A stretch of DNA of 64,000 nucleotides from Pseudomonas gozinkensis. GTDB lineage: Bacteria > Pseudomonadota > Gammaproteobacteria > Pseudomonadales > Pseudomonadaceae. Positions 1 to 64,000 of the stretch are shown here, in pieces. The DNA lies in contig NZ_CP062253.1 of NCBI RefSeq assembly GCF_014863585.1, positions 1,390,501 through 1,454,500 on the forward strand, written 5' to 3'. The translations under genes and the position numbers were made by a program. The notes beneath the pieces are model-generated. The model had not been told where the DNA came from. It saw nothing but the letters and a program-made list of their open reading frames with translations, and made no database searches. The stretch's first letter is position 1. Each line of letters starts with the position of its first letter.

Positions 1-140
1 CCGTGCCGGACCCGGAAGCAGGCGATCTGCTGCCACTGGAAGGCCGTGAAGTGCTGGACAGCGCCTGGTGGCGCCGGCGTCTGGCCGACGGCGATATCAC
101 CCTCAAAACCGCAACAGCTAAACAAAAGGGAGCCAAATAA
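1..140 (+). CDS. DUF2635 phage-tail protein (3' end only)
   Basis: The last 45 codons of a gene whose start lies left of the window; the frame begins at base 3 and stops with TAA at 138-140. The visible protein contains VPDPEAGDLLPLEGREV and WWRRRLADGDI, the pattern of the small DUF2635 proteins found just before the sheath gene in Mu-like phages and tailocins. Its exact role is not known; the position suggests a tail assembly component. The stop overlaps the sheath start (TAATG), so the two are translationally coupled. Confidence 0.8.
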   Translation, partial: VPDPEAGDLLPLEGREVLDSAWWRRRLADGDITLKTATAKQKGAK

Positions 141-1636
141 TGGCGATCGGATTCAGCAACATTCCTGCGGACATTCGTGTACCGCTGTTCTATGCCGAAA
201 TGGACAACTCGGCCGCCAATAGCGCGTCCTCGTCCATGCGCCGCCTGATCGTGGCGCAGGTCAACGACAACATCGCGCCGAGCGAAGTCGGCAAACTGGT
301 GCTGGTTTCCAGCGTGGCACTGGCCAAGAGCATTGGCGGCCAGGGCTCGATGCTGGCGTCGATGTACGAGACCTTCCGCAAGGCCGACCCGATCGGCGAG
401 ATCTGGTGCCTGCCGCTGCACAACGCCACCGGCGCCATCGCCAAAGGCGTGCTGACCCTGACCGGCACCGCGACTCAGGCTGGCATTCTCAACCTGTATG
501 TCGGCGGCGTCCGCGTGCAGGCCACCGTGGTCAACGGTGCCACCGCTGCCCAGGCGGCCACCGCCCTGGCACAGAAAATCAACGCCACCGCCGATCTGCC
601 GGTAAGCGCTGCGGCGGCCGAAGGCGTCGTCACTCTGAACGCCAAATGGACCGGCGAGAGCGGCAACGACATCAGCCTGCAATTCAATCGCCTGGGCAAG
701 AGCAACGGCGAAGAAACCCCGGCCGGCCTGACCACCGCGATCACCGCCATGACCGGCGGCGTCGGTGTACCTGACCAGGTTGAAGCAGTTGCCGCACTGG
801 GCGATGAGCCATTCGAATTCATCGCGCTGCCATGGTCCGACCTGGCCACCCTCAACACCTGGCAAGCGGTGATGGACGACAGCACCGGTCGCTGGTCGTG
901 GGCCAAGCAACTGTTCGGTCACGTCTACAGCGCCAAGCGCGGCACCGTCGGCACGCTGGTGGCGGCCGGTCAGGCGCGCAACGACCAGCACATGACCATT
1001 CAGGCGCTGGAGCCGGGCGTTCCGCAACCGGTATGGGTACAAGCTGCAGCACTGGCTGCGCGCACGTCGGTGTTCATCTCGGCTGACGCCAGCCGTCCGA
1101 CCCAGAGCGGCAGCCTGCCAGGCGTCGATCCGGCACCGGCCAGCGAGCGCTTCACCCTGACCGAGCGTCAGTCGCTGCTCAACTACGGCATCGCCACCGC
1201 GTACTACGAAGGCGGTTACGTGCGCATCCAGCGCTCGATCACCACCTATCAGAAAAACGCTTACGGCCAGGCCGACAACTCGTACCTGGACAGCGAAACC
1301 ATGCACCAGTCGGCGTTCATCGTGCGTCGTCTGCAAAGCGTGATCACCAGCAAGTACGGTCGCCACAAACTGGCTTCCGACGGCACCCGTTTCGGCGCCG
1401 GCCAGCCGATCGTCACCCCGGCGACCATTCGCGGTGAGCTGATCGCCCAGTACGCCAAGCTCGAACTCGAAGGCCACGTGGAAAACGCCGAGCTGTTCGC
1501 CGAGCACCTGATCGTCGAACGCGACGTGCAGGACCCGAGCCGCGTGAACGTGCTGTTCCCGCCGGATTACATCAACGGTCTGCGCGTGTTCGCACTGCTC
1601 AACCAGTTCCGTCTGCAGTACGACGACGTCGCCTGA
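140..1636 (+). CDS. Contractile tail sheath protein (Mu gpL-like)
   Basis: 498-residue sheath subunit that polymerises around the tail tube and contracts to drive it through the target cell envelope. The length and the C-terminal stretch (residues about 350-495, with YIRIQRSITTYQK-like and PPDYINGLRVFALLNQFRLQY segments) match the Mu-type phage tail sheath family. The middle carries an inserted immunoglobulin-like domain (about residues 95-210, rich in T, G, A and V). The start ATG overlaps the upstream stop. A hairpin terminator follows the gene before the tube gene. Confidence 0.95.
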   Translation: MAIGFSNIPADIRVPLFYAEMDNSAANSASSSMRRLIVAQVNDNIAPSEVGKLVLVSSVALAKSIGGQGSMLASMYETFRKADPIGEIWCLPLHNATGAIAKGVLTLTGTATQAGILNLYVGGVRVQATVVNGATAAQAATALAQKINATADLPVSAAAAEGVVTLNAKWTGESGNDISLQFNRLGKSNGEETPAGLTTAITAMTGGVGVPDQVEAVAALGDEPFEFIALPWSDLATLNTWQAVMDDSTGRWSWAKQLFGHVYSAKRGTVGTLVAAGQARNDQHMTIQALEPGVPQPVWVQAAALAARTSVFISADASRPTQSGSLPGVDPAPASERFTLTERQSLLNYGIATAYYEGGYVRIQRSITTYQKNAYGQADNSYLDSETMHQSAFIVRRLQSVITSKYGRHKLASDGTRFGAGQPIVTPATIRGELIAQYAKLELEGHVENAELFAEHLIVERDVQDPSRVNVLFPPDYINGLRVFALLNQFRLQYDDVA

Positions 1637-1661
1637 TCGGCTCGTTTGACACTGTGATTTC

Positions 1662-1688
1662 AGCCCACCTTGCGTGGGCTTTTTATTT
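1662..1688 (+). terminator. Hairpin with T-tract between sheath and tube genes
   Basis: AGCCCAC (1662-1668) pairs with GTGGGCT (1674-1680) and is followed by TTTTATTT. It has the shape of an intrinsic terminator inside the tail operon. It could be a partial terminator or a processing site, since the tube gene follows only 15 bases later and must be transcribed. The same stem arms recur at 12151-12170. Confidence 0.7.
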
Positions 1689-1703
1689 GAAGGGAGTAAC
1701 ACC

Positions 1704-2051
1704 ATGGGTCAACTGATTGCAGGCACCTGCTACGTCAAGGTCGACGGTGCACAACTGACCATCAACGGCGGCTGCGAAGCCCCGCTGATGGCCGTCAAAC
1801 GCGAAACCGTCGTGCCGGGTTTCTACAAGGAAACCGACATCGCGCCATCGTTCAAGGTGACGGCGCTGCACACCGCCGACTTCCCGCTGAAGAAGCTGAT
1901 CGAAGGCACCGACATTACCGTCACCTGCGAATTCAGCAACGGCAAAGTCTACGTACTGGCCGGTGCCTACCTGGTCGAAGAGCCAGTCTCCAAAGGCGAT
2001 GACGCCACCATCGAACTGAAATTCGAAGGCATCAAGGGGACCTGGCAATGA
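1704..2051 (+). CDS. Tail tube protein (Mu gpM-like)
   Basis: 115-residue tube subunit forming the rigid inner cylinder of the contractile tail. The sequence (MGQLIAGTCYVKVDGAQL, then GGCEAPLMAVKRETVVPGF) is typical of the Mu-type tail tube family, and the size fits. The ATG at 1704 is chosen because AAGGGA lies 9 bases upstream; an in-frame GTG at 1674 falls inside the terminator hairpin. It lies after the sheath gene, as in Mu, and overlaps the next gene by 4 bases (ATGA). Confidence 0.93.
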   Translation: MGQLIAGTCYVKVDGAQLTINGGCEAPLMAVKRETVVPGFYKETDIAPSFKVTALHTADFPLKKLIEGTDITVTCEFSNGKVYVLAGAYLVEEPVSKGDDATIELKFEGIKGTWQ

Positions 2052-2344
2052 GCGGCGCCGTGAAGCTTCAGGTTGCGATCGAAGCTCACGGCGAGCCCCT
2101 GACCGAACTCGTCCTGCGCCGTCCGACGGTGCAGGAGGTGCGAGCGATCAAGGCGCTGCCGTACAAGATCGACAAAAGCGAAGAGGTCAGCCTCGACATG
2201 GACGTGGCGGCCAAATACATCGCCGTGTGCGCCGGCATTCCGCCGTCGTCGGTCAACCAGCTGGACCTGGCTGACCTCAACGCGCTGAGCTGGGCCGTTG
2301 CGAGTTTTTTCATGAGTGCGGCGTCGGAGCCATCACCGACCTGA
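2048..2344 (+). CDS. Tail assembly chaperone, zero-frame product (Mu gp41-like)
   Basis: 98-residue protein of the Mu gp41-like tail assembly family (ELVLRRPTVQEVRAIKALPY near the N-terminus). It sits between tube and tape measure, where long-tailed phages encode tape-measure chaperones. It starts on ATGA overlapping the tube stop. The last ten codons after the T-run (MSAASEPSPT) look unrelated to a fold and are probably what is read when ribosomes do not shift frame; see the frameshift site and the longer fusion product. Confidence 0.88.
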   Translation: MSGAVKLQVAIEAHGEPLTELVLRRPTVQEVRAIKALPYKIDKSEEVSLDMDVAAKYIAVCAGIPPSSVNQLDLADLNALSWAVASFFMSAASEPSPT

Positions 2345-2475
2345 TTTCGGTCGCCTATGACCTGGCCTGGTTCTGGAAGGTTGACCCCGAACAGATGATG
2401 GCCAGGCCACTGGATGTGCTTCGCGAATCGCTGGAGCACGCGCAACGGATCAATGCGATGCAGCAGGTGCAGTGA
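2048..2475 (+). CDS. Tail assembly chaperone, predicted -1 frameshift fusion (gp41-gp41' type)
   Basis: Slippage one base back at TTTTTTC (2305-2311) joins the first 88 residues of the chaperone to 54 more (beginning HECGVGAITDLISVAYDLAWFW), giving about 142 residues and ending at TGA 2473-2475. The downstream frame has no good start of its own, is open from the slip site to the tape measure ATG, and overlaps that ATG. This is the classic short/long chaperone arrangement upstream of a tape measure gene. The shift is predicted from sequence only. Confidence 0.78.
2305..2311 (+). promoter_or_regulatory. Slippery heptamer T TTT TTC for -1 ribosomal frameshift
   Basis: In the chaperone frame the bases read agT TTT TTC, fitting the X XXY YYZ rule for simultaneous slippage of two tRNAs. 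The -1 frame then stays open to 2475. I did not find an obvious pseudoknot by eye. Confidence 0.75.
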
Positions 2476-4046
2476 TGGCCAATACACAAATAAACGCGAT
2501 CCAGCAAAACATTCAGACCACGGTCAACATGCTCGTGGTGATGCAGGGTTTGCAGAAAATGGAAACCGAGATGAAAGGCGTTCGCGCCAAGGTCGCGGGT
2601 TTCAAGAAAAGCCTGGAAAGCAGTGGACTCAAACCGCTGGATCTGTCCGGTTTTGTTTCCGGTGGTGGCTTGCTCAAGCCGTTTCAGGACGGTTTGAAAA
2701 AGGCGATCAAGGCCGAGGATGAACTGGCGAACAAGAGCAAGACGCTCAAGGCTCCGGCGCTGGCCAAGGACGCAGTAATACCCGCGCCGCTGGCCAAACC
2801 GGCGACCGCGCAGTTGCCTGCGCCGGTGAAGGGCGAGACCTCGACCAACCTGGCGAAATTCAACGTTTCGCTCGACAACATCTCGTTGAAGATCGGCCAG
2901 GCGCTGTTGCCGGCAGTCAACAGTCTGGTGACGGCGCTGGTGCCGGTCATGACCACGGTCGGTGAGTTTGTTGCCGAGCATCCGCAACTGGTTGAAGGAC
3001 TGGCAGCGGCAGCAGTGGCGTTCACCGTAGTGACCACGGCCGCTGCCGGACTCAGTGCGGTGCTGACATTGTTGGCCTCGCCGATCGGCTTGTTTGCCGC
3101 CGGGGTCGCGCTGGCGGCCGGCCTGATTGTCGCCAACTGGAAACCGCTTTCGGCGTTCTTCTCCCGACTGTGGCAACAGATCGCCCCGGTGGTGCTACCG
3201 ATGGCGGGTTTTTTCAGAACGCTGTTCGACTTCACTCCGCTGGGCATGCTGATCAACAACTGGGGACCGGTCAGTACGTTCTTCGCAGCTTTGTGGAACG
3301 TGCTCAAGGCACTGGCTGCGCCGGTCATCGACTTCTATGCAACGCTGTTCGCCTACTCACCGCAGGCGCTGATCCTGAAAAACTGGATGCCATTGGTTGG
3401 CCTGTTTGCTTCGCTTTGGGATTTGCTGCGAGCAGTGTCGGTGCCGGTCGCAGCTTTTATTCAGGATCTGGTGGATTACATCAAGCTGCCGGTGCTGGCG
3501 CTGTATGCGGTGATTCGCGAACAGTTTGGCTGGTCGCCGCTGGAAATGATCATCCAGGCCTGGGGCTCGGTGACGGAGTGGATTCAAAAGTGGAGTGACA
3601 AGTTCTACGACGCGCTGGCGCCAGTCCGGGAATTTTTCAATGGTGGTCTTGGCACGCTCGCGGCCGAGGCGTCGGCCAAGGTCGATGTCCTGACCCGTGC
3701 TCAGCTGAAAACCAATGCCGAAGGCAAGGGGGAATGGGCGCCGGGCTTTTTTGGCTCCGACGCCGATTCCACGTCCGACGGCTCGGTGCCGGGCGGCTCA
3801 TTGACACAGAACTCCAGCTCGTTGACGCAGAACTCCAGTTCGCTGACGCAATCTTCCAGCAACCTGGTCCAGCAAAGCGCTGCCAACAACCGTACGCAAC
3901 TCGAAGGCGGCCTGACGGTTCGCTTCGAAAACGCGCCGGCGGGACTGCGCACCGATCAACCGCAAACCAATCAACCGGGGCTGGCGCTCAGTTCGCGTAT
4001 CGGCTATCGCTCGCTCTCCATGGGAGGTTCCAATGAACTGGCGTGA
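2475..4046 (+). CDS. Tape measure protein, short, with internal 41-residue repeats
   Basis: 523-residue protein expected to set tail length by spanning the tube lumen. The N-terminal third is coiled-coil-like and charged. The centre has hydrophobic helices (about residues 175-220), then three consecutive units beginning NWKPLSAFF, NWGPVSTFF and NWMPLVGLF (the first two exactly 41 residues) and a partial fourth at AWGSVTEW. The C-terminal part holds a Ser/Gln/Asn-rich run of heptads (SLTQNSS). ATG 2475 overlaps the chaperone stop. At roughly 0.15 nm per residue the tail would be near 80 nm (an inference). Confidence 0.9.
   Translation: MANTQINAIQQNIQTTVNMLVVMQGLQKMETEMKGVRAKVAGFKKSLESSGLKPLDLSGFVSGGGLLKPFQDGLKKAIKAEDELANKSKTLKAPALAKDAVIPAPLAKPATAQLPAPVKGETSTNLAKFNVSLDNISLKIGQALLPAVNSLVTALVPVMTTVGEFVAEHPQLVEGLAAAAVAFTVVTTAAAGLSAVLTLLASPIGLFAAGVALAAGLIVANWKPLSAFFSRLWQQIAPVVLPMAGFFRTLFDFTPLGMLINNWGPVSTFFAALWNVLKALAAPVIDFYATLFAYSPQALILKNWMPLVGLFASLWDLLRAVSVPVAAFIQDLVDYIKLPVLALYAVIREQFGWSPLEMIIQAWGSVTEWIQKWSDKFYDALAPVREFFNGGLGTLAAEASAKVDVLTRAQLKTNAEGKGEWAPGFFGSDADSTSDGSVPGGSLTQNSSSLTQNSSSLTQSSSNLVQQSAANNRTQLEGGLTVRFENAPAGLRTDQPQTNQPGLALSSRIGYRSLSMGGSNELA
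3135..3557 (+). repeat. Tandem 41-residue coding repeats in the tape measure gene
   Basis: Units start at 3135, 3258 and 3381, each with N-W-x-P-(L/V)-x-x-(F/L)-F-x-x-L-W and an S/T-P-x-x-x-(L/I) close. The first two are 123 bases long; the third is about 54 bases longer before the partial fourth unit at 3558. The similarity is at protein level; the DNA has diverged. Confidence 0.75.
3801..3863 (+). repeat. Three 21-base tandem repeats in the tape measure gene
   Basis: Units 3801-3821, 3822-3842 and 3843-3863 encode LTQNSSS, LTQNSSS and LTQSSSN; a decayed fourth unit (LVQQSAA) follows. In-frame 21-base units can expand or contract without breaking the reading frame. Confidence 0.85.
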
Positions 4047-5268
4047 CCGTTTGTTGCCGGCATCCTTTCGCGGTGTCGGCTTCTGGATCGACCAGGCGAA
4101 AACCCCGGTCGGCCGCAAGGGGCAGTTGCACGAGTATCCGCAACGCGACCTGCCGTTTTTCGAGGACCTCGGCCAGCAGGCCAAGACCCACGACCTGACG
4201 GCGTTCATCATCGGTGCCGATTGCCTGGAGCAGCGCGACAAGCTGCTCCAGGCCCTGGAGCAGGGCAGCGGCGAACTGGTGCATCCGTGGCTGGGGCGCT
4301 TGCAGGTCAAGGTCGGCGAGTGCGACATGACTCATACCCGCCAGGACGGCGGGATGGTGACGTTCAGCCTGAAGTTCTACCCGGACCGACCGCTGCCGTT
4401 TCCGACGGCGACAGTCAGCACGCAAAAAGTACTGCTGATCAAGGCCGAAGGTTTGCTCGGTTCGGCAGTGGCGCGCTTCGAACAGGCGATGACCCTGATC
4501 AAGGCCGCGCGGATCGGCATCGCCAATCTGCGCAACAGCCTCACCGGCGTGTACGACGTGATCAAGGAGCAGCTCAAGCCGCTGATCGCGCAGTACAAGC
4601 AGATCACCGAGCTGGTCAGGGCCGTCAAGGAACTGCCCAAGGAAGTGGCGGCGGAATTCAAGGGTTTGCTCGGCGATATCAAGGAGCTGAAGGCGTTCGC
4701 GAAGGAGGGCTACCGTGGCGTGATTGCCGACGTGTCCCAACAACTCGAGGCCATCCGCAAGGCCGATGCGCCGAAAATCACCACCGGCAAGGACACCAAC
4801 GCCGCCGCGCAAGCCATGGCCAACCTGGTGCAGGACACGCTGATCGTCAAAGTGGCGCAATGGGTGGCGTCGATGCCGGTGGCGTCGACGCCGGTGAAAC
4901 TCAACTCGACGCCTTCGCTGGATCAGCAATCGAAGCAGCCGGTCACCCGCCAGGAAGTGCCGGTCACGGATGATCTGCAAACGCTGCAAAAAGCGTTGAA
5001 CGAAGTGCTGCAAATGGCTCAGGACAAGGCCGATCCCGCGCACTATCAGGCCATCGGCGATCTTAAGGAGGCGCTCAATGGGCACTTCAAGGCTGTGGCG
5101 TCGTCCGGTGTGCGACTGGTCAGCAAAACGTTCCAGGAAACCTTTCCGGCACTGGTCGTGGCCTACAAACAGTTTGGCGACGCCACCCGTGTGACCGAGG
5201 TCATTCAGCGCAACGGTCTGTCTCATCCGAGCTTCCCACCCAACGAAGTCAAAGTTTCCCGGGAGTGA
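4033..5268 (+). CDS. Mu gpN-like tail protein (DNA circularisation N-terminal domain family)
   Basis: 411 residues. The N-terminal 90 residues (MNWRDRLLPASFRGVGFWID, EYPQRDLPFFEDLG, then HPWLGRLQV) match the DNA_circ_N domain of Mu gpN. In Mu-like tails this is a structural baseplate/hub protein; the DNA circularisation label comes from the family name. The middle is helical and charged and the end is LSHPSFPPNEVKV. It overlaps the tape measure gene by 14 bases. Confidence 0.9.
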   Translation: MNWRDRLLPASFRGVGFWIDQAKTPVGRKGQLHEYPQRDLPFFEDLGQQAKTHDLTAFIIGADCLEQRDKLLQALEQGSGELVHPWLGRLQVKVGECDMTHTRQDGGMVTFSLKFYPDRPLPFPTATVSTQKVLLIKAEGLLGSAVARFEQAMTLIKAARIGIANLRNSLTGVYDVIKEQLKPLIAQYKQITELVRAVKELPKEVAAEFKGLLGDIKELKAFAKEGYRGVIADVSQQLEAIRKADAPKITTGKDTNAAAQAMANLVQDTLIVKVAQWVASMPVASTPVKLNSTPSLDQQSKQPVTRQEVPVTDDLQTLQKALNEVLQMAQDKADPAHYQAIGDLKEALNGHFKAVASSGVRLVSKTFQETFPALVVAYKQFGDATRVTEVIQRNGLSHPSFPPNEVKVSRE

Positions 5269-5271
5269 GCC

Positions 5272-6315
5272 ATGAACGAGACTGACAACCGCGTCACGCT
5301 GACCGTCGACAACATGGAATACGGCGGCTGGAAAAGCGTGCAGATCACCGCGGACCTGGAGCGCCAGTTCCGCACCTTCAAACTCGACATCACCTGGCAA
5401 TGGCCGGGGCAGACCGTGGATCAGCGGATCAAGGCCGGCGACCCGTGCGAGGTGCGGATCGGCAAGGATCTGGTGCTCACCGGTTATGTGTTCAAGGCCC
5501 CGATCAGCTATGACGGACGGCAGATCAGCCTGAGCATCGAAGGCAGTTCCAAGACCCAGGATCTGGTCGATTGTGCGGCGCGAAACATCCCCGGCCAATG
5601 GCAGGACCAGTCGCTGTTGAGCATCGTCCAGGCCCTGGCCGGGGAATACACGCAGTTTGTGGTCAACGAGATTCCCGAGACCGCGCGCCTGAGCAAACAC
5701 ACCATCGTCCCGGGTGAAACGGTGTTTCAGTCGATCGACCGTCTGCTCTCGCTGTACCGGGTGTTTTCCACCGATGACGCCGAAGGCCGGCTGGTGCTGG
5801 CCAAACCGGGCAGCGGCGGCCGCGCCAGCGATGCCCTGGAGCTGGGCAAGAACATTCTCTCGGCCGACGCACCGATGGATCACAGCCAGGTGTTCTCCGA
5901 GTACCGGGTGATCGGCCAGCAAAAGGGCAACGACAAGAAGAGCGGGGCGGCAGTCAGCGAGGTTGAATCCAGCGCGACCGACCTGAGCTTCAAGCGTCGG
6001 CGTACCACGATCATCAACGAAGGCTCGCAACTGACGTTCGAACTGGCCCAGCAACGGGCCCAGTGGGAAAGCGCCACGCGCATGGGCCGGGCGCTGACCA
6101 CCACTTATCAGGTGCAGGGCTGGCGCCAGTCCAACGGCGATCTGTGGCGCCACAACACGCTGGTGAAGGTCAAGGATCCGGTACTCGGCTTCGATGGCGA
6201 CATGCTGATTTCCAAGGTGACGTATTCACTGTCGGCGCAAGGCTCGGTCACCACGCTGCAAGTGGCGCCGCCACATACCTTCGATCCTGACCCGACGCCC
6301 CCGAAAACAACCTGA
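5272..6315 (+). CDS. Mu gpP-like baseplate hub protein (phage late control D / gp44-like)
   Basis: 347 residues, homologous in layout to Mu gpP (gp44), the trimeric hub of the baseplate under the tube. Visible features are the N-terminal beta-rich segment (NRVTLTVDNMEYGGWKSVQI), VRIGKDLVLTGYV and a C-terminal VKDPVLGFDGDMLISKVTYSLS. It starts three bases after the gpN stop. A 158-base gap filled with a REP pair follows, the largest gap between baseplate genes. Confidence 0.92.
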   Translation: MNETDNRVTLTVDNMEYGGWKSVQITADLERQFRTFKLDITWQWPGQTVDQRIKAGDPCEVRIGKDLVLTGYVFKAPISYDGRQISLSIEGSSKTQDLVDCAARNIPGQWQDQSLLSIVQALAGEYTQFVVNEIPETARLSKHTIVPGETVFQSIDRLLSLYRVFSTDDAEGRLVLAKPGSGGRASDALELGKNILSADAPMDHSQVFSEYRVIGQQKGNDKKSGAAVSEVESSATDLSFKRRRTTIINEGSQLTFELAQQRAQWESATRMGRALTTTYQVQGWRQSNGDLWRHNTLVKVKDPVLGFDGDMLISKVTYSLSAQGSVTTLQVAPPHTFDPDPTPPKTT

Positions 6316-6350
6316 GCCTGACGCCGAACCTGACTGGCATCACCTGACCC

Positions 6351-6440
6351 TGTGGGAGCGGGCTTGCCCGCGATAGCGGTGGTTACCGCAAACACTACTT
6401 TGCCTGACACACCGCCATCGCGGGCAAGCCCGCTCCCACA
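6351..6440. repeat. REP pair (BIME) inside the tailocin baseplate operon
   Basis: TGTGGGAGCGGGCTTGCCCG at 6351 has its reverse complement ending at 6440, with 44 bases between the 23-base arms. The same family occurs at 26385, 29644, 33954 and elsewhere in this window. Here it separates gpP from gp45. Confidence 0.92.
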
Positions 6441-6473
6441 GGTTTTGTGTTGGCAAAGTCCTGAGGACAATTC

Positions 6474-6983
6474 ATGAGCCTACTGACACGCCTGCTGGCG
6501 CGCGGCACTGTCGTGCTCGCCAATTCGGCATCCAAGCTGCAATCGCTGCAAATGCGCCTCACCGCCGGTGAAGTGAACGACGACATGGAGCACTTCGAAC
6601 CCTACGGTTTCACCAGCCACCCGCTGGCCGGTGCCGAAGGTGTCGTCACGTTTCTCGGCGGCGACCGTTCCCACGCCATCGCCCTGGTGGTTGCCGACCG
6701 CCGTTACCGCCTGCAATCGCTGGCGGCCGGCGAGGTGGCGATCTACACCGACGAGGGCGACAAAATTCACTTCAAGCGCGGGCGGATCATCGACATCGAA
6801 ACCGCCACGCTGAACATCCGCGCCAGCACCGCCGTGAATTTCGAGACGCCGGTGATCAACCAGACCGGCAAGATCGTTTCCAAAGGCGATCAGGTGGCCG
6901 GCGGCATCAGCCAGATCAAGCACGTGCATGTCGGCGTGCAGGCAGGCAGTGGCCAGACCGGCGCGCCGGCGGGAGGTCAGTGA
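6474..6983 (+). CDS. Baseplate spike protein (Mu gp45-like)
   Basis: 169 residues. Mu gp45 is the trimeric membrane-piercing spike at the tail tip. The protein has an N-terminal OB-like part (MRLTAGEVNDDMEHFEPYGF, HPLAGAEGV), a beta-helical middle (IDIETATLNIRASTAVNFETPV) and a C-terminal HVHVGVQAGSGQTG segment whose H-x-H matches the metal-binding spike tip of this family. The ATG follows the REP element; GAGGAC upstream is a plausible ribosome site. Its stop overlaps the gp46 start. Confidence 0.93.
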   Translation: MSLLTRLLARGTVVLANSASKLQSLQMRLTAGEVNDDMEHFEPYGFTSHPLAGAEGVVTFLGGDRSHAIALVVADRRYRLQSLAAGEVAIYTDEGDKIHFKRGRIIDIETATLNIRASTAVNFETPVINQTGKIVSKGDQVAGGISQIKHVHVGVQAGSGQTGAPAGGQ

Positions 6984-7381
6984 TGCTTTTCAGTCAAAAC
7001 CTCCACGCCGCGCTCACCCGTGCGGTGCTGATCAGCCTGTTCACCTGGCGCCGTGCCGCCGACGACGATGCCCTCGACGACGAGGAGCGTTTCGGTTGGT
7101 GGGGCGACACCTTTCCCACCGTCGCCGACGATCGCATCGGCTCGCGACTGTGGCTGTTGCGCCGGGTCAAGCTGACCCGACAGACCCAGATGGACGCCGA
7201 GTTCTATGCCCGCGAAGCCTTGCAATGGCTGATCGACGACGGCCACTGCAGCGCCATCGACATCATCAGCGAACGCCTCGACGCCCAGCGCCTGAACCTG
7301 CGCACGGTCCTGACCCTGGCCGACGGCGAACGCCTGGACATCAACCCCGATAACAGTTGGCAGGTGATCTATGCCGTTTGA
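6983..7381 (+). CDS. Baseplate wedge protein (Mu gp46 / T4 gp25-like)
   Basis: 132 residues matching the Mu gp46 family, related to the T4 gp25-type wedge protein that links baseplate and sheath. Diagnostic stretches are RFGWWGDTFP, GSRLWLLRRVKLT and WLIDDG. ATG 6983 is used because GGGAGG lies just upstream and the TGATG overlap couples it to the spike gene; a GTG at 6980 is an alternative. It overlaps gp47 by 11 bases. Confidence 0.93.
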   Translation: MLFSQNLHAALTRAVLISLFTWRRAADDDALDDEERFGWWGDTFPTVADDRIGSRLWLLRRVKLTRQTQMDAEFYAREALQWLIDDGHCSAIDIISERLDAQRLNLRTVLTLADGERLDINPDNSWQVIYAV

Positions 7382-8414
7382 AACCCCTTCGCTGCCGGTG
7401 CTGATCAAGCGCACCCAAAGCGACCTGGCCGGCGATTCGCTGCGCCAGTCCGATGCGCAAGTCCTGGCCCGCACAGTCGGCGGCGCCGCTTATGGTCTGT
7501 ACGGCTACCTCGACTGGATTGCCGAGCAGATCCTGCCCGACACCGCCGATGAATCGACTCTGGAGCGCATCGCCGCACTGCGCCTGAACCAGCCGCGCAA
7601 ACCGGCGCAGGTCGCCACCGGCAACGTCAGCTTCAACGCCACGGCGGGCGCGGTGCTGGACGCCGATACGTTGCTGCAGGCGAGTGACGGCCGCACGTTC
7701 AAAGTCACCGCCGCGCGCACCACCGTCAATGGCGTCAACAGCACCTCCATCGCAGCGCTGGATGCCGGCAGCCTGGGCAACGCCGAGGCCGGCCTGGCGC
7801 TGACGCCGGTGCAGCCGATCACCGGCGTGGTCGGCAACAGTTTTGTGGTGCTGGCGCCGGGACTGAACGGTGGCGTGGCGCGGGAAAGTCTGGAATCGCT
7901 GCGCTCGCGGGTGATCCGCTCCTATCGCGTCATCCCCCACGGCGGTTCGGCCAGCGACTACGAGACCTGGGCGCTGGAAGTGCCGGGCGTGACCCGCGCG
8001 TGGTGCCGTGGCGGCTTCCTCGGGCCGGGCACCGTCGGCGTGTACATCATGCGCGACGACGATCCGCAACCGGTGCCGAATGCCGATCAACTGGCCGAAG
8101 TGCAGGCTTACATCGAGCCGTTGCGCCCGGTGACCGCCGAAGTCCATGTGCGTCCGCCGGTGCAGAAACCGGTGACCTATCAACTGAAGCTGACCCCTGA
8201 CACCACCGCCGTGCGCGCCGCCGTCGAAACCCAGTTGCGTGATCTGCACAACCGTGAAGCCGACCTGGGCGAGGATCTTTTGATCAGTCACATCCGCGAA
8301 GCGATCAGCAGCGCGGCGGGGGAAACCGATCACGTGCTGTCGGCCCCGGTGGCGAACGTGGCCGCGGGTGACAGCGAACTGCTCACCTTCGGGGGTTGCG
8401 TATGGCTGCCATAA
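7371..8414 (+). CDS. Baseplate J-like wedge protein (Mu gp47)
   Basis: 347 residues of the baseplate J / Mu gp47 family, the main arm of the baseplate wedge. Typical segments are IAALRLNQPRKPAQVATGNV, GGVARESLESLRSRVI, HGGSASDYETWALEVPGVTRAW and GPGTVGVYI. The N-terminus starts inside the end of gp46, and the C-terminus overlaps the next gene, so the wedge genes form one tightly coupled unit. Confidence 0.95.
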   Translation: MPFETPSLPVLIKRTQSDLAGDSLRQSDAQVLARTVGGAAYGLYGYLDWIAEQILPDTADESTLERIAALRLNQPRKPAQVATGNVSFNATAGAVLDADTLLQASDGRTFKVTAARTTVNGVNSTSIAALDAGSLGNAEAGLALTPVQPITGVVGNSFVVLAPGLNGGVARESLESLRSRVIRSYRVIPHGGSASDYETWALEVPGVTRAWCRGGFLGPGTVGVYIMRDDDPQPVPNADQLAEVQAYIEPLRPVTAEVHVRPPVQKPVTYQLKLTPDTTAVRAAVETQLRDLHNREADLGEDLLISHIREAISSAAGETDHVLSAPVANVAAGDSELLTFGGCVWLP

Positions 8415-9001
8415 GAACCGCCGCGCAATACCAGGCGCAATTGCGCGCCTTGCTGCCGAGCGGCCCGGCATGGGATCCGGAACGCGTGCCGGAACTCGAA
8501 GAAGTGCTGCAAGGCGTCGCCGTCGAACTGGCGCGCCTTGACGCCCGCGCCGCCGACCTGCTCAACGAAATGGACCCGGCCGGTGTCAGCGAACTGGTGC
8601 CGGACTGGGAGCAGGTGATGAACCTGCCCGACCCGTGCCTCGGCGCCACGCCGCTGTTCGACGACCGCCGCCTCGCCGTGCGCCGGCGCTTGCTGGCAGT
8701 CGGCAGCCAGGCTGTCGGCTACTACCTGGACATCGCCAAAAGCCAGGGTTACCCCAACGCCACCATCACCGAACTCGAAGCCCCGCGCATGGGCCGCTCG
8801 CGTTTCGGTGCGGCGCACTGGGGCACCTGGGAAGCGCAGTTCATGTGGACGCTCAACACTGGCGGGCGGCTGTTGCTCGGCCGGCGCTATGGCGCGAGCT
8901 ATTGGGGCGAGCGCTTCGGCGTCAATCCGGGCTCGGCGCTGGAATGCCTGATCCACAGGGCGGCACCGGCGCATACCAAAGTGCACATCAACTATGACTA
9001 G
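8402..9001 (+). CDS. Baseplate protein (Mu gp48-like, DUF2313)
   Basis: 199 residues. The DUF2313/Mu gp48 family connects the wedge to the tail fibres. The N-terminus (YQAQLRALLPSGPAWDP) and the later CLGATPLFDDRRLAVRRRL are typical. ATG 8402 follows GGGGGT at a good distance; a TTG at 8396 is also in frame but unlikely. It overlaps gp47 by 13 bases. The first fibre gene starts 15 bases later behind GGAAGGAG. Confidence 0.92.
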   Translation: MAAIRTAAQYQAQLRALLPSGPAWDPERVPELEEVLQGVAVELARLDARAADLLNEMDPAGVSELVPDWEQVMNLPDPCLGATPLFDDRRLAVRRRLLAVGSQAVGYYLDIAKSQGYPNATITELEAPRMGRSRFGAAHWGTWEAQFMWTLNTGGRLLLGRRYGASYWGERFGVNPGSALECLIHRAAPAHTKVHINYD

Positions 9002-9015
9002 GAAGGAGTGACGGG

Positions 9016-9951
9016 ATGGATTACCCGAGAAGTGTGCCCGGCTCCGGGCTGGTGGATGGACGATTTGCCGATGAAAACCCGCTGACCGGAACTCCGGGTT
9101 CGTTGATCCCCGCGACATGGGGCAACGGCATAACGGAAGAGCTGCTGAACGTGATCCGTGCGGCGGGGATGGTGCCCTCCGAAAGCGAGTCGGATCAGTT
9201 GCTCAAGGCGCTGAAGAATGTCTTGTCCCAGGACGCGATGCCGTTCGCCGCTTTGGCATTTCCAACGGTGGCCACGGCTGACGGGCGTATTTCAGTCAGC
9301 GCCGCAAGCGCGTCTGCTGGCGGCACCGTGTCGGTGCCGGGCGGTGTGCTGGTCTGCCTCGGTGAAGAAGTTGCCGCCGGCATGACGGCCCGCCCGCGCA
9401 CGTTGCTGACCTCTGCCTGGAGCTCGTCCGGACTGGATATCAACAGCACCTATTTTCTGCGGATGCAGGTGCGCAACGGGGCACTGGTCTGCTACACGCA
9501 AAAAGGCCTCGATACCGATGTGATCCCTGCGGGGATGAAAGCGGGAACCGGCAGCAGTGGCGGTGGTTTCGACTCGACCTGCATCGACATGCTGGTGGCC
9601 AGAGTGGTGACCGCAGGTGCCGGGACTTTACCCAAGCTCACACTGCTGGCGAACAAGGCCCGCATGGAAGCGGTCGGTGTCTGGTCCGGTGCCAATGGCA
9701 ATTACTCGGTCCCGTTGAACTGGGCGCGCAAACCTCGTGCGTACATTGCAGGGATTTATGATTTTGATGACAACGTCAAAACCGACTATGGCGTGATCAG
9801 TGAGGAGATCGGGGTCAACTTTGTCGGTACTCAGTTCATGCCGGAGGGTGGTTTTACCGACCGTTACACGGCGCGTGTCGCGATCGCTGCGTGGTCACAG
9901 AACCTGAGCACGTCAGGTCGGATAAACGCTCGCGTCAGATGGGAGGTTTGA
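9016..9951 (+). CDS. Tail fibre protein 1
   Basis: 311 residues. The N-terminal 60 residues (MDYPRSVPGSGLVDGRFADE, later PGSLIPATWGNGITEE) are the shared attachment module of all five fibre genes here. A middle domain (FPTVATADGRISV to about LLANKAR, residues 75-215) closely resembles the same part of fibre 2. The C-terminal receptor-binding part is unique and ends RINARVRWEV. It starts with ATG behind GGAAGGAG and is followed by its own accessory gene. Confidence 0.9.
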   Translation: MDYPRSVPGSGLVDGRFADENPLTGTPGSLIPATWGNGITEELLNVIRAAGMVPSESESDQLLKALKNVLSQDAMPFAALAFPTVATADGRISVSAASASAGGTVSVPGGVLVCLGEEVAAGMTARPRTLLTSAWSSSGLDINSTYFLRMQVRNGALVCYTQKGLDTDVIPAGMKAGTGSSGGGFDSTCIDMLVARVVTAGAGTLPKLTLLANKARMEAVGVWSGANGNYSVPLNWARKPRAYIAGIYDFDDNVKTDYGVISEEIGVNFVGTQFMPEGGFTDRYTARVAIAAWSQNLSTSGRINARVRWEV

Positions 9952-9953
9952 GT

Positions 9954-10355
9954 ATGAAAGCCATTATCGAAAATGGAGTGGTGACGGCGCTGATGACGGG
10001 TGACGTCGATTGCGGCGTTCCGGTGCCGGTCGGCCTCGCGGTTGCCACAGGCTGGCTGTTCGACGACGAGCGCTTCAGCGCGCCGCCGCAGGTCGATGTT
10101 TCGCCGGATGTGCAAGCCGAGGCAGAGCGCCAATGGCGCACGACAGCGCTCACGGCCACTGACTGGCTGGTGATTCGTCATCGCGACGAACTGGATGTCG
10201 GGGCGCCACCGACCTTGAGCAACAAACAGTTTTCCAAATTGCAGGCCTGGCGCCAGGCGCTGCGCAATTGGCCGGGCTCCGGCGACCTGCCGGATGTCCT
10301 GTCGCGCCCCGAACCACCCAAGTGGCTTGCGCGGTTGTCCCTGCGGGCACCGTGA
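9954..10355 (+). CDS. Tail fibre assembly chaperone-like protein 1
   Basis: 133 residues. The second half has the pattern W-R-T-T-x-L-x-x-T-D-W-L-V-I-R-H-R-D-E-L and LQAWRQALRNWP, shared with the accessory gene at 14866 and with phage tail assembly proteins. ATG 9954 lies 8 bases after GGGAGG. It probably folds or trimerises fibre 1 (inferred from position). A strong terminator follows. Confidence 0.78.
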   Translation: MKAIIENGVVTALMTGDVDCGVPVPVGLAVATGWLFDDERFSAPPQVDVSPDVQAEAERQWRTTALTATDWLVIRHRDELDVGAPPTLSNKQFSKLQAWRQALRNWPGSGDLPDVLSRPEPPKWLARLSLRAP

Positions 10356-10380
10356 ATACGCGCTTGTATCTCTTGAACGA

Positions 10381-10404
10381 CGCCCGCCCTGTGCGGGCGT
10401 TTTT
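10381..10404 (+). terminator. Intrinsic terminator after fibre cassette 1
   Basis: CGCCCGC (10381-10387), loop CCTGT, GCGGGCG (10393-10399), then TTTTT. It stands between fibre cassettes 1 and 2, so read-through or a separate promoter would be needed for the downstream cassettes. Confidence 0.85.
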
Positions 10405-10467
10405 CATCAGTGCGCAAGCTGACCGCCGATCGCTGGAGCCACAGCGAATACCTACAGGAATCTAACC

Positions 10468-11619
10468 GTGGACTATCCAAAGAGTGTCCCCAGCGCCGGA
10501 CTGGTGAATGGGAAATTTGTCGATGAAAACCCGCTGACCGGAACGCCGGGATCGTTGATCCCGGCGGATTGGGGGAACAGCGTCACGCAGGAAATTCTCA
10601 ATGTGATCAAGGCCGGGGATCTGACCCCGGACGAGAAAAAATACGATCAACTGCTGCAAGCGATTCAAAGCGTTTCGGCCAAGGGCTGGAGCCTGGATTC
10701 AGCGTTGCCTGTCGGCTCACTGCCTTTGCCGACCGTAGCGACACCTGACGGGCGCATGCCGATCACGCCAACGGCGGTGCTGACCAGTGGCGGACGTTTG
10801 TCGATTCCTGCCGGCGTGTTTTTGAGCATTGGCCAGGAGGTTGTTGCGGGGCAACTGGGCAGGTCTCGTACGTTCACCACGCAGGCCTGGAGCAGTGCGG
10901 ATCTGTTGCCGACGACCGGCTATTTCCTGAGGGCGCAGGTCAGCGGCGGGGCCCTGACGTTCTACATGCAGCGCGGAACGATCTATGACCCGGCCCCCGA
11001 AGGATTGAAGGGCACCGTCAACAGTGCGGCGGGGGGTGGGTTTCAATCCACGCCGCTGGATATGTGTCTGGCCTGGGTGGTGACCGCAGGGCCAGGGTCG
11101 GTTCCGATCGTCAGGCCGGTCTACAACCGCAAGCATCTGGCATGGAGCCAGACGGTCAACGGTAATGGTGTGGTCTATTTGCCGGTCGATCCTCACGCCC
11201 GGGCGGCACGTCTGGTGGTAGGCAACCCGACACCGCACCCTACAGGCATTACCGGCGTGTCCTTTGCCCCGGGCGGTTGGCTGGGCGGCAACTATTGCTA
11301 CCTGAATCCGACCGTGGGGACTTCGGGCAATTGGGACGGTTGGTCCACTGCCGGTGCGACGGCGTGCATCTTCACCAGCAACGTGCTCAACGACACAACG
11401 GTGTCGACCCTGACTGCCAGCTTCGACCACAACGAGTTGCGCTCTCTCTGGCAGGTCTATCAGGCCGAGCACACGTTGGGCGCCAGTAATGCTTCCAGCG
11501 ACGAACTGCTGTTCAGCATGGGTCTGAAAAACCTGTCACCCGGCGACTACGCCAACGGGGTCGCCATCAATTTCAGCTCGGCGGTCAACGTCAATTTTTC
11601 ATGGGAATTGATTCGATGA
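10468..11619 (+). CDS. Tail fibre protein 2
   Basis: 383 residues starting with GTG. The N-terminal attachment module (MDYPKSVPSAGLVNGKFVDE) is shared with the other fibres. Residues about 90-225 (LPTVATPDGRMPI, AWSSADL, YFLRAQVSGGALTFYMQRG) mirror the middle of fibre 1, showing a duplication. The C-terminal half (from NGNGVVYLPVDP) is specific to this gene. The stop overlaps the start of its accessory gene. Confidence 0.9.
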   Translation: MDYPKSVPSAGLVNGKFVDENPLTGTPGSLIPADWGNSVTQEILNVIKAGDLTPDEKKYDQLLQAIQSVSAKGWSLDSALPVGSLPLPTVATPDGRMPITPTAVLTSGGRLSIPAGVFLSIGQEVVAGQLGRSRTFTTQAWSSADLLPTTGYFLRAQVSGGALTFYMQRGTIYDPAPEGLKGTVNSAAGGGFQSTPLDMCLAWVVTAGPGSVPIVRPVYNRKHLAWSQTVNGNGVVYLPVDPHARAARLVVGNPTPHPTGITGVSFAPGGWLGGNYCYLNPTVGTSGNWDGWSTAGATACIFTSNVLNDTTVSTLTASFDHNELRSLWQVYQAEHTLGASNASSDELLFSMGLKNLSPGDYANGVAINFSSAVNVNFSWELIR

Positions 11620-12131
11620 ACATCATTCAGGAACTGCATCAATTCGAAGAGGGGTTGCGTCCGCTTCAGCCGTCCGCTGCCCATGACTGGGACGGCAAAG
11701 CCTGGGTGCTGGACAGCGCGCGGGCCGGACAACTGGATCAGCAGGCCGCCGAACAGCTGTGCGTGCGGGTCGACGCGGCCGCCGACAATGCCCGTGCCGT
11801 GCTGGCCGGTGATCCGCTCAAGGCGCTGGAATACGCTCAGGCTGCCGTCGACGCGCAAGCCTTTCAGGACGCCGGCTACCCGAGAAACGATGTGCCTCTG
11901 TCCGTCGCAGCCTGGGTCGCCAGAGGGCGCAGTGCCCGGCAGGCTGCCGATCAGATTCTGGACAAGGCGACCCGGCTCAGCGACAGCCTGCTGACCCTGC
12001 GCACCTTGCGCCTGAAGGCCAAGACCCAGATTCGTGCGCTCGCAACCAAAGGTCAGATGGATCAGGCCCGCGCTGCCGCTGATGAGGCGTTGCTGGCCAT
12101 TCGTGGACTGACCGCCAACCTGACTTCGTAA
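11616..12131 (+). CDS. Fibre-associated accessory protein 2 (putative chaperone)
   Basis: 171 residues. The N-terminus has DWDGKAWVLD, seen in tail fibre assembly proteins; the rest is alanine-rich and helical. ATG 11616 overlaps the fibre 2 stop (ATGA), which favours it over an in-frame ATG at 11601. No conserved fold is recognised with certainty; a chaperone role rests on position and size. A terminator follows. Confidence 0.65.
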   Translation: MNIIQELHQFEEGLRPLQPSAAHDWDGKAWVLDSARAGQLDQQAAEQLCVRVDAAADNARAVLAGDPLKALEYAQAAVDAQAFQDAGYPRNDVPLSVAAWVARGRSARQAADQILDKATRLSDSLLTLRTLRLKAKTQIRALATKGQMDQARAAADEALLAIRGLTANLTS

Positions 12132-12150
12132 CCGCAGTTCGCGTCACCCA

Positions 12151-12179
12151 AGCCCACTTCATTGTGGGCTTTTTATTTT
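12151..12179 (+). terminator. Intrinsic terminator after fibre cassette 2
   Basis: AGCCCAC (12151-12157), loop TTCATT, GTGGGCT (12164-12170), then TTTTATTTT. The stem arms are identical to those of the hairpin between the sheath and tube genes. Confidence 0.85.
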
Positions 12180-12259
12180 CAGGAATAGAAGCGTCTGCGC
12201 CGTAGCGAAAGCTTGCGCGCGGCCACGTTTCATTTGTCATTACAGAGGAACGAGCACCA

Positions 12260-13354
12260 ATGGATTACCCAAAAAGTGTCCCCAGCGTCGGCCTGGTCAA
12301 TGGCCGGTTCGTCGATGAAAACCCGGTGGCGGGAACGCCCGGGTCGTTGATACCGGCGGTATGGGGCAACAGCGTTACGCAAGAAATTCTCAACGTGATT
12401 ACCGGCGCCGGGCTGACAGCCGCCGAGGTCGATACCGGTCAGTTGTTCAAAGCCATTCAGTCGATTGTCGGCAACGCCAGTCCGATGCGTTCGGTGGTGA
12501 CGCGGTTGACTGCATCCAAGGCGCTGACCGACCCGGAGCTGGGCCTGGTACTGATCGATGGCGGATCCAGTGCTGTAACGGTGACATTGCCGCCGGCAAA
12601 CGCCGCGCTGGGTGTACGCGATGTGATTGTTCGGCGGATGGACAACAGCGGCAACCGTCTGGTCGTCCAGGCATCGGGTTCCGACCGCATTCGTTTTCAC
12701 ACGCATCTTTCACCCAGCGGTTATCCGTTTCTGGTGTTGATGGGCGGCGGCGACTGGTGGCAGTTGCGCAGTGATGCTGCGGGTAGCTGGTGGCCAGTCG
12801 GCCGGTTTGACAACACCCCCCTTGGCCGGCCGTTTTTCGAGACGACCACCTTGCTCAATCCCGGTGGTTACGGTGCGCTCAACGGTACTGTCATGAAGCG
12901 TGTCGAGTGGCCCTGGCTGTGGGACCACGCCCAGCTTTCCGGGATGTTGGGCACTGAAGCTGCGCGTGCTGGCAACGAAGGCAAATGGACCTCGGGTGAC
13001 GGCGCGGCAACCTTTCGAGGTCCGGAGGGGCGAGGCGAGTTTCTGCGGGTTCTGGACGAGGGCAGGGGCGTGGATACGGGCCGTGCCATGGGTACCTTTC
13101 AGGTCGGATCGACTCATTCGTATGCCATGGGTGCCAATGGTGCCGGTGCGGTAGGGGCGTGGTGGTCGGACGCCCTGACCGGTTTCGGTGCCGATACCCG
13201 TGAAGAGCCGCAATACGTGTCCGGGCTGGTCAACGGTGGCCCCGTCTTCCCTGTCGGTACGAGTTATCAGCGGGATGCGGCCAACGCCTTGCTGCTGGCG
13301 TTCAAATCCCGCCCTCGCAACATTGCCTATCCCGGCCGTATCAAACTCATCTGA
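12260..13354 (+). CDS. Tail fibre protein 3 with collar-like C-terminal domain
   Basis: 364 residues, ATG start behind GAGGAAC. It has the shared N-terminal module (MDYPKSVPSVGLVNGRFVDE). Residues about 75-170 form a beta-rich domain (VLIDGGSSAVTVTLPPANAA). The C-terminal half (PWLWDHAQLSGML, then FRGPEGRGEFLRVLDEGRGV) resembles phage tail collar/fibre tips. This C-terminal type differs from fibres 1 and 2, consistent with a different receptor. Confidence 0.9.
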   Translation: MDYPKSVPSVGLVNGRFVDENPVAGTPGSLIPAVWGNSVTQEILNVITGAGLTAAEVDTGQLFKAIQSIVGNASPMRSVVTRLTASKALTDPELGLVLIDGGSSAVTVTLPPANAALGVRDVIVRRMDNSGNRLVVQASGSDRIRFHTHLSPSGYPFLVLMGGGDWWQLRSDAAGSWWPVGRFDNTPLGRPFFETTTLLNPGGYGALNGTVMKRVEWPWLWDHAQLSGMLGTEAARAGNEGKWTSGDGAATFRGPEGRGEFLRVLDEGRGVDTGRAMGTFQVGSTHSYAMGANGAGAVGAWWSDALTGFGADTREEPQYVSGLVNGGPVFPVGTSYQRDAANALLLAFKSRPRNIAYPGRIKLI

Positions 13355-13361
13355 GGTGCCT

Positions 13362-13928
13362 ATGTTCAATTATCTGTTTGACGGTGCGGGCGTTTTGTCC
13401 GGGCCTGTCGAGTTTTTCGTGACCCCAGGCATTGGTATTCAACTGCCCGGCAACGCGGTGGAGTTGTCGTTCGAATTACCCGCGCCTGAAGCCGGTCGTA
13501 TCTGGGCTTTGATCAACGGTGTACCGCGAGAGGTGATTGACCGGCGGGGTCCGGTTTTTCGCAAGGACGGCGGCGGGCAACAGATCTGGAGTGAGCTGGG
13601 AGAGTTGCCCGATACGCTCACAACGCAGCCTTGGCCGGGGGAGTTCCATGTGTGGCGCGACGACGCCTGGCAGCTGGATGAGCAGGCCCGTTTGCTCAGC
13701 ATCAGCCAACAGGTTCTGGAAAAGCGCGACGCACTGTTGCGCGACGCCGTCCTGCGCATCGCCCCCCTGCAATACGCCGAAGACATCGGCGATGCCAGCC
13801 ACGAAGAGCAACTGCAATTGCTCGAGTGGAAGCTCTACAGCGTGGAGCTGAACCGCATCGAGAAACAGCCCGGTTTCCCGGAGCAAATCACCTGGCCTTC
13901 AGTGCCTGGAACCCGCACAGCAGATTGA
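13362..13928 (+). CDS. Tail fibre assembly protein 3 (Caudo_TAP/Tfa-like)
   Basis: 188 residues. The second half (LLRDAVLRIAPLQYAEDIGD, EEQLQLLEWKLYSVELNRI, then PEQITWP) matches the tail fibre assembly (Tfa) family of chaperones that promote fibre trimer formation. ATG 13362 is chosen over the upstream in-frame starts because those lie within fibre 3; AGGTG precedes it. It lies 7 bases after the fibre 3 stop. Confidence 0.85.
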   Translation: MFNYLFDGAGVLSGPVEFFVTPGIGIQLPGNAVELSFELPAPEAGRIWALINGVPREVIDRRGPVFRKDGGGQQIWSELGELPDTLTTQPWPGEFHVWRDDAWQLDEQARLLSISQQVLEKRDALLRDAVLRIAPLQYAEDIGDASHEEQLQLLEWKLYSVELNRIEKQPGFPEQITWPSVPGTRTAD

Positions 13929-13942
13929 TAAGGAGATGAATC

Positions 13943-14863
13943 TTGGACTATCCCAAAAGCGTACCCAGCGTCGGGCTGGTGAACGGGCAATTTGTCGATG
14001 AGGATCCCGTCGCCGGAAAGCCCGGCTCGCTGATTCCCGCCACATGGGGCAATGGCGTCACACAGGAAATTCTCAGCGTCGTACAGGCCGCCGGCATGAC
14101 GCCCAACGAGGCCAACACTCATCAACTGCTTGATGCATTGCGCAGTCCGGCGCTGTTCACGACGGCAGCACAATTTGATGTCAGCCGATCGGCTGCAACG
14201 GCCGAGTTTGTCCAGCGAGCGCTAGGCAACTACGCCAGCGCTCGCGGCATCTCCGGCTCGACCCAACTGACCCTGGCCGATATCGGCTGTTCGATCGGGA
14301 TGGGCGGAAACGCCGCGTACACCGTGACTTTGCCGGACGCCACTGCGGTGCCCAGCGGTGCGACGATCAGCCTGCACTGCCGAAACAGTGCAGCGGTCAC
14401 GGTTGCCAGTAAAACCGGTACGCAGATAAGCCCCCAAGGGGCTTATCTGGGTTCGATCACGATGAACGCCGGCGAGAGCGCGACCTTTGTCCGGGAGTCG
14501 GGTGTCTGGGTTGTTTATGGCACTGCTGCGTTGAAGTATTCGGCGCTCTATGCGTCGCAGTTCGCCACGGCCGGATATCAGAAACTTCCCAGCGGCTTGA
14601 TCGTGCAGTGGGTGACCGGGGGCTCCGATGCGAATGGCATCATGACGGTGTCGTTGCCGATGATGTTTCCCAATGCTGTCCTCGGCGGGATCGCCAATGA
14701 AGGTTATCCGGCAGGCTGGGGCAGTTCAAACGTCACTGTCTGGGCATTCGACGGGGCCAACTCCACGACATCGACGGTTGTTGCCAGGGTTCGCAATGTC
14801 CTGGCGTCGAGTGTGAAGGCTGAACCTGGAATCTCCGGACGCATATTGGTTTGGGGGCGATAA
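13943..14863 (+). CDS. Tail fibre protein 4
   Basis: 306 residues starting with TTG behind AAGGAG (13930-13935). It has the shared N-terminal module with the variant FVDEDPVAGKPG. The middle resembles beta-sandwich fibre shafts (LPDATAVPSGATISLHC). The C-terminus (GYQKLPSGLIVQWVTGG to GRILVWGR) has the tip pattern common in Pseudomonas tailocin fibres. A perfect 12-base inverted repeat lies in the coding sequence at 14423-14449. Confidence 0.9.
   Translation: MDYPKSVPSVGLVNGQFVDEDPVAGKPGSLIPATWGNGVTQEILSVVQAAGMTPNEANTHQLLDALRSPALFTTAAQFDVSRSAATAEFVQRALGNYASARGISGSTQLTLADIGCSIGMGGNAAYTVTLPDATAVPSGATISLHCRNSAAVTVASKTGTQISPQGAYLGSITMNAGESATFVRESGVWVVYGTAALKYSALYASQFATAGYQKLPSGLIVQWVTGGSDANGIMTVSLPMMFPNAVLGGIANEGYPAGWGSSNVTVWAFDGANSTTSTVVARVRNVLASSVKAEPGISGRILVWGR
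14423..14449. repeat. Perfect 12-base inverted repeat inside fibre 4
   Basis: CAGATAAGCCCC (14423-14434), loop CAA, GGGGCTTATCTG (14438-14449). It encodes in-frame residues (QISPQGAYL region) and lacks a T-tract. Confidence 0.8.
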
Positions 14864-14865
14864 CC

Positions 14866-15306
14866 ATGGCTATTTATTTTTATGCACAGACACGCGGCTT
14901 TGAAGTGGTCGACAGCCCCCATCCGGAGCCGCCTGAAGGCGCCGTGGAAATCACCCGCGTCCAATACGCCGAACTGTTTGCCGGGCAGGCAAGCGGCAAG
15001 GTCATCAGCGCCAGTGCCAGTGGACAACCCGTACTGATAGACGCGGTCATCTCCCCGGCAGTGCTGTCTTCCCGGGAACGCGCGTGGCGCAACAACATTC
15101 TGCAGGACACGCAATGGCTGGTATGGCGTGACGCTGAAGAGCTGGAAGTCGGCGAGGGCACCACTCTGCGCACCGACGAATTCAAACAATTGCTCGCCTA
15201 TCGACAGGCCCTGCGCGACTGGCCCAATGATCCGGAGTTTCCGGATACCCGGGCTCGCCCGGTAGAGCCTGACTGGCTTGAAGGCTTGCTGCGGTCGAAC
15301 GGCTGA
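14866..15306 (+). CDS. Tail fibre assembly chaperone-like protein 4
   Basis: 146 residues. The C-terminal half (WRNNILQDTQWLVWRDAEEL, LLAYRQALRDWPNDPEFP) is clearly related to accessory protein 1 at 9954 and to phage tail assembly proteins. ATG 14866 lies two bases after the fibre 4 stop. It is likely the dedicated folding partner of fibre 4. Confidence 0.8.
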   Translation: MAIYFYAQTRGFEVVDSPHPEPPEGAVEITRVQYAELFAGQASGKVISASASGQPVLIDAVISPAVLSSRERAWRNNILQDTQWLVWRDAEELEVGEGTTLRTDEFKQLLAYRQALRDWPNDPEFPDTRARPVEPDWLEGLLRSNG

Positions 15307-15335
15307 GCCGTTGACCCGATCAAAGAGGAATTAAC

Positions 15336-16538
15336 GTGGATTATCCTAAAAGCGTTCCCGGCTCAGGCCTGGAGAATGGCAAATTCGTCGATGAAGACCC
15401 GATCGCTGGCAAACCGGGATCGTTGATCCCGGCCAGTTGGGGCAACAGTGTGACTCAGGAGATTCTCGGCGCGATCACGGCCGCCGGCCTGACGCCGGAT
15501 GAGGAGCAGACCGATCAACTTGCCCAGGCCATTCGACAACTGGCGAAACCGGATCCGCTGCAGCAGTTTCCTGTGCAGGTGTATCGCAAGAATCTGTTGA
15601 TTAACGGTGGATTCAATATCTGGCAACGCGGCACGACCAATCAGGCGCCGAGCATCGGTGGGTATGTGGCGGATCGCTTCCGGTGCGACTGGAACGGCAA
15701 CGCGGGTATCAGCATTTCGCGCCAGGATTTTGCCCTCGGTCAAACCGAAGTCACGGGCGAACCCGCTTTCTTCCTGCGTTGGCAGCAGGTCACTGCAGGC
15801 ACCGGAGCAACGGTGCATAAAGTCTCCCAGAGTATCGAATCGGTCAGGACCCTGGCCGGGCGAACGGCGACGGTCAGCTTCTGGGCCCGATCCGATGCGA
15901 CGCGTCCGCTGCGAGTCACGATCACCCAGCAGTTCGGGACGGGTGGCTCGGAAAGTGTGGTGAAGGTTGTCGACGTTTTTCAGCTGAGTACTTCGTGGAA
16001 GAAATACAGCGCAACGTTTCAGGTGCCGACCATCGCCGGGAAAATGCTCGGCGTGAATGACTGCCTGACCTTGTCGTTCGATCTGCCGCTCAACGTGTTG
16101 CAGACCGTCGATCTGGCACAGATGCAATTGGAGGAGGGGCCGGTTGCAACACCGTTTGAATACCGTCCCGCGGCGGAAGAGCTGAGCCTTTGTCAGCGTT
16201 ATTTCGAGAAGTCTTTTGCTAACCGTCTGCAGATCCGTTCGAACAATGGTGCCGCCACCTGCATTGGTAACTTCACCCAGGCTGCGGCAGCCAATACCGG
16301 TCAGTACGGTATGAGCGTCGATATGCAGGTGCTCAAGCGCGTACAACCTACCATCGTGCTGTATTGCCCGGGAGATGCGAGCAATCAAGTCTGGAACCAG
16401 GGCTTGATGAAAGCGTGTACCGGGACCTATTTGCAAAGTGTTACCGAACGGAGCTTTGCCATTGGCACCGTGACCCCTGTAGGCAGCGCTCCCGGGCATA
16501 TCTTGCAGATCGAATGGACCGCAGACGCGGAAATCTAG
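15336..16538 (+). CDS. Tail fibre protein 5
   Basis: 400 residues, GTG start behind AGAGGA. It has the shared N-terminal module (MDYPKSVPGSGLENGKFVDE). From about residue 85 it carries a carbohydrate-binding-module-like beta domain (NLLINGGFNIWQRGTT, YVADRFRCDW, LEEGPVATPFEYRP) often found in phage fibres and glycan-recognising proteins. The end (HILQIEWTADAEI) is unique. This C-terminal type shares nothing obvious with the other four. Confidence 0.9.
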   Translation: MDYPKSVPGSGLENGKFVDEDPIAGKPGSLIPASWGNSVTQEILGAITAAGLTPDEEQTDQLAQAIRQLAKPDPLQQFPVQVYRKNLLINGGFNIWQRGTTNQAPSIGGYVADRFRCDWNGNAGISISRQDFALGQTEVTGEPAFFLRWQQVTAGTGATVHKVSQSIESVRTLAGRTATVSFWARSDATRPLRVTITQQFGTGGSESVVKVVDVFQLSTSWKKYSATFQVPTIAGKMLGVNDCLTLSFDLPLNVLQTVDLAQMQLEEGPVATPFEYRPAAEELSLCQRYFEKSFANRLQIRSNNGAATCIGNFTQAAAANTGQYGMSVDMQVLKRVQPTIVLYCPGDASNQVWNQGLMKACTGTYLQSVTERSFAIGTVTPVGSAPGHILQIEWTADAEI

Positions 16539-16549
16539 GAGGCAAATCC

Positions 16550-16792
16550 ATGAGCTATCAACTCACATCGTCTGGCGTTATGCGCCTGAGTGATTCAGCG
16601 TTTATTCCACAAGAGCCGACCAACCGTGACTGGGCGGAGTACCAGGAGTGGCTGGTGTCCGGGGGACAGGTACTGCCACTGGATCCGCCGCTAGAGAGTG
16701 CGACGGCCAATCAAGGCATGCTGGGTTTGTTCAAGCGAATGATCCAGGTTTCCCCGGACAGCACTCTGAAAACTGAGGTAAACAATGGCTGA
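16550..16792 (+). CDS. Small fibre-associated protein 5
   Basis: 80 residues, ATG behind AGGAGG (16537-16542). The stretch MRLSDSAFIPQEPTNRDWAEYQEWLVSGG is a pattern common at the ends of phage fibre operons. It is likely the accessory protein of fibre 5; its function is not known. Confidence 0.7.
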   Translation: MSYQLTSSGVMRLSDSAFIPQEPTNRDWAEYQEWLVSGGQVLPLDPPLESATANQGMLGLFKRMIQVSPDSTLKTEVNNG

Positions 16793-16862
16793 TCAGCTTC
16801 GGTCGCCAACCGTGATTCAATCGGAGCATCCAGGGAGGATCGAGCATTATGCAAATTACTGA
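16785..16862 (+). CDS. Possible 25-residue leader-like ORF overlapping the endolysin start
   Basis: ATG 16785 overlaps the stop of the preceding gene, has GAGG upstream, and reads 25 codons to TGA 16860-16862, just past the endolysin ATG at 16849. It may be only a translational coupler, or not made at all. There is no recognisable domain. Confidence 0.25.
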   Translation: MADQLRSPTVIQSEHPGRIEHYANY

Positions 16863-17412
16863 AGACAACCTACTCAACATCATGCCCAACGCCCGCCGCC
16901 AAGCGGGCGTTTTTGTTTCTGCACTCAACGATGCCATGGCGCGCCACCGCATCGACACACCTAAACGCGTGGCCGCGTTTCTCGCCCAGATCGGACACGA
17001 ATCGGGGCAGTTGCAGTACGTGCGTGAACTGGGCAACAACCAATACCTGAGCAAGTACGACACCGGTACGCTGGCTCTGCGTCTGGGCAATACGCCCGAG
17101 GCCGATGGCGACGGGCAGAAGTATCGCGGGCGCGGGCTGATCCAGATCACCGGCCGCAGCAACTATCGCCAGTGCAGCCTCGGCCTGTTCGGCGATGAGC
17201 GCTTGCTGGCGCTGCCGGAACTGCTGGAACAACCGCAATGGGCGGCCGAGTCCGCCGCATGGTTCTGGGCGCAGAACGGCCTGAATGAACTGGCCGATCA
17301 GGACCAGTTCAACAGCATTATCCGGCGGATCAACGGCGGGTTGAACGGCTTGCAGGACCGGCTGGAGCTTTGGGGGCGGGCGAGGGCGGTGCTATGCCTG
17401 CCTTCGGTATGA
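16849..17412 (+). CDS. Endolysin, glycoside hydrolase family 19 (chitinase/lysozyme-like)
   Basis: 187 residues. It would cut peptidoglycan to release assembled particles. The GH19 fold is indicated by VAAFLAQIGHESG (catalytic Glu), the YRGRGLIQITGRSNYRQ motif, AAWFWAQNGLNELAD and IIRRINGGLNG. There is no signal peptide, so a holin is needed; none is in this window. AGGGAGG precedes the ATG. The stop overlaps the spanin start by 4 bases (ATGA). Confidence 0.93.
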   Translation: MQITEDNLLNIMPNARRQAGVFVSALNDAMARHRIDTPKRVAAFLAQIGHESGQLQYVRELGNNQYLSKYDTGTLALRLGNTPEADGDGQKYRGRGLIQITGRSNYRQCSLGLFGDERLLALPELLEQPQWAAESAAWFWAQNGLNELADQDQFNSIIRRINGGLNGLQDRLELWGRARAVLCLPSV

Positions 17413-17924
17413 GCGTTTGGCGGCTGATCGGCCTGGTGCTGCTGGCTGCGGGTTCGGCGGCACTGGCCTGGCAGTTCCAGGACTGGCGCTACGGCCGCCA
17501 ACTGGCCGAACAGGCGCGGTTGCATGCCGAAACCCTCAATCAATTGACCCTGACGGCCGCCACTGCACAACAGACCGAGCAGGACAAGCGTCTGGCCCTG
17601 GAGCAACGGCTCACGGCCAGCGAACAAACCCATTACCGAGCACTGAACGATGCCCAACGTGATCAGGATCGCCTGCGCGATCGCCTTGCCACTGCTGATC
17701 TGCGCCTGTCAGTCCTCATCGACGCAGGTGACGCTGCCCAAGGCTGCGGTGTGCCAGCCACCACCGGCGCCGGCGGCGTGGATCATGCAGCCGTACGCGC
17801 CCGACTTGACCCGGCGCATGCTCGACGAATTGTCGCCATCACCGGTGAAGGCGACCGCGGACTGATTGCCTTGCAGGCCTGCCAGGCCTATATCAGAGCG
17901 CTGGCGCCTGCACATTTTGAATAA
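17409..17924 (+). CDS. Inner-membrane spanin (Rz-like)
   Basis: 171 residues. The N-terminus is one membrane helix (WRLIGLVLLAAGSAALAWQF), followed by a long coiled-coil periplasmic region (LAEQARLHAETLNQLTLT to RDRLATAD). This is the Rz i-spanin layout that fuses inner and outer membranes in the last lysis step. ATG 17409 overlaps the endolysin stop. A second gene (Rz1) is nested in another frame. Confidence 0.85.
   Translation: MSVWRLIGLVLLAAGSAALAWQFQDWRYGRQLAEQARLHAETLNQLTLTAATAQQTEQDKRLALEQRLTASEQTHYRALNDAQRDQDRLRDRLATADLRLSVLIDAGDAAQGCGVPATTGAGGVDHAAVRARLDPAHARRIVAITGEGDRGLIALQACQAYIRALAPAHFE
17650..17865 (+). CDS. Outer-membrane spanin lipoprotein (Rz1-like), nested in Rz
   Basis: 71 residues entirely inside the Rz gene in another frame. 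It has a short signal peptide ending in the lipobox LLICAC and is proline-rich afterwards (CQPPPAPAAW), as expected for Rz1 o-spanins. It pairs with the Rz protein across the periplasm. Confidence 0.85.
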   Translation: MPNVIRIACAIALPLLICACQSSSTQVTLPKAAVCQPPPAPAAWIMQPYAPDLTRRMLDELSPSPVKATAD

Positions 17925-17992
17925 GCTTGTGTATTGAAAGCGCAACCGGCTCGTGTACGGTGGTACCCATTCCATCCGATCCGGAGCGCGCC

Positions 17993-18493
17993 GTGAAAGA
18001 AATCACTCAACTGGCGGCCGAACTTGGCCGACGTCTGCAGTTGCTCAACGCCCACGTCACGACGGCCGAGTCCTGTACCGGTGGCGGGATTGCCGAAGCC
18101 ATTACCCGCATTCCGGGGAGTTCGGCGTGGTTCGAGGCGGGTTACGTGACCTACTCCAACCGCCAGAAAACCCAGCAGTTGAATGTACCGACGGAGCTGT
18201 TCGGCACCGTGGGCGCAGTCAGTCGCGAAGTGGTCGAGGCCATGGTGCGTGGCGCCCAGGACAAAAGCCTGGCGCGGTTTGCCGTGGCGGTCAGCGGCGT
18301 GGCCGGGCCGGACGGTGGTTCGCCGAACAAACCGGTAGGCACGGTGTGGCTGGCCTGGGGCGTGGGCGACATGGTTTCCAGCGAGGTCCAGCACTTCCCC
18401 GGCAACCGTGACGAAGTCCGCCGACAAACGGTGAAGGCCGCGCTAGAGGGCTTGCTGCGACTAGCGGCACGAGAAATCGAAAATCAGGGGTAG
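17993..18493 (+). CDS. cinA: CinA C-terminal-type nicotinamide-nucleotide amidase (PncC-like)
   Basis: 166 residues covering only the CinA C-terminal domain, which deamidates NMN to nicotinate mononucleotide in NAD recycling. Motifs are TTAESCTGGGIAEAI near residue 25 and VAVSGVAGPDGGSPNKPVGTVW. GTG 17993 gives the usual N-terminus; an upstream in-frame start at 17927 would add residues not typical of the family. It lies just before recA, as in many Pseudomonas, and marks the right border of the tailocin locus. Confidence 0.92.
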   Translation: MKEITQLAAELGRRLQLLNAHVTTAESCTGGGIAEAITRIPGSSAWFEAGYVTYSNRQKTQQLNVPTELFGTVGAVSREVVEAMVRGAQDKSLARFAVAVSGVAGPDGGSPNKPVGTVWLAWGVGDMVSSEVQHFPGNRDEVRRQTVKAALEGLLRLAAREIENQG

Positions 18494-18520
18494 GCGATCC
18501 GTGAACGCTGTGGAATAATA

Positions 18521-18536
18521 CTGGCTACTTATACAG
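18521..18536 (+). promoter_or_regulatory. LexA (SOS) box upstream of recA
   Basis: CTGGCTACTTATACAG fits CTG-N10-CAG and lies 41 bases upstream of the recA ATG, where LexA would block transcription until DNA damage. Confidence 0.88.
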
Positions 18537-18576
18537 GTGTTGGCCGTCAGGCCTTATTGATTACGTGAGGACTTTA

Positions 18577-19635
18577 ATGGACGACAACAAGAAGAAAGCC
18601 TTGGCTGCGGCCCTGGGTCAGATCGAACGTCAATTCGGCAAGGGTGCCGTAATGCGTATGGGCGATCAGGACCGTCAGGCGATCCCGGCCATTTCCACCG
18701 GCTCTCTGGGTCTGGACATCGCACTCGGCATCGGCGGCCTGCCAAAAGGCCGTATCGTTGAAATCTACGGTCCTGAATCTTCCGGTAAAACCACACTGAC
18801 GCTGTCCGTGATCGCCCAGGCTCAAAAAGCCGGTGCGACCTGCGCCTTCGTCGACGCCGAACACGCCCTCGACCCTGAGTACGCCGGCAAGCTGGGCGTC
18901 AACGTCGACGACCTGCTGGTTTCCCAGCCGGACACCGGCGAACAGGCCCTCGAAATCACCGACATGCTGGTGCGCTCCAACGCCGTTGACGTGATCATCG
19001 TCGACTCCGTGGCCGCCCTGGTGCCAAAGGCTGAAATCGAAGGCGAAATGGGTGACATGCACGTGGGCCTGCAAGCCCGTCTGATGTCCCAGGCGCTGCG
19101 TAAAATCACCGGTAACATCAAGAACGCCAACTGCCTGGTGATCTTCATCAACCAGATCCGCATGAAGATCGGCGTGATGTTCGGCAGCCCGGAAACCACC
19201 ACCGGTGGTAACGCGCTCAAGTTCTACGCCTCGGTCCGTCTCGACATCCGCCGTACCGGCGCGGTGAAGGAAGGCGACGAAGTGGTCGGCAGCGAAACCC
19301 GCGTCAAGGTTGTGAAGAACAAGGTGGCTTCGCCGTTCCGTCAGGCCGAGTTCCAGATTCTCTACGGCAAGGGTATCTACCTGAACGGCGAGATGATTGA
19401 CCTGGGCGTGCTGCACGGTTTCGTCGAGAAGTCCGGCGCCTGGTATGCCTATGAAGGCACCAAGATCGGTCAGGGCAAGGCCAACTCGGCCAAATTCCTG
19501 GCGGACAACCCGGAAGTCGCGGCCAAGCTCGAGAAGCAACTGCGTGACAAGCTGCTGTCGCCAGCTGTGATCGCTGACTCCAAGGCTTCTGCGGTCAAAG
19601 AGACCGAAGACGACCTGGCTGACGCTGACATCTGA
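18577..19635 (+). CDS. recA: Recombinase RecA
   Basis: 352 residues. It drives homologous pairing and strand exchange and, as a filament, triggers LexA self-cleavage. Walker A GPESSGKT is at residues 65-72. Also visible are [24 protein letters not shown] and [12 protein letters not shown] (loops L1 and L2 flank this region), and the acidic C-terminus ends [12 protein letters not shown] 18577 follows GTGAGGA. SOS control is indicated by the LexA box. RecX, its inhibitor, follows 8 bases later. In Pseudomonas, RecA also activates pyocin and tailocin loci through PrtR-type repressors. Confidence 0.99.
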
Positions 19636-19643
19636 TTGCACCG

Positions 19644-20114
19644 ATGACAACCGCCGTACTCGATACCCTCGTCGCGGTGCGGCGAACCGCCATGGACCTG
19701 CTCGCACGCCGCGAGCATGGTCGAGTCGAGCTGACGCGCAAACTGCGTCAGCGTGGCGCTCCCCCCGAGATGATCGAAACAGCCCTCGACCGTTTGACGG
19801 AAGAAGGGCTGCTTTCCGAAGCCCGTTATCTTGAAAGCTTTGTTTCCTATCGCGCCCGCTCCGGTTACGGCCCACTGCGGATTCGTGAAGAACTGGGCCA
19901 GCGCGGTTTGCAACGCGCCGATATCGAACTCGCCTTGCGTGAGAGCGGTATCAACTGGCAGGAGCAGCTAACGGACACTTGGCAACGGAAGTTCTCCGGA
20001 CAGCTTCCCGGCGATGCCAAGGAACGCGCCAGACAAGGTCGATTCCTGGCGTACCGGGGATTCTCGATGGAGATGATCAACCGCTTGTTCAGCGGCAGAG
20101 GGATGGACGATTAA
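19644..20114 (+). CDS. recX: RecA regulator RecX
   Basis: 156 residues. RecX binds RecA filaments and limits their growth. The three-helix repeats are visible ([58 protein letters not shown]). It follows recA and is probably co-transcribed with it under LexA control. A strong terminator follows. Confidence 0.96.
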
Positions 20115-20146
20115 ATCGCTCCAGCTTCAATCAAAAAATAAAAAAA

Positions 20147-20180
20147 CGGCCCGCTATTTCGATAGCGGGCCGTTTTTTTT
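20147..20180. terminator. Bidirectional terminator between recX and the LOG gene
   Basis: CGGCCCGCTAT (20147-20157), loop TTCG, ATAGCGGGCCG (20162-20172), with A-run before and T-run after. It serves both convergent genes. Confidence 0.95.
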
Positions 20181-20185
20181 TGCCT

Positions 20186-21304
20186 TCACGTTACCTTCGA
20201 CGGTTCGCGGTTGCGTTGCGCGGTTTGGGGTTTTGACTGGGCCCAGTTTTCCGGCAGGTTGATGTAGTCCACCAGCTCACGCAGACGTCCGTGATCCCGG
20301 GCGTTGAAGGCGAAAGCCAGGCGCGTGAGGTGGCTGAATTGGGCCTCGTCGTGTTCTTCGCCGCTGTAGGCGTGTTGATGGAACTGGTCGCTCAGGCACA
20401 GATCGGCAAACGCTTCCTGCATATGGTCCAGGGCCTGATCGCTCAGCTTGTGGTTCATACGGATGACAAACTGGCGCTTGAGCCAGCGGCTTGAGTGGAA
20501 GTTGCCGTAGAACTGGTTGATCTGCTCTACCGCCTCTTCAACGTTATAGACCAGGCGGATCAGCTTCAGATCGGTCGGCAGGATGTAGCGGTTTTCTTCC
20601 AGTTGCTGGCGGATGAAGTCCAGCGCGCCTTGCCAGAACGTCCCGCCCGGTGCGTCCAGCAGCACCACCGGCACCAACGGACTTTTGCCAGTCTGAATCA
20701 ATGTCAGCACTTCGAGTGCTTCGTCCAGGGTGCCGAACCCACCGGGGCACAGCACAAGCGCATCGGCTTCCTTGACGAAGAACAGCTTGCGAGTGAAGAA
20801 GAAATGGAACGGCAGCAGGTTGCCGGTACCGTCCACGGTAGGGTTGGCATGTTGTTCGAAGGGCAGGGTGATGTTGAACCCCAGGCTGTGATCGCGGCCG
20901 GCACCTTCATGGGCGGCGGCCATGATTCCGCCGCCGGCACCGGTGATGACCATCATGTTCGACCGAGCCAGCGACGCCCCGAGTTCACGAGCCATGGCGT
21001 AAAGGGGATGTTCGACTGGTGTACGGGCCGAACCGAATACCGTCACCTTGCGTCGCCCCTTGAACTGTTCAAGGGTGCGAAAGGCCTGCTCCAGTTCGCG
21101 CAGGGCTTGCAGGGTGATCTTGGCGTTCCAGCGGTTGTGGTCTTCCTGGGCCATGCGCAGCACGGTCAGGATCATATCGCGGTAGATGGGAGTGTTCGGG
21201 CTGTTGGGAGAAACCAGGTTGAGTTGTTCTTCGACCTTGCTGATGAGGTCGTGGCCGCTTTCCTGAAAATGACGGCTGAGCAGGTCATTCGGTTGGTAAG
21301 GCAT
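20186..21304 (-). CDS. LOG family (lysine decarboxylase-like fold) nucleotide-binding protein
   Basis: 372 residues. The centre (about 85-260) is the LOG Rossmann fold: VTVFGSARTP, VITGAGGGIMAAAHEGA and the PGGFGTLDE motif. LOG proteins include cytokinin riboside monophosphate phosphoribohydrolases and bacterial nucleotide hydrolases (PpnN-like). The extra N- and C-terminal regions make it longer than plain LOG enzymes. The start is supported by GAAGGAG. The substrate is not evident from sequence. Confidence 0.85.
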   Translation of the reverse strand: MPYQPNDLLSRHFQESGHDLISKVEEQLNLVSPNSPNTPIYRDMILTVLRMAQEDHNRWNAKITLQALRELEQAFRTLEQFKGRRKVTVFGSARTPVEHPLYAMARELGASLARSNMMVITGAGGGIMAAAHEGAGRDHSLGFNITLPFEQHANPTVDGTGNLLPFHFFFTRKLFFVKEADALVLCPGGFGTLDEALEVLTLIQTGKSPLVPVVLLDAPGGTFWQGALDFIRQQLEENRYILPTDLKLIRLVYNVEEAVEQINQFYGNFHSSRWLKRQFVIRMNHKLSDQALDHMQEAFADLCLSDQFHQHAYSGEEHDEAQFSHLTRLAFAFNARDHGRLRELVDYINLPENWAQSKPQTAQRNREPSKVT

Positions 21305-21657
21305 GCAACTTCTCCTTCTGCACAGAGCTTTCGGCCCTGACGTGCGGCGTCAGTGCCGCGCTGCAAAAAAACAAACGTCCGGCAGCTCCTTTCCTGCCGC
21401 TAATAAAATGAACGGGAATACGTTGAATCTAGACCCTCAAAGCATTTTTCGCTCATTGAGCATTGCGCCGCAAAGTCTTTCCTGGCAACTGCTTATTGTT
21501 GCTTTGCGAAGTGTTTTCACCGCTCGTCCGATGCCACGTCGAGGGCTGAATGCTCTGATTTACTAAGTTAAAGGCGCCGTACGACAACTTAGCGTCAGCG
21601 ACCGTACGCAAGGTGCACGCTATTCAAGGATTTGCGGGTGGCAAGGAGGCAGGGCAC
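21305..21657. other. 353-base gap between the LOG gene and a small RHH-like gene
   Basis: Presumably holds the promoters of the two divergent genes. An 87-codon frame at 21303-21566 has no supporting ribosome site and no family resemblance. No REP, terminator or RNA gene was recognised. Confidence 0.4.
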
Positions 21658-21852
21658 ATGACCAGAGTGATTCTGGAGATCGATACGCAGCTGTATCGGT
21701 TGTTGAAAGCATCGGCCGAGACCAATCATGTAAGTCTCGAAGAGGAGTGCTGCCGACGCCTGGCGGGAGGGGATCGCCGCTCCCGTTACTTGCAGGCCTT
21801 GCTGGCCGAACTGCGCGCCGATGATGAACAGCGGCGCGCTACATCGCGATGA
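21658..21852 (+). CDS. Small ribbon-helix-helix-like protein, Arc/CopG type
   Basis: 64 residues, ATG behind AAGGAGG (21643-21649). The N-terminus (TRVILEIDTQLYRLLKASAE, then HVSLEEECCRRL) has the strand-helix-helix pattern of Arc/ParD/CopG DNA-binding proteins. No toxin partner lies next to it. It ends one base before the convergent gene. Function unknown; it may be an orphan regulator. Confidence 0.65.
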   Translation: MTRVILEIDTQLYRLLKASAETNHVSLEEECCRRLAGGDRRSRYLQALLAELRADDEQRRATSR

Positions 21853-22278
21853 TTACTTCTTCTTGGCTGGAGCCGCTTTCGGGCAATCCGATTCCTGGTA
21901 GCTGGCGGAGCCGATTGCCTTGTTGCTTTTCACTTCGGTGAAGTCGTAACGCATGATCGCGCCCTTGGCCATCAGCTTGCGGTACGACGGGTTGTTGCAG
22001 ACCGAGGCGCCCAGCTGGAAATACACGGCTTTGGGATCGGCGCGCATTTTGTCGGCGTGGCTCTTTTGCACGCTCAGGTGATTGACCAGCGTGGTGCCTT
22101 CGACGGTGTAGCCCTGATCAAGAATGTCTTCGTTGATCGCCCGTGGCGTGCCGACGCTGCTTTGTGCGGCGACATTGCGCAGCTCTCGGTTCAGATTCTG
22201 CTCACTCAGGGATGCAGCCTGAGCGCTGAAGGACGAGGCCAGCAGAATGGCAGCGGTGGGAACGATAAGGCGCAGCAT
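21853..22278 (-). CDS. Secreted QSregVF-family protein (PA3611-like)
   Basis: 141 residues with a clear signal peptide (MLRLIVPTAAILLASSFSAQA). The mature part contains LNRELRNVAAQSSVGTPRAI, VCNNPSYRKLMAKGA and a Cys near the end. It resembles the PA3611 quorum-sensing-regulated virulence factor family of P. aeruginosa, a small periplasmic/secreted fold of unknown biochemistry. CCAGGAGAG precedes the start. It ends in AAPAKKK. Confidence 0.8.
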   Translation of the reverse strand: MLRLIVPTAAILLASSFSAQAASLSEQNLNRELRNVAAQSSVGTPRAINEDILDQGYTVEGTTLVNHLSVQKSHADKMRADPKAVYFQLGASVCNNPSYRKLMAKGAIMRYDFTEVKSNKAIGSASYQESDCPKAAPAKKK

Positions 22279-22467
22279 GAAACTCTCCTGGTTCAGTGAC
22301 TGGTGGTTCGACCAGCCACGTGACTGTGCGTTCAGTGGCGGCGAATTATAGGGGAGCCGGTCGGGAGGGTACAGGCTTGTGCCCGTCGCTCTGGTAAACT
22401 GCCGGCCTTTATTGCCCTGCCGAGTGTCGTTCGTGTCGAGTTTCCCTGTCTGCCGGTGCCCCCTGCG

Positions 22468-23211
22468 ATGAATCATGCCCCCAACGCCGTGGCCCGCCTG
22501 CGCGATCAGCGCGAGGACGAAGGCATCAAGCCGATTCAGGCCCGTGGCTTTCGCTCCCCGCGCTGCCGTGATTGCCGGGTAATCATCAGCCATTGCCTGT
22601 GCGCCTGGCGGCCAACTGTCGATACGCGCTCGGGCGTTTGCCTGATCATGACTGGCAAGGAAGTGTTCAAACCCAGCAACACCGGTTGGCTGATCGCCGA
22701 CATTGTGCGCGACAACCATGCCTTCATCTGGTCGCGGACCGAGCCCGACGAGCAACTGCTGGCGCTGCTGAACGACCCGCAATGGCAGCCGTATCTGGTG
22801 TTCCCCGGCGAGTACGTCGAACCTTCGCGCGTGACCAACACCGTGGATCTCGATAACAGCAAGCGTCCGCTGTTCATCCTGCTGGACGCGACCTGGACCG
22901 AAGCGCGGAAGATTTTCCGCAAGAGCCCGTATTTTGACCGGTTGCCGATCCTGAGCCTGTTGCCCGACAAACTCTCGCGTTATCGCCTGCGCCGCTCGAC
23001 CCGCAGCGAGCACCTGTGCACCGCTGAAGTGGCGGCGCTGTGCCTGGAACTGGCCGGTGATTCGGACGCCGCGTCGGCACTGGATGCCTATTTCGATGTG
23101 TTCAGCCAGCATTACCTGGGGGCCAAGCAGCAACTGGACGTCAATGTGTCGACGCCGGCCCACGCCGAATTGCTGCCCTATATCCGAAACGCGGCGCCAG
23201 TACCGGCCTGA
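22468..23211 (+). CDS. DTW-domain tRNA-uridine aminocarboxypropyltransferase (TapT/YfiP-like)
   Basis: 247 residues. DTW enzymes use SAM to add acp to uridine in tRNA. The Cys cluster (RCRDCRVIISHCLC), IMTGKEVFKPSNTGWLIAD and the D-x-T-W motif (LLDATWTEARKIFRKSP) are present. ATG 22468 is preferred; a GTG at 22456 is also in frame. It belongs to the neighbourhood around erdR in Pseudomonas. Confidence 0.85.
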   Translation: MNHAPNAVARLRDQREDEGIKPIQARGFRSPRCRDCRVIISHCLCAWRPTVDTRSGVCLIMTGKEVFKPSNTGWLIADIVRDNHAFIWSRTEPDEQLLALLNDPQWQPYLVFPGEYVEPSRVTNTVDLDNSKRPLFILLDATWTEARKIFRKSPYFDRLPILSLLPDKLSRYRLRRSTRSEHLCTAEVAALCLELAGDSDAASALDAYFDVFSQHYLGAKQQLDVNVSTPAHAELLPYIRNAAPVPA

Positions 23212-23435
23212 TCCTGGCCCATACTGCTAAAGCAGTGGTCGTGCGGCTTGACCACCTAGGCTTCGCTGGTCATGCTTGGCGCCGATTGGGGTGCGGCCAA
23301 GGTTTGAAACGCCGTTTTTGCTCGTGATTGGCGTTGAACGTGCCCCTGTGGATGCCGCTGCCGGGCGGTGTCTTGAGTTGCTTTGGCAAGGTCCGAATGC
23401 GCGGGCCGGCCATCAAAAACAGGATCATTTGAAAA

Positions 23436-24086
23436 ATGGCCACATACGACATCCTGATTGCCGATGATCACCCTCTTTTTCGTAGCGCACTGCATCAAGC
23501 GGTGACGATGGGCCTTGGCCCGGATGTACGCATGGTGGAGGTGGCGAGCATCGCCGAACTGGAAGCCCGCCTGACCGAAAAGGCTGACTGGGATCTGGTG
23601 CTGCTGGACCTGAACATGCCGGGCGCTTTCGGGTTTTCCGGGCTGGTGATGCTGCGCGGTCAGTACCCGCAGATTCCGGTGGTGATGGTTTCGGCCCAGG
23701 AAGAAGCCTCGGTGATGGTCAAGTCCCGGGAATTCGGCGCCAGTGGCTTCATTCCCAAGTCCAGCGACCTGAGCGTGATTCAGGAAGCGGTGCGCAAAGT
23801 GCTGGACGGCGACGTGTTCTGGCCGCCTCAGGCGTTCGAAGCGGTCAGCGTTTCGGATGAAGCCAAAGCCGCCAGCGATGGCCTCGCCAGCCTGACGCCG
23901 CAGCAGTTCCGCGTGTTGACCATGGTCTGCGAAGGTTTGCTGAACAAGCAGATCGCCTACGAGCTGAGCGTGTCCGAAGCGACCATCAAGGCCCACGTCA
24001 CGGCGATTTTTCGCAAGTTGAACGTGCGGACCCGGACCCAGGCAGCTTTACTGCTGCAACAACTTGAGTCAATTCCGAGCCAGTAA
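23436..24086 (+). CDS. erdR: LuxR/NarL-family response regulator ErdR
   Basis: 216 residues. The receiver domain (ILIADDHPLF, phospho-acceptor Asp in VLLDLNMPG, Lys in IPKSSD) is followed by a LuxR-type HTH (LTPQQFRVLTMVCEGLLNKQ, SEATIKAHVTAIFRKLNV). ErdR in Pseudomonas controls ethanol and acetate metabolism genes such as acsA. No kinase gene is adjacent. dgkA follows on the same strand, as in P. aeruginosa. Confidence 0.88.
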   Translation: MATYDILIADDHPLFRSALHQAVTMGLGPDVRMVEVASIAELEARLTEKADWDLVLLDLNMPGAFGFSGLVMLRGQYPQIPVVMVSAQEEASVMVKSREFGASGFIPKSSDLSVIQEAVRKVLDGDVFWPPQAFEAVSVSDEAKAASDGLASLTPQQFRVLTMVCEGLLNKQIAYELSVSEATIKAHVTAIFRKLNVRTRTQAALLLQQLESIPSQ

Positions 24087-24161
24087 GCGCTGGCGTCTTC
24101 ACGCTTTTTTGACTTTGGTTGATCTAGCTTCCCCACTTCTTTTCGGTCGGTTATCTACTTT

Positions 24162-24524
24162 ATGTCACCTTTCAAGGGCCAGACGGGCCTGAAACGCATC
24201 CTCAACGCTTCCGGTTACTCGCTGGACGGCTTGCGCGCCGCCTTTACTGGTGAAGCCGCTTTCCGCCAACTCGTGCTGCTCAACGTGGTGCTGATTCCGC
24301 TGACGTTTTTCCTCAATGTCAGCCGGGTCGAGCAGGCGCTGCTGATCGCCGTGTGCCTGCTGGCGCTGATCGTCGAGCTGTTGAATTCGGCGGTGGAGGC
24401 GGCCATTGACCGCATCTCGCTGGAGTTGCACCCGCTGTCCAAGAACGCCAAGGACATGGGGAGTGCCGCGCAATTCGTGGCACTGAGCATGATCGCCCTG
24501 GTGTGGGCGGTGATTCTGCTTTAA
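24162..24524 (+). CDS. dgkA: Diacylglycerol kinase DgkA
   Basis: 120 residues. A small membrane kinase that phosphorylates diacylglycerol to phosphatidic acid, recycling lipid from osmoregulated glucan synthesis. Three hydrophobic helices are visible, with the signature ELLNSAVEAAIDRISLELHP and KNAKDMGSAAQ. It overlaps the 3' end of the convergent finR gene by 4 bases. Confidence 0.96.
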   Translation: MSPFKGQTGLKRILNASGYSLDGLRAAFTGEAAFRQLVLLNVVLIPLTFFLNVSRVEQALLIAVCLLALIVELLNSAVEAAIDRISLELHPLSKNAKDMGSAAQFVALSMIALVWAVILL

Positions 24525-25447
24525 GCGATGCTCGGCAGAACGATCTCGTCGCTGCGCTGCACCCCGGCGGTGAAGGCGCGGCACAGGTCGAGGAATTCGC
24601 GCATGGCGGAGGTCTGGTACTTCTGCTTGTGCCAGATGAAGTAGAACTGCCGCGCCAGATCCAGATCCGGTGTCTCCACCGGCACCAGGCTGCCGCGCCG
24701 GAAGGCGTCGCGCAGCGCCAGGCGTGAGATGCAGCCAATCCCAAGACCTGATTCCACCGCGCGCTTGATCGCTTCGGTGTGTTCAAGCTCCAGTCGGATG
24801 TTCAGCGCGCTGCGGTGATGACGCATCGCCTGATCGAACGTCAGGCGCGTACCCGAACCCTGTTCCCGCAAAATCCACGCTTCATGGGTCAGTTCCTCCA
24901 TGGTCGCGCTGCCGCGCTTGGCCAAGGGATGCTGCGGGGCGCAGAACACCACCAGCTCATCCTCGACCCAGCTCTGCACTTCGATGTCCGGATGGCTGCA
25001 ATCGCCTTCGATTAGACCCAGATCAATTTCGTAATGAGCCACCTGTTGCACGATATTGGCAGTGTTCTGCACATGCAGCTTCACTTGGCTTTCGGGGTGG
25101 CGCTGCATGAAACCGCCGATCAGCAGGGTCGCCAGGTAATTGCCGATGGTCAGGGTCGCGCCTACCGACAGCGAGCCGAAACCGGATTTGCCGTTGAGCA
25201 GGTCTTCGATTTCCTTGGCCTGATCGAGCATGGCCACCGCTTGCGGCAACAACTGTTTGCCGAGGGCGTTGAGGCTCAGCCGTTTTCCGGCGCGATCGAA
25301 CAGCTGGCAGCTGGACTGGCGCTCCAGTTCGGTGATGGACGTGCTGGCAGCCGATTGCGACAGGTTGAGCAGGCCCGCAGCACGGGACACGCTTTCCTGC
25401 TGAGCGACAGCGACGAAGACTTGCAGTTGACGAAGAGTAAATCGCAT
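24521..25447 (-). CDS. finR: LysR-family regulator, FinR-like
   Basis: 308 residues. The HTH is at residues 1-60 (LRQLQVFVAVAQQESVSRAA, LNLSQSAASTSITELE), followed by a LysR substrate-binding domain (VGATLTIGNYLATLLIGGF, GLGIGCISRLAL). It is divergent from fpr, as FinR is in P. putida, where it activates fpr under oxidative stress. ATG 25447 gives the usual LysR N-terminus. The shared 145-base gap should hold both promoters. Assignment as finR rests on this synteny. Confidence 0.85.
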   Translation of the reverse strand: MRFTLRQLQVFVAVAQQESVSRAAGLLNLSQSAASTSITELERQSSCQLFDRAGKRLSLNALGKQLLPQAVAMLDQAKEIEDLLNGKSGFGSLSVGATLTIGNYLATLLIGGFMQRHPESQVKLHVQNTANIVQQVAHYEIDLGLIEGDCSHPDIEVQSWVEDELVVFCAPQHPLAKRGSATMEELTHEAWILREQGSGTRLTFDQAMRHHRSALNIRLELEHTEAIKRAVESGLGIGCISRLALRDAFRRGSLVPVETPDLDLARQFYFIWHKQKYQTSAMREFLDLCRAFTAGVQRSDEIVLPSIA

Positions 25448-25591
25448 ATCGATATAACCGATAACCCTTATCTTAATAATCCAGTTAACAGATATTGTCG
25501 GCGCTATTAGAATGCGATGCAATTGCGCACCGTCGGCATTCTTCAACACGAGCCGGGCAGGCGCAGATCAATCTCCAGGAGTCCCACGTAC

Positions 25592-26371
25592 ATGAGCAAC
25601 ATGAACCACGAGCGTGTCCTCAGTGTTCATCACTGGAACGACACTCTGTTCAGCTTCAAGTGCACCCGCGATCCGGGCCTGCGCTTCGAGAACGGTCAGT
25701 TCGTGATGATCGGCCTGCAACAGCCAAACGGCCGCCCGCTTATGCGCGCTTACTCGATCGCCAGCCCGAACTGGGAAGAGCATCTCGAGTTCTTCAGCAT
25801 CAAGGTGCAGGACGGTCCGCTGACCTCCCAGTTGCAGCACCTGAAGGAAGGCGACGAGATCATCATCTCGAAAAAACCGACCGGCACCCTGGTGCTGGAC
25901 GACCTGAACCCGGGCAAGCACTTGTACCTGCTGAGCACCGGCACCGGTCTGGCGCCGTTCATGAGCGTGATCCAGGACCCGGAAACCTACGAGCGCTTCG
26001 AGAAAGTGATCCTGGTTCACGGTGTTCGTTACGTCAACGAAGTCGCCTACCGCGAATTCATCACCGAGCACCTGCCGCAGAACGAGTTCTTCGGCGAGGC
26101 GCTGCGTGACAAGCTGATCTACTACCCGACCGTGACTCGCGAGCCGTTCGAGAATCAGGGTCGTCTGACCGACCTGATGCGCAGCGGCAAGCTGTTCAGC
26201 GACATCGGCCTGCCACCGATCAACCCGCAGGACGACCGCGCGATGATCTGCGGCAGCCCGAGCATGCTCGACGAGACCAGCGAAGTGCTCGACAGCTTCG
26301 GCCTGAAGATTTCGGCGCGGATGCGCGAACCGGGTGACTACCTGATCGAGCGTGCGTTCGTCGAGAAGTAA
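25592..26371 (+). CDS. fpr: Ferredoxin/flavodoxin-NADP+ reductase
   Basis: 259 residues. The FAD enzyme transfers electrons between NADPH and ferredoxin or flavodoxin and helps redox balance and iron release. The FAD site RAYSIASP and the NADP site STGTGLAPFMS are visible, and the C-terminus ends YLIERAFVEK, as in Pseudomonas Fpr. ATG 25592 follows CCAGGAG; an upstream in-frame start at 25517 lacks support. It is likely induced via the divergent LysR gene. Confidence 0.96.
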   Translation: MSNMNHERVLSVHHWNDTLFSFKCTRDPGLRFENGQFVMIGLQQPNGRPLMRAYSIASPNWEEHLEFFSIKVQDGPLTSQLQHLKEGDEIIISKKPTGTLVLDDLNPGKHLYLLSTGTGLAPFMSVIQDPETYERFEKVILVHGVRYVNEVAYREFITEHLPQNEFFGEALRDKLIYYPTVTREPFENQGRLTDLMRSGKLFSDIGLPPINPQDDRAMICGSPSMLDETSEVLDSFGLKISARMREPGDYLIERAFVEK

Positions 26372-26384
26372 GCACATTCAAATC

Positions 26385-26473
26385 TGTGGGGCGAGCTTGC
26401 TCGCGAATAAGGTGGAGCATTCAGCAGTTGTGTTGACTGATACGCCGCCTTCGCGAGCAAGCTCGCTCCCACA
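26385..26473. repeat. REP pair after fpr
   Basis: TGTGGGGCGAGCTTGCTCGC and its near-reverse complement ending CTCGCTCCCACA enclose about 45 bases. Same family as the element at 6351. Confidence 0.9.
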
Positions 26474-26478
26474 CAAAG

Positions 26479-26516
26479 AAGCCCGCGTTGCCTGAGAAGG
26501 CAGCGCGGGCTTTTTC
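26479..26516 (+). terminator. Terminator after fpr
   Basis: AGCCCGCG and CGCGGGCT arms with an inner TGCCT/AGGCA stem, followed by TTTTTCGTTTTT. It lies just beyond the REP pair. Confidence 0.85.
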
Positions 26517-26527
26517 GTTTTTGGAAT

Positions 26528-27235
26528 TCAGTCAGCGGCGGGGATCACTTCCAGGACGCGGATCTGTTCGGGCGTCGGGTAATGCCAGCGCACGTCCAGA
26601 TCCCAGAACTGCGCGCCGTATTCGCGCTCTGGCGCGGGCGTCTGATAGGCCGGACGCGGATCCTGGGCCAGGCACTGCTCGATCAGCTCGACCAGCGGCT
26701 CGACCAGGCGCTGAGCGTGCGTGTGCGCCTGTTGCAGCGCTGCGTCCGTCCACTGCACGTCGATCAATTGCGGCGCGGCACTGGCGATGCGGTTGGAGGC
26801 GTCAGCGATGATGTCGGCGTACGGCACGTAGGGTTTGATATCGAGAATCGGCGTGCCGTCCAGCAGGTCGATACCGGAAATGAACAGGCGATTGGCCTCG
26901 ACCTTGTCCAGCTTCACCACTGACTGGCCGATGCCGTTCGGCCGATGGGTGGCGCGGGTGGCGAACACGCCCATGGACTTGTTGCCACCCAGGCGCGGAG
27001 GGCGGACCTTGAGGCGCGGCTTTTCTTCCAGCGCCTGATGGAACAGGAACAGCAGCCAGACATGACTGACCTGCTCCAGTCCCTGCACCGCATCGCCCTG
27101 ATCGAACGGCGCCACCAGTTCCAGCACGCCACGGGCGGCGGGGGCCAGTTGCGGCTGGCGCGGGATGGCGAACTTCTCCTTGAAGCAGGAGTGGACGAAG
27201 CCGATGGGGGAGACGCTGTAAGTCATGGTTTGCAT
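26528..27235 (-). CDS. trmO: tRNA (t6A37) N6-methyltransferase TrmO (TsaA/YaeB family)
   Basis: 235 residues. TrmO uses SAM to methylate t6A at position 37 of tRNAs. The family pattern is clear: SPIGFVHSCFKEKFAIPRQP at the N-terminus, LEQVSHVWLLFLFH, the THRPNGIGQS motif and ILDIKPYVPYAD. The C-terminal extension (WHYPTPEQIRVLEV) is typical of the gammaproteobacterial form. Confidence 0.92.
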   Translation of the reverse strand: MQTMTYSVSPIGFVHSCFKEKFAIPRQPQLAPAARGVLELVAPFDQGDAVQGLEQVSHVWLLFLFHQALEEKPRLKVRPPRLGGNKSMGVFATRATHRPNGIGQSVVKLDKVEANRLFISGIDLLDGTPILDIKPYVPYADIIADASNRIASAAPQLIDVQWTDAALQQAHTHAQRLVEPLVELIEQCLAQDPRPAYQTPAPEREYGAQFWDLDVRWHYPTPEQIRVLEVIPAAD

Positions 27236-27300
27236 TCGAAGCGGAGCAGGGCGGGCATGATAACCCGGCAGGCTCCAAGTCTGGTGGTGGCAGGGCTTTC

Positions 27301-27395
27301 GCTATCGCCGGCAAGCCAGCTCCCACAGGTTTTGTGGTGTACACAAATCCTGCTGACATTGAGATCTCCGTGGGAGCTGGCTTGCCAGCGATAGC
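27301..27395. repeat. REP pair between rhlG and trmO
   Basis: GCTATCGCCGGCAAGCCAGC at 27301 and its near-reverse complement ending at 27395. A variant arm (CTGGCTTGCC) of the main REP family here. Confidence 0.88.
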
Positions 27396-27408
27396 CGCAC
27401 CGCCGATA

Positions 27409-28179
27409 TCAGAGACTGAACCCGCCATCCAGCGGAATGATATTCCCGGTCATGTAGGCCCCGGCGGTACTCGCCAGGCTGATCGCCAGCGCCGCCATTT
27501 CCTCTTCGCGACCCCAACGTTTCATCGGGATCAGCGCAGTGTCTTCGGCCAGCGCCTGCTGGTCATTGCCGATGTGCTGGGTCATCTTGCTCGGGAAGCG
27601 CCCTGGCGCGATGACATTGACGTTGATGTGCTGACTCACCAGCTCCCGGGCCAGAATCCGTGACAGTTGATGCAGGGCAGCCTTGCTCGGCCCGTAGGCG
27701 TAAGCCTGTTCGCCGAAGGAAGAAATCCCCGCCACCGAGCCAATGTTGATGATCCGCGCCGGATTGGCCGCCGATCCGGATTGGCGCAGCAACGGCAGAA
27801 ATTGCTGGATGCAACTGAACACTGAGGTCACGTTGAGCTGCATGACCTTCTCCCAGCCCTTGACCGGGTAGCTCTCCAGCGGCGCGCCCCAGGTGGTACC
27901 GGCGTTGTTCACCAGAATGTCCAGATGAGTGATCTGTTCGCCCAGTCGCGATGCCAGCTCTTTTACGCCTTCTTCTGTCGCCAGATTCGCCGCCACGCCA
28001 TGACACGTGCCCAGAGCACCGAGTTCTTCAGCGGTTTGATGACAGGCTTCAGCATCGCGGGAGCAGACGTACACGCGGGCGCCGGCCTCGACAAAGGCCT
28101 TGGCGATCATCTTGCCGATACCGCGAGTGCCGCCGGTCACCAGGGCGGTGCGGCCTTGCAGGGAAAAGTACGGGTGCAT
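27409..28179 (-). CDS. rhlG: SDR-family NADPH-dependent ketoreductase RhlG
   Basis: 256 residues. The protein matches RhlG of P. aeruginosa along its length: start MHPYFSLQGRTALVTGGTRG (nucleotide site TGGTRGIG), NNAGTTWGAPLESYPV, the Ser-Tyr-Lys set in GSVAGISS and YAYGPSKAALH, and the end MTGNIIPLDGGFSL. RhlG reduces beta-ketoacyl groups and has been linked to rhamnolipid/PHA precursors; the true substrate is unsettled. No rhlAB genes are present here. Confidence 0.9.
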   Translation of the reverse strand: MHPYFSLQGRTALVTGGTRGIGKMIAKAFVEAGARVYVCSRDAEACHQTAEELGALGTCHGVAANLATEEGVKELASRLGEQITHLDILVNNAGTTWGAPLESYPVKGWEKVMQLNVTSVFSCIQQFLPLLRQSGSAANPARIINIGSVAGISSFGEQAYAYGPSKAALHQLSRILARELVSQHINVNVIAPGRFPSKMTQHIGNDQQALAEDTALIPMKRWGREEEMAALAISLASTAGAYMTGNIIPLDGGFSL

Positions 28180-28275
28180 GGCGAATCCTGAGGGCTAGGG
28201 TTCAGTACACCCTAGTCGCCGGCCGCGAAAAGCGGAGCCACTATTTTTGGAGGGAATGGAGGGGCATGCATGAAA

Positions 28276-28295
28276 ACGGCGACCGAAGTCGCCGT
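28276..28295 (-). terminator. Terminator of the DUF1456 gene
   Basis: ACGGCGAC and GTCGCCGT arms with a TTCG-type loop; read on the minus strand the stem is followed by TTTTCATG. Confidence 0.7.
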
Positions 28296-28306
28296 AATCG
28301 AATGGG

Positions 28307-28774
28307 TCAAGCGCGAACGCGCAGGGTCAGGCCCTTGAGGAAATTGCGCAGCAACTGATCGCCGCATGGACGGTAGTTGGTGTGGCCGACCTTGCGGAAC
28401 AGCGCGCTCAGCTCAGGCTTGGACACCGGGAACTCGGCAGCCTTGAGGATCGCGTGCATGTCGTCTTCCTTCAGTTCGAAGGCCACGCGCAGCTTTTTCA
28501 GGATGATGTTGTTGGTCACCGGCACTTCGATCGGCAGCGGCGGACGGCTTTCGTCCTTGCCGCGCTTGAAGATCACCAGACCATCGAGAAAGTGCGCGAT
28601 GACTTCGTCCGGGCAGCGTACGAAACCTTCTTCGTCTTCTTCTTTCTTGTCGAGGTACGTCACGACATCAGCCAGCGTGACGTCCAGGCCGCCTAGTTTG
28701 ATGATCTCGACCACTTTCTTGTCGCTGATGTCGAGCATGTAGCGCACGCTGCGCAGAACGTCGTTGTGAACCAT
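28307..28774 (-). CDS. DUF1456 family protein (YehS-like)
   Basis: 155 residues made of two related halves (HNDVLRSVRYMLDISDKKVV and NNIILKKLRVAFELKEDDMH), the hallmark of DUF1456. The function of this widespread cytoplasmic family is unknown. It has its own terminator and is separated from both neighbours, so it is probably a single transcription unit. Confidence 0.88.
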   Translation of the reverse strand: MVHNDVLRSVRYMLDISDKKVVEIIKLGGLDVTLADVVTYLDKKEEDEEGFVRCPDEVIAHFLDGLVIFKRGKDESRPPLPIEVPVTNNIILKKLRVAFELKEDDMHAILKAAEFPVSKPELSALFRKVGHTNYRPCGDQLLRNFLKGLTLRVRA

Positions 28775-28846
28775 GTGTGCAATCCTGATTGTTCGCTGTG
28801 GGCACCGCGCGGGCGCAATGCCGGAAATGTAGGGTGGCCTCTGGCC

Positions 28847-29557
28847 TTAAAATTTCTCTTTACTGGTGAGGTAGCGCCATTGGCCGACCGGCACCTTGCC
28901 GATGGACACGCCGCCGATGCGGATGCGGCGGATGCCGATCACCTTCAGGCCGACCGCTTCACAGAACTGGGCAATGATTCCCGGCTGCGGGTTCTTCATG
29001 GCGAAGCGCAGACGGTTTTCGTTCTGCCAGCTGGCCTTGACCGGCGGCAGTTCCTTGCCCTTGTGGGTGAGGCCGTGCTGCAAGCGATTGAGGCCGTGGG
29101 CAACCATGTCGCCTTCAACTTCGACCACGTATTCCTGCTCGATCTTGGCCGCGTCGGCGGTGAGCTTGCGCAACACCTTCCAGTCCTGGGTGAACACCAG
29201 CAGGCCGCTGGCCTTGGGTTGCAGGTCGGCGCTGGCGGTCAGGCGCAGGAAATGCCCGCGCAGCGGACGCTTGCCGTAGCGGTGTTCTTCGCTGAGGGTT
29301 TCGGCGTTCAGCGACTGCATGGCGCTGTCCACATCCATGCCCGCCGGCACGTTGAGCAGGAGGGTCACCGGCTCCGGCGCGGTGGCCTTGGCATCCTTGT
29401 CGAGCTCGACTTTCTGGTCGCCGACCTTGAACTGCGGCTCGTCGATGACTTCGCCGTCCACGGTGACCCAGCCGCCTTCGATGAACAGCTCGGCCTCCCG
29501 GCGGGAGCAACCGACCAGCTCGATGAGGCGTTTGGAGAGGCGAATCGGGTCAGTCAT
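28847..29557 (-). CDS. RsuA/RluF-like pseudouridine synthase homologue lacking the catalytic Asp
   Basis: 236 residues. It has an N-terminal S4 RNA-binding domain (RLSKRLIELVGCSRREAELF) and a pseudouridine synthase fold ending in GLKVIGIRRIRIGGVSIGKV, close to RluF. The catalytic motif normally reads G-R-L-D-x-x-(S/T)-x-G-L-L; here the aligned stretch is A-D-L-Q-P-K-A-S-G-L-L (residues 110-120), so the nucleophile Asp is Gln113. It may bind rRNA without modifying it, or use another residue. Confidence 0.8.
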   Translation of the reverse strand: MTDPIRLSKRLIELVGCSRREAELFIEGGWVTVDGEVIDEPQFKVGDQKVELDKDAKATAPEPVTLLLNVPAGMDVDSAMQSLNAETLSEEHRYGKRPLRGHFLRLTASADLQPKASGLLVFTQDWKVLRKLTADAAKIEQEYVVEVEGDMVAHGLNRLQHGLTHKGKELPPVKASWQNENRLRFAMKNPQPGIIAQFCEAVGLKVIGIRRIRIGGVSIGKVPVGQWRYLTSKEKF

Positions 29558-29643
29558 GACAGGGGCCGTAACAAAAAAGGGGTGGGCATTGTACCTGCCT
29601 GGGGCCGGTTAAGCCCGATTGCATTTACAGGTGCTGAACTCAA

Positions 29644-29733
29644 TGTGGGAGCGAGCTTGCTCGCGAAGGCGTCCTGTCAGTCTATTTCTGCAGTGGCTGT
29701 TGCACCGCATTCGCGAGCAAGTTCGCTCCCACA
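29644..29733. repeat. REP pair
   Basis: TGTGGGAGCGAGCTTGCTCG at 29644 and the matching inverted arm ending GTTCGCTCCCACA at 29733. It lies between the RluF-like and GNAT genes. Confidence 0.9.
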
Positions 29734-29749
29734 GTGGTTTTGTTGTGTG

Positions 29750-30223
29750 TCAGGCATGGTTCGAGCGTTGCTGATTCTGGCGCAAACGCATGTGCAACAA
29801 CGGATACGGCTGGCCCATGCCATCGACTTCCGAACGGCCGATCACCTCGAAACCTTGCTTGAAGTAAAACCCCAGGGCCTGCGGGTTCTGTTCGTTGACG
29901 TCCAGTTCGTCGGCGTTCAGGTGTTCCATGGCGTACTTCAGCAGTTTCTTGCCAAGGCCCTGGCCGCGATGGGCCGGGTCGATGAACAGCATTTCGATCT
30001 TGCCCGCCGCAACCCCGGCGAACCCGGTGATGCGCTGGTGGCTGTCGCGGGTGCAGATCAGCATCACCGCATCGAGGTAGCGGGTCAGTACCAGATTCTT
30101 CAGCAGCTCGATGTAGGATTCCGGCAGGAAATCATGAGTCGCGCGGACCGAGGCCTCCCAGACCCGGGTCAGTTCCTGGTAATCGCTGAGTTTCGGCGTG
30201 TGGATGACCGAGTGGTGACGCAT
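29750..30223 (-). CDS. GNAT-family N-acetyltransferase
   Basis: 157 residues from ATG 30223. The acetyl-CoA-binding motif is seen in IEMLFIDPAHRGQGLGKKLL (R-G-x-G-x-G/A variant), followed by LDVNEQNPQALGFYFKQGFE. The substrate is unknown; the layout resembles small YiaC/YjaB-like acetyltransferases. In-frame ATG 30244 would add 7 residues and is an alternative start. Confidence 0.82.
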   Translation of the reverse strand: MRHHSVIHTPKLSDYQELTRVWEASVRATHDFLPESYIELLKNLVLTRYLDAVMLICTRDSHQRITGFAGVAAGKIEMLFIDPAHRGQGLGKKLLKYAMEHLNADELDVNEQNPQALGFYFKQGFEVIGRSEVDGMGQPYPLLHMRLRQNQQRSNHA

Positions 30224-30284
30224 GCCCGATAGCCTCTTTGTCATGGATGAGGGAGTCCTTCCCCTCACAAACTCTAGCCGTAAA

Positions 30285-30328
30285 AAAGCCCCGCATCTCG
30301 TAAAAGAGAGCGGGGCTTTCTGTATTTT
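30285..30328. terminator. Terminator downstream of rimO
   Basis: AAAGCCCCGC (30285-30294) pairs with GCGGGGCTTT (30310-30319), with an inner TCTC/GAGA stem. On the minus strand the A-run becomes the T-tract for rimO, which ends at 30335. Confidence 0.9.
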
Positions 30329-30334
30329 TCGCGC

Positions 30335-31672
30335 TTAGATCTGTTCGGCCCAGAGGTCGTATTCGTCGGCGTCGGTCACCTTGCACCAGACCTTGTCGCC
30401 CGGCTTGAGGTTGCTGCCGTTGTCGATGAACACGTTGCCGTCGATTTCCGGGGCATCGAAGAAGCAGCGGCCGACCGCGCCTTGCTCGTCGACTTCATCC
30501 ACCAGCACTTCGATTTCACGGCCGATGCGCATTTGCAGGCGCGCCGAGCTGATGGCCTGCTGGTGCGCCATGAAGCGTTCCCAGCGATCCTGCTTGACGT
30601 CGTCCGGAACGATGTCGAGGTTCAGGTCATTGGCTGGTGCGCCTTCGACCGGCGAGTACTGGAAGCAGCCGACGCGGTCGAGCTGGGCTTCGGTCAGCCA
30701 GTCCAGCAGGTACTGGAAGTCTTCTTCGGTTTCGCCAGGGAAGCCGACGATGAAGGTCGAACGGATGATCAGGTCCGGGCAGATTTCGCGCCAGTTCTTG
30801 ATCCGCGCCAGGGTCTTGTCTTCGAACGCCGGGCGTTTCATCGACTTCAGGACTTTCGGGCTGGCGTGCTGGAACGGGATGTCCAGGTACGGAAGGATCT
30901 TGCCGGCGGCCATCAGCGGGATCAGTTCGTCGACGTGCGGGTACGGGTAAACGTAGTGCAGACGGACCCAGACGCCGAGGGTGCTCAGCGCTTCGCACAG
31001 TTCGGTCATGCGGGTTTTCACTGGCGCGCCGTTCCAGAAACCGGTGCGGTATTTGACGTCAACGCCGTAGGCGCTGGTGTCCTGGGAAATCACCAGCAGT
31101 TCTTTCACGCCGGATTTGACCAGGCGCTGGGCTTCGTCGAGCACGTCGCCGACCGGACGGCTGACCAGTTTGCCGCGCATCGACGGGATGATGCAGAAGC
31201 TGCAGCTGTGGTTGCAGCCTTCGGAAATCTTCAGGTACGCGTAGTGGCGCGGGGTCAGCTTGATGCCTTGCGGCGGCACCAGGTCGATCAGCGGGTTGTG
31301 ATCCTGCTTCGGCGGCACGACTTCGTGCACGGCATTGACCACTTGCTCGTACTGCTGCGGACCGGTAACGGCCAGCACGCTAGGGTGCACGTCACGGATA
31401 TTGCCTTCTTCCACGCCCATGCAGCCGGTCACGATGACCTTGCCGTTTTCCTTGATCGCTTCGCCGATGACTTCCAGGGATTCGGCCTTGGCCGAGTCGA
31501 TGAAGCCGCAGGTGTTGACCACGACCACGTCGGCGTCCTGATAGGTGGACACCACGTCATAGCCTTCCATACGCAGCTGGGTCAGGATGCGCTCGGAGTC
31601 GACCAGTGCTTTCGGGCAACCCAGAGAAACGAAGCCAACCTTTGGATTGGCCGGCGCAGGAGTGGTGGACAT
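30335..31672 (-). CDS. rimO: Ribosomal protein S12 methylthiotransferase RimO
   Basis: 445 residues. This radical-SAM enzyme adds a methylthio group to an Asp of ribosomal protein S12. The first iron-sulfur cluster uses Cys19 ([11 protein letters not shown]), Cys55 (NTCGFID) and Cys84 (TGCMG). The radical-SAM cluster is C153-x3-C157-x2-C160 ([10 protein letters not shown]). The C-terminus is a TRAM domain (about residues 380-445). ATG 31672 gives the standard [19 protein letters not shown]-terminus; longer in-frame starts are not expected. Confidence 0.97.
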
Positions 31673-31960
31673 GTCTAACCTCGGTGTTTTGTGACGTCGC
31701 TTGCCTGATGGCGGAAGCCGACGGACGGACGCTTGAAGTGCGCCTCTGATCAAAAAGTGCGCAATTCTAGCGACGAGCAGCGCACTTGACCAGCTTTATG
31801 CAGGGAAATACGACGAGTGCTGCGCTATGCTTCGCGCCGTTGCGCTTTACTGAATTTTTACAGTCAAGAAAACGTCTGTTACAGGGCGTAAAAACGCGCA
31901 TGCTGCACACAAAGCATAGTGCTTCATATAAGAAGCCGGTCTGGGAATCAGGAGTGTTGG

Positions 31961-33862
31961 ATGGGTCAGGCAAGTAGTCACGCGGCGGGCGCCGAAGGTT
32001 CGGCAACCAAGCCGCTGAGCATGCTGGTCGCGGCGGTCGGGGTAGTTTACGGCGACATCGGCACGAGCCCGTTGTACACCCTCAAAGAAGTGTTTTCCGG
32101 CGCTTACGGTGTGCCTGTCAATCACGACGGGGTGCTCGGCATTCTGTCGCTGATTTTCTGGTCGCTGATCTGGGTCGTTTCAATCAAGTACATGATGTTC
32201 GTCCTGCGCGCCGACAACCAGGGTGAAGGCGGGATCATGGCGCTCACCGCGCTGGCGCGGCGGGCGGCGGCGGGGCGCAAGCGGTTGCGCACGCTGCTGG
32301 TGGTCTGCGGGCTGATCGGCGCTGCGCTGTTTTATGGCGACAGCATGATCACCCCCGCGATTTCCGTGCTTTCGGCCATTGAAGGTCTGGGCCTGGCCTT
32401 CGACGGCATCGACCACTGGGTGGTGCCGCTTTCGCTGGTGGTGCTGGTGGGTCTGTTTCTGATCCAGAAACATGGTACGGCGCGGATCGGCATCCTTTTC
32501 GGGCCGATCATGGTCACCTGGTTCCTGGTCCTCGGTGCCCTCGGCGTGTACGGCATCAGCCACACCCCGGAAGTGTTGCACGCGCTGAATCCGGCGTGGG
32601 CGGTGCGGTTCTTTACCGTCCATCCGGGCATGGGCGTGGCGATCCTCGGCGCCGTGGTGCTGGCGCTGACGGGTGCCGAAGCCCTCTACGCCGACATGGG
32701 CCACTTCGGTCGCAAGCCGATTGCCCGTGCGTGGTTCCTGCTGGTCCTGCCGGCCCTGGTGCTCAACTACTTCGGTCAGGGCGCCTTGCTGCTGGAGAAC
32801 CCGGAAGCGGCGCGCAACCCGTTCTACTTGCTGGCGCCGAGCTGGGCGCTGATTCCGCTGGTGGGGCTGTCGACCCTGGCCACGGTGATCGCCTCCCAGG
32901 CGGTAATTTCCGGCGCATTCTCCCTGACCCGTCAGGCGATCCAACTCGGTTACATCCCGCGCATGTACATCCAGCACACCTCCAGCGATGAGCAGGGCCA
33001 GATCTACATCGGTGCCGTTAACTGGTCGCTGATGGTTGGCGTGGTTCTGCTGGTGATCGGCTTCGAATCCTCCGGTGCCCTGGCCTCGGCCTACGGCGTG
33101 GCGGTGACTGGCACCATGCTGATGACCACGATCCTGGTGTCGGCAGTGATGTTGCTGCTGTGGAAATGGCCACCGATTCTGGCGGTGCCGGTGCTGCTCG
33201 GCTTCCTGCTGGTGGACGGCCTGTACTTCGCCGCCAACGTGCCGAAAATCGTCCAGGGCGGTGCCTTCCCGGTGATCGCCGGTATCGCGCTGTTCGTGCT
33301 GATGACCACCTGGAAACGCGGCAAGCAACTGCTGGTCGAGCGCCTCGACGAAGGCGCGCTGCCACTGCCGATCTTCATCAGCAGTATCCGCGTCCAGCCG
33401 CCGCACCGCGTGCAGGGCACCGCCGTGTTCCTCACCGCCCGTTCCGACGCCGTGCCGCACGCTCTGTTGCACAACCTGCTGCACAACCAGGTCTTGCACG
33501 AACAAGTGGTGCTGCTGACGGTGGTCTACGAAGACATCCCGCGCGTCCCGCCATCCCGGCGCTTCGAAGTCGAAGCCCACGGCGAAGGCTTCTTCCGGGT
33601 GATCCTGCACTTCGGCTTCACCGACGAGCCGGACGTGCCGCAGGCACTGAAGCTGTGCCATCTGGACGACCTCGACTTCAGCCCGATGCGCACCACCTAC
33701 TTCCTCAGCCGCGAAACGGTCATCGCCTCGAAACTCGAAGGCATGGCCCGTTGGCGTGAAGCGCTGTTTGCGTTCATGTTGAAGAATGCCAACGGGAACC
33801 TGCGGTTCTTCAATCTGCCGCTGAATAGGGTGATTGAGTTGGGGACGCAGGTGGAGATGTAG
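31961..33862 (+). CDS. kup: Low-affinity potassium uptake protein Kup
   Basis: 633 residues. Kup is a proton-coupled K+ importer. There are twelve membrane segments in the first 430 residues, with the family signature [16 protein letters not shown] near residue 30, [17 protein letters not shown] and [20 protein letters not shown]-terminal cytoplasmic domain of about 190 residues follows. ATG 31961 follows CAGGAG. The gene has its own terminator. Confidence 0.96.
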
Positions 33863-33878
33863 GTCCCGCCACAACTGA

Positions 33879-33917
33879 AAAGCCCCCGTCAGCTTTGCGG
33901 CTGGCGGGGGCTTTTTT
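33879..33917 (+). terminator. Terminator after kup
   Basis: AAAGCCCCCG (from 33879) pairs with CGGGGGCTTT, with inner CAGC/GCTG, followed by TTTTTT. Confidence 0.92.
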
Positions 33918-33953
33918 GTGTTTGTGCACTTATCGGAACCCGGTGGAGGTCCC

Positions 33954-34044
33954 TGTGGGAGCGGGCTTGCCCGCGAATGCGGTGTATCAGTCAACAAATC
34001 AGTTGCCTGACCCATCGCATTCGCGGGCAAGCCCGGCTCCCACA
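33954..34044. repeat. REP pair between kup and virJ
   Basis: TGTGGGAGCGGGCTTGCCCG at 33954 and the inverted arm ending at 34044 (with one extra G). Same family as the 6351 element. Confidence 0.9.
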
Positions 34045-34070
34045 ATGATTTCTAACGTCTGCTAAAAAGA

Positions 34071-34106
34071 AAAAGCCCCCGCAACCTTGCGGCTGCGGGG
34101 GCTTTT
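34071..34106. terminator. Terminator downstream of virJ
   Basis: AAAAGCCCCCGCA (34071-34083) pairs with TGCGGGGGCTTTT (34094-34106). On the minus strand it closes the mprF-virJ operon. Confidence 0.9.
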
Positions 34107-34123
34107 CGTTGGTGCGCTTCAGA

Positions 34124-35419
34124 TCACTCTTCCGCCACCTGCGCCGTGTTCTGACGCTTCTCGATCAAATCCACCAAACGCTTGGCCAGCGCCGGGTAGT
34201 TCTCGTCGAAGTGATGACCACCAGGCAGTTTCACCGCTTCGCCCACCGCGGTCTTGTCGGTGCAGCCGCTTTCATCGGTTTCTTCTTCACCGTAGATGCA
34301 CACGACCTTGGCCGGTGGCAGCTTGGCCATTTCCGGGCCGGTGGCGGCTTCTTTGCCGGCGTTGCCGAGCCAGCCTTCGACTTCGATTTCGAAGCTGCCG
34401 GTGCGGGCGAAGGCCAGCAGGATGATTGCGTCGACGCGCTGCTGCTCGGTTTCCGGCAGGCGGTTGTAGATGGCCGGCAGGACGTCGGCGCCGAACGAGT
34501 AGCCGGTCAGGATGAAGCGCTTGGTGCCCCACTTCTGGCGGTAGTGCTGCATCAGTTCGGTCAGGTCCAGGGCGCTCTGTTCCGGGCTTTTGTGCTGCCA
34601 GTAGTAGCGCAGGGTGTCGATGCCGACGACCGGGTAGCCGATCTTGGCCATTTCACCGGCCACGTCGCGGTCGAGATCGCGCCAGCCACCGTCACCGGAC
34701 AGGAACAGGGTCACGGTGTCCTTGGCCTGGCCGGCCGGGACTTCCACGACCGGGATCTGCAGACCACCGTTGGCCTTGTCGCCGCCGACGAGGATCTTGC
34801 GCAGTTCGTTGTTCAGCACTTGCGGCAGGTTGATGTCGTAGTCGCTGATGCTGGTTTCGGCGTTCGGTTGATCGCGCACGAAACCGGCGCTGGTGTCGTC
34901 CGGGTTGTCGTTCCACGCCACCAGCCAGTGGCCGTGGGCGGCGGCTTTCGGCAGCAGGTGCGTGCAACCGGGTTTTTCCAGGGCCAGGTCGACGGAGACG
35001 GCTTGAGCCTTGTCGTCTTTTTGCTCGGACAACCAGCGCCATGCCAGCACGGCGCCGGGGCCGATGCCGCTGACCAGCGTCGCCGGACCGTTCAATTCGC
35101 GCAGGCCGGCTTGCAGGGCGCGGCTTTGCAGCAGGCAGTCCTTGGGCAGAATTACCTGAACGATCTGCGCCGAGGCGCTGCGGCTCAGGGTGCTCAGTTG
35201 CTTGTCGCTGAGTTTCTGGTCGTCGTTGACCGCCACCAGCACCTGCGCCTTGGGCTTGGTGCCGGGGATGACCCGGGTCATGGCGGCGCCATCGGCCGGG
35301 GTGAGCTGTTCGAGGGTCGGTTCCGGTGCCGGGCGTTTGAGGTACCAGAAACCGCCACCGGCAATCGCGGCCAGCACCAGCAGTGCGACCAGGATGTACT
35401 TCAGGGAGCGTTGAATCAT
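34124..35419 (-). CDS. virJ: VirJ/AcvB-family periplasmic aminoacyl-phosphatidylglycerol hydrolase
   Basis: 431 residues. An N-terminal membrane anchor (YILVALLVLAAIAGGGFWYL) precedes a periplasmic alpha/beta-hydrolase region: LFLSGDGGWRDLDRD, the nucleophile elbow GYSFGAD and a terminal LPGGHHFDENY. Homologues such as PA0919 remove Ala or Lys from aminoacylated phosphatidylglycerol. Its start overlaps the mprF stop by one base, so synthase and hydrolase are coupled. Confidence 0.9.
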   Translation of the reverse strand: MIQRSLKYILVALLVLAAIAGGGFWYLKRPAPEPTLEQLTPADGAAMTRVIPGTKPKAQVLVAVNDDQKLSDKQLSTLSRSASAQIVQVILPKDCLLQSRALQAGLRELNGPATLVSGIGPGAVLAWRWLSEQKDDKAQAVSVDLALEKPGCTHLLPKAAAHGHWLVAWNDNPDDTSAGFVRDQPNAETSISDYDINLPQVLNNELRKILVGGDKANGGLQIPVVEVPAGQAKDTVTLFLSGDGGWRDLDRDVAGEMAKIGYPVVGIDTLRYYWQHKSPEQSALDLTELMQHYRQKWGTKRFILTGYSFGADVLPAIYNRLPETEQQRVDAIILLAFARTGSFEIEVEGWLGNAGKEAATGPEMAKLPPAKVVCIYGEEETDESGCTDKTAVGEAVKLPGGHHFDENYPALAKRLVDLIEKRQNTAQVAEE

Positions 35420-38058
35420 CAGCGTTTCACCAATCCAGTCAAGCCGCCCGCGATCAGGGCAGCAGTGTCGGCCAGCGCCACCAGCGGATCGAGTCCGGCG
35501 GGCACGGCCATATAACGGGGTTCCCAGTCAGGCTGGAACTTGTCTTTGAAGCGGCGCAAGCCTTGGAAGTTGTACAGCTGCTCACCACGGCGGAAAACCA
35601 TCGAGCCCAGACGCTGGGTCAGCGGTGCCCCGCGCCGGGGTTGCAACCCCGACAGCGGCACCATGCCCAGGCTGAAGCGCGCGTATCCGTGACTCTTATA
35701 GTGTTGAATCAGACCGACCATCATGAATTCCATGGTCAGCTTGGGGGCGTCCGGGTGCGCGCGCATCAGGTCGAGACTGGCCAGGTCATGGCTGTAGGTC
35801 TCGAGCAGGTTGGCGAACGCCACCGGGCGGCCTTCGAAGCGAATCACCGCGATGCGGAAATACTTCAGGTAATCGTCGCTGAAACGGCCGAGGGAGAAGC
35901 CTTTCTCGCGCACGTTCTTGCCGGTCAGCCAGGCATCGGAAATCACCTTGAGTTCATCCATCGGCGCGTGGCCCGGCTCATGGATTTCCAGCGACAGGCC
36001 GTCGCGGGTACCACGGTTCCAGGTGTAGCGCAGGTCCTTCATCTCCTTGCCCTTGGCTTCCAGGTCAAAGCGATGCAGATCGACCCGTGCTTCCTCGCCC
36101 AGCTTGATCGCGGTCAGGCCGATGTCCATGTAGTACGGCAGGTTCTCGGCGCGCACTTGATAGAACACAGGGCGGGCGTGATGGATGTCGCACAGGTCGC
36201 GGAACTGCCAGATCATCTCGGCCCGTTGCTGGCCGGGGCCGATCGGGTCGTACAGCGCCACCAGACTGCGGCCGCGACGGGCGTACATCAGGAAGGCTTC
36301 GTCGTTGGGGTGAAACAGCAGCGCCTTGTCGCCGGTCAGGGCCAGGCCGCCGTCCGGTTGTGACGAGGCCATCAGGATCTTCGAGGCGCGTTCCAGCTCA
36401 TCGGGTGTCGGCAGGTGAATCACCGGGCGAGCGGTGCGCAGCAGCCACGTCAGGGCAATCACCAGCAACAGCACGGCGGCGCCGAGCAGCGAGCGCAGAC
36501 CGCGCGGAGCGTCGGCGTCGAGGGTGAACTGCCACCACAGTTGATGGCTGTACGGAACGTCCTGATAAGCGAAAAGCAGCAGCCACGTCGAGGCACCGAG
36601 TACGCACAGGCTGGCCACCAGATACAGCGGCGAGAACGGCAGTTCGGTCAGACGGCTCGGGCGATAGAACGAGCGACGGAACACCCCCAGCAGCGCGGCG
36701 GTGAGGGTCATCAGGGTCGCTTCTTCCCAGTCGAAACCCTTGAGCAGCGAGAGCAGGGCGCCCACCAGCAACAGAATGGTGGTCAGCATCCACGCCGCCG
36801 ACAACCGGCGACGCAGGCCCTGGGCGAGCATCAGGCACAGCACGCCGATCAGGCTGGCGCCAAAGTGCGAGGCATCGACCAGACGGTGAGGAATCAGAAA
36901 ACCGATGTGTTCCAGACGGGTGTCGATTTCTGGCGTCGCGCCGGAAAACAGCAGCACCACGCCGGACAGGAACACCAGCACTGCGAGGATCGGAGCCGCC
37001 AGACCGGAAGCCGCACGCATGGTCTGCGACTGAAACAGGCGCTGGCCTTCGTTGAGCAGCAACAGCACGCAGGCCACCAACAACGGCAGCACCACATAGA
37101 TCAGGCGATAAAGAAGCAGGGCGGCAGCCAGTGGAGCGGCGCCGAGCTTGTCGGCGAACGCCGCGAGCAGAATGGCTTCGAAGACACCCACACCGCCCGG
37201 AACGTGACTGAGCACGCCGGCAGCCAGGGCCAGCAGATAAACCAGCAGGAAGGCACCGAAGGGCGGCGCTTCCGGCAGCAACAGATAAAGGACGGTTGCT
37301 GCGGCAGCCACGTCGAGGGCGGTGATGACCAGTTGCAGGAACGTCAGGCGGCGACCCGGCAGACGCAGGGTGCGACGACCGGCCCGGACCAGCAGATTGT
37401 CCGGGTAAGGTTGTTCCGGCAGGCGACGGCGATAGATGCCGATGGCAAGGATCGCGCCGAGCAGCAGCACCACGCTGGCAATCGTCCCCAGCAAGGTCTC
37501 GGACAGCCCCAGTGCCTGTGAGGCGGCAGGCAGGTTGCTCAGGGTCGCAAGCGCAGCCAGCGGCGGCAGGGCGCAGCCCAGCGACAGGCTGGCGAACAGG
37601 GTCATGTGCGCGACTTCGGAAGCGCCCAGGCCATGCCGTGCGTATAGACGGTAACGCACCGAGCCACCGGACAGCATCGACAGGCCGATGGCATTGCCGA
37701 TGGCAAATGCGGTGAAGCCGCCCAGAGCCAGGGTTTTCGGTGCCAGCGTCACGCGGGCATAACGACTGGCCGACCATTCGTAGCCGAGCAGAATGATGAA
37801 GCCGACGACTGTCGCGCCGAGGGCACCGAGCAGGGCCGGTTTCGGCACGTCGAGAATCGAGTCATGCAGTGCGTCGAGATCGAGTTCGCTGAGCAGATGG
37901 CGACAGGCAATCAGCGCAATGGCGAACAGCAGCAAAGTAACCGCCAGACCGATCGGTTGCCGGTATTTGCTGATCCGATCCAGCAGGCGCAAACGCTCAG
38001 GCTTGATCGGTGGGTTCGCTGTGACGGTGTCTTGTGGATCAGACGAGTTGGCGCGCAT
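35419..38058 (-). CDS. mprF: Phosphatidylglycerol aminoacyl transferase MprF
   Basis: 879 residues. MprF transfers Lys or Ala from tRNA to phosphatidylglycerol and flips the product, reducing susceptibility to cationic peptides. The first ~540 residues are a multi-helix flippase domain (for example SMLSGGSVRYRLYARHGLGA and HVPGGVGVFEAI). The C-terminal domain of about 330 residues (GDKALLFHPNDEAFLMYARR, YDPIGP, FMMVGLIQHYKSHGYARFSL) is the synthase. ATG 38058 follows AGAGGTG. Whether it is Ala- or Lys-specific cannot be read from sequence. Confidence 0.95.
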   Translation of the reverse strand: MRANSSDPQDTVTANPPIKPERLRLLDRISKYRQPIGLAVTLLLFAIALIACRHLLSELDLDALHDSILDVPKPALLGALGATVVGFIILLGYEWSASRYARVTLAPKTLALGGFTAFAIGNAIGLSMLSGGSVRYRLYARHGLGASEVAHMTLFASLSLGCALPPLAALATLSNLPAASQALGLSETLLGTIASVVLLLGAILAIGIYRRRLPEQPYPDNLLVRAGRRTLRLPGRRLTFLQLVITALDVAAAATVLYLLLPEAPPFGAFLLVYLLALAAGVLSHVPGGVGVFEAILLAAFADKLGAAPLAAALLLYRLIYVVLPLLVACVLLLLNEGQRLFQSQTMRAASGLAAPILAVLVFLSGVVLLFSGATPEIDTRLEHIGFLIPHRLVDASHFGASLIGVLCLMLAQGLRRRLSAAWMLTTILLLVGALLSLLKGFDWEEATLMTLTAALLGVFRRSFYRPSRLTELPFSPLYLVASLCVLGASTWLLLFAYQDVPYSHQLWWQFTLDADAPRGLRSLLGAAVLLLVIALTWLLRTARPVIHLPTPDELERASKILMASSQPDGGLALTGDKALLFHPNDEAFLMYARRGRSLVALYDPIGPGQQRAEMIWQFRDLCDIHHARPVFYQVRAENLPYYMDIGLTAIKLGEEARVDLHRFDLEAKGKEMKDLRYTWNRGTRDGLSLEIHEPGHAPMDELKVISDAWLTGKNVREKGFSLGRFSDDYLKYFRIAVIRFEGRPVAFANLLETYSHDLASLDLMRAHPDAPKLTMEFMMVGLIQHYKSHGYARFSLGMVPLSGLQPRRGAPLTQRLGSMVFRRGEQLYNFQGLRRFKDKFQPDWEPRYMAVPAGLDPLVALADTAALIAGGLTGLVKR

Positions 38059-38300
38059 CAATCACCTCTTGGATTGTGCGCGACAGGATGGGGGTATCCA
38101 GCCAAGTTACCAATCCCTGTAGAAAAAAATAATCACAAAATACTACGCCTCTCACCGGGTATCGGCGAGGGCAGGTCTTGGATTGCAGACGCCTTGCCCG
38201 CGACTTCAAGCATAGTCGCAACTTGGCGGGTCTGAAGATCCTGAACGGTTCACTGCACAGTGACAGATCATTGTTGCGAAAGGACTTTTTCCACAGATAC

Positions 38301-38332
38301 AAAAAAGGCCACTCTTTCGAGTAGCCTTTTTT
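38301..38332 (-). terminator. Terminator of tRNA-fMet copy 1
   Basis: AAAAAAGGC plus ACTC pairs with GAGT plus GCCTTTTTT around a TTTC loop; on the minus strand it directly follows the tRNA. Confidence 0.88.
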
Positions 38333-38338
38333 GATGTT

Positions 38339-38415
<77 letters not shown>

Positions 38416-38428
38416 TCTGTGTGGCGGC

Positions 38429-38456
38429 ATTCTACAGGCGAACGGCGGGGTGTCAA
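38429..38456 (-). promoter_or_regulatory. Sigma-70 promoter of tRNA-fMet copy 1
   Basis: On the minus strand TTGACA (38456-38451) and TAGAAT (38434-38429) are separated by 16 bases, with a GC-rich discriminator before the tRNA 13 bases later. Confidence 0.85.
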
Positions 38457-38583
38457 CCGATAATCCCGAGAAGGGTCAAATAAGTGCGCAATCGCGGCAA
38501 ACGGTCGCAGGGGAGGCGCTAAGTTTCGGAATCGGAACGATTTCCGGAATACGCGACCGGATCCGAAAAACAGACGCGCACAA

Positions 38584-38615
38584 AAAAGGCCAATCTTTCG
38601 ATTGGCCTTTTCTGA
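38584..38615 (-). terminator. Terminator of tRNA-fMet copy 2
   Basis: AAAAGGCCAAT pairs with ATTGGCCTTTT around a CTTTCG loop, just downstream of the tRNA on the minus strand. Confidence 0.88.
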
Positions 38616-38619
38616 TGTT

Positions 38620-38696
<77 letters not shown>

Positions 38697-38709
38697 TCTG
38701 TGTGGCGGC

Positions 38710-38737
38710 ATTCTACAGAGGAACGCCGGAGTGTCAA
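38710..38737 (-). promoter_or_regulatory. Sigma-70 promoter of tRNA-fMet copy 2
   Basis: TTGACA (38737-38732) and TAGAAT (38715-38710) on the minus strand, spacing 16, same layout as copy 1. Confidence 0.85.
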
Positions 38738-38911
38738 CCTTCAATTCGGATAAAACCTCTTCAGCTTCAATCGGTTAGCGCTGACGGACGGTCTTTTGAT
38801 GGGCCGCAGGTCAGGCAGGGCAAGGGTTTCAGCTCTATTGGAGGCTGGCATTCGATTGAGAAAATAAATTCAAAGTCCGTTTCCTACAAGTTGAAAAGAA
38901 CATTCATACCA

Positions 38912-38927
38912 CTGGTGCTATATACAG
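38912..38927 (+). promoter_or_regulatory. LexA (SOS) box upstream of dinB
   Basis: CTGGTGCTATATACAG fits CTG-N10-CAG and ends 49 bases before the dinB ATG. It is similar to the recA box (shared TATACAGGTGT context). Confidence 0.88.
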
Positions 38928-38976
38928 GTGTCAGTGAGATACTGCGGGTCCGGCTCGCCATGTTTCCTTTTCTGTC

Positions 38977-40038
38977 ATGACTCAGCGAAAAATCATCCAC
39001 GTCGACTGTGACTGTTTCTACGCCGCCATCGAGATGCGGGATGACCCGAGCCTCGCCGGCAAGCCGTTGGCGGTGGGTGGCTCGGCGGACAGGCGCGGGG
39101 TGATCGCCACCTGCAACTATGAGGCGCGGGCATACGGGGTTCGCTCGGCGATGTCGTCCGGACATGCCTTGAAGCTGTGCCCGGACCTGACCATCGTCAA
39201 GCCGCGAATGGACGCCTATCGCGAGGCGTCGAAGGAAATTCACACGATCTTTCGCGATTACACCGACCTGATCGAGCCGCTTTCCCTGGATGAGGCCTAC
39301 CTCGACGTCTCGGACAGCGCGCATTTCGGCGGTAGCGCCACGCGGATCGCCCAGGATATTCGTCGTCGGGTTTCCAATCAGTTGCACATCACCGTCTCCG
39401 CCGGCGTGGCGCCGAACAAGTTTCTGGCCAAGATCGCCAGCGACTGGAAAAAGCCCAACGGCTTGTTTGTGATCACCCCGGATCAGGTCGAAGAGTTCGT
39501 CAGTGGCCTGCCGGTGAGCAAGTTGCACGGGGTGGGCAAGGTCACGGCCGACAAGTTGAGTAAGCTCGGTATCAATGACTGTCTGCAATTGCGCGAGTGG
39601 GACAAGCTGGCGCTGGTGCGGGAGTTCGGCAGTTTCGGCGAGCGCTTGTGGAGTCTGGCACGTGGGATCGATGAGCGGTTGGTGCACAACGACAGTCGCC
39701 GTCAGTCGATCAGCGTCGAAAACACCTACGACGTCGATCTGCCGGATCTGCGCAGTTGCCTCGACAAGCTTCCGGAGCTGCTGGAAACCCTGAAAACCCG
39801 CATGGCGCGGATCGACAGCAGCTACCGGCCGGGCAAGCCGTTCGTCAAAGTGAAGTTTCACGATTTCACCCAGACCACGCTGGAGCAGGCCGGGGCAGGG
39901 CGGGATCTGGGCAGTTACCAGTTGATGCTGACGCAGGCGTTCAACCGCGGTGGCAAACCGGTGCGGCTATTGGGAGTGGGCGTGCGGCTGGAGGATTTAC
40001 GCGGTGGGTTCGAACAAATGGAGCTGTTCGAGCGATAG
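38977..40038 (+). CDS. dinB: DNA polymerase IV (Y family)
   Basis: 353 residues. A translesion polymerase that bypasses damaged bases at the cost of accuracy. Metal ligands are Asp10 (HVDCDCFYAAIEM) and Asp105-Glu106 (PLSLDEAYLD). The helix-hairpin-helix (KLHGVGKVTADKLSKLG) and little-finger domain follow. The C-terminal QMELF is a sliding-clamp-binding motif. SOS induction is expected from the LexA box. Confidence 0.97.
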   Translation: MTQRKIIHVDCDCFYAAIEMRDDPSLAGKPLAVGGSADRRGVIATCNYEARAYGVRSAMSSGHALKLCPDLTIVKPRMDAYREASKEIHTIFRDYTDLIEPLSLDEAYLDVSDSAHFGGSATRIAQDIRRRVSNQLHITVSAGVAPNKFLAKIASDWKKPNGLFVITPDQVEEFVSGLPVSKLHGVGKVTADKLSKLGINDCLQLREWDKLALVREFGSFGERLWSLARGIDERLVHNDSRRQSISVENTYDVDLPDLRSCLDKLPELLETLKTRMARIDSSYRPGKPFVKVKFHDFTQTTLEQAGAGRDLGSYQLMLTQAFNRGGKPVRLLGVGVRLEDLRGGFEQMELFER

Positions 40039-40043
40039 ACGGA

Positions 40044-40078
40044 CAAAAAAATGCCCGAAGCAGGTTCGGGCATTTTTT
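40044..40078. terminator. Bidirectional terminator after dinB
   Basis: AAATGCCCGAA pairs with TTCGGGCATTT around GCAGG, flanked by A- and T-runs. It serves dinB and the convergent lipoprotein gene. Confidence 0.93.
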
Positions 40079-40086
40079 CAGGGGTT

Positions 40087-41040
40087 TCAGTTCGGCCCCG
40101 GATCCGCCACCAGACGCCCCGCATCCCGGGTCAGAGACTTGAGGAATTCGGCCTGCAACTCGGGATCGTTGCGGGTCAGTTCGATCAGGCTTTGTTCCAG
40201 TTCACTGGCTTCTTCTTCCAGACCCAGTTCCGACAGACGCTTGACCCGGTGCACCCACTGGCTCACTTCGTCGTCTTCCAGATCGTCGTAGATCAGCCCG
40301 TGAGCTTCCAGCAACTTGCCGCGCAGGTGAGTGCTGATCGCCAGAGACGAGTCGGAATGCACGTCATCCTTGCTGTCTTCGACGCTGATCTGCAGTTTGC
40401 CTACATGATTGAGGTCGTTTTCGGCGAACGGGCTGTCCAGCAGGTTCAGGCGCAGCACGCCGTTGCGATCGGTGGTCATGTCGAAGGTCTGCTTGCCGGC
40501 CTTGACCTGCACCGGGCGCTCGCTCCACGGCAGGCTCGAATATTCCGTGCGCTTGTCGCGCTGGACTTCGTCGATGCCGGCCAGGTTCTGTTGCGCGCGA
40601 CCGTTGGATTGCACGTTCATGAACGGGTTGAGCCCGGCGAAACCGTAGCTGAGCCAGTCCCGTGTCACGCTGTCCGGCAGATTGCCGAGGGCAAACACGT
40701 TGACCACGTTCGCGCCGACGCCGCCGACCACCGCCACCGCGCCCAGCGGAATCTCGTAGATTTCCCGCCATGGCTGGTAAGGCGTGTAACGGTCGTAATG
40801 GCGCGTAACCTCGAACTCGGTGACTTCGAAAGTCTTCTGTTCGTTGATCTTCACGCGCCGTTGCGGCAGCTCAAGCACCTTGGGCTCGCCGACATCGATC
40901 TGCAAACTGTGATCGAGCAGTTTGCGCTCGACACGTTCCTCGTGCTCGCTGCGTTGTGACATGTGATTGGCACAGCCGCTGACCAGCAGGGTGCCGCACA
41001 GGGCGGCACCACCGAGGCCTAAGGTGTTTCGCTTGAACAT
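40087..41040 (-). CDS. Conserved lipoprotein of unknown function
   Basis: 317 residues with a lipoprotein signal (GTLLVSGC, lipid-modified Cys near residue 23). The mature part has ELPQRRVKINEQKTFEVTEF and a Gly/Val-rich hydrophobic stretch (IPLGAVAVVGGVGANVVNVF) that may insert in a membrane. I recognise no catalytic motif. It lies 17 bases downstream of proS on the same strand, a position conserved in Pseudomonas. Confidence 0.85.
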   Translation of the reverse strand: MFKRNTLGLGGAALCGTLLVSGCANHMSQRSEHEERVERKLLDHSLQIDVGEPKVLELPQRRVKINEQKTFEVTEFEVTRHYDRYTPYQPWREIYEIPLGAVAVVGGVGANVVNVFALGNLPDSVTRDWLSYGFAGLNPFMNVQSNGRAQQNLAGIDEVQRDKRTEYSSLPWSERPVQVKAGKQTFDMTTDRNGVLRLNLLDSPFAENDLNHVGKLQISVEDSKDDVHSDSSLAISTHLRGKLLEAHGLIYDDLEDDEVSQWVHRVKRLSELGLEEEASELEQSLIELTRNDPELQAEFLKSLTRDAGRLVADPGPN

Positions 41041-41057
41041 GACGTCTCTATCTGGTT

Positions 41058-42773
41058 TCAGCGGCGGATACGGGCCTGAAGGAAGGACAGCACGTCGGCA
41101 ACCGGCAGCGCTTGCGCCTGGCCTTCGGTACGGCTCTTGTATTCCAGGTTGCCTTCGGCGAGGCCGCGATCGCTGACCACGATCCGGTGCGGAATGCCGA
41201 TCAGCTCCATGTCCGCGAACTTGATGCCCGGGCTGGTTTTCTTGTCGCGGTCGTCCAGCAGCACTTCGAAGCCGGCCGCGGTGAGTTCCGCGTACAGCTT
41301 GTCGGTGGCTTCGCGCACCAGCTCGGTTTCATAGCGCAGCGGCACGAGGGCGATCTGGAACGGCGCCAGAGTGTCGCTCCAGATGATGCCGTTCTCGTCG
41401 TTGTTCTGCTCGATGGCGGCAGCCACCACGCGGGACACGCCAATACCGTAGCAACCCATTTCCAGGGTCACCGGCTTGCCGTTGTCGCCCAGCACTTCGC
41501 ACTTCATCGCCTTGCTGTACTTGTTGCCCAGCTGGAAGATGTGCCCGACTTCGATGCCGCGCGCGATGCTCAGCGTGCCTTTGCCATCCGGGCTTGGGTC
41601 GCCGGCCACGACGTTGCGCAGGTCGGCCACGGTCGGAACCGGCAGGTCACGCTCCCAGTTCACGCCGAAGTAGTGCTTGTCGTCGATGTTGGCACCGATA
41701 CCGAAGTCGCTCATCAGTTCGACCGAGCGGTCGATGATGATCGGCAGCGGCAGGTTCAGCGGGCCGAGGGAGCCGGCGCCGGCGCCAATGGCGTCCCGCA
41801 GTTCGGCATCGGAGGCCATGACCAGCGGGCTGGCAACGCCAGGTTGCTGGGCAGCCTTGATTTCGTTCAGTTCGTGGTCGCCACGGATGATCAGCGCGAT
41901 CAGCTTGCCTTCTTCTTCGGCGTGCACGATCAGGGTCTTGATGGTCTTTTCAATCGGCAGACCGAATTTTTCCACCAGGGCCGCGATGGTCTTGGTGTCT
42001 GGCGTGTCGACCAGGCGCAGCTCTTCGCTTGGCGCGGCGCGCGAGGTTTCACGCGGCACGGCTTCGGCTTTCTCGATGTTCGCCGCGTAGTCGGAACCGT
42101 CGCTGAAGACGATATCGTCTTCGCCGGACTCGGCCAGCACGTGGAATTCGTGGGAGCCGGCGCCACCGATCGAACCGTTGTCGGCTTCCACCGGACGGAA
42201 CTTCAGGCCCAGGCGGGTGAAGATGTTGCAGTACGCTTCGTGCATGCGGTCATAGGTAACCTGCAGCGACGCCTGATCCGCATGGAAGGAGTACGAGTCC
42301 TTCATGATGAATTCGCGACCGCGCATCAGGCCGAAGCGTGGACGGATTTCGTCACGGAATTTGGTCTGGATCTGGTACAGGTTGATCGGCAGCTGCTTGT
42401 AGCTGCTCAACTCGTTGCGCATCAGATCGGTGATCACTTCTTCGTGGGTCGGGCCCGCGCAGAAATCACGACCGTGGCGGTCTTTGATGCGCAGCAGCTC
42501 AGGGCCGTATTCTTCCCAGCGCCCCGACTCCTGCCACAGCTCGGCCGGTTGGGTGCTCGGCATCAACACTTCCAGAGAGCCGGCGGCGTTCATTTCTTCG
42601 CGAACGATGGCTTCCACCTTGCGCATCACTCGCAAGCCCATCGGCAGCCAGGTGTACAGGCCCGAGGCGAGTTTGCGGATCATGCCGGCGCGCAGCATCA
42701 GCTGATGGCTGATCACGACCGCGTCGGAAGGCGTTTCTTTCTGTGTGGCGAGCAAAAATTGACTGGTGCGCAT
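41058..42773 (-). CDS. proS: Prolyl-tRNA synthetase
   Basis: 571 residues, bacterial type with the inserted editing (INS) domain. Class II motifs are visible: motif 1 around [20 protein letters not shown], motif 2 in [22 protein letters not shown] and motif 3 in [17 protein letters not shown]. The anticodon-binding domain forms the C-terminus. ATG 42773 gives the standard [14 protein letters not shown]-terminus; the open frame upstream of it is not expected to be translated. Confidence 0.98.
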
Positions 42774-42888
42774 GGTTGGCCGTTGTCGGTTGCTATGACT
42801 GGAAATGACGGAGCAGTGTAACGGCGAGATCCGCCGACGTACAGAAGTGCAGCCCCGGCGCAAACCCTCTCGCCGGGTGCGAGATGTC

Positions 42889-44448
42889 TTACGATTCTTC
42901 CACGACGGAGGTCGGTGCAGGTTCCGGCGTCGGCGTCGGGCCTTCCCGGCGGCTTTCCTGGAACCAGTGCAGGGCGATCAGCAGAAGGGTCGGAACGCCG
43001 AGCAGCGCGGTGATCAGGAAGAAGTTGTGATAGCCAAACTTCTCCACCATCACCCCCGAATAGCCGCCGATCAGGCGCGGCAGCAGGAGCATGATCGAGC
43101 TGAGCAGGGCGTACTGGGTGGCGGAGAACTTCAGGTTGGTCAGACTCGACAGGTAGGCGACGAACGCCGACGTGGCCAGGCCCGAGCTGAAGTTGTCGAG
43201 AGAGATCGTCACCACCAGCATCTGCAGGTTCGGGCCCATGTCGGCCAGCATCAGGAACAGCAGGTTGGTGGCCGCCGATGCAGCGCCGCCGATGAACAGG
43301 ATCGGCAGGATACCGAAGCGTACGATCAGCAGGCCGCCCATGCCGGCGCCGACGAGGGTCATGATCAGGCCGAAGATCTTGCTGACGCTGGCGATCTGAT
43401 CCTTGGTGAAGCCCTGGTCGATGTAGAACACGTTGGCCATCACCCCCATCACTGTGTCGGACATCCGATAGGTGGCGATCAGACCGAGCAGCAGCAGCGC
43501 CTGCCAGCGGTAGCGCAGGATGAAGTCGTTGACCGGCGTCAGTACCGGCGCCAGACCGCGACGGCCCATGGCCGAGAGGCACAGGCAGGTCAGCGTGGTG
43601 TAGAGAATCGCGCGCAGGAACGCCCGGTCTTCCAGCAGCAGGTCCAGCGGGCTCATGTCGCCGAACAGCACACTGGCGAAATCGGTGTTGTAGAGCTGGG
43701 TGAACATCGCCGGCACAGACACCAGCAAAATGATCAGCACGAATACCGACATCAACTGATGCATGAAGGTGTAGCGCCCGGCCTGCAACTGGGTGCGCAA
43801 CGGCACCGGCGGCTCGCGCATCAGCAGGGTGGTGAGCAGGGCAGGGACCATCAGGGCGCCGAACAGTACGTAGGTGCCGGTCCAGGCCGAATGCTGGTAG
43901 TTGAAACCGGTGGAGCCAAAGCCCTCGGCGAAGAACAGTGCACCAGCGGTCGCGAGCAGGGCCGCGACCCGATAACCGGACATGTAGCTGGCGGCCAGAG
44001 CGGCCTGACGGTTATCTTCGGCGATTTCCAGGCGATAGGCATCGACCGCGATATCCTGGGTGGCGGAAGCGAATGCAACCACTACCGCGATGGCGATCAG
44101 CCAGGACAGATGTTTCTGCGGGTCGCAAAAGCCCATGCCGATCAGACCGAGGATCACCAGCGTCTGTGAGAGCACCAGCCACGAGCGGCGACGACCCAGC
44201 TTGCCCAGCAGCGGCAGGCGCCATTGGTCGAGCAGGGGCGACCAGACCCATTTGAAGGCATAGGCCAGACCGATCAGGCTGGCGTAGCCGATCGTCTCGC
44301 GGGCCACACCGGCTTCACGCAGCCAGACCGAAAGTGTCGAGAACACCAGCATGTACGGCAGGCCGGCGGCGAAACCCAGCAACAACAGCACGAGCGTCGA
44401 AGGACTGGCATAGGCGGCGAGCGCGGCGCGCCAGGTTTTACGGGGCAT
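42889..44448 (-). CDS. ampG: AmpG-type muropeptide permease (MFS)
   Basis: 519 residues with about 12-14 membrane helices. AmpG imports anhydro-muropeptides for cell wall recycling and thereby feeds AmpC beta-lactamase induction. Family marks are [20 protein letters not shown] at the N-terminus, [16 protein letters not shown], and [20 protein letters not shown]. No amp genes are adjacent. Confidence 0.92.
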
Positions 44449-44491
44449 GGGCTGAAGTCTGCCTCAAGATTGCGAAAACAAAGCGCGCACT

Positions 44492-44845
44492 CTAACCGCT
44501 GTGCTCTACCGGACGCCAGCCATGGCGCCGAATATCCACACGATTGTTCAGGACGGTGACGCCTTCCATGCGCAATCGTGCCCGCTGTTCGTCCCCGGAT
44601 GGGCTGCCCGCCGGCAGGCTGATCCGACCACCGGCGCCAAGCACGCGATGCCAGGGCAGTTTTGTGTCGCCGGGCAATTGGCTCAGGGTCCGGCCGACCC
44701 AGCGGGCGGCGCGCCCCAACCCCGCCAGTTCGGCCAACTGACCATAGCTGACGACTTTGCCCTCGGGCACTTGGGCGAGGGTGGAATAGAGTGCCGTGCG
44801 TCGGATTTGCGGATCGTTTTCGCAGGCATGCATCGGGTCTGTCAC
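44492..44845 (-). CDS. Alkyltransferase-like protein (ATL, MGMT family)
   Basis: 117 residues. It resembles the DNA-binding domain of O6-alkylguanine alkyltransferase (VPEGKVVSYGQLAELAGLGR, helix-turn-helix) but the P-C-H-R site reads PWHR with Trp65 in place of the alkyl-accepting Cys. ATLs bind O6-alkylguanine and recruit nucleotide excision repair rather than repair it directly. Confidence 0.92.
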   Translation of the reverse strand: MTDPMHACENDPQIRRTALYSTLAQVPEGKVVSYGQLAELAGLGRAARWVGRTLSQLPGDTKLPWHRVLGAGGRISLPAGSPSGDEQRARLRMEGVTVLNNRVDIRRHGWRPVEHSG

Positions 44846-45009
44846 GTGCGCGGTTCCTGAACTTGATCGCGTTATGTCCTTAAGCGTAATCGGTGGAGGG
44901 GCAATTGAGAAATGAACTCAACAGAAATAGCCGGGTCACTCCTTGTCAGGGAATTATTCCTACGGATAATGCCGACCCTTTTTCGCAAACTTGAGTCCCC
45001 GATTCGCTT

Positions 45010-46017
45010 ATGTTGTCCAGAACCCTGCTGTGCCTTGCTGTCTTCAGTGCGTCCACACCCTTGCTTGCCGATACCGTCTGGTTGAAGAACGGTGACAAGC
45101 TGAGCGGCAAAATCACGCTGTTCGACGGTGGCAAGTTGCTGGTCCAGACCCAGTACGCGGGTGCCGTGACCATCGACTGGAAGCAGGTCAAGACGCTGGA
45201 GAGCGATCAGGAACTGCTGGTCAAGCAGGACGCCTACAACGGTGAGAAGGCCAAGTCGCTGAGCGCCGCCGAAGACGGCAAGGTCATCCTGGCCAACGGC
45301 GAAGCACCGAAAACCGTGGAACTGGCGAGCATTCAGCAGATTCTCAAGCCCAAACCGGTGGTCGAGGATCTGGTGTGGAAGGGCAACGTCGACCTTGCGC
45401 TGGATTATCAGCGTGCGGAGAAGGACACCGACGATTACGACATCGGCTTCAAGACGTCCGCCCGTCACGGTCGCTGGCGGCATACCGCCGAGGGCGAGTA
45501 CAACCGCGAAGTGCAGGACGACGTGACCACCACCGACAACTGGCGCGCCGAGTACGCACTCGACCGATTCCTGACGGACAAGTGGTTCTGGCAGGGGCGT
45601 CTGAACTACAAACGCGATCACATCGAAGAGCTGGCGCGTCAGCGCGTGGTCGGTACGGGTCCGGGCTACCAGTTCTGGGATGACGAACTGGGAGCGTTCT
45701 CCCTGGGCTCGCTGCTCAACCGCACCGACTACCAGTATCGCGATGGCAGCAAGGACAACTTCTATTCGGTTGCCATGAAGTGGGACTACAACCGCTACCT
45801 GATCGGCAAGAAGGTCGAGTTCTTCACCAATGGCGAAGTCGGCAAGCCGCTGTCCGGCGTAGCCGATTATGCGCTGGATGCGGAAATGGGCCTGCGCTAC
45901 AAGGTCACCGACTGGGCCTCGCTCAACCTCAAGGCCGAACGCGACATCATCAGCGGCACCGAGGACGCGGACCTGAGCAAGACCCGCTACACCGCCGGCT
46001 TCGGCGTCGCCTGGTAA
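45010..46017 (+). CDS. DUF481-family outer membrane protein (YdiY-like)
   Basis: 335 residues. A signal peptide (LLCLAVFSASTPLLA) is followed by a small beta domain (DTVWLKNGDKLSGKITLFDG) and a DUF481 barrel (from GNVDLALDYQRAEKDTDDYD) that ends in aromatic VAW, a typical outer membrane insertion signal. Its role is unknown. It stands alone with a terminator downstream. Confidence 0.88.
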   Translation: MLSRTLLCLAVFSASTPLLADTVWLKNGDKLSGKITLFDGGKLLVQTQYAGAVTIDWKQVKTLESDQELLVKQDAYNGEKAKSLSAAEDGKVILANGEAPKTVELASIQQILKPKPVVEDLVWKGNVDLALDYQRAEKDTDDYDIGFKTSARHGRWRHTAEGEYNREVQDDVTTTDNWRAEYALDRFLTDKWFWQGRLNYKRDHIEELARQRVVGTGPGYQFWDDELGAFSLGSLLNRTDYQYRDGSKDNFYSVAMKWDYNRYLIGKKVEFFTNGEVGKPLSGVADYALDAEMGLRYKVTDWASLNLKAERDIISGTEDADLSKTRYTAGFGVAW

Positions 46018-46024
46018 GCAACGC

Positions 46025-46060
46025 AAAAGATCGCAGCCTTCGCAGGCTGCGATCTTTTTT
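46025..46060 (+). terminator. Terminator after the DUF481 gene
   Basis: AAAGATCGCAGCC pairs with GGCTGCGATCTTT around TTCGCA, followed by TTTT. Confidence 0.92.
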
Positions 46061-46084
46061 TGTGCACGGAAAACAGACGCCCAC

Positions 46085-46115
46085 AAAAAAGCCCCGCTTT
46101 TGAGGGCGGGGCCTT
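46085..46115 (-). terminator. Terminator of the cold shock gene
   Basis: GCCCCGC (46091-46097) pairs with GCGGGGC (46106-46112); on the minus strand TTTTTTGTGG follows. Confidence 0.9.
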
Positions 46116-46134
46116 TTACTAAAGAAGCTACAAG

Positions 46135-46344
46135 TTAGATAACTTGTACTTCTTCAGCTTGCATGCCTTTCTGACCGCGGGTAGCGATGAAAGAAACCTG
46201 TTGGCCTTCTTTCAGGCTTTTGAAGCCGTCGGATTGGATAGCTTTGAAGTGAACGAACAGGTCGTCACCGGATTGTGGAGTGATGAAGCCGAAGCCTTTT
46301 TCATCGTTGAACCACTTAACGGTACCGGTTTGGCGATTAGACAT
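46135..46344 (-). CDS. Cold shock protein (CspA family)
   Basis: 69 residues, one cold shock domain. RNP1 is KGFGFITP and RNP2 is DLFVHF; both bind single-stranded RNA or DNA. AAGGAG lies just before the start. The region upstream has no gene for over 350 bases and probably encodes a structured 5' leader, as in other csp genes. Confidence 0.96.
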
Positions 46345-46697
46345 GGTGTAACTCCTTGGACAAAGATAACTGCGACTCAGGAAGAACCCTGGCCGAGACT
46401 GAGTGCAAAGAGCAGGAAAAATTCTTGTAGATGGTTGGATCGAAATTCAACATATCGTGTAGAGATTCTCAGTGACACAAGCAGCACAGTGGCGCCACCT
46501 TAACCCTTTTTCCGGAACGTGCCAATGCTTCTTGCGAAGGTTTCTCTGTTTTAAGGATCGACGGTGTGACGGTTCGTCGCCAGGCCGCGTAATTCCTGCA
46601 CGTTCGGCGAGATTTGCAGCCCGGACTTTGAACCCGGCGGCGCGCCCGGTAAGATGCCGGACAGATTTTTTCCACCTCGCTATTCAGGACACCCGCC
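46345..46697. other. 353-base divergent gap: cold shock leader and dcd promoter
   Basis: No gene or REP is seen. On the minus strand it should contain the cold shock promoter and 5' leader, on the plus strand the dcd promoter. I could not fix promoter boxes by eye. Confidence 0.4.
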
Positions 46698-47264
46698 ATG
46701 AGCATCAAATCGGACAAGTGGATTCGCCGCATGGCGCAGGAACACGGCATGATCGAGCCGTTCGTCGAGCGCCAGGTTCGCGGCAGCGACGACAGCCGTG
46801 TGATCTCCTACGGTGTGTCGAGCTATGGCTACGATGTGCGTTGCACCAATCATTTCAAGGTGTTCACCAACATCAATTCGGCCATCGTCGATCCGAAAAA
46901 CTTCGACGCCGGCAGTTTTGTCGATGTCCACAGCGACGTCTGCATCATTCCACCGAACTCCTTCGCCCTGGCCACGACCGTTGAATACTTCCGTATTCCA
47001 CGCAACGTCCTGACCATCTGCCTGGGCAAAAGCACTTACGCTCGCTGCGGCATCATCGTCAACGTCACTCCGCTCGAGCCCGAGTGGGAAGGCCAGGTGA
47101 CCCTGGAGTTCTCCAACACCACCAACCTGCCGGCAAAAATCTACGCCAACGAAGGCGTGGCGCAGATGCTGTTCCTCGAATCCGACGAAGAATGTGAAGT
47201 CTCCTACAAGGACCGCGCCGGCAAGTACCAGGGCCAGCGTGGCGTGACCCTGCCGCGCACCTGA
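46698..47264 (+). CDS. dcd: dCTP deaminase
   Basis: 188 residues. It converts dCTP to dUTP, the main source of dUMP for thymidylate synthesis in these bacteria. Family segments: [29 protein letters not shown] (catalytic Glu region) and [10 protein letters not shown]. The C-terminus [18 protein letters not shown] closes over the nucleotide. Confidence 0.97.
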
Positions 47265-47370
47265 TCCGTCCATCCGGCAGTTACCGGGAATTCTTCGGCG
47301 GGTAGACACTCTATGGGGTGTACTGCCCGTTTCGCGAACAGCGGGACGGGCCTTCGCCGAGGAGTGCTCC

Positions 47371-47580
47371 ATGAAGATCGATCCGCAAATCACTGCCGAA
47401 CTGGCAAGGCTCGAGCCCAATCAGGTTGGCGTATTGGCCTGGTCCTTGTTGGCACACCCACCCATCGCCATGGCTGGCGGAATTCCTCACCAGCCCGATC
47501 CCGATACCCCCAACGAAGAACCGACCGAGCCCGGCGAACCGACGTTGCCGGACAAACCGCCACCCGCGCCCGTCGCTTGA
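47371..47580 (+). CDS. Small conserved protein, proline-rich C-terminus
   Basis: 69 residues, ATG behind GAGGAG. The first half is ordinary (KIDPQITAELARLEPNQVGV), the second half is mostly Pro, Glu, Asp and Thr and likely unstructured. No domain recognised. A 13-base-arm inverted repeat follows and may end its transcript. Confidence 0.65.
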   Translation: MKIDPQITAELARLEPNQVGVLAWSLLAHPPIAMAGGIPHQPDPDTPNEEPTEPGEPTLPDKPPPAPVA

Positions 47581-47587
47581 ATGAACG

Positions 47588-47636
47588 TATGGCCCGTCGG
47601 TTGAATCCAGAACAGGACTTCAGCCGACGGGCCATA
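47588..47636. repeat. Inverted repeat with 13-base arms at the end of pdeM
   Basis: TATGGCCCGTCGG (47588-47600) and CCGACGGGCCATA (47624-47636), loop 23 bases. The right arm lies within the last codons of the phosphoesterase gene. It could act as a terminator or 3' RNA stabiliser. Confidence 0.7.
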
Positions 47637-48276
47637 TTTCGTTGTCGCCGATGACAAAGATCCGACAACTGCCTTCCTTCTCCACCGGATAACCGCCGGT
47701 GAAGGCGCCGAAGGCCGGCAACAGGCTGATGCGTTCTCCCAGCCTGAAACACGCCAGACGCAAACGCTGACGCCCCTTGCCGTTCAACCGATAGACAGGG
47801 TGGACGTGGCCAGCCAGCACGTGGCGTTCAGGATGCGGATTCGGTTCGTGCTGCAACGCGAAGGGCCCGAGCAGCAACGGTTCCGGCACCACCCGAATGT
47901 TCAGCGTCTGCGGAGGGTCACCGGCGCGCTTGTCATGATTGCCGCGAATCAGTGTGATCGGCAGATCGGCATGACGTGCCCGCCACTGCGCCAATGCCAG
48001 CAGGGTGTCGGGGGCGTGGGAGCCGGGCCCGTGCAGAAAATCCCCAAGAAAGATCAGTTGCCGACACGGCAGTTTCGCCAGCAACTGCTCGATCACGGCG
48101 ATGTTGCTCGCCGTGGTGCCCTGCGGCACCGGCTGCCCCAGGCGCCGATAAGCGGCCGCCTTGCCGAAATGCACATCGGCAATCAGCAGCGCCTGTTGCG
48201 CCGGCCAGTACAGCGCTTTTTCCGGCAGCAGCCAGAGGTCTTCGCCTGCCAGACGCACCGGGTAGGGCGCGTTCAT
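47620..48276 (-). CDS. pdeM: Ligase-associated DNA damage response endonuclease PdeM (metallophosphoesterase)
   Basis: 218 residues. All five binuclear metallophosphoesterase motifs are visible: D-x-H in IADVHFGKA, GD-x-x-H in LGDFLHGPGSH, GNHD in IRGNHDKR, and GH-x-H in LAGHVHPVYR. The P. putida homologue is a manganese-dependent endonuclease. Its start overlaps the stop of the helicase gene by one base. Confidence 0.92.
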   Translation of the reverse strand: MNAPYPVRLAGEDLWLLPEKALYWPAQQALLIADVHFGKAAAYRRLGQPVPQGTTASNIAVIEQLLAKLPCRQLIFLGDFLHGPGSHAPDTLLALAQWRARHADLPITLIRGNHDKRAGDPPQTLNIRVVPEPLLLGPFALQHEPNPHPERHVLAGHVHPVYRLNGKGRQRLRLACFRLGERISLLPAFGAFTGGYPVEKEGSCRIFVIGDNEIWPVG

Positions 48277-50762
48277 CAGGATTGGCCCTTGTCGGCGGTT
48301 TTCTCCAGATCGCCGACCATTCGGCGGATGCGGTCGGCGAGTTTTTCCGAGCTCATGCTTTCGCGCATGCGTTCCACCAGCAATGGAAAGCCGAGTGGTG
48401 TAGGACGTTTGATCAGGTGCATGTCCAGTTTCATCCGGTTGATTCGCTCCAGCGTCTGTTCCAGCCGACGAATATCCAGTTCTTCCCGCAGGACTTCTTC
48501 CCCGGCCTGGGCCAGTAGCAGGTTGTCGGCGTCGTATTGTTTGAACACTTCGAAGAACAGCCCGCTGGAGGCCTGCACCTGACGGGTGCTTTTCGGCGCA
48601 CCGGGGTAGCCGGCGAATACCAGTCCGGCAATCCGCGCGATTTCCCGAAACCTGCGCAGCGCCAGTTCGCCTGCGTTGAGGCTGGCGAGTACATCGCGCA
48701 GTAAGTTCTCGGGACTGAGCAGGGCGTCATCCAGTTGCACAGACCAGTCAACCGGCGTGGCGCTGAGCAGTTCCAGTCCGTAATCGTTGACCGCAATCGA
48801 GAAGGTCACAGGCAGGCGCTGACTGACCCGCCATGCCAGGAGGCTGGCCAGCCCCAGATGCACCTGACGTCCGGCAAACGGGTAGAGGAAAAGGTGCCAG
48901 CCTTCGCGGGATTTCAACACTTCGGCCAGCAGATTGTTGACGGTCGGCAGGCCCGACCAGCGCATCTGGGTTTCCAGCAACGGGCGCAAGGCCTGCATTT
49001 CCGGGCCGACAAACTCACCGTGTGCCGCCGCGCTGAAACGGCTGACCACCGCTTCGGCCAATTCATTGGAGAGCGGCATGCGTCCGCCATTCCAGCGCGG
49101 CACCGCGGCTTTTTTCGCCGTGCTTCGTTTGACGTAGGCGGTCATGTTTTCCACCCGCACCAGCTCCAGCAAGCGCCCGGCGAACAGGAAGCCGTCGCCG
49201 GGTTTGAGGCGGGCGATGAAGCCTTCTTCAACGCTGCCCAGTTGCTTGCCGCCCCCGCCCTTGCTCCAGAACTTCAAATGGATCGCGGCATCGCTGACGA
49301 TGGTGCCGATGCTCATGCGATGGCGGCGCGCCAGGCGGGCATCGGGGACGCGCCAGATTCCGTGCTCATCCGGCTCGACCCGACGGTAATCCGGGTACGC
49401 CGTCAGCGACATCCCGCCGTGGCGTACGAACGCCAGCACCCAGGCCCAGTCCGCGAGCGTCAGGTCGCGATAAGTCCAGGCACCACGGACTTCTTCGTAC
49501 AGCTCATCGGGAACAAAGCCACCGCCCAAGGCCATGCTGACCAGATGCTGCACCAGCACATCCAGCGGTTTGTGCGGTGACAATCGCGGTTCGATCCGCC
49601 GCTGCGCCACGGCATCGCGGGCGGCAGCGGCTTCGATCAGTTCCAGGCTGTGGGTCGGCACCAGGGTCACCCGCGACGTTCTACCGGGCGCATGACCCGA
49701 ACGTCCGGCACGCTGCATCAGGCGCGCCACGCCTTTGGCCGAACCGATTTGCAGCACCCGCTCAACCGGCAGGAAATCCACCCCCAAGTCCAGACTTGAA
49801 GTACAGACGACTGCTTTGAGTTGGCCGTTCTTCAGCGCCTGCTCGACCCAGTCGCGGGTGTCACGGGACAGCGAGCTGTGGTGCAGGGCGATCAACCCGG
49901 CCCAGTCCGGTCGCGCCTCCAGCAAGGCCTGGTACCAGATTTCCGATTGCGCCCGGGTGTTGGTGAACACCAGGCTGCTGGCGCAGACGTCCAGTTCGGC
50001 GACCACCTGCGGCAACATTTTCAAACCGATATGCCCGGCCCAGGGAAAACGTTCGATTGCCGGTGGGAGCAGTGTGTCGACCTTGAGCGACTTTTCGCTT
50101 TGCCCCTGAATACTCACGCCCCCGCCTTGTGGGATCAGTACCTGTTCGGCGTGGGACTGATTGCCGAGCGTCGCGGAAACACCCCAGACGATCAGCCCCG
50201 GATGCCAGTGGCGCAAACGGGCGAGGGCCAGTTGCAATTGCACGCCGCGCTTGTTGCCGAGCAATTCGTGCCACTCATCCACCACGACCATGCGCAACGT
50301 CGACAACGCCGTTTGCGCGTCGGCGCGGGCGAGCATCAGGGTCAGGCTCTCCGGGGTGGTGATCAGGGTGGTGGGCAGGCGCCGGTTCTGCCGGGCGCGC
50401 TCGCTGCTGCCGGTGTCGCCGGTGCGCAGGCCGACGCTCCATGGGATCTGCAGATCGTCCAGCGGCGTTTGCAGAGCGCGCGCGGTGTCGGCGGCCAGCG
50501 CGCGCATCGGCGTGATCCACAAAACGGTCAGCGGTTCGGCGGGTGGTGGGCGTTTGCGAGCGGTTTCAGCAACAGGCCCGGAGCGGGCAAAGCGATTGAG
50601 CGCGGCAAACCACACTGCGTAGGTTTTACCGGCACCGGTGCTGGCGTGCAGCAGGCCGGATTCGCCACGTTTGACCGCCGCCCACACCTGCTTCTGAAAG
50701 GCGAATGGCTTCCAGCCGCGGGCGCTGAACCAGTATTTGGCGAAGTCGGTGGAAGTGCCCAT
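48276..50762 (-). CDS. Ligase-associated DNA damage response DEXH helicase (Lhr-type)
   Basis: 828 residues. Walker A is in [15 protein letters not shown], motif II is [14 protein letters not shown], motif III is WGVSATLGN, and motif VI is in [13 protein letters not shown]. The C-terminal half holds the winged-helix and beta-barrel domains of the Lhr core. Lhr helicases move 3' to 5' on single strands and unwind RNA-DNA hybrids. Partner genes pdeM (overlapping), ligase and exonuclease are in this window. Confidence 0.93.
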
Positions 50763-50845
50763 GCCGGCGACGTGTGCTCTGAAGGTATTCCTTCAATGAC
50801 CGCGCCGGTAAAGGACAAGTTTAATTTTGTACAAGCACAAACCAC

Positions 50846-50869
50846 TGTGGGAGCGAGCTTGGTCCCACA
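50846..50869. repeat. Single collapsed REP
   Basis: TGTGGGAGCGAGCTTGGTCC through CCCACA; the two arms of the REP pair are fused with the middle missing. Confidence 0.75.
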
Positions 50870-50886
50870 GGGTTTGGTGCAAGTCG

Positions 50887-51651
50887 TTATTTGAGATTGC
50901 CGCTGAGGAATTGTTTCAGGCGTTCGCTTTTCGGATTGCCCAGCACTTCCTCCGGCGCGCCTTCTTCTTCCACCAGTCCCTGATGCAGGAACAGCACCTG
51001 GCTCGAAACCTTGCGCGCAAAGCTCATTTCATGGGTGACCATGATCATGGTCCGGCCTTCTTCGGCCAGGCCCTGGATCACCTTGAGCACTTCGCCGACC
51101 AGTTCGGGGTCGAGCGCCGAAGTCGGTTCGTCGAACAGCATGACTTCCGGCTCCATCGCCAGGGCCCGAGCAATCGCCACCCGTTGCTGCTGGCCGCCGG
51201 AGAGGAACGCCGGGTACTGATCGGCCACCCGCGCCGGCAGGCCGACCTTTTCCAGATAACGCCGCGCGCGGTCGTCGGCTTCCTGTTTGCTGCAACCCAG
51301 CACCCGGCGCGGGGCCATGGTGATGTTTTCCAGCACGGTCATGTGGCTCCACAGGTTGAAGTGCTGGAACACCATCGCCAGGCGGGTGCGCAGGCGTTGC
51401 AGTTCATCGGCGTCGGCGACGTGCATGCCGTGGCGGTCGGTGACCATGCGGATCGCCTGGCCGTCGAGGCTCATCGCGCCGTCGTTGGGTTGTTCAAGAA
51501 AGTTGATGCAGCGCAAAAAGGTGCTTTTGCCCGAGCCGCTGGCGCCGATCAGGCTGATCACGTCGCCTGTCCTGGCCTTGAGCGAGACGCCTTTGAGCAC
51601 CTGATGGTCGCCATAGCTTTTGTGCAGGCCTTCAACGGTCAATTTGTACAT
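50887..51651 (-). CDS. aotP: Basic amino acid ABC transporter ATPase (AotP/HisP-like)
   Basis: 254 residues. Walker [10 protein letters not shown], signature [15 protein letters not shown], Walker [14 protein letters not shown] and the H-loop MVTHEMSFA. Closest in layout to HisP/AotP of polar amino acid importers. It is the last gene of the five-gene operon; in P. aeruginosa argR follows aotP, but here the Lhr-type helicase gene follows. Confidence 0.88.
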
Positions 51652-51664
51652 GGGACAGGCATCC

Positions 51665-52783
51665 TCAAGGCGAAAGTAGATAGCCGCTGCGATAGGCTTC
51701 GGCGCCCGCGACGTGGGCGATCACCATCCCGGCGGTGGCCATGCGCCGCAGCGAGCGGGCATAGAGCAGACCGGAAGCGGTGCAATGGACTGGCGTGACC
51801 CGGTCGCTGATAGGGTCGATGATTTCGGCGATTTTCTGCCCGGCTTCCAGCCACTGGCCGGGTGTGGCGCTGTACACCAGCAGCCCGCCGACGGGAGTGG
51901 CCACCGGTTCCACGCCGGCCAGCGGTGTGGCGGGATGTGGCAGCGCCGGCAAGGCTTTCGGTTCGCCGACGATGGCGCCGAAATGGATCAGGTAATCGAT
52001 CAGCGCCTGGCAATCGCGACTGGCCAGCGGATGGGTGACATCCCCCTGACCGCGCAACTCGACGGTTACCGAGAAACTGCCGAGCGGAATTTCGAAGTGT
52101 TCGCCGAAGCGCTCCTTCAATTGCCACCACAGCAGGGTGAAGCACTCGTCGAACGACTGGCCGCCGGAGTCGGTGGCCAGCAGGCTTGCCTGGGATTCGA
52201 TGTAGCGCGCCAGCGGCTCGACCTGCGGCCAGGCCTCGGGCGTGGTGTAGAGGTGAACCACGGATTCGAAATCGCAATGCAGGTCGAGCACCATGTCCGC
52301 ATCGCAGGCCAGCCGTTGCAGGGTCAGGCGCTGGGATTGCAGCTGAGTCGTGGCGGTGTGGCGGGCGAGGGCGTTGCGCAGGCTGGACCGAATCAGTTCG
52401 AGGTTGCGCTGCGGGTTGTCGCACAGCTGCGCTTCGATTTCGTTGCCGATTTCTTCGCTGAGGTCGACGAACCAGCGATTGAAATTCTGCCCGCTCTCCA
52501 GCTCGTAGCGGCCCAGCGGCACATCCATCAGCACCTGTTCGAGGCCGACCGGGTTGGCCACCGGCACCAGCACGATTTCGCTGCGCAGGCGGCCGGCGGC
52601 TTCCAGCTCCGCCAGGCGCTGCTTGAGGTGCCAGGCCACGAGCATGCCGGGCAGTTCGTCGGCATGCAGCGAGGATTGAATGTAAATCTTGCCTTGGGCC
52701 TTGTCCGGGCCGAAGTGAAAACTGTGGATCTGTCGTGCGGTCCCCGGTAGCGGGGCCAGCAGGTCGTGTATCTGGTGGCGCAT
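51665..52783 (-). CDS. aotO: Succinylglutamate desuccinylase/aspartoacylase-family protein (AotO-like)
   Basis: 372 residues of the zinc-dependent M14-like family. The first zinc motif is H-x-x-E in [19 protein letters not shown] supplies a second His; SQLQ-like and [11 protein letters not shown] fit the fold. A gene of this family sits between aotM and aotP in P. aeruginosa. The substrate is unknown; a role in acylated amino acid use is plausible. Start at 52783. Confidence 0.85.
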
Positions 52784-52795
52784 CTCAAAAGGGTC

Positions 52796-53506
52796 CTAGT
52801 GGGTCGGGCCGAGGAAGGCCAGCCATCGGCGTTCGGCAAGGCGGAACAGGCCGACCAGCGCAAAGGTGATGGTCAGGTAGATCAGCGCGGCGATGCCGAA
52901 CGACTGGAAGGTCAGGAAGGTCGCCGAGTTGGCGTCCCGCGCGACTTTCAGGATGTCGGGAATGGTCGCGGTGAAGGCCACGGTGGTCGAGTGCAGCATA
53001 AGGATCACTTCGTTGCTGTAGTACGGCAACGAACGGCGCAGCGCCGACGGCATGATCACGTAGGCGTACAGCTTCCAGCCGGTCAGGCCGTAGGCCTTGG
53101 CTGCTTCGACTTCGCCATGGTTCATGCTGCGGATCGCCCCGGCGAAAATCTCCGTGGTGTAGGCGCAGGTATTGAGGGCGAAGGCCAGGATCGTGCAGTT
53201 CATCGCATCGCGGAAGAAACTGTCGAGTACCGGTTGCGCGCGCACGGCGGCCAGGCTGTAGATCCCGGTGTAGCAGATCAGCAGCTGGATATAGAGCGGC
53301 GTGCCACGGAACAGGTAGGTGTAGAACTGCACCGGCCAGCGAATGTAGAAGTGCGGCGAGACCCGAGCGATCGACAGCGGGATCGACACGAGGAAACCGA
53401 AGAAGATCGAGGCGCTGAGCAGCCACATCGTCATCGCAAGGCCAGTGATGTTCTGGCCGTCGGTATAAAGGAAGGCTTTCCAGTATTCCTGCAGGAGTTC
53501 GATCAT
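52796..53506 (-). CDS. aotM: Basic amino acid ABC transporter permease (AotM/HisM-like)
   Basis: 236 residues with five to six membrane helices. The EAA loop reads GEVEAAKAYGLTGWKLYAYV and contacts the ATPase. It overlaps the upstream permease gene by 4 bases (ATGA). Confidence 0.9.
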   Translation of the reverse strand: MIELLQEYWKAFLYTDGQNITGLAMTMWLLSASIFFGFLVSIPLSIARVSPHFYIRWPVQFYTYLFRGTPLYIQLLICYTGIYSLAAVRAQPVLDSFFRDAMNCTILAFALNTCAYTTEIFAGAIRSMNHGEVEAAKAYGLTGWKLYAYVIMPSALRRSLPYYSNEVILMLHSTTVAFTATIPDILKVARDANSATFLTFQSFGIAALIYLTITFALVGLFRLAERRWLAFLGPTH

Positions 53507-54231
53507 CGTACGGCCTCCCGGGCACCGGCGGCGTAACGGCGTTCGAGCCAGCGCAGGATGATGTTCGAGGCACTGGTGATCAGCAGGTAAATCAGCGCGG
53601 CGAGAACCAGGAAGTAAAACAGTTGATAGGTGCTCTTGCCGGCGTCCTGCGCGGCCTTGACCAGGTCAGCCAGGCCGATGATCGATACCAGCGCGGTGGC
53701 CTTGAGCATCACCATCCAGTTGTTGCCGATGCCCGGCAGGGCGAAGCGCATCATTTGCGGGAACACCACGAAACGAAAGCGCTGGCCGCGCTTGAGGCCA
53801 TAGGCGGTGGCGGCTTCGACCTGACCGCGCGGCACGGCGAGAATCGCCCCGCGAAAGGTTTCAGTGAAGTACGCGCCATAAATGAAGCCCAGGGTCAGGA
53901 CCCCGGCGCTGAACGGGTCGATCTCGATGTATTCCCATTCCAGGTAATCGGTGAGCGTCGTCAGCCAGGTTTGCAGGCTGTAGAAGATCAGCAGCATCAG
54001 CACCAGGTCCGGCACCCCGCGAATCAGCGTGGTGTAGAGCTGGGCGGGCAGGCGCAGCAGTTTGACTTTTGACAGCTTGGCACTGGCGCCGAGCAGGCCG
54101 AGCAACACGGCCACCAGCAGCGACAACGCCGACAATTTGATGGTCATCCAGGTGCCTTCCAACAGCAAAGGGCCAAAACCCTTGAGGCTGAAGGCGGAGA
54201 GCCCCAGATTTTGTAAGAGGTTTTCGAACAT
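53503..54231 (-). CDS. aotQ: Basic amino acid ABC transporter permease (AotQ/HisQ-like)
   Basis: 242 residues, multi-pass. The EAA loop reads GQVEAATAYGLKRGQRFRFV. The N-terminus contains GTWMTIKLSALSLLVAVLLG. A hairpin separates it from the binding protein gene upstream. Confidence 0.9.
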   Translation of the reverse strand: MFENLLQNLGLSAFSLKGFGPLLLEGTWMTIKLSALSLLVAVLLGLLGASAKLSKVKLLRLPAQLYTTLIRGVPDLVLMLLIFYSLQTWLTTLTDYLEWEYIEIDPFSAGVLTLGFIYGAYFTETFRGAILAVPRGQVEAATAYGLKRGQRFRFVVFPQMMRFALPGIGNNWMVMLKATALVSIIGLADLVKAAQDAGKSTYQLFYFLVLAALIYLLITSASNIILRWLERRYAAGAREAVR

Positions 54232-54253
54232 AAATCAGCAACCTGACTGAATG

Positions 54254-54281
54254 AAAAAGGCGCCCATCGAGGATGGGCGCC
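54254..54281 (-). terminator. Attenuating terminator between aotJ and aotQ
   Basis: GGCGCCCATC (54259-54268) and GATGGGCGCC (54272-54281), loop of 3; on the minus strand TTTTTCATT follows. Likely lets the binding protein be made in excess over the membrane parts. Confidence 0.82.
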
Positions 54282-54287
54282 GGGGCA

Positions 54288-55070
54288 TTATTTGCCGCTG
54301 TACAGATTCAGATCGCCAAAGTGTTTCTTTTGAATCTCGGCGTATTTGCCATCATCGTGTAACGCTTTGATACCTTTATCCAAAAGCGCTTTCAGCTCGG
54401 TGTTACCTTTCTTAATACCGACAGCGGTCTTGGCTGGCAGCAAGTGGTTGTCGACCGGCTCGCTGACGGCATAGTCGGCACCCTGTGGCGACTTCAGAAA
54501 GCCCAGTTCGGCCTGCAGCATGTCCTGAATGCCCGCATCGAGACGGCCGGAAGTCAGGTCGGAATACACCTGGTCCTGATTCTGATAGGCCTGGGTTTTC
54601 ACGCCGGCCTTGTCCAGCACGGCTTTGGCATAGGCTTCCTGAATGGTGCCTTGCTCGTAGCCGACGGTTTTGCCTTTCAGCGAGGCGACGTCGTCGGTGA
54701 TGCCCGAACCTTTTTTCGACACGTACGCAGTCGGGCCGGAGAACAGCTCGCTGGAGAAGTCGATGACTTTTTCGCGGGCTTCGGTAACGGTCATCGACGA
54801 GATCACACCGTCGAATTTATTGGCCTTGAGGCCCGGAATCATACCGTCGAAGTCACTTTCGACCCATTTGCACTTGACCTTCAGCTCGGCGCAGATCGCG
54901 TTGCCCAGATCGATGTCGAAGCCAACCAGGCTACCGTCTGCCGCTTTCGACTCGAACGGTGCGTAGGAAGGGTCAACGCCAAACCGCAGTTCTTTGTATT
55001 CCTTGGCCAGCGCGGAGCCGGCGGCCATGCACAACGCCAGTGCAGAAAGGGTCAGCAATGCTTTTTTCAT
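54288..55070 (-). CDS. aotJ: Periplasmic basic amino acid binding protein (AotJ/HisJ/ArgT-like)
   Basis: 260 residues. A signal peptide (LLTLSALALCMAAGSALA) is followed by the family 3 solute-binding fold: LRFGVDPSYAPFESKAADGS, FDIDLGNAICAELKVKC and the later GVISSMTVTEAREKVIDF. Such proteins bind Arg, Lys, Orn or His. First gene of the operon. An ArgR site was not evident by eye. Confidence 0.9.
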   Translation of the reverse strand: MKKALLTLSALALCMAAGSALAKEYKELRFGVDPSYAPFESKAADGSLVGFDIDLGNAICAELKVKCKWVESDFDGMIPGLKANKFDGVISSMTVTEAREKVIDFSSELFSGPTAYVSKKGSGITDDVASLKGKTVGYEQGTIQEAYAKAVLDKAGVKTQAYQNQDQVYSDLTSGRLDAGIQDMLQAELGFLKSPQGADYAVSEPVDNHLLPAKTAVGIKKGNTELKALLDKGIKALHDDGKYAEIQKKHFGDLNLYSGK

Positions 55071-55269
55071 TATTCAATCCCTAAGAACCAATATGAGCGC
55101 TTGTGGCGCGGAATGATTGTTACTGGAGCGCTTACGACTTATAGAAAGTAGCAATTTCCGAACCAGAGTCCCGAACAAGTGTTTTAAAAGGTGTAGGAAG
55201 TGCATGCCGGGGCCGGTCAGTGCACGAAAACGGGCGCTCCGGAAATGCTGCACCAGGTTGGTTCGGGGG

Positions 55270-55378
55270 GATCGTTCCCACGCTCTGCGTGGGAATGCAG
55301 CCCGGGACGCTCCGCGTCCCAAAGAGCGGACGCAGAGCGTCCATTGAGGCATTCCCACGCGGAGCGTGGGAACGATCG
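55270..55378. repeat. Second-family palindromic repeat (copy 1)
   Basis: ATCGTTCCCACGCTCTGCGT at 55270 and CACGCGGAGCGTGGGAACGA at the right end form a long inverted pair, with inner GACGCTCCGCGTCC / GGACGCAGAGCGTCC palindromes. It lies between the ligase 3' end and aotJ, occupying most of a 338-base gap. Confidence 0.88.
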
Positions 55379-55408
55379 GGGTTAGGGGGGAGTATCGTTG
55401 GGAAGGAG

Positions 55409-57097
55409 TCAGACCAACAGGTTTTGCAAGGTCGCCAGGCTGTCGGCCTCGTCCACGGTCTTGTCCTGGCGCCAGCGCAGCATGCGCGGGAAGCGCACGG
55501 CGATGCCGCTCTTGTGCCGGCGGGAGAGGGCGATGCCTTCGAAGCCCAGTTCGAACACCAGGCTGGGGGTCACACTGCTGACTGGACCGAATTTTTCCAC
55601 GGTGGTCTTGCGCACGATGCTGTCGACTTCGCGCATTTCCGCGTCGGTCAGCCCGGAATAGGCCTTGGCGAAAGGCACCAGCGCCCGCGCACTGGAACCG
55701 GGCGGGCCGTCCCACACCGCAAAGGTGTAATCGCTGTAGAGGCTGGCGCGGCGACCATGCCCGCGCTGGGCGTAGATCAACACCGCGTCAACGCTGAACG
55801 GATCGACCTTCCATTTCCACCACACGCCCATGTCCTTGGTGCGGCCGACGCCATACATCGCGTCCCGGGCCTTGAGCATCATGCCTTCGACCCCAAGACG
55901 TCTGGAGGCCTCACGCTGGCGGGCGAGGTCGAACCAGTCGCTGCCCGTCAGAATCGGCGAAGGCAGCAGCACCGGGTTGTTGCAGCGGGCGATGACCTGC
56001 TCCAGTTGCTCACGACGTCTGGCCTGGGGCTGGTTTCGCCAGTCTTCGCCCTGCCATTCGAGCAGGTCGTAGGCGAGTACCACCACGGGCGCGTCTTCAA
56101 GGATTTTCCGGTCCAGCGACTTGCGACCGATCCGTTGTTGCAACAGCGCGAAGGGTTGCACCGCCGGGGCTTCTGTCGACTGCGGATCGAAGGCGTCTTC
56201 GGTGACCGGGCGCTGGTTTTTCCACACCACGATCTCGCCGTCGATCACCGTGCCGTCGGGCAAACCGTGCACCAGTGTGTCGAGTTCGGGAAAACGTTCG
56301 GTGACCAGTTCTTCGCCCCGGGACCAGATCCACAGTTTCCCGTCACGCTTGACCACCTGCGCCCGAATGCCATCCCACTTCCACTCCACCTGCCAGTGGC
56401 TGGCCGGCCCGAGCAGCGCGTCAAAGGTTTCCACCGGTTGCGCCAGCGCGTGGGCGAGGAAGAACGGGTAAGGCTGGCCGCCGCGCTGGGCGTGCTCTTC
56501 GCTGGATTCAGGGGCGATCAGTTTCAGATAACTGGCTGCGGTCGGCCGGTTGGACAAATCGGTATAACCCACCAGCCGTTGCGCCACGCGTTTGCTGTCC
56601 AGCCCGGCCATGGAGGCCAGGGCACGGGTCACCAGCAGTTTGGAAACCCCGACCCGGAAACTGCCGGTGATCAGTTTGATGCACAGCATCAGGCTCGGCC
56701 GATCCAGTTGCTCCCACAGTGCGGGCAACTGATGGGCGAGGTATTCCGGGGTTTCACCCCGCAGGGGCAACAGTTTGTTTTCGATCCATTCGGCGAGCCC
56801 GGCCTCGGACGTGTGCGGGTGTTCCGGCAGCACCAGCGAGATGGTTTCCGCCAGATCGCCGACCGCTTGATAACTTTCCTCAAACAGCCAGGGTTCAAGC
56901 CCGGACGTTTCAACAGCGAGTTCGCGCAGAATTCTCACCGGAACCAGTTGCCGCGGCCGTCCGCCGGACAAAAAGTACACCGCCCACGCGGCATCTTGCG
57001 GTTGCGCCTGCGCGAAGTAGGTTTGCATGGCCGCCAGTTTGGCGTTGCTGGAGGTGGTGGCGTCGAGTTCGGCGTACAACCCGGCGAAGTCTTTCAT
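55409..57097 (-). CDS. ATP-dependent DNA ligase of the ligase-associated damage response set
   Basis: 562 residues. An N-terminal DNA-binding domain (1-200) is followed by the nucleotidyltransferase core with the adenylation Lys240 in EWKWDGIR. Motif III-like (LLEWQGEDW), motif IV (GVEGMMLKARD) and motif V (WWKWKVDP) follow. The C-terminal OB fold ends IAVRFPRMLRWR. A NAD-dependent LigA is expected elsewhere in the genome. Its start overlaps the exonuclease stop by 4 bases. Confidence 0.94.
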   Translation of the reverse strand: MKDFAGLYAELDATTSSNAKLAAMQTYFAQAQPQDAAWAVYFLSGGRPRQLVPVRILRELAVETSGLEPWLFEESYQAVGDLAETISLVLPEHPHTSEAGLAEWIENKLLPLRGETPEYLAHQLPALWEQLDRPSLMLCIKLITGSFRVGVSKLLVTRALASMAGLDSKRVAQRLVGYTDLSNRPTAASYLKLIAPESSEEHAQRGGQPYPFFLAHALAQPVETFDALLGPASHWQVEWKWDGIRAQVVKRDGKLWIWSRGEELVTERFPELDTLVHGLPDGTVIDGEIVVWKNQRPVTEDAFDPQSTEAPAVQPFALLQQRIGRKSLDRKILEDAPVVVLAYDLLEWQGEDWRNQPQARRREQLEQVIARCNNPVLLPSPILTGSDWFDLARQREASRRLGVEGMMLKARDAMYGVGRTKDMGVWWKWKVDPFSVDAVLIYAQRGHGRRASLYSDYTFAVWDGPPGSSARALVPFAKAYSGLTDAEMREVDSIVRKTTVEKFGPVSSVTPSLVFELGFEGIALSRRHKSGIAVRFPRMLRWRQDKTVDEADSLATLQNLLV

Positions 57098-58128
57098 GGT
57101 TGCACCTCGACAACGGCGGGCGATGCAGTTGAAAGCTCTTCTTCATCATCCCCGTATTCGGTGTTGAAACCCTGGGCATCCAGCCCTTTTTCGCGCAGGT
57201 GGCGCACCAGTACGCCAATCGAGCCGTGGGTGACCATCACCCGTTCGGCACCGGTCTGTTCGATGGCCCACAACAGGCCGGGCCAGTCGGCGTGATCCGA
57301 AAGCACGAAACCGCGATCCACCCCGCGCCGCCGGCGGGTGCCGCGCAAACGCATCCAGCCGCTGGCAAAGCTGTCGCTGTAATCGCCGAAACGGCGCATC
57401 CAGCTGCTGCCGCCAGCCGATGGCGGAGCGATGACCAGCGCCTGGCGCATCATCGGATCATTCTTTTTCACGTCGCCAGCGTAGATCGTTGGCGGCAGGT
57501 AGACGCCGGCCTCGCGATACACGCGGTTCAGCGGCTCGACCGCACCGTGGCTGAGGATCGGCCCGAGGGTTTCGTCGATGCCGTGGAGAATCCGCTGCGC
57601 CTTGCCGAACGAATAGCAGAACAGCACGCTGGCCTTGCCGGCCTCGATGTTGGCCTGCCACCACTGATTGATCTCGGCGAACACCTGCGCCTGCGGCTGC
57701 CAGCGGTAGATCGGCAGGCCGAAGGTCGATTCGGTGATGAAGGTGTGGCAGCGCACCGGTTCGAACGGCGCGCAGGTGCCGTCGGGCTCGATCTTGTAGT
57801 CGCCGGACGCGACCCAGACTTCGCCGCCGTATTCCAGCCGCACCTGAGCCGAGCCGAGCACATGGCCGGCGGGATGAAAACTCAGGGTGACGCCGTGATG
57901 GGTCAGGCGCTGGCCGTAGTCGAGGGTTTGCAGGTTGATGTCCGCGCCCAGACGCGCGCGCAGAATCCCTTCGCCGGCGCTGGCAGCCAGGTAATGCTGG
58001 TTGCCGCCACGGGCATGGTCGCCGTGGGCATGGGTGATCACCGAGCGCTCGACTGGCCGCCACGGGTCAATGTAGAAATCCCCGGCCGGGCAGTACAGGC
58101 CTTCGGGGCGGGCGATAACAAGGTCCAT
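57094..58128 (-). CDS. Ligase-associated exonuclease (metallo-beta-lactamase fold)
   Basis: 344 residues. The metal-binding H-x-H-x-D-H is in ITHAHGDHARGGNQ; further ligands are in HPAGHVLGSAQV and in VLSDHADWPGL. Homologous P. putida Exo is a DNA exonuclease of the SNM1/CPSF73-like branch. It forms a coupled pair with the ligase. Confidence 0.92.
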   Translation of the reverse strand: MDLVIARPEGLYCPAGDFYIDPWRPVERSVITHAHGDHARGGNQHYLAASAGEGILRARLGADINLQTLDYGQRLTHHGVTLSFHPAGHVLGSAQVRLEYGGEVWVASGDYKIEPDGTCAPFEPVRCHTFITESTFGLPIYRWQPQAQVFAEINQWWQANIEAGKASVLFCYSFGKAQRILHGIDETLGPILSHGAVEPLNRVYREAGVYLPPTIYAGDVKKNDPMMRQALVIAPPSAGGSSWMRRFGDYSDSFASGWMRLRGTRRRRGVDRGFVLSDHADWPGLLWAIEQTGAERVMVTHGSIGVLVRHLREKGLDAQGFNTEYGDDEEELSTASPAVVEVQP

Positions 58129-58211
58129 GGCGTTACCGGAATGGAGGGACTTGTTAGCTATGAGGTTGGCGCGAAGTCAGAAGTTCTATTGATTTTTAGG
58201 GATACCGGAAG

Positions 58212-58310
58212 ATCGTTCCCACGCTCTGCGTGGGAATGCAGCCCGTGACGCACCGCGTCACTGGACGCGGAGCGTCCCTTGAGGCGTTCCCACGCGGAGC
58301 GTGGGAACGA
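58212..58310. repeat. Second-family palindromic repeat (copy 2)
   Basis: ATCGTTCCCACGCTCTGCGT at the left and CACGCGGAGCGTGGGAACGA at the right, with inner GTGACGC/GCGTCAC arms. Nearly the same outer arms as copy 1. It lies at the 3' end of quiP. Confidence 0.88.
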
Positions 58311-58325
58311 ACAAAAGGGCGATGC

Positions 58326-60776
58326 CTATTTCCCGGGAGTCAGGGTCAACCGCGTCTTGCCATACACCCGATCAAAGTTCTGCGGTTGCATCGGCAAGCC
58401 GATGTACTGGCCCTTGAGCCACGGATCGATGCCGTTCAGGTAGTTCGGGCTCACCGGATTTCCGGATTGCCCCGTCCCGTTCTGCCCCATCAACGGCTCG
58501 CTCTGACCGAAATCGACGATGAAACGCATCGACGGCGCACGGGTGGTGTTGAAATCCTGGCCCCAGGCAAACGCTGCGGTGTTGAGCGTGGTGTGGTCGC
58601 CGCCCGCCGCGATCGGGCCGCGAACGGTCTGGCCATTGGCATTCTTCCACTCATAGCGATGCAGTTTGCCCCACTGCCAGGCTCTGCGGTCGCCACCCAG
58701 CTGACTGTCGCCGGCGCTGATCGCTGCCGCCAGACTGCGGGCCAGGATTGCCGGTTTGTCTTCTTTTTGCGGGGTACGGGCGTCGTCCCAGAACGGACTG
58801 TCTTCGCGGCCCAGCAAATGATCGGCCTGGGCGGCGTAGGACAAATCGCCATTGGCGATAAACGCTTTCCACGCCGGGCTGCCCTGCGGGCCTAGCTCGT
58901 CGAGGAAGATCTGCTTCATGCTTTCCTGCAGGAACAGCTCGTAGATCGCCGCGTCGGCGGAGGTCGGACTGAGCTTGCCGTCGAAGGCCATCAAGCGGGT
59001 ATAGGCTTCGCGCGCCTTGGCCCGTTCGGCGTCCGGCAGGGCTTCGATTGCCTGTTTCAGCGGCTGCGCCATGCCCGGTGCCTCAAACATTTTCTTCAGT
59101 TTGGCGGCGAAGGTGGTGGTCTGGTCGTACTGCATGGCGATCACGCTGCGACCGTCGTGCTTGCCGCTGCCGGCTAGTTCGGCCAGGCGTTCGCCACGCT
59201 CCGGCGCCGCCCATGAATTGGACAGTTGCATGCCGTAGCCGTGAGGAATGACCCGCTGGTTGGCGGTGCCGAGCCAGCCCTGGGCCGGATCCTGATCGTA
59301 GGGGTGCAGCATCGGGTCGGCGTAACCGTCCCAGTCGTAGCGACCTTCCCAGCCTGGCGACGGCAGCAGACCTTCACCTTCACGGCGGTTCGGGAAACGC
59401 CCGGTGACTTGCCAGCCAATGTTGCTGGCGTCGGCAAACACCAGATTCAGCGCGATGGCGCGGATTTCCCGACTGGCGTCCGAGGCGCGCTCAACGTTCT
59501 GGGCGCGGCTCAGATCGAAAAATGCATCGAGGGATTTGTCGTCAGTGAAGCTCGGCGTCTGCAAGGCCAGGCCGAAGCCTGCACCCTGAGCGGCGGCCTG
59601 GGTGCTGTTGAGCAGCGCGCCATGGCGGGTTTCGTACACCGCTTCGCGAATCGGCCGCTGGCCTTTGACGAAGTAGGTTTCGTTGCGCACGGCGACCGGT
59701 TGCCACTTGCCGTTGACCTCGTAGGACAACGTGCTGCCCTGACGACGGATTTTTTCCAGGAACAGGTCCTGGTTATCGCCGAGCACGCTGGTCAGGCTCC
59801 ACGCCACCTTGCCGTTGAAACCGCCGAGCACCATCGGCAGACCGGCCACGGTCACGCCGGCGGCCTGGTATTTCGGAGCGCGGATCTGCACGAAACTCCA
59901 CAGCGAAGGCGCGGCCAGCGGGCCATGGCTGTCGCTGGCCAGCAGGCTCTTGCCGCTGCGGCTGCGTTGCGGGGCGATGGCCCAGTTGTTCGACGACTGA
60001 GTGCCCAGCAGGTTAATGGCGGCCAGTTGTTCGCTGGCGTTGCTCAGCTCCGTCAGCCCCGGAATCTGCCCGTTGAGCTTGATGCCTTGCAGCTTGTCGG
60101 CCTCGGCCTGCGGAAGGTTTTCGTCGGGAGCGGACGGGGTCAGCCACGCGAGTTTGTCGTTGGTCACGGTCTGGGCCAGCACCAGCGAAGCGATTTCTTC
60201 CGGCAGGTTGGCCGACTGGCTGAAGTTCAGCAGGCAGAAGATCAGTGCCGAATCTTCCGGTTTCCAGTATTCAGGCTTGTAGCCGCTGGAGGCCAGATCC
60301 CCCGGCAGTTTGTCGGCGTAGCGGAACAGGTAGGCGTTGACGCCCCGGGCATAGACTTCGAAGAAACGCTTGAGCCGTGGCGACGAAGCCTTGTACAGCT
60401 CGCCGGCGCTTTTCTTCAGATTGACGGCGCGCATGTAGCGGTCGGCGTCGAGCATCGACGCACCGGACATTTCCGCCAGACGGCCCTGAGCCAGCAGGCG
60501 CAGGGTGACCATCTGATTGATCCGGTCGCTGGCGTGCACATAACCGAGGGCGAACAGTGCGTCGTGGAAGCTGTTGCTTTCGATCAGCGGCATGCCCATG
60601 GCATTGCGGCGCACCGAAACGTTCTGCGCCAGGCCCTTGAGCGGCTGCACACCGGAGGTCGGCGGGAGGGTGTCCTGGGCGTTCCAGGTCTGACAACCGG
60701 TCAGGCTCAGAACACCGGCCACTGCTGCGGCAACGCCGAACCGGGGAAGAAAATGTGAAAGGGCTGGCGAGGCCAT
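58326..60776 (-). CDS. quiP: Acyl-homoserine lactone acylase QuiP (penicillin acylase family)
   Basis: 816 residues. Ntn hydrolase precursor cleaved into alpha and beta chains. A signal/lipobox-like segment (GVLSLTGC, Cys28) precedes the alpha chain ([20 protein letters not shown]). The nucleophile is Ser262 in the SNNWAIAP motif. The sequence follows QuiP (PA1032) through much of its length, including [16 protein letters not shown]. QuiP removes acyl chains from long-chain AHL signals, quenching quorum sensing. ATG 60776 gives the [13 protein letters not shown]-terminus. Confidence 0.92.
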
Positions 60777-60888
60777 GGCAAAGCTCCTGCGGGGGTGTAG
60801 AGGCTGGGGGCGCAATAAAGCCGCTACGTTAGTGAGCAGGAGGGGGCCGCGCAAGCGGGGCGAGCGGTTATTTCTTCCCGCTCATGCA

Positions 60889-60932
60889 GATCGTTCCCAC
60901 GCGGACAGCTCGACGCGTCTGCATGGAAACGA
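60889..60932. repeat. Second-family palindromic repeat (decayed copy 3)
   Basis: ATCGTTCCCACGCGGACAGC at the left and GCATGGAAACGATC at the right; the middle is mostly lost. It lies between the GST and quiP genes. Confidence 0.7.
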
Positions 60933-60942
60933 TCAAGGCAGG

Positions 60943-61587
60943 TCAGGACTTCGGCGGATTGATCTTCTGCACCAGCGCGTAGGCCTTCACGGTCGCCGGG
61001 CGATCCTTGATGTGGTTGAACCAGCGCTGCACGTTCGGGAAGTCTTCCAGGTTCTGGCTCTGCCACTTGTGCGAGACGATCCACGGGTAGATCGCCATGT
61101 CGGCGATGCTGTATTCGCTGCCGGCGACGAACTCGTTGTTGGCCAGTTGCTTGTCCAGCACCCCGTACAGGCGCGCGGTTTCATCGATGTAGCGCTTGAC
61201 CGCGTAGGGGATTTTTTCCGGGGCGAACTGGCTGAAATGATGGTTCTGCCCGGCCATCGGCCCCAGCCCGCCCATTTGCCAGAACAGCCATTGCAGCGCC
61301 ACCTGGCGGCCACGCAGGTCCTTGGGCAGGAACTTGCCGGTCTTTTCCGCGAGGTACAGCAGGATCGCCCCAGACTCGAACAGCGACAACGGCTCGCCGC
61401 CATCGGCCGGCTCATGATCGACGATCGCCGGAATGCGGTTGTTCGGGGCGATTTTCAGAAAGTGCGGCTGGAACTGCTCGCCCTGGCTGATATTGATCGG
61501 GTGCACGTCGTAGCGCAGGCCCGCTTCTTCGAGGAACAGGGAAATCTTGTGGCCGTTGGGCGTGGTCCAGTAATACAGGTCGATCAT
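60943..61587 (-). CDS. Glutathione S-transferase family protein (YfcG-like)
   Basis: 214 residues. The N-terminal thioredoxin-fold domain starts MIDLYYWTTPNGHKISLFLE, with Thr-Pro-Asn as in nu-class YfcG disulfide-bond oxidoreductases, and NNRIPAIVDHEP and LFESGAILLYLAEKTG as glutathione-site elements. A helical C-terminal domain follows. It lies beside quiP as in P. aeruginosa. Confidence 0.9.
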   Translation of the reverse strand: MIDLYYWTTPNGHKISLFLEEAGLRYDVHPINISQGEQFQPHFLKIAPNNRIPAIVDHEPADGGEPLSLFESGAILLYLAEKTGKFLPKDLRGRQVALQWLFWQMGGLGPMAGQNHHFSQFAPEKIPYAVKRYIDETARLYGVLDKQLANNEFVAGSEYSIADMAIYPWIVSHKWQSQNLEDFPNVQRWFNHIKDRPATVKAYALVQKINPPKS

Positions 61588-61733
61588 GGAAAGCTCCAAA
61601 TCAGGAAAATGGCTTACGTGCGGACAGCAAACGCCGGCTTCAGGTTGTCCTGTGTGCGTTCGATAGCTTGCTTAGTCACAGGAGGTGATGCTCAAGTACG
61701 GGAAATTCAATGACCCGCGTGAGAAAAATCGCC

Positions 61734-62291
61734 ATGGAGCTCAAGGCCAACGCTGCACTGATCATCATCGATCAGCAAAAAGGCATTCTGCAGCCGCGTC
61801 TGGGGCGGCGGAACAATCCGTCGGCCGAGGCGCGGATTCTCGATTTGCTGGGCTTCTGGCGGCGCAGCGGGCGGCCGGTGATCCACGTGCAGCATTTGTC
61901 GCGCTCGCCGGATTCGGTGTTCTGGCCCGAGCAGGAAGGGGTGGAATTTCAGGACAGGTTTTTGCCGCAGGACGGCGAATGGCTGATCCAGAAACAGGTG
62001 CCGGATGCGTTTTGTGCGACGGGGCTTGAGGCGAAGTTGCGTGAGGCGGAGATCGGGCAGTTGATCATTGTCGGCGTGGCGACGAACAACTCCGTGGAGT
62101 CCACGGCACGCACGGCAGGCAATCTGGGGTTTGATGCGTGGGTGGCGGAGGATGCGTGCTTTACCTTCGACAAGGCCGACTATTTCGGTACGTTGCGTTC
62201 GGCGCAAGAGGTGCACGGGATGTCGCTGGGGAATCTGCACGGGGAGTATGCGACGGTGGTCAGCAGTGCCGGGATTCTCGGGGCAGCCTGA
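61734..62291 (+). CDS. Isochorismatase-fold hydrolase with Ser in place of the catalytic Cys
   Basis: 185 residues. The Asp13 (LIIIDQQ) and Lys87 (IQKQVPDAF) of the isochorismatase-like triad are present. The third position reads GVATNNSVESTAR, where nicotinamidase-like enzymes have Cys; here it is Ser120. The reaction is unknown. ATG 61734 is used; ATG 61710 is in frame and also possible. It is divergent from the GST gene. Confidence 0.82.
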   Translation: MELKANAALIIIDQQKGILQPRLGRRNNPSAEARILDLLGFWRRSGRPVIHVQHLSRSPDSVFWPEQEGVEFQDRFLPQDGEWLIQKQVPDAFCATGLEAKLREAEIGQLIIVGVATNNSVESTARTAGNLGFDAWVAEDACFTFDKADYFGTLRSAQEVHGMSLGNLHGEYATVVSSAGILGAA

Positions 62292-62317
62292 TACTGATCG
62301 GGGAATGCCCCGGCTTC

Positions 62318-62405
62318 ATCGCTGGCAAGCCAGCTCCCACATTCAACCGAGTTGCTCCTGATGGAGCGCGATCCCTTGTGGGAGCGAGCTTGCTCGCGAT
62401 GGCGG
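62318..62405. repeat. REP pair (mixed arm types)
   Basis: Left arm ATCGCTGGCAAGCCAGCTCC, right arm TGTGGGAGCGAGCTTGCTCG. The two arms belong to different variants of the same REP family. Confidence 0.85.
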
Positions 62406-62438
62406 TGTGTCAGGCGAAGTAGGTCTTCGCCCGAAACA

Positions 62439-62645
62439 TCAAGCGCCGTGGCACTTCTTGAATTTCTTGCCGTTGCCGCAGGGGCAAGGGTCGTTGCGGC
62501 CAACGTCTTTCAGGGCGTTGCGCACCGGTTCCTGGTGAGCGTGGCCGCAGTTCGGGCCGTGGACATGGCCATGGTCGTGATCATGGTGGTGATGGTCATG
62601 ATCGTGGTTGCAGTCCGGGCCATGGACATGAGGTTGCTGGGTCAT
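62439..62645 (-). CDS. Histidine-rich SEC-C motif protein
   Basis: 68 residues. The first 45 contain many HDH/HGH runs (about 18 His), a likely metal store or sensor. The last 22 are a SEC-C zinc motif ([20 protein letters not shown]). ATG 62645 gives [12 protein letters not shown]. It lies just downstream of the LEA14-like lipoprotein gene (5 bases). Confidence 0.85.
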
Positions 62646-62650
62646 CGGGG

Positions 62651-63151
62651 TCACTCCGTAATCAAATCGGCGGGGATTATCACGCCATTGCGCGCCAGGT
62701 GCACGTAGTGAGCGATGAATAAACCGGTTTCCATCTCGCCCTCCAGTCGGTAGGGAATCTGCTGGTGCGGGTTTTTCAGCATTTTCACCACCTCTTTCAC
62801 CTTCGGCCACAGGTTGGTACGGATCGGCACCTTGTAAAACGCGCTGCTTTTGGGGCTCACCGTGATCCAGTGTTCGTGCTCGCCTTCGGCCAGCAGCATG
62901 TCGGCCAGGTGTATGCGGTATTCCAGGCCGCGCACGGTCAGGTCGCTGTCGTTAGGGTTGTCGATGCGAAAGTGCAGGATGAATTTCTGTTCCAGCAACT
63001 TGGCGCGCACCACTTCGACTTTCACCAGGTGCACGGCGGGGTCGCGGGCGTCGTCGCTGAACCATGACGTACAGCCGCCGAGCCCCGAGAGGCTGATCCC
63101 CAGAAACATGAGCAGTGAGAAGACCTTCAATGTGCGCCAATGACCGAGCAT
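62651..63151 (-). CDS. LEA14-like (WHy domain) lipoprotein
   Basis: 166 residues. The lipobox is SGLGGC (Cys near residue 27). The mature part has the LEA type 2 beta fold pattern ([20 protein letters not shown] and [15 protein letters not shown]). WHy domains are tied to desiccation and stress tolerance; the bacterial role is not defined. Confidence 0.85.
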
Positions 63152-63182
63152 GGTTTAACTCCCTTTGCTGCCCAGTCTAGCT

Positions 63183-63659
63183 TCAGCTGCCGAAATACCC
63201 CGCGCAGCATTTCTTGAACTTCTGGCCGCTGGCGCACGGGCAGGCGTCGTTGCGTCCCAGCTTCAGTTGCACGGTCGGGTCGATGAAGTACCAGCGCCCG
63301 GTGTTCTGCACGAATGACGAGCGCTCGCGGTGGCTGTGCTCGCCCTGACCGTCATGCCAGCGCGCGGTGAAAGTGACGAACGCGTGTTCCGGCTGGCCGC
63401 CGAGTACTTCCGAACTTTCCACGTCCAGGCCGAGCCAGGTGCTCCGGGCACTCCAGTCGCTGATCGACTGGCGATCCAGCCCCGCTTGCTGGGCGGGCAG
63501 GGTGGTCGCCACCAGATAATCGATCAGGCCCAGCACATAGGCGCTGTAGCGCGAACGCATCAGGGCTTCGGCGCACGGGGCCGGGTGGCCGGCGTGATAG
63601 TGACCGCAGCAGGCATCCAGCAGGTTGCCGCTGCCGCAAGGGCAAATGGCTGTACTCAT
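63183..63659 (-). CDS. YchJ-family SEC-C protein
   Basis: 158 residues with SEC-C motifs at both ends ([20 protein letters not shown] and [20 protein letters not shown]), flanking an NTF2-like middle ([20 protein letters not shown]). This is the YchJ/UPF0225 layout. Function unknown; zinc binding is likely. Confidence 0.92.
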
Positions 63660-63663
63660 TGCA

Positions 63664-64000
63664 TTACCACCAGTATTTCCCGAAGTTTTCCGGATTGGCC
63701 CAGAACCGCGAGTTGAGCCAGTCGGGGACTTGTTTGTAGTCAAGCAGATCGTAGGTGAACAGGGTCAGCACCTGTTCATCCCGGGCGAAGCGTTCGCTGG
63801 CCTGAAGGGCCAGGGAATAAAAATCGGTTTCCTGCCAGCCGCTGGCCGGCAGATCCGCCAGCACAGCGATGCGGCTGGCGTTGAGGTTGCGGATCCCGCC
63901 CAACAGATTCAGGCCGTCGCGCTTGGGCAAGTGTTCCAGGCAATCGACCACCAGCGCCAGGTCGAAACGGCGGGCCGCCAGTTCTGCCGGCAATGCACCG
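63664..64000 (-). CDS. Methyltransferase-like protein (DUF6231-type), N-terminus beyond window
   Basis: About 112 C-terminal codons; the frame is still open at base 64000. The stretch [20 protein letters not shown] resembles the late part of a SAM-methyltransferase core, and the end is [12 protein letters not shown]. It lies 4 bases upstream of the YchJ-like gene and may be co-transcribed with it. Confidence 0.7.

Follow-up and report, generated by a model that had tools for sequence, protein, structure and literature searches.

The window, a stretch of 64,000 nucleotides from Pseudomonas gozinkensis, contained a single Mu-like R-tailocin chassis that, judging from its genes and those of its relatives, probably carries five alternative receptor-binding fibres as a maintained panel. 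The chassis, the five cassettes of fibre and accessory genes, and the surrounding genes were as follows:

140..1636, + strand: tail sheath of a Mu-like R-tailocin, start of the chassis in the window (Pfam Phage_sheath_1, Phage_sheath_1C)
1674..8414, + strand: tail tube, tape measure, two baseplate hub genes, gp45-like spike, and gp46-/gp47-like baseplate wedge
8396..9001, + strand: gp48-like baseplate protein (Pfam Phage_Mu_Gp48, E 6e-26)
9016..9951, + strand: fibre F1, type t8, 311 aa (start ATG; phrog_17588)
9954..10355, + strand: accessory A1, tail-fibre chaperone family (start ATG; Phage_tail_APC, E 1.2e-4, below the cut-off; PHROGs 8716 and 188)
10468..11619, + strand: fibre F2, type t2, 383 aa, relative of F1 (start GTG; phrog_17588)
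11616..12131, + strand: accessory A2 (PHROG 8983; weak links to tail-fibre assembly)
12260..13354, + strand: fibre F3, type t1, 364 aa, collar-type (start ATG; PHROGs 1858 and 523)
13362..13928, + strand: accessory A3, tail-fibre chaperone (Caudo_TAP, E 1.4e-18; Phage_tail_APC)
13943..14863, + strand: fibre F4, type t3, 306 aa, R-pyocin-tip-like (start TTG; Gp53-like_C, E 8.9e-11)
14866..15306, + strand: accessory A4, tail-fibre chaperone (Phage_tail_APC, E 1.1e-7; PHROG 188)
15336..16538, + strand: fibre F5, type t6, 400 aa, carbohydrate-binding-module-like (start GTG; CBM_4_9, E 4.7e-7)
16550..16792, + strand: accessory A5, small protein of 80 aa (PHROGs 34019 and 20370, both without known function)
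16849..17924, + strand: lysis genes, endolysin and Rz-like spanin (PHROGs 181 and 2466)
17927-18493: CinA
18565-19635: RecA
C1:1370875-1373481: mutS
L228:10632-11402: CI-like repressor at the mutS end, beside a neighbouring tailocin

A Shine-Dalgarno-like stretch preceded the start of each fibre gene. The first ~68 residues of F1 to F5 aligned without gaps at 54-60% identity to F1, with 32 invariant columns that included PGSLIPA-WGN, and thus defined a shared N-terminal module of ~70 residues (N-module). At the DNA level the module formed a five-copy direct repeat of 199 nt, the copies being 70-75% identical to the reference copy, so that the likeness of the N-modules is not due to chance. The open reading frames, the alignment and this repeat bear out the five consecutive fibre genes with a common N-terminal module that were proposed in the initial annotation, and its description of the fibre ends was right in outline. 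F1 and F2 were 42% identical over their full alignment and both matched phrog_17588 along their length, F3 matched PHROGs tail-collar fibre families while no family was reported for it by the Pfam search, and F5 matched PHROG 4492 across residues 2-400. The Pfam match of F4 was accompanied by a weak R2 pyocin match in a sequence search against solved structures (E 0.049), whereas the same search returned nothing at E 0.1 for F2, F3 and F5. The AlphaFold2 model of F4 (mean pLDDT 71.8; residues 1-36 below 50) had the R2 and R1 pyocin fibres as top Foldseek matches in the PDB, the best being the R2 fibre 6ct8 (E 9e-7, 121 columns); the predicted structure of F2 (pLDDT 44) was too poor for use. 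The R-type pyocins of P. aeruginosa, whose R2 and R1 fibre tips the F4 tip resembles and which are contractile tailocins like that of the window, have one fibre and one chaperone. The array had initially been contrasted with such loci; that contrast does not make it unusual here, several modules per genome being common in the genus.

Each fibre was indeed followed by its own accessory gene, although to call these mostly unrelated was too strong: A1, A3 and A4 are chaperone relatives with a tail-fibre-assembly C-terminal family in common (Phage_tail_APC/Caudo_TAP), A1 falling under the curated cut-off. A5 matched only PHROGs of unknown function. Among relatives, an accessory of the same cluster came next in 49/49 t2 fibres, and two accessory families were found downstream of t6 fibres (18/28 and 10/28, the last cassettes being read by a looser rule).

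The PHROGs matches in 1674..8414 comprised tail tube, tail protein, tape measure, baseplate hub and baseplate wedge, and 6474-6983 matched Pfam Phage_Mu_Gp45 and Apex. A contractile sheath, tube, tape measure and baseplate genes, a site between mutS and cinA/recA, and lysis genes and a repressor of its own were thus present, as in Mu/SfV-like R-type tailocins. No match to Terminase_6N, the packaging family searched, was found anywhere in the genome; in the neighbouring tailocin, L006:8074-8580 matched a PHROG labelled head closure. The best sheath match was 97-100% identical in all six array-bearing genomes searched. The open reading frame that ends right before the first fibre was a gp48 relative in 84 of 90 distinct loci, a different upstream frame having been picked in the remaining 6. 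The position and conservation of the N-module suggest that it attaches to the baseplate, and the gp48-like protein is presumably the fibre-bearing subunit.

In P. chlororaphis, a tailocin with three fibre genes is reported to be assembled in distinct complexes, or particle types, with a wider killing range (Dorosky et al., 2018, as related in PMC12090994); the idea of a multi-fibre particle therefore has precedent. As in that tailocin, at least two intact fibre genes stood behind a single chassis in the window. The window differs in having five cassettes, and the available part of that account makes no mention of slots, exclusion, tip exchange or terminators. P. chlororaphis EA105 carried an array of the same family with six cassettes (L193) and a sheath 97% identical; this array may be the tailocin of Dorosky et al. 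(2018). The P. fluorescens Q8r1-96 tailocin (EU982300, "Pseudomonas phage DVM-2008") lay in the same mutS-cinA locus with the same tail genes, and had three cassettes in the order t2-t1-t3, two fewer than the window. Extra tail-fibre and collar genes were listed for it by Mavrodi et al. (2009; PMC2647930), the available text of which describes neither a common N-module nor slots. PMC12090994 describes tailocins as typically having one fibre gene and gives the R-type pyocin chassis as P2-derived; with their site between trpE and trpGCD (PMC10598620), R-type pyocins differ from the Mu-like chassis at mutS-cinA/recA. For the carotovoricin of Pectobacterium, PMC13195805 reports that species exchange the fibre region through recombination in its conserved flanks, one of which is the conserved first half of the fibre gene, and that 172/365 loci had an invertase. 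As described there, carotovoricin is one fibre locus, whereas the window holds a multi-slot array without an invertase, in which slots were exchanged separately. No description of the array as an ordered set of slots was found in the literature consulted.

Relatives were collected by similarity to the window's N-modules, and the counts and correlations below are drawn from related species and are not independent. At least three N-modules were present in 36/298 genomes of the genus, 34 of which were used (the window and 33 others; G050 and G073 were left out), together with 7 further genus genomes with one or two modules and a named set that was the best 80 of 124 matches. Merging of identical N-termini left 90 of the resulting 109 genomic loci, and 79 loci from viral collections were excluded from the order, accessory and dN/dS counts. 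With fibre types defined at 45% identity and 70% coverage, 427/446 type pairs in 72 arrays followed a single order (shuffled maximum 297), as 211/221 had followed the majority order in the first 41 loci (shuffled maximum 167). When t4, having turned up in two positions, was divided by length into t4a (first slot) and t4b (fourth slot), 441/447 pairs were in order (shuffled maximum 303), the exceptions being L217 and L220 (t6 first) and L070 (t9 last). This split creates the t2/t4a and t3/t4b exclusions; the exclusion of t6 and t7, which occurred together in 0/72 arrays (expected 8.9), is independent of it. Loci contained 1 to 6 cassettes, any of t2, t1, t5 or the last slot could be absent, and 45 distinct type orders were found among the 72 arrays.

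Among 274 modules of twelve main types, 15 of residues 5-42 were invariant while the tips diverged (residues 1-4 were used to set the start, and 7/311 cassettes without DYP there were dropped). The N-modules tracked fibre type and not genome, with an identity of 0.838 when modules of one type were compared across genomes; between types it was 0.671 inside a single genome and 0.674 across genomes. Gene conversion that homogenises the N-modules of a genome was rejected because different-type modules were no more alike in the same genome than between genomes. The N-modules of slot-mates (mean 0.705 over 10 type pairs, driven by slot 1, with t6/t7 at 0.63; 0.669 over 56 other pairs) hint at a slot-specific N-module shared by slot alternatives.

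In the collected loci the array behaves as a row of ordered slots, and tips were exchanged slot by slot, independently of neighbouring slots. Between the window and P. pharyngis, strong divergence was confined to the third tip, from ~12376-12466 to a right-hand breakpoint at ~13726 within A3, and the dS of F3 was 1.09 as against 0.20-0.29 for the other four fibres. Tips correlated with their own accessory at 0.17-0.80, t7 being the weak case (0.17), and with tips in other slots at -0.17 to 0.23; unlike other types, t4a tips followed gp48 (0.70, 10 loci). Of 63 close array pairs, 35 combined a kept cassette with a replaced one. In replaced cassettes the DNA identity was 0.88/0.81 for the N-module, 0.68 for the tip and 0.78 for the accessory end. 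This breakpoint pattern was not uniform among types, as the N-module was hardly above the tip in replaced t3 (0.76/0.70 vs. 0.61) and t6 (0.78/0.69 vs. 0.67), and in t7 the accessory was kept (0.88-0.90) while the tip changed. The same order with swapped tips in relatives suggests a maintained panel of specificities and not leftovers.

Purifying selection was evident in all ten fibre types tested, with median dN/dS of 0.07-0.13 (gp48, 0.071) in pairs restricted to dS 0.1-0.9 (4 to 101 pairs per type); medians were 0.086-0.131 in downstream types and 0.070-0.112 in array-first types. In the window, dN/dS was 0.060 for F1 against P. pharyngis and 0.053 for F2. The fibre frame had at least 215 residues in 302/311 cassettes, one of the nine shorter ones being cut by a contig end, a count that would miss copies with a broken N-module. 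Decayed spare copies were rejected at the species level on the low dN/dS and these nine short frames; the decay of four of the five fibres in relatives, which the initial annotation had held up against its own reading, was thus not seen at that level.

Three further elements were found between the cassettes:

10380..10404, + strand: intrinsic terminator after cassette 1 (8-bp stem, loop of 5, T-run)
12150..12179, + strand: intrinsic terminator after cassette 2
12188..12231, + strand: second hairpin between the cassette-2 terminator and F3 (single-sequence fold)

By a pattern devised for this analysis, terminators followed 7/8 t8, 40/49 t2 (shuffled expectation 0.2) and 2/3 t11 cassettes, and were nearly absent behind the downstream types t1 (0/59), t5 (0/28) and t3 (1/34), as well as behind t4a at the head of its arrays (0/10) and behind t9 (0/7). 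A simple consensus scan returned no + strand promoter in the array. The second hairpin is based on single-sequence folds and a reading of the alignment by eye. Folding of 12145-12262, a stretch that takes in the terminator, gave a z of -2.76, and an outer stem of at least 4 pairs occurred in 53/59 relatives (23 of the 59 from viral-collection loci) vs. 18.3% of mononucleotide shuffles; RNAalifold on the relatives' alignment called the terminator stem and not this hairpin. An Rfam scan of 8300-17500 returned three matches at E up to 5, none at the family gathering score. Integron-like cassette sites, prompted by the hairpin before F3, were dropped, the element being found after t2-, t8- and t11-type cassettes only. 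Fixed slot order, slot-wise tip exchange and internal terminators were absent from the initial annotation.

Under the proposed mechanism, which involves no switch, all five fibres would be made after induction and each would trimerise, aided by its own chaperone. By way of the N-module they share, the trimers would compete for one set of fibre sites on the baseplate, and a single lysing cell would therefore release a cocktail of specificities. The terminators behind cassettes 1 and 2 would probably leave the upstream fibres most abundant, barring a promoter or antitermination that restores transcription beyond them. Tips would be exchanged by ordinary homologous recombination, with one crossover in N-modules of the same type and the other in the chaperone ends, so that the order would hardly ever be scrambled.

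The conserved terminators could also mean that little downstream fibre is made. It is thus conceivable, if unlikely, that the particles mostly display one or two fibres from the front of the array and the rest are a poorly expressed reserve of tips for recombination, as the two terminators of the window and their concentration behind t2, t8 and t11 would allow; the similar purifying selection on downstream fibres, the 302/311 cassettes with long fibre frames, and the t4a-first and t9 arrays without such a terminator argue against it. Different trimers on one particle, with broadened or avidity-based binding in place of separate particle types, are a possibility of some weight although not the favoured one: the common N-module and single gp48-like neighbour offer no visible basis for sorting, but the three P. 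chlororaphis fibres reportedly occurred in three distinct complexes (PMC12090994).

A somewhat poorer candidate than the reserve is a division of labour, in which the five proteins have different structural roles on each particle, such as side fibre, short collar-type fibre and tip lectin, and the fixed order would therefore mirror an assembly programme. The very strict order, the mutual exclusion of slot alternatives and the likeness of F3 to collar-type short fibres fit this reading; all five fibres, however, have the same N-module, so that separate attachment is not evident, and slots are dispensable in loci of 1 to 6 cassettes. A phase-variable or recombinational switch among the fibres within one strain is highly improbable. 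Directly oriented N-module repeats could recombine, yet the array order is fixed and, within a genome, an exact 30-nt run occurred in just 0.9% of 430 different-type N-module pairs. The initial statement that no invertase or recombinase is visible held for Resolvase and Phage_integrase, the two families searched, neither of which had a gene in the locus; genome-wide, one Resolvase and eight Phage_integrase matches (seven over the cut-off) were found, the nearest ~120 kb before mutS. Inverted repeats in the fibre region (minimum 18 nt) amounted to four pairs of 18-20 nt, 83-89% complementary. Neither an invertase gene nor inverted crossover sites of the carotovoricin or Mu Gin type were thus found at the locus, and switching by an invertase or integrase was rejected.

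For a panel of five alternative fibres, the architecture of one chassis with several fibres would let each specificity evolve alone. The slot structure provides countable haplotypes that are comparable across species, and the conserved terminators predict definite fibre ratios. More tentatively, the array may be an addressed and dose-ranked locus, in which type-specific N-modules and chaperone ends serve as addresses and the position of a slot relative to the terminators sets the fibre dose. If so, single tips could be imported from other species with the remaining slots undisturbed, and position would determine how large a part of the particle population has each specificity. A clade of Pseudomonas would then have a combinatorial system in which bespoke panels are drawn from a common pool of tips.

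The window spans bases 1390501-1454500 of a 6.56-Mb, single-contig genome. It carries the five fibre genes noted in the initial annotation (F1 to F5), each followed by an accessory gene (A1 to A5).

Fibre genes of the window and the accessory genes that follow them
9016-9951, + strand: fibre F1; small accessory gene A1 next
10468-11619, + strand: fibre F2; small accessory gene A2 next
12260-13354, + strand: fibre F3; small accessory gene A3 next
13943-14863, + strand: fibre F4; small accessory gene A4 next
15336-16538, + strand: fibre F5; small accessory gene A5 next

The first ~70 residues of the fibres (the N-module) are 54-60% identical to those of F1, with 32 invariant columns in the alignment of the five, and the DNA of the five N-modules forms one five-copy repeat. 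Past this module the fibres differ: F1 and F2 are a related pair, F3 gave matches to collar-type fibre families, the C-terminus of F4 is Gp53-like, and F5 contains a CBM_4_9 match. The predicted structure of F4 matched the R2 and R1 pyocin fibres and gp53 of phage AP22. Relatives of tail-fibre chaperones were found among the accessory proteins (A1, A3, and A4), while A2 and A5 were less clear. Directly 5' of the fibres lies one Mu-like contractile tail (sheath, tube, tape measure, hub, gp45-like spike, wedge, and the gp48-like baseplate gene); endolysin and spanin genes follow the array, and then CinA, RecA, and RecX. The mutS gene is upstream of the tailocin, and no gene of the Resolvase or Phage_integrase families, the two searched for, was detected in the locus. 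A second, P2-like R-tailocin occurs between mutS and the Mu-like one, both within the mutS-cinA locus (L006:2834-5593 for its fibre, and L228; about 1373481-1390000 of G000 C1, the contig holding the window, upstream of the window). It has a single fibre of 919 residues (Phage_tail_fib and Collar), followed by a DUF4376/tail-fibre PHROG gene. A tRNA-Met pair is present on the minus strand of the window (38339-38415 and 38620-38696), about 200 nt apart.

Multiple fibre genes are known from other tailocins. According to a review, one P. chlororaphis tailocin carries three fibre genes and assembles the fibres in three separate complexes (PMC12090994), whereas the tailocin described here has five; a second review mentions a proposal that the range may be broadened by carrying more than one fibre gene (PMC10598620). 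A relative with three cassettes (fibre plus accessory gene) instead of five was described in 2009 (EU982300; PMC2647930). It is filed as 'Pseudomonas phage DVM-2008', although according to the paper it is a tail cluster that lacks integrase and head genes (PMC2647930). In Pectobacterium, the fibre locus is reported to recombine between species (PMC13195805). No description of ordered slots, mutual exclusion, or internal terminators was found in the open-licence literature searched.

The cassettes occupy ordered slots. Fibre ends from 90 distinct genomic loci (311 cassettes) were sorted into types (t1, t2, and so on), giving the order t8-t2-t1-t3-t6 for the window. Of the ordered type pairs in the first 41 loci, 211 of 221 kept the majority order (mean 149 and maximum 167 in 2000 shuffles), as did 427 of 446 pairs in the enlarged set of 72 arrays with at least two main types (shuffles: mean 272, maximum 297). 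When t4 was split into its first-slot and fourth-slot forms (t4a and t4b), 441 of 447 pairs in the 72 arrays were in order (shuffles: mean 275, maximum 303); these arrays comprised 45 distinct type orders. Types t6 and t7, which share the last position, occurred together in 0 of the 72 arrays (8.9 expected), and after the split the same was true of t3 with t4b (0 vs. 7.0 expected) and t2 with t4a (0 vs. 6.8). Because the species are related and the loci were picked by similarity, these order and exclusion counts should be read as a pattern, not as formal probabilities.

The N-modules belong to the fibre types rather than being homogenised within a genome, because their identity was 83.8% of residues for the same type across genomes, and for different types 67.1% within one genome vs. 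67.4% across genomes. The similarity of tips, the variable remainder of the fibres, tracked that of the accessory gene in the same cassette, with rank correlations of 0.17-0.80; it did not track tip similarity in the other slots (-0.17 to 0.23). The clearest case of tip exchange is the comparison of the window with P. pharyngis (locus L040; the named locus L157 is the same array). In 60-nt windows, identity fell as low as 38% in one stretch, which begins at about 12376-12466, close to where the F3 N-module ends, and runs to 13726, inside the conserved end of the F3 chaperone (A3); outside this stretch it was mostly 85-100%, with dips to 76%. The dS was 1.09 for F3 vs. 0.20-0.29 for the other four fibres. 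Comparing 63 pairs of close arrays gave 197 cassette comparisons, with the cassette replaced in 140, kept in 46, and in between in 11; 35 of the 63 pairs combined kept with replaced cassettes. When replaced, cassettes retained the N-module (0.88, 0.81), dropped to 0.68 in the tip, and returned to 0.78 at the accessory end; this pattern was poor in replaced t3 and t6, and in t7 the change was limited to the tip. Median tip identity was 0.42 for t3, 0.57 for t1, and 0.71-0.75 for t2, t5, and t7, which makes t1 and t3 look like the hypervariable slots.

In the window, the first two cassettes are each followed by a terminator-like hairpin. It is the position of these hairpins, not their number, that stands out, as the whole region contains 9 such sites vs. 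9.2 in shuffles. Across loci, a terminator followed 40 of 49 t2 and 7 of 8 t8 cassettes, and was found after t1 in 0/59, t5 in 0/28, t3 in 1/34, t4a in 0/10, and t9 in 0/7. A second hairpin of variable sequence, between the terminator and the next fibre (12188-12231 in the window), was present in 53 of 59 relatives vs. 18.3% of shuffles, without an RNAalifold call; the constancy of the terminator stem among these 59 is by construction, since they were chosen for having it. A simple scan revealed no + strand promoter in the array, and, together with the terminators after t2 and t8 cassettes, this makes reduced expression of the downstream fibres plausible. Another strong terminator-like hairpin (16888-16911; 9 pairs, then TTTG) lies inside the endolysin gene (16849-17412), at its beginning, and might limit lysis-gene transcription. 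At the species level, the downstream fibres are not decaying, because the ten fibre types tested had low median dN/dS values (0.07-0.13, vs. 0.071 for the gp48 gene upstream of the array) and only 9 of 311 fibre ORFs were shorter than 215 residues, one of them because its contig ends there. Accessory genes were looser (0.10-0.39 in seven types).

In the IMG/VR viral collection, 448 stretches encode an N-module relative, and the best 80 kept represent 79 loci (L078-L156). Terminase_6N, the one family tested, was found in only 1 of 14 long records, which may be fragments, suggesting that many of these records may be tailocins filed as viruses. The named matching loci (best 80 of 124) were all from Pseudomonas, as was the single phage-collection match, and these relatives place the window itself in Pseudomonas. 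An order-wide sample contained the N-module in 5 of 293 genomes, the 3 outside the genus each with a single weaker copy. Within the genus, it was present in 98 of 298 genomes, including that of the window (E 1e-6); counted per genome and not per locus, at least two copies occurred in 49, at least three in 36, and at least five in 13. All 34 genomes examined of the 36 with at least three modules carried at least three cassettes in one stretch of ≤20 kb, and the array is thus ordinary within part of the genus Pseudomonas.
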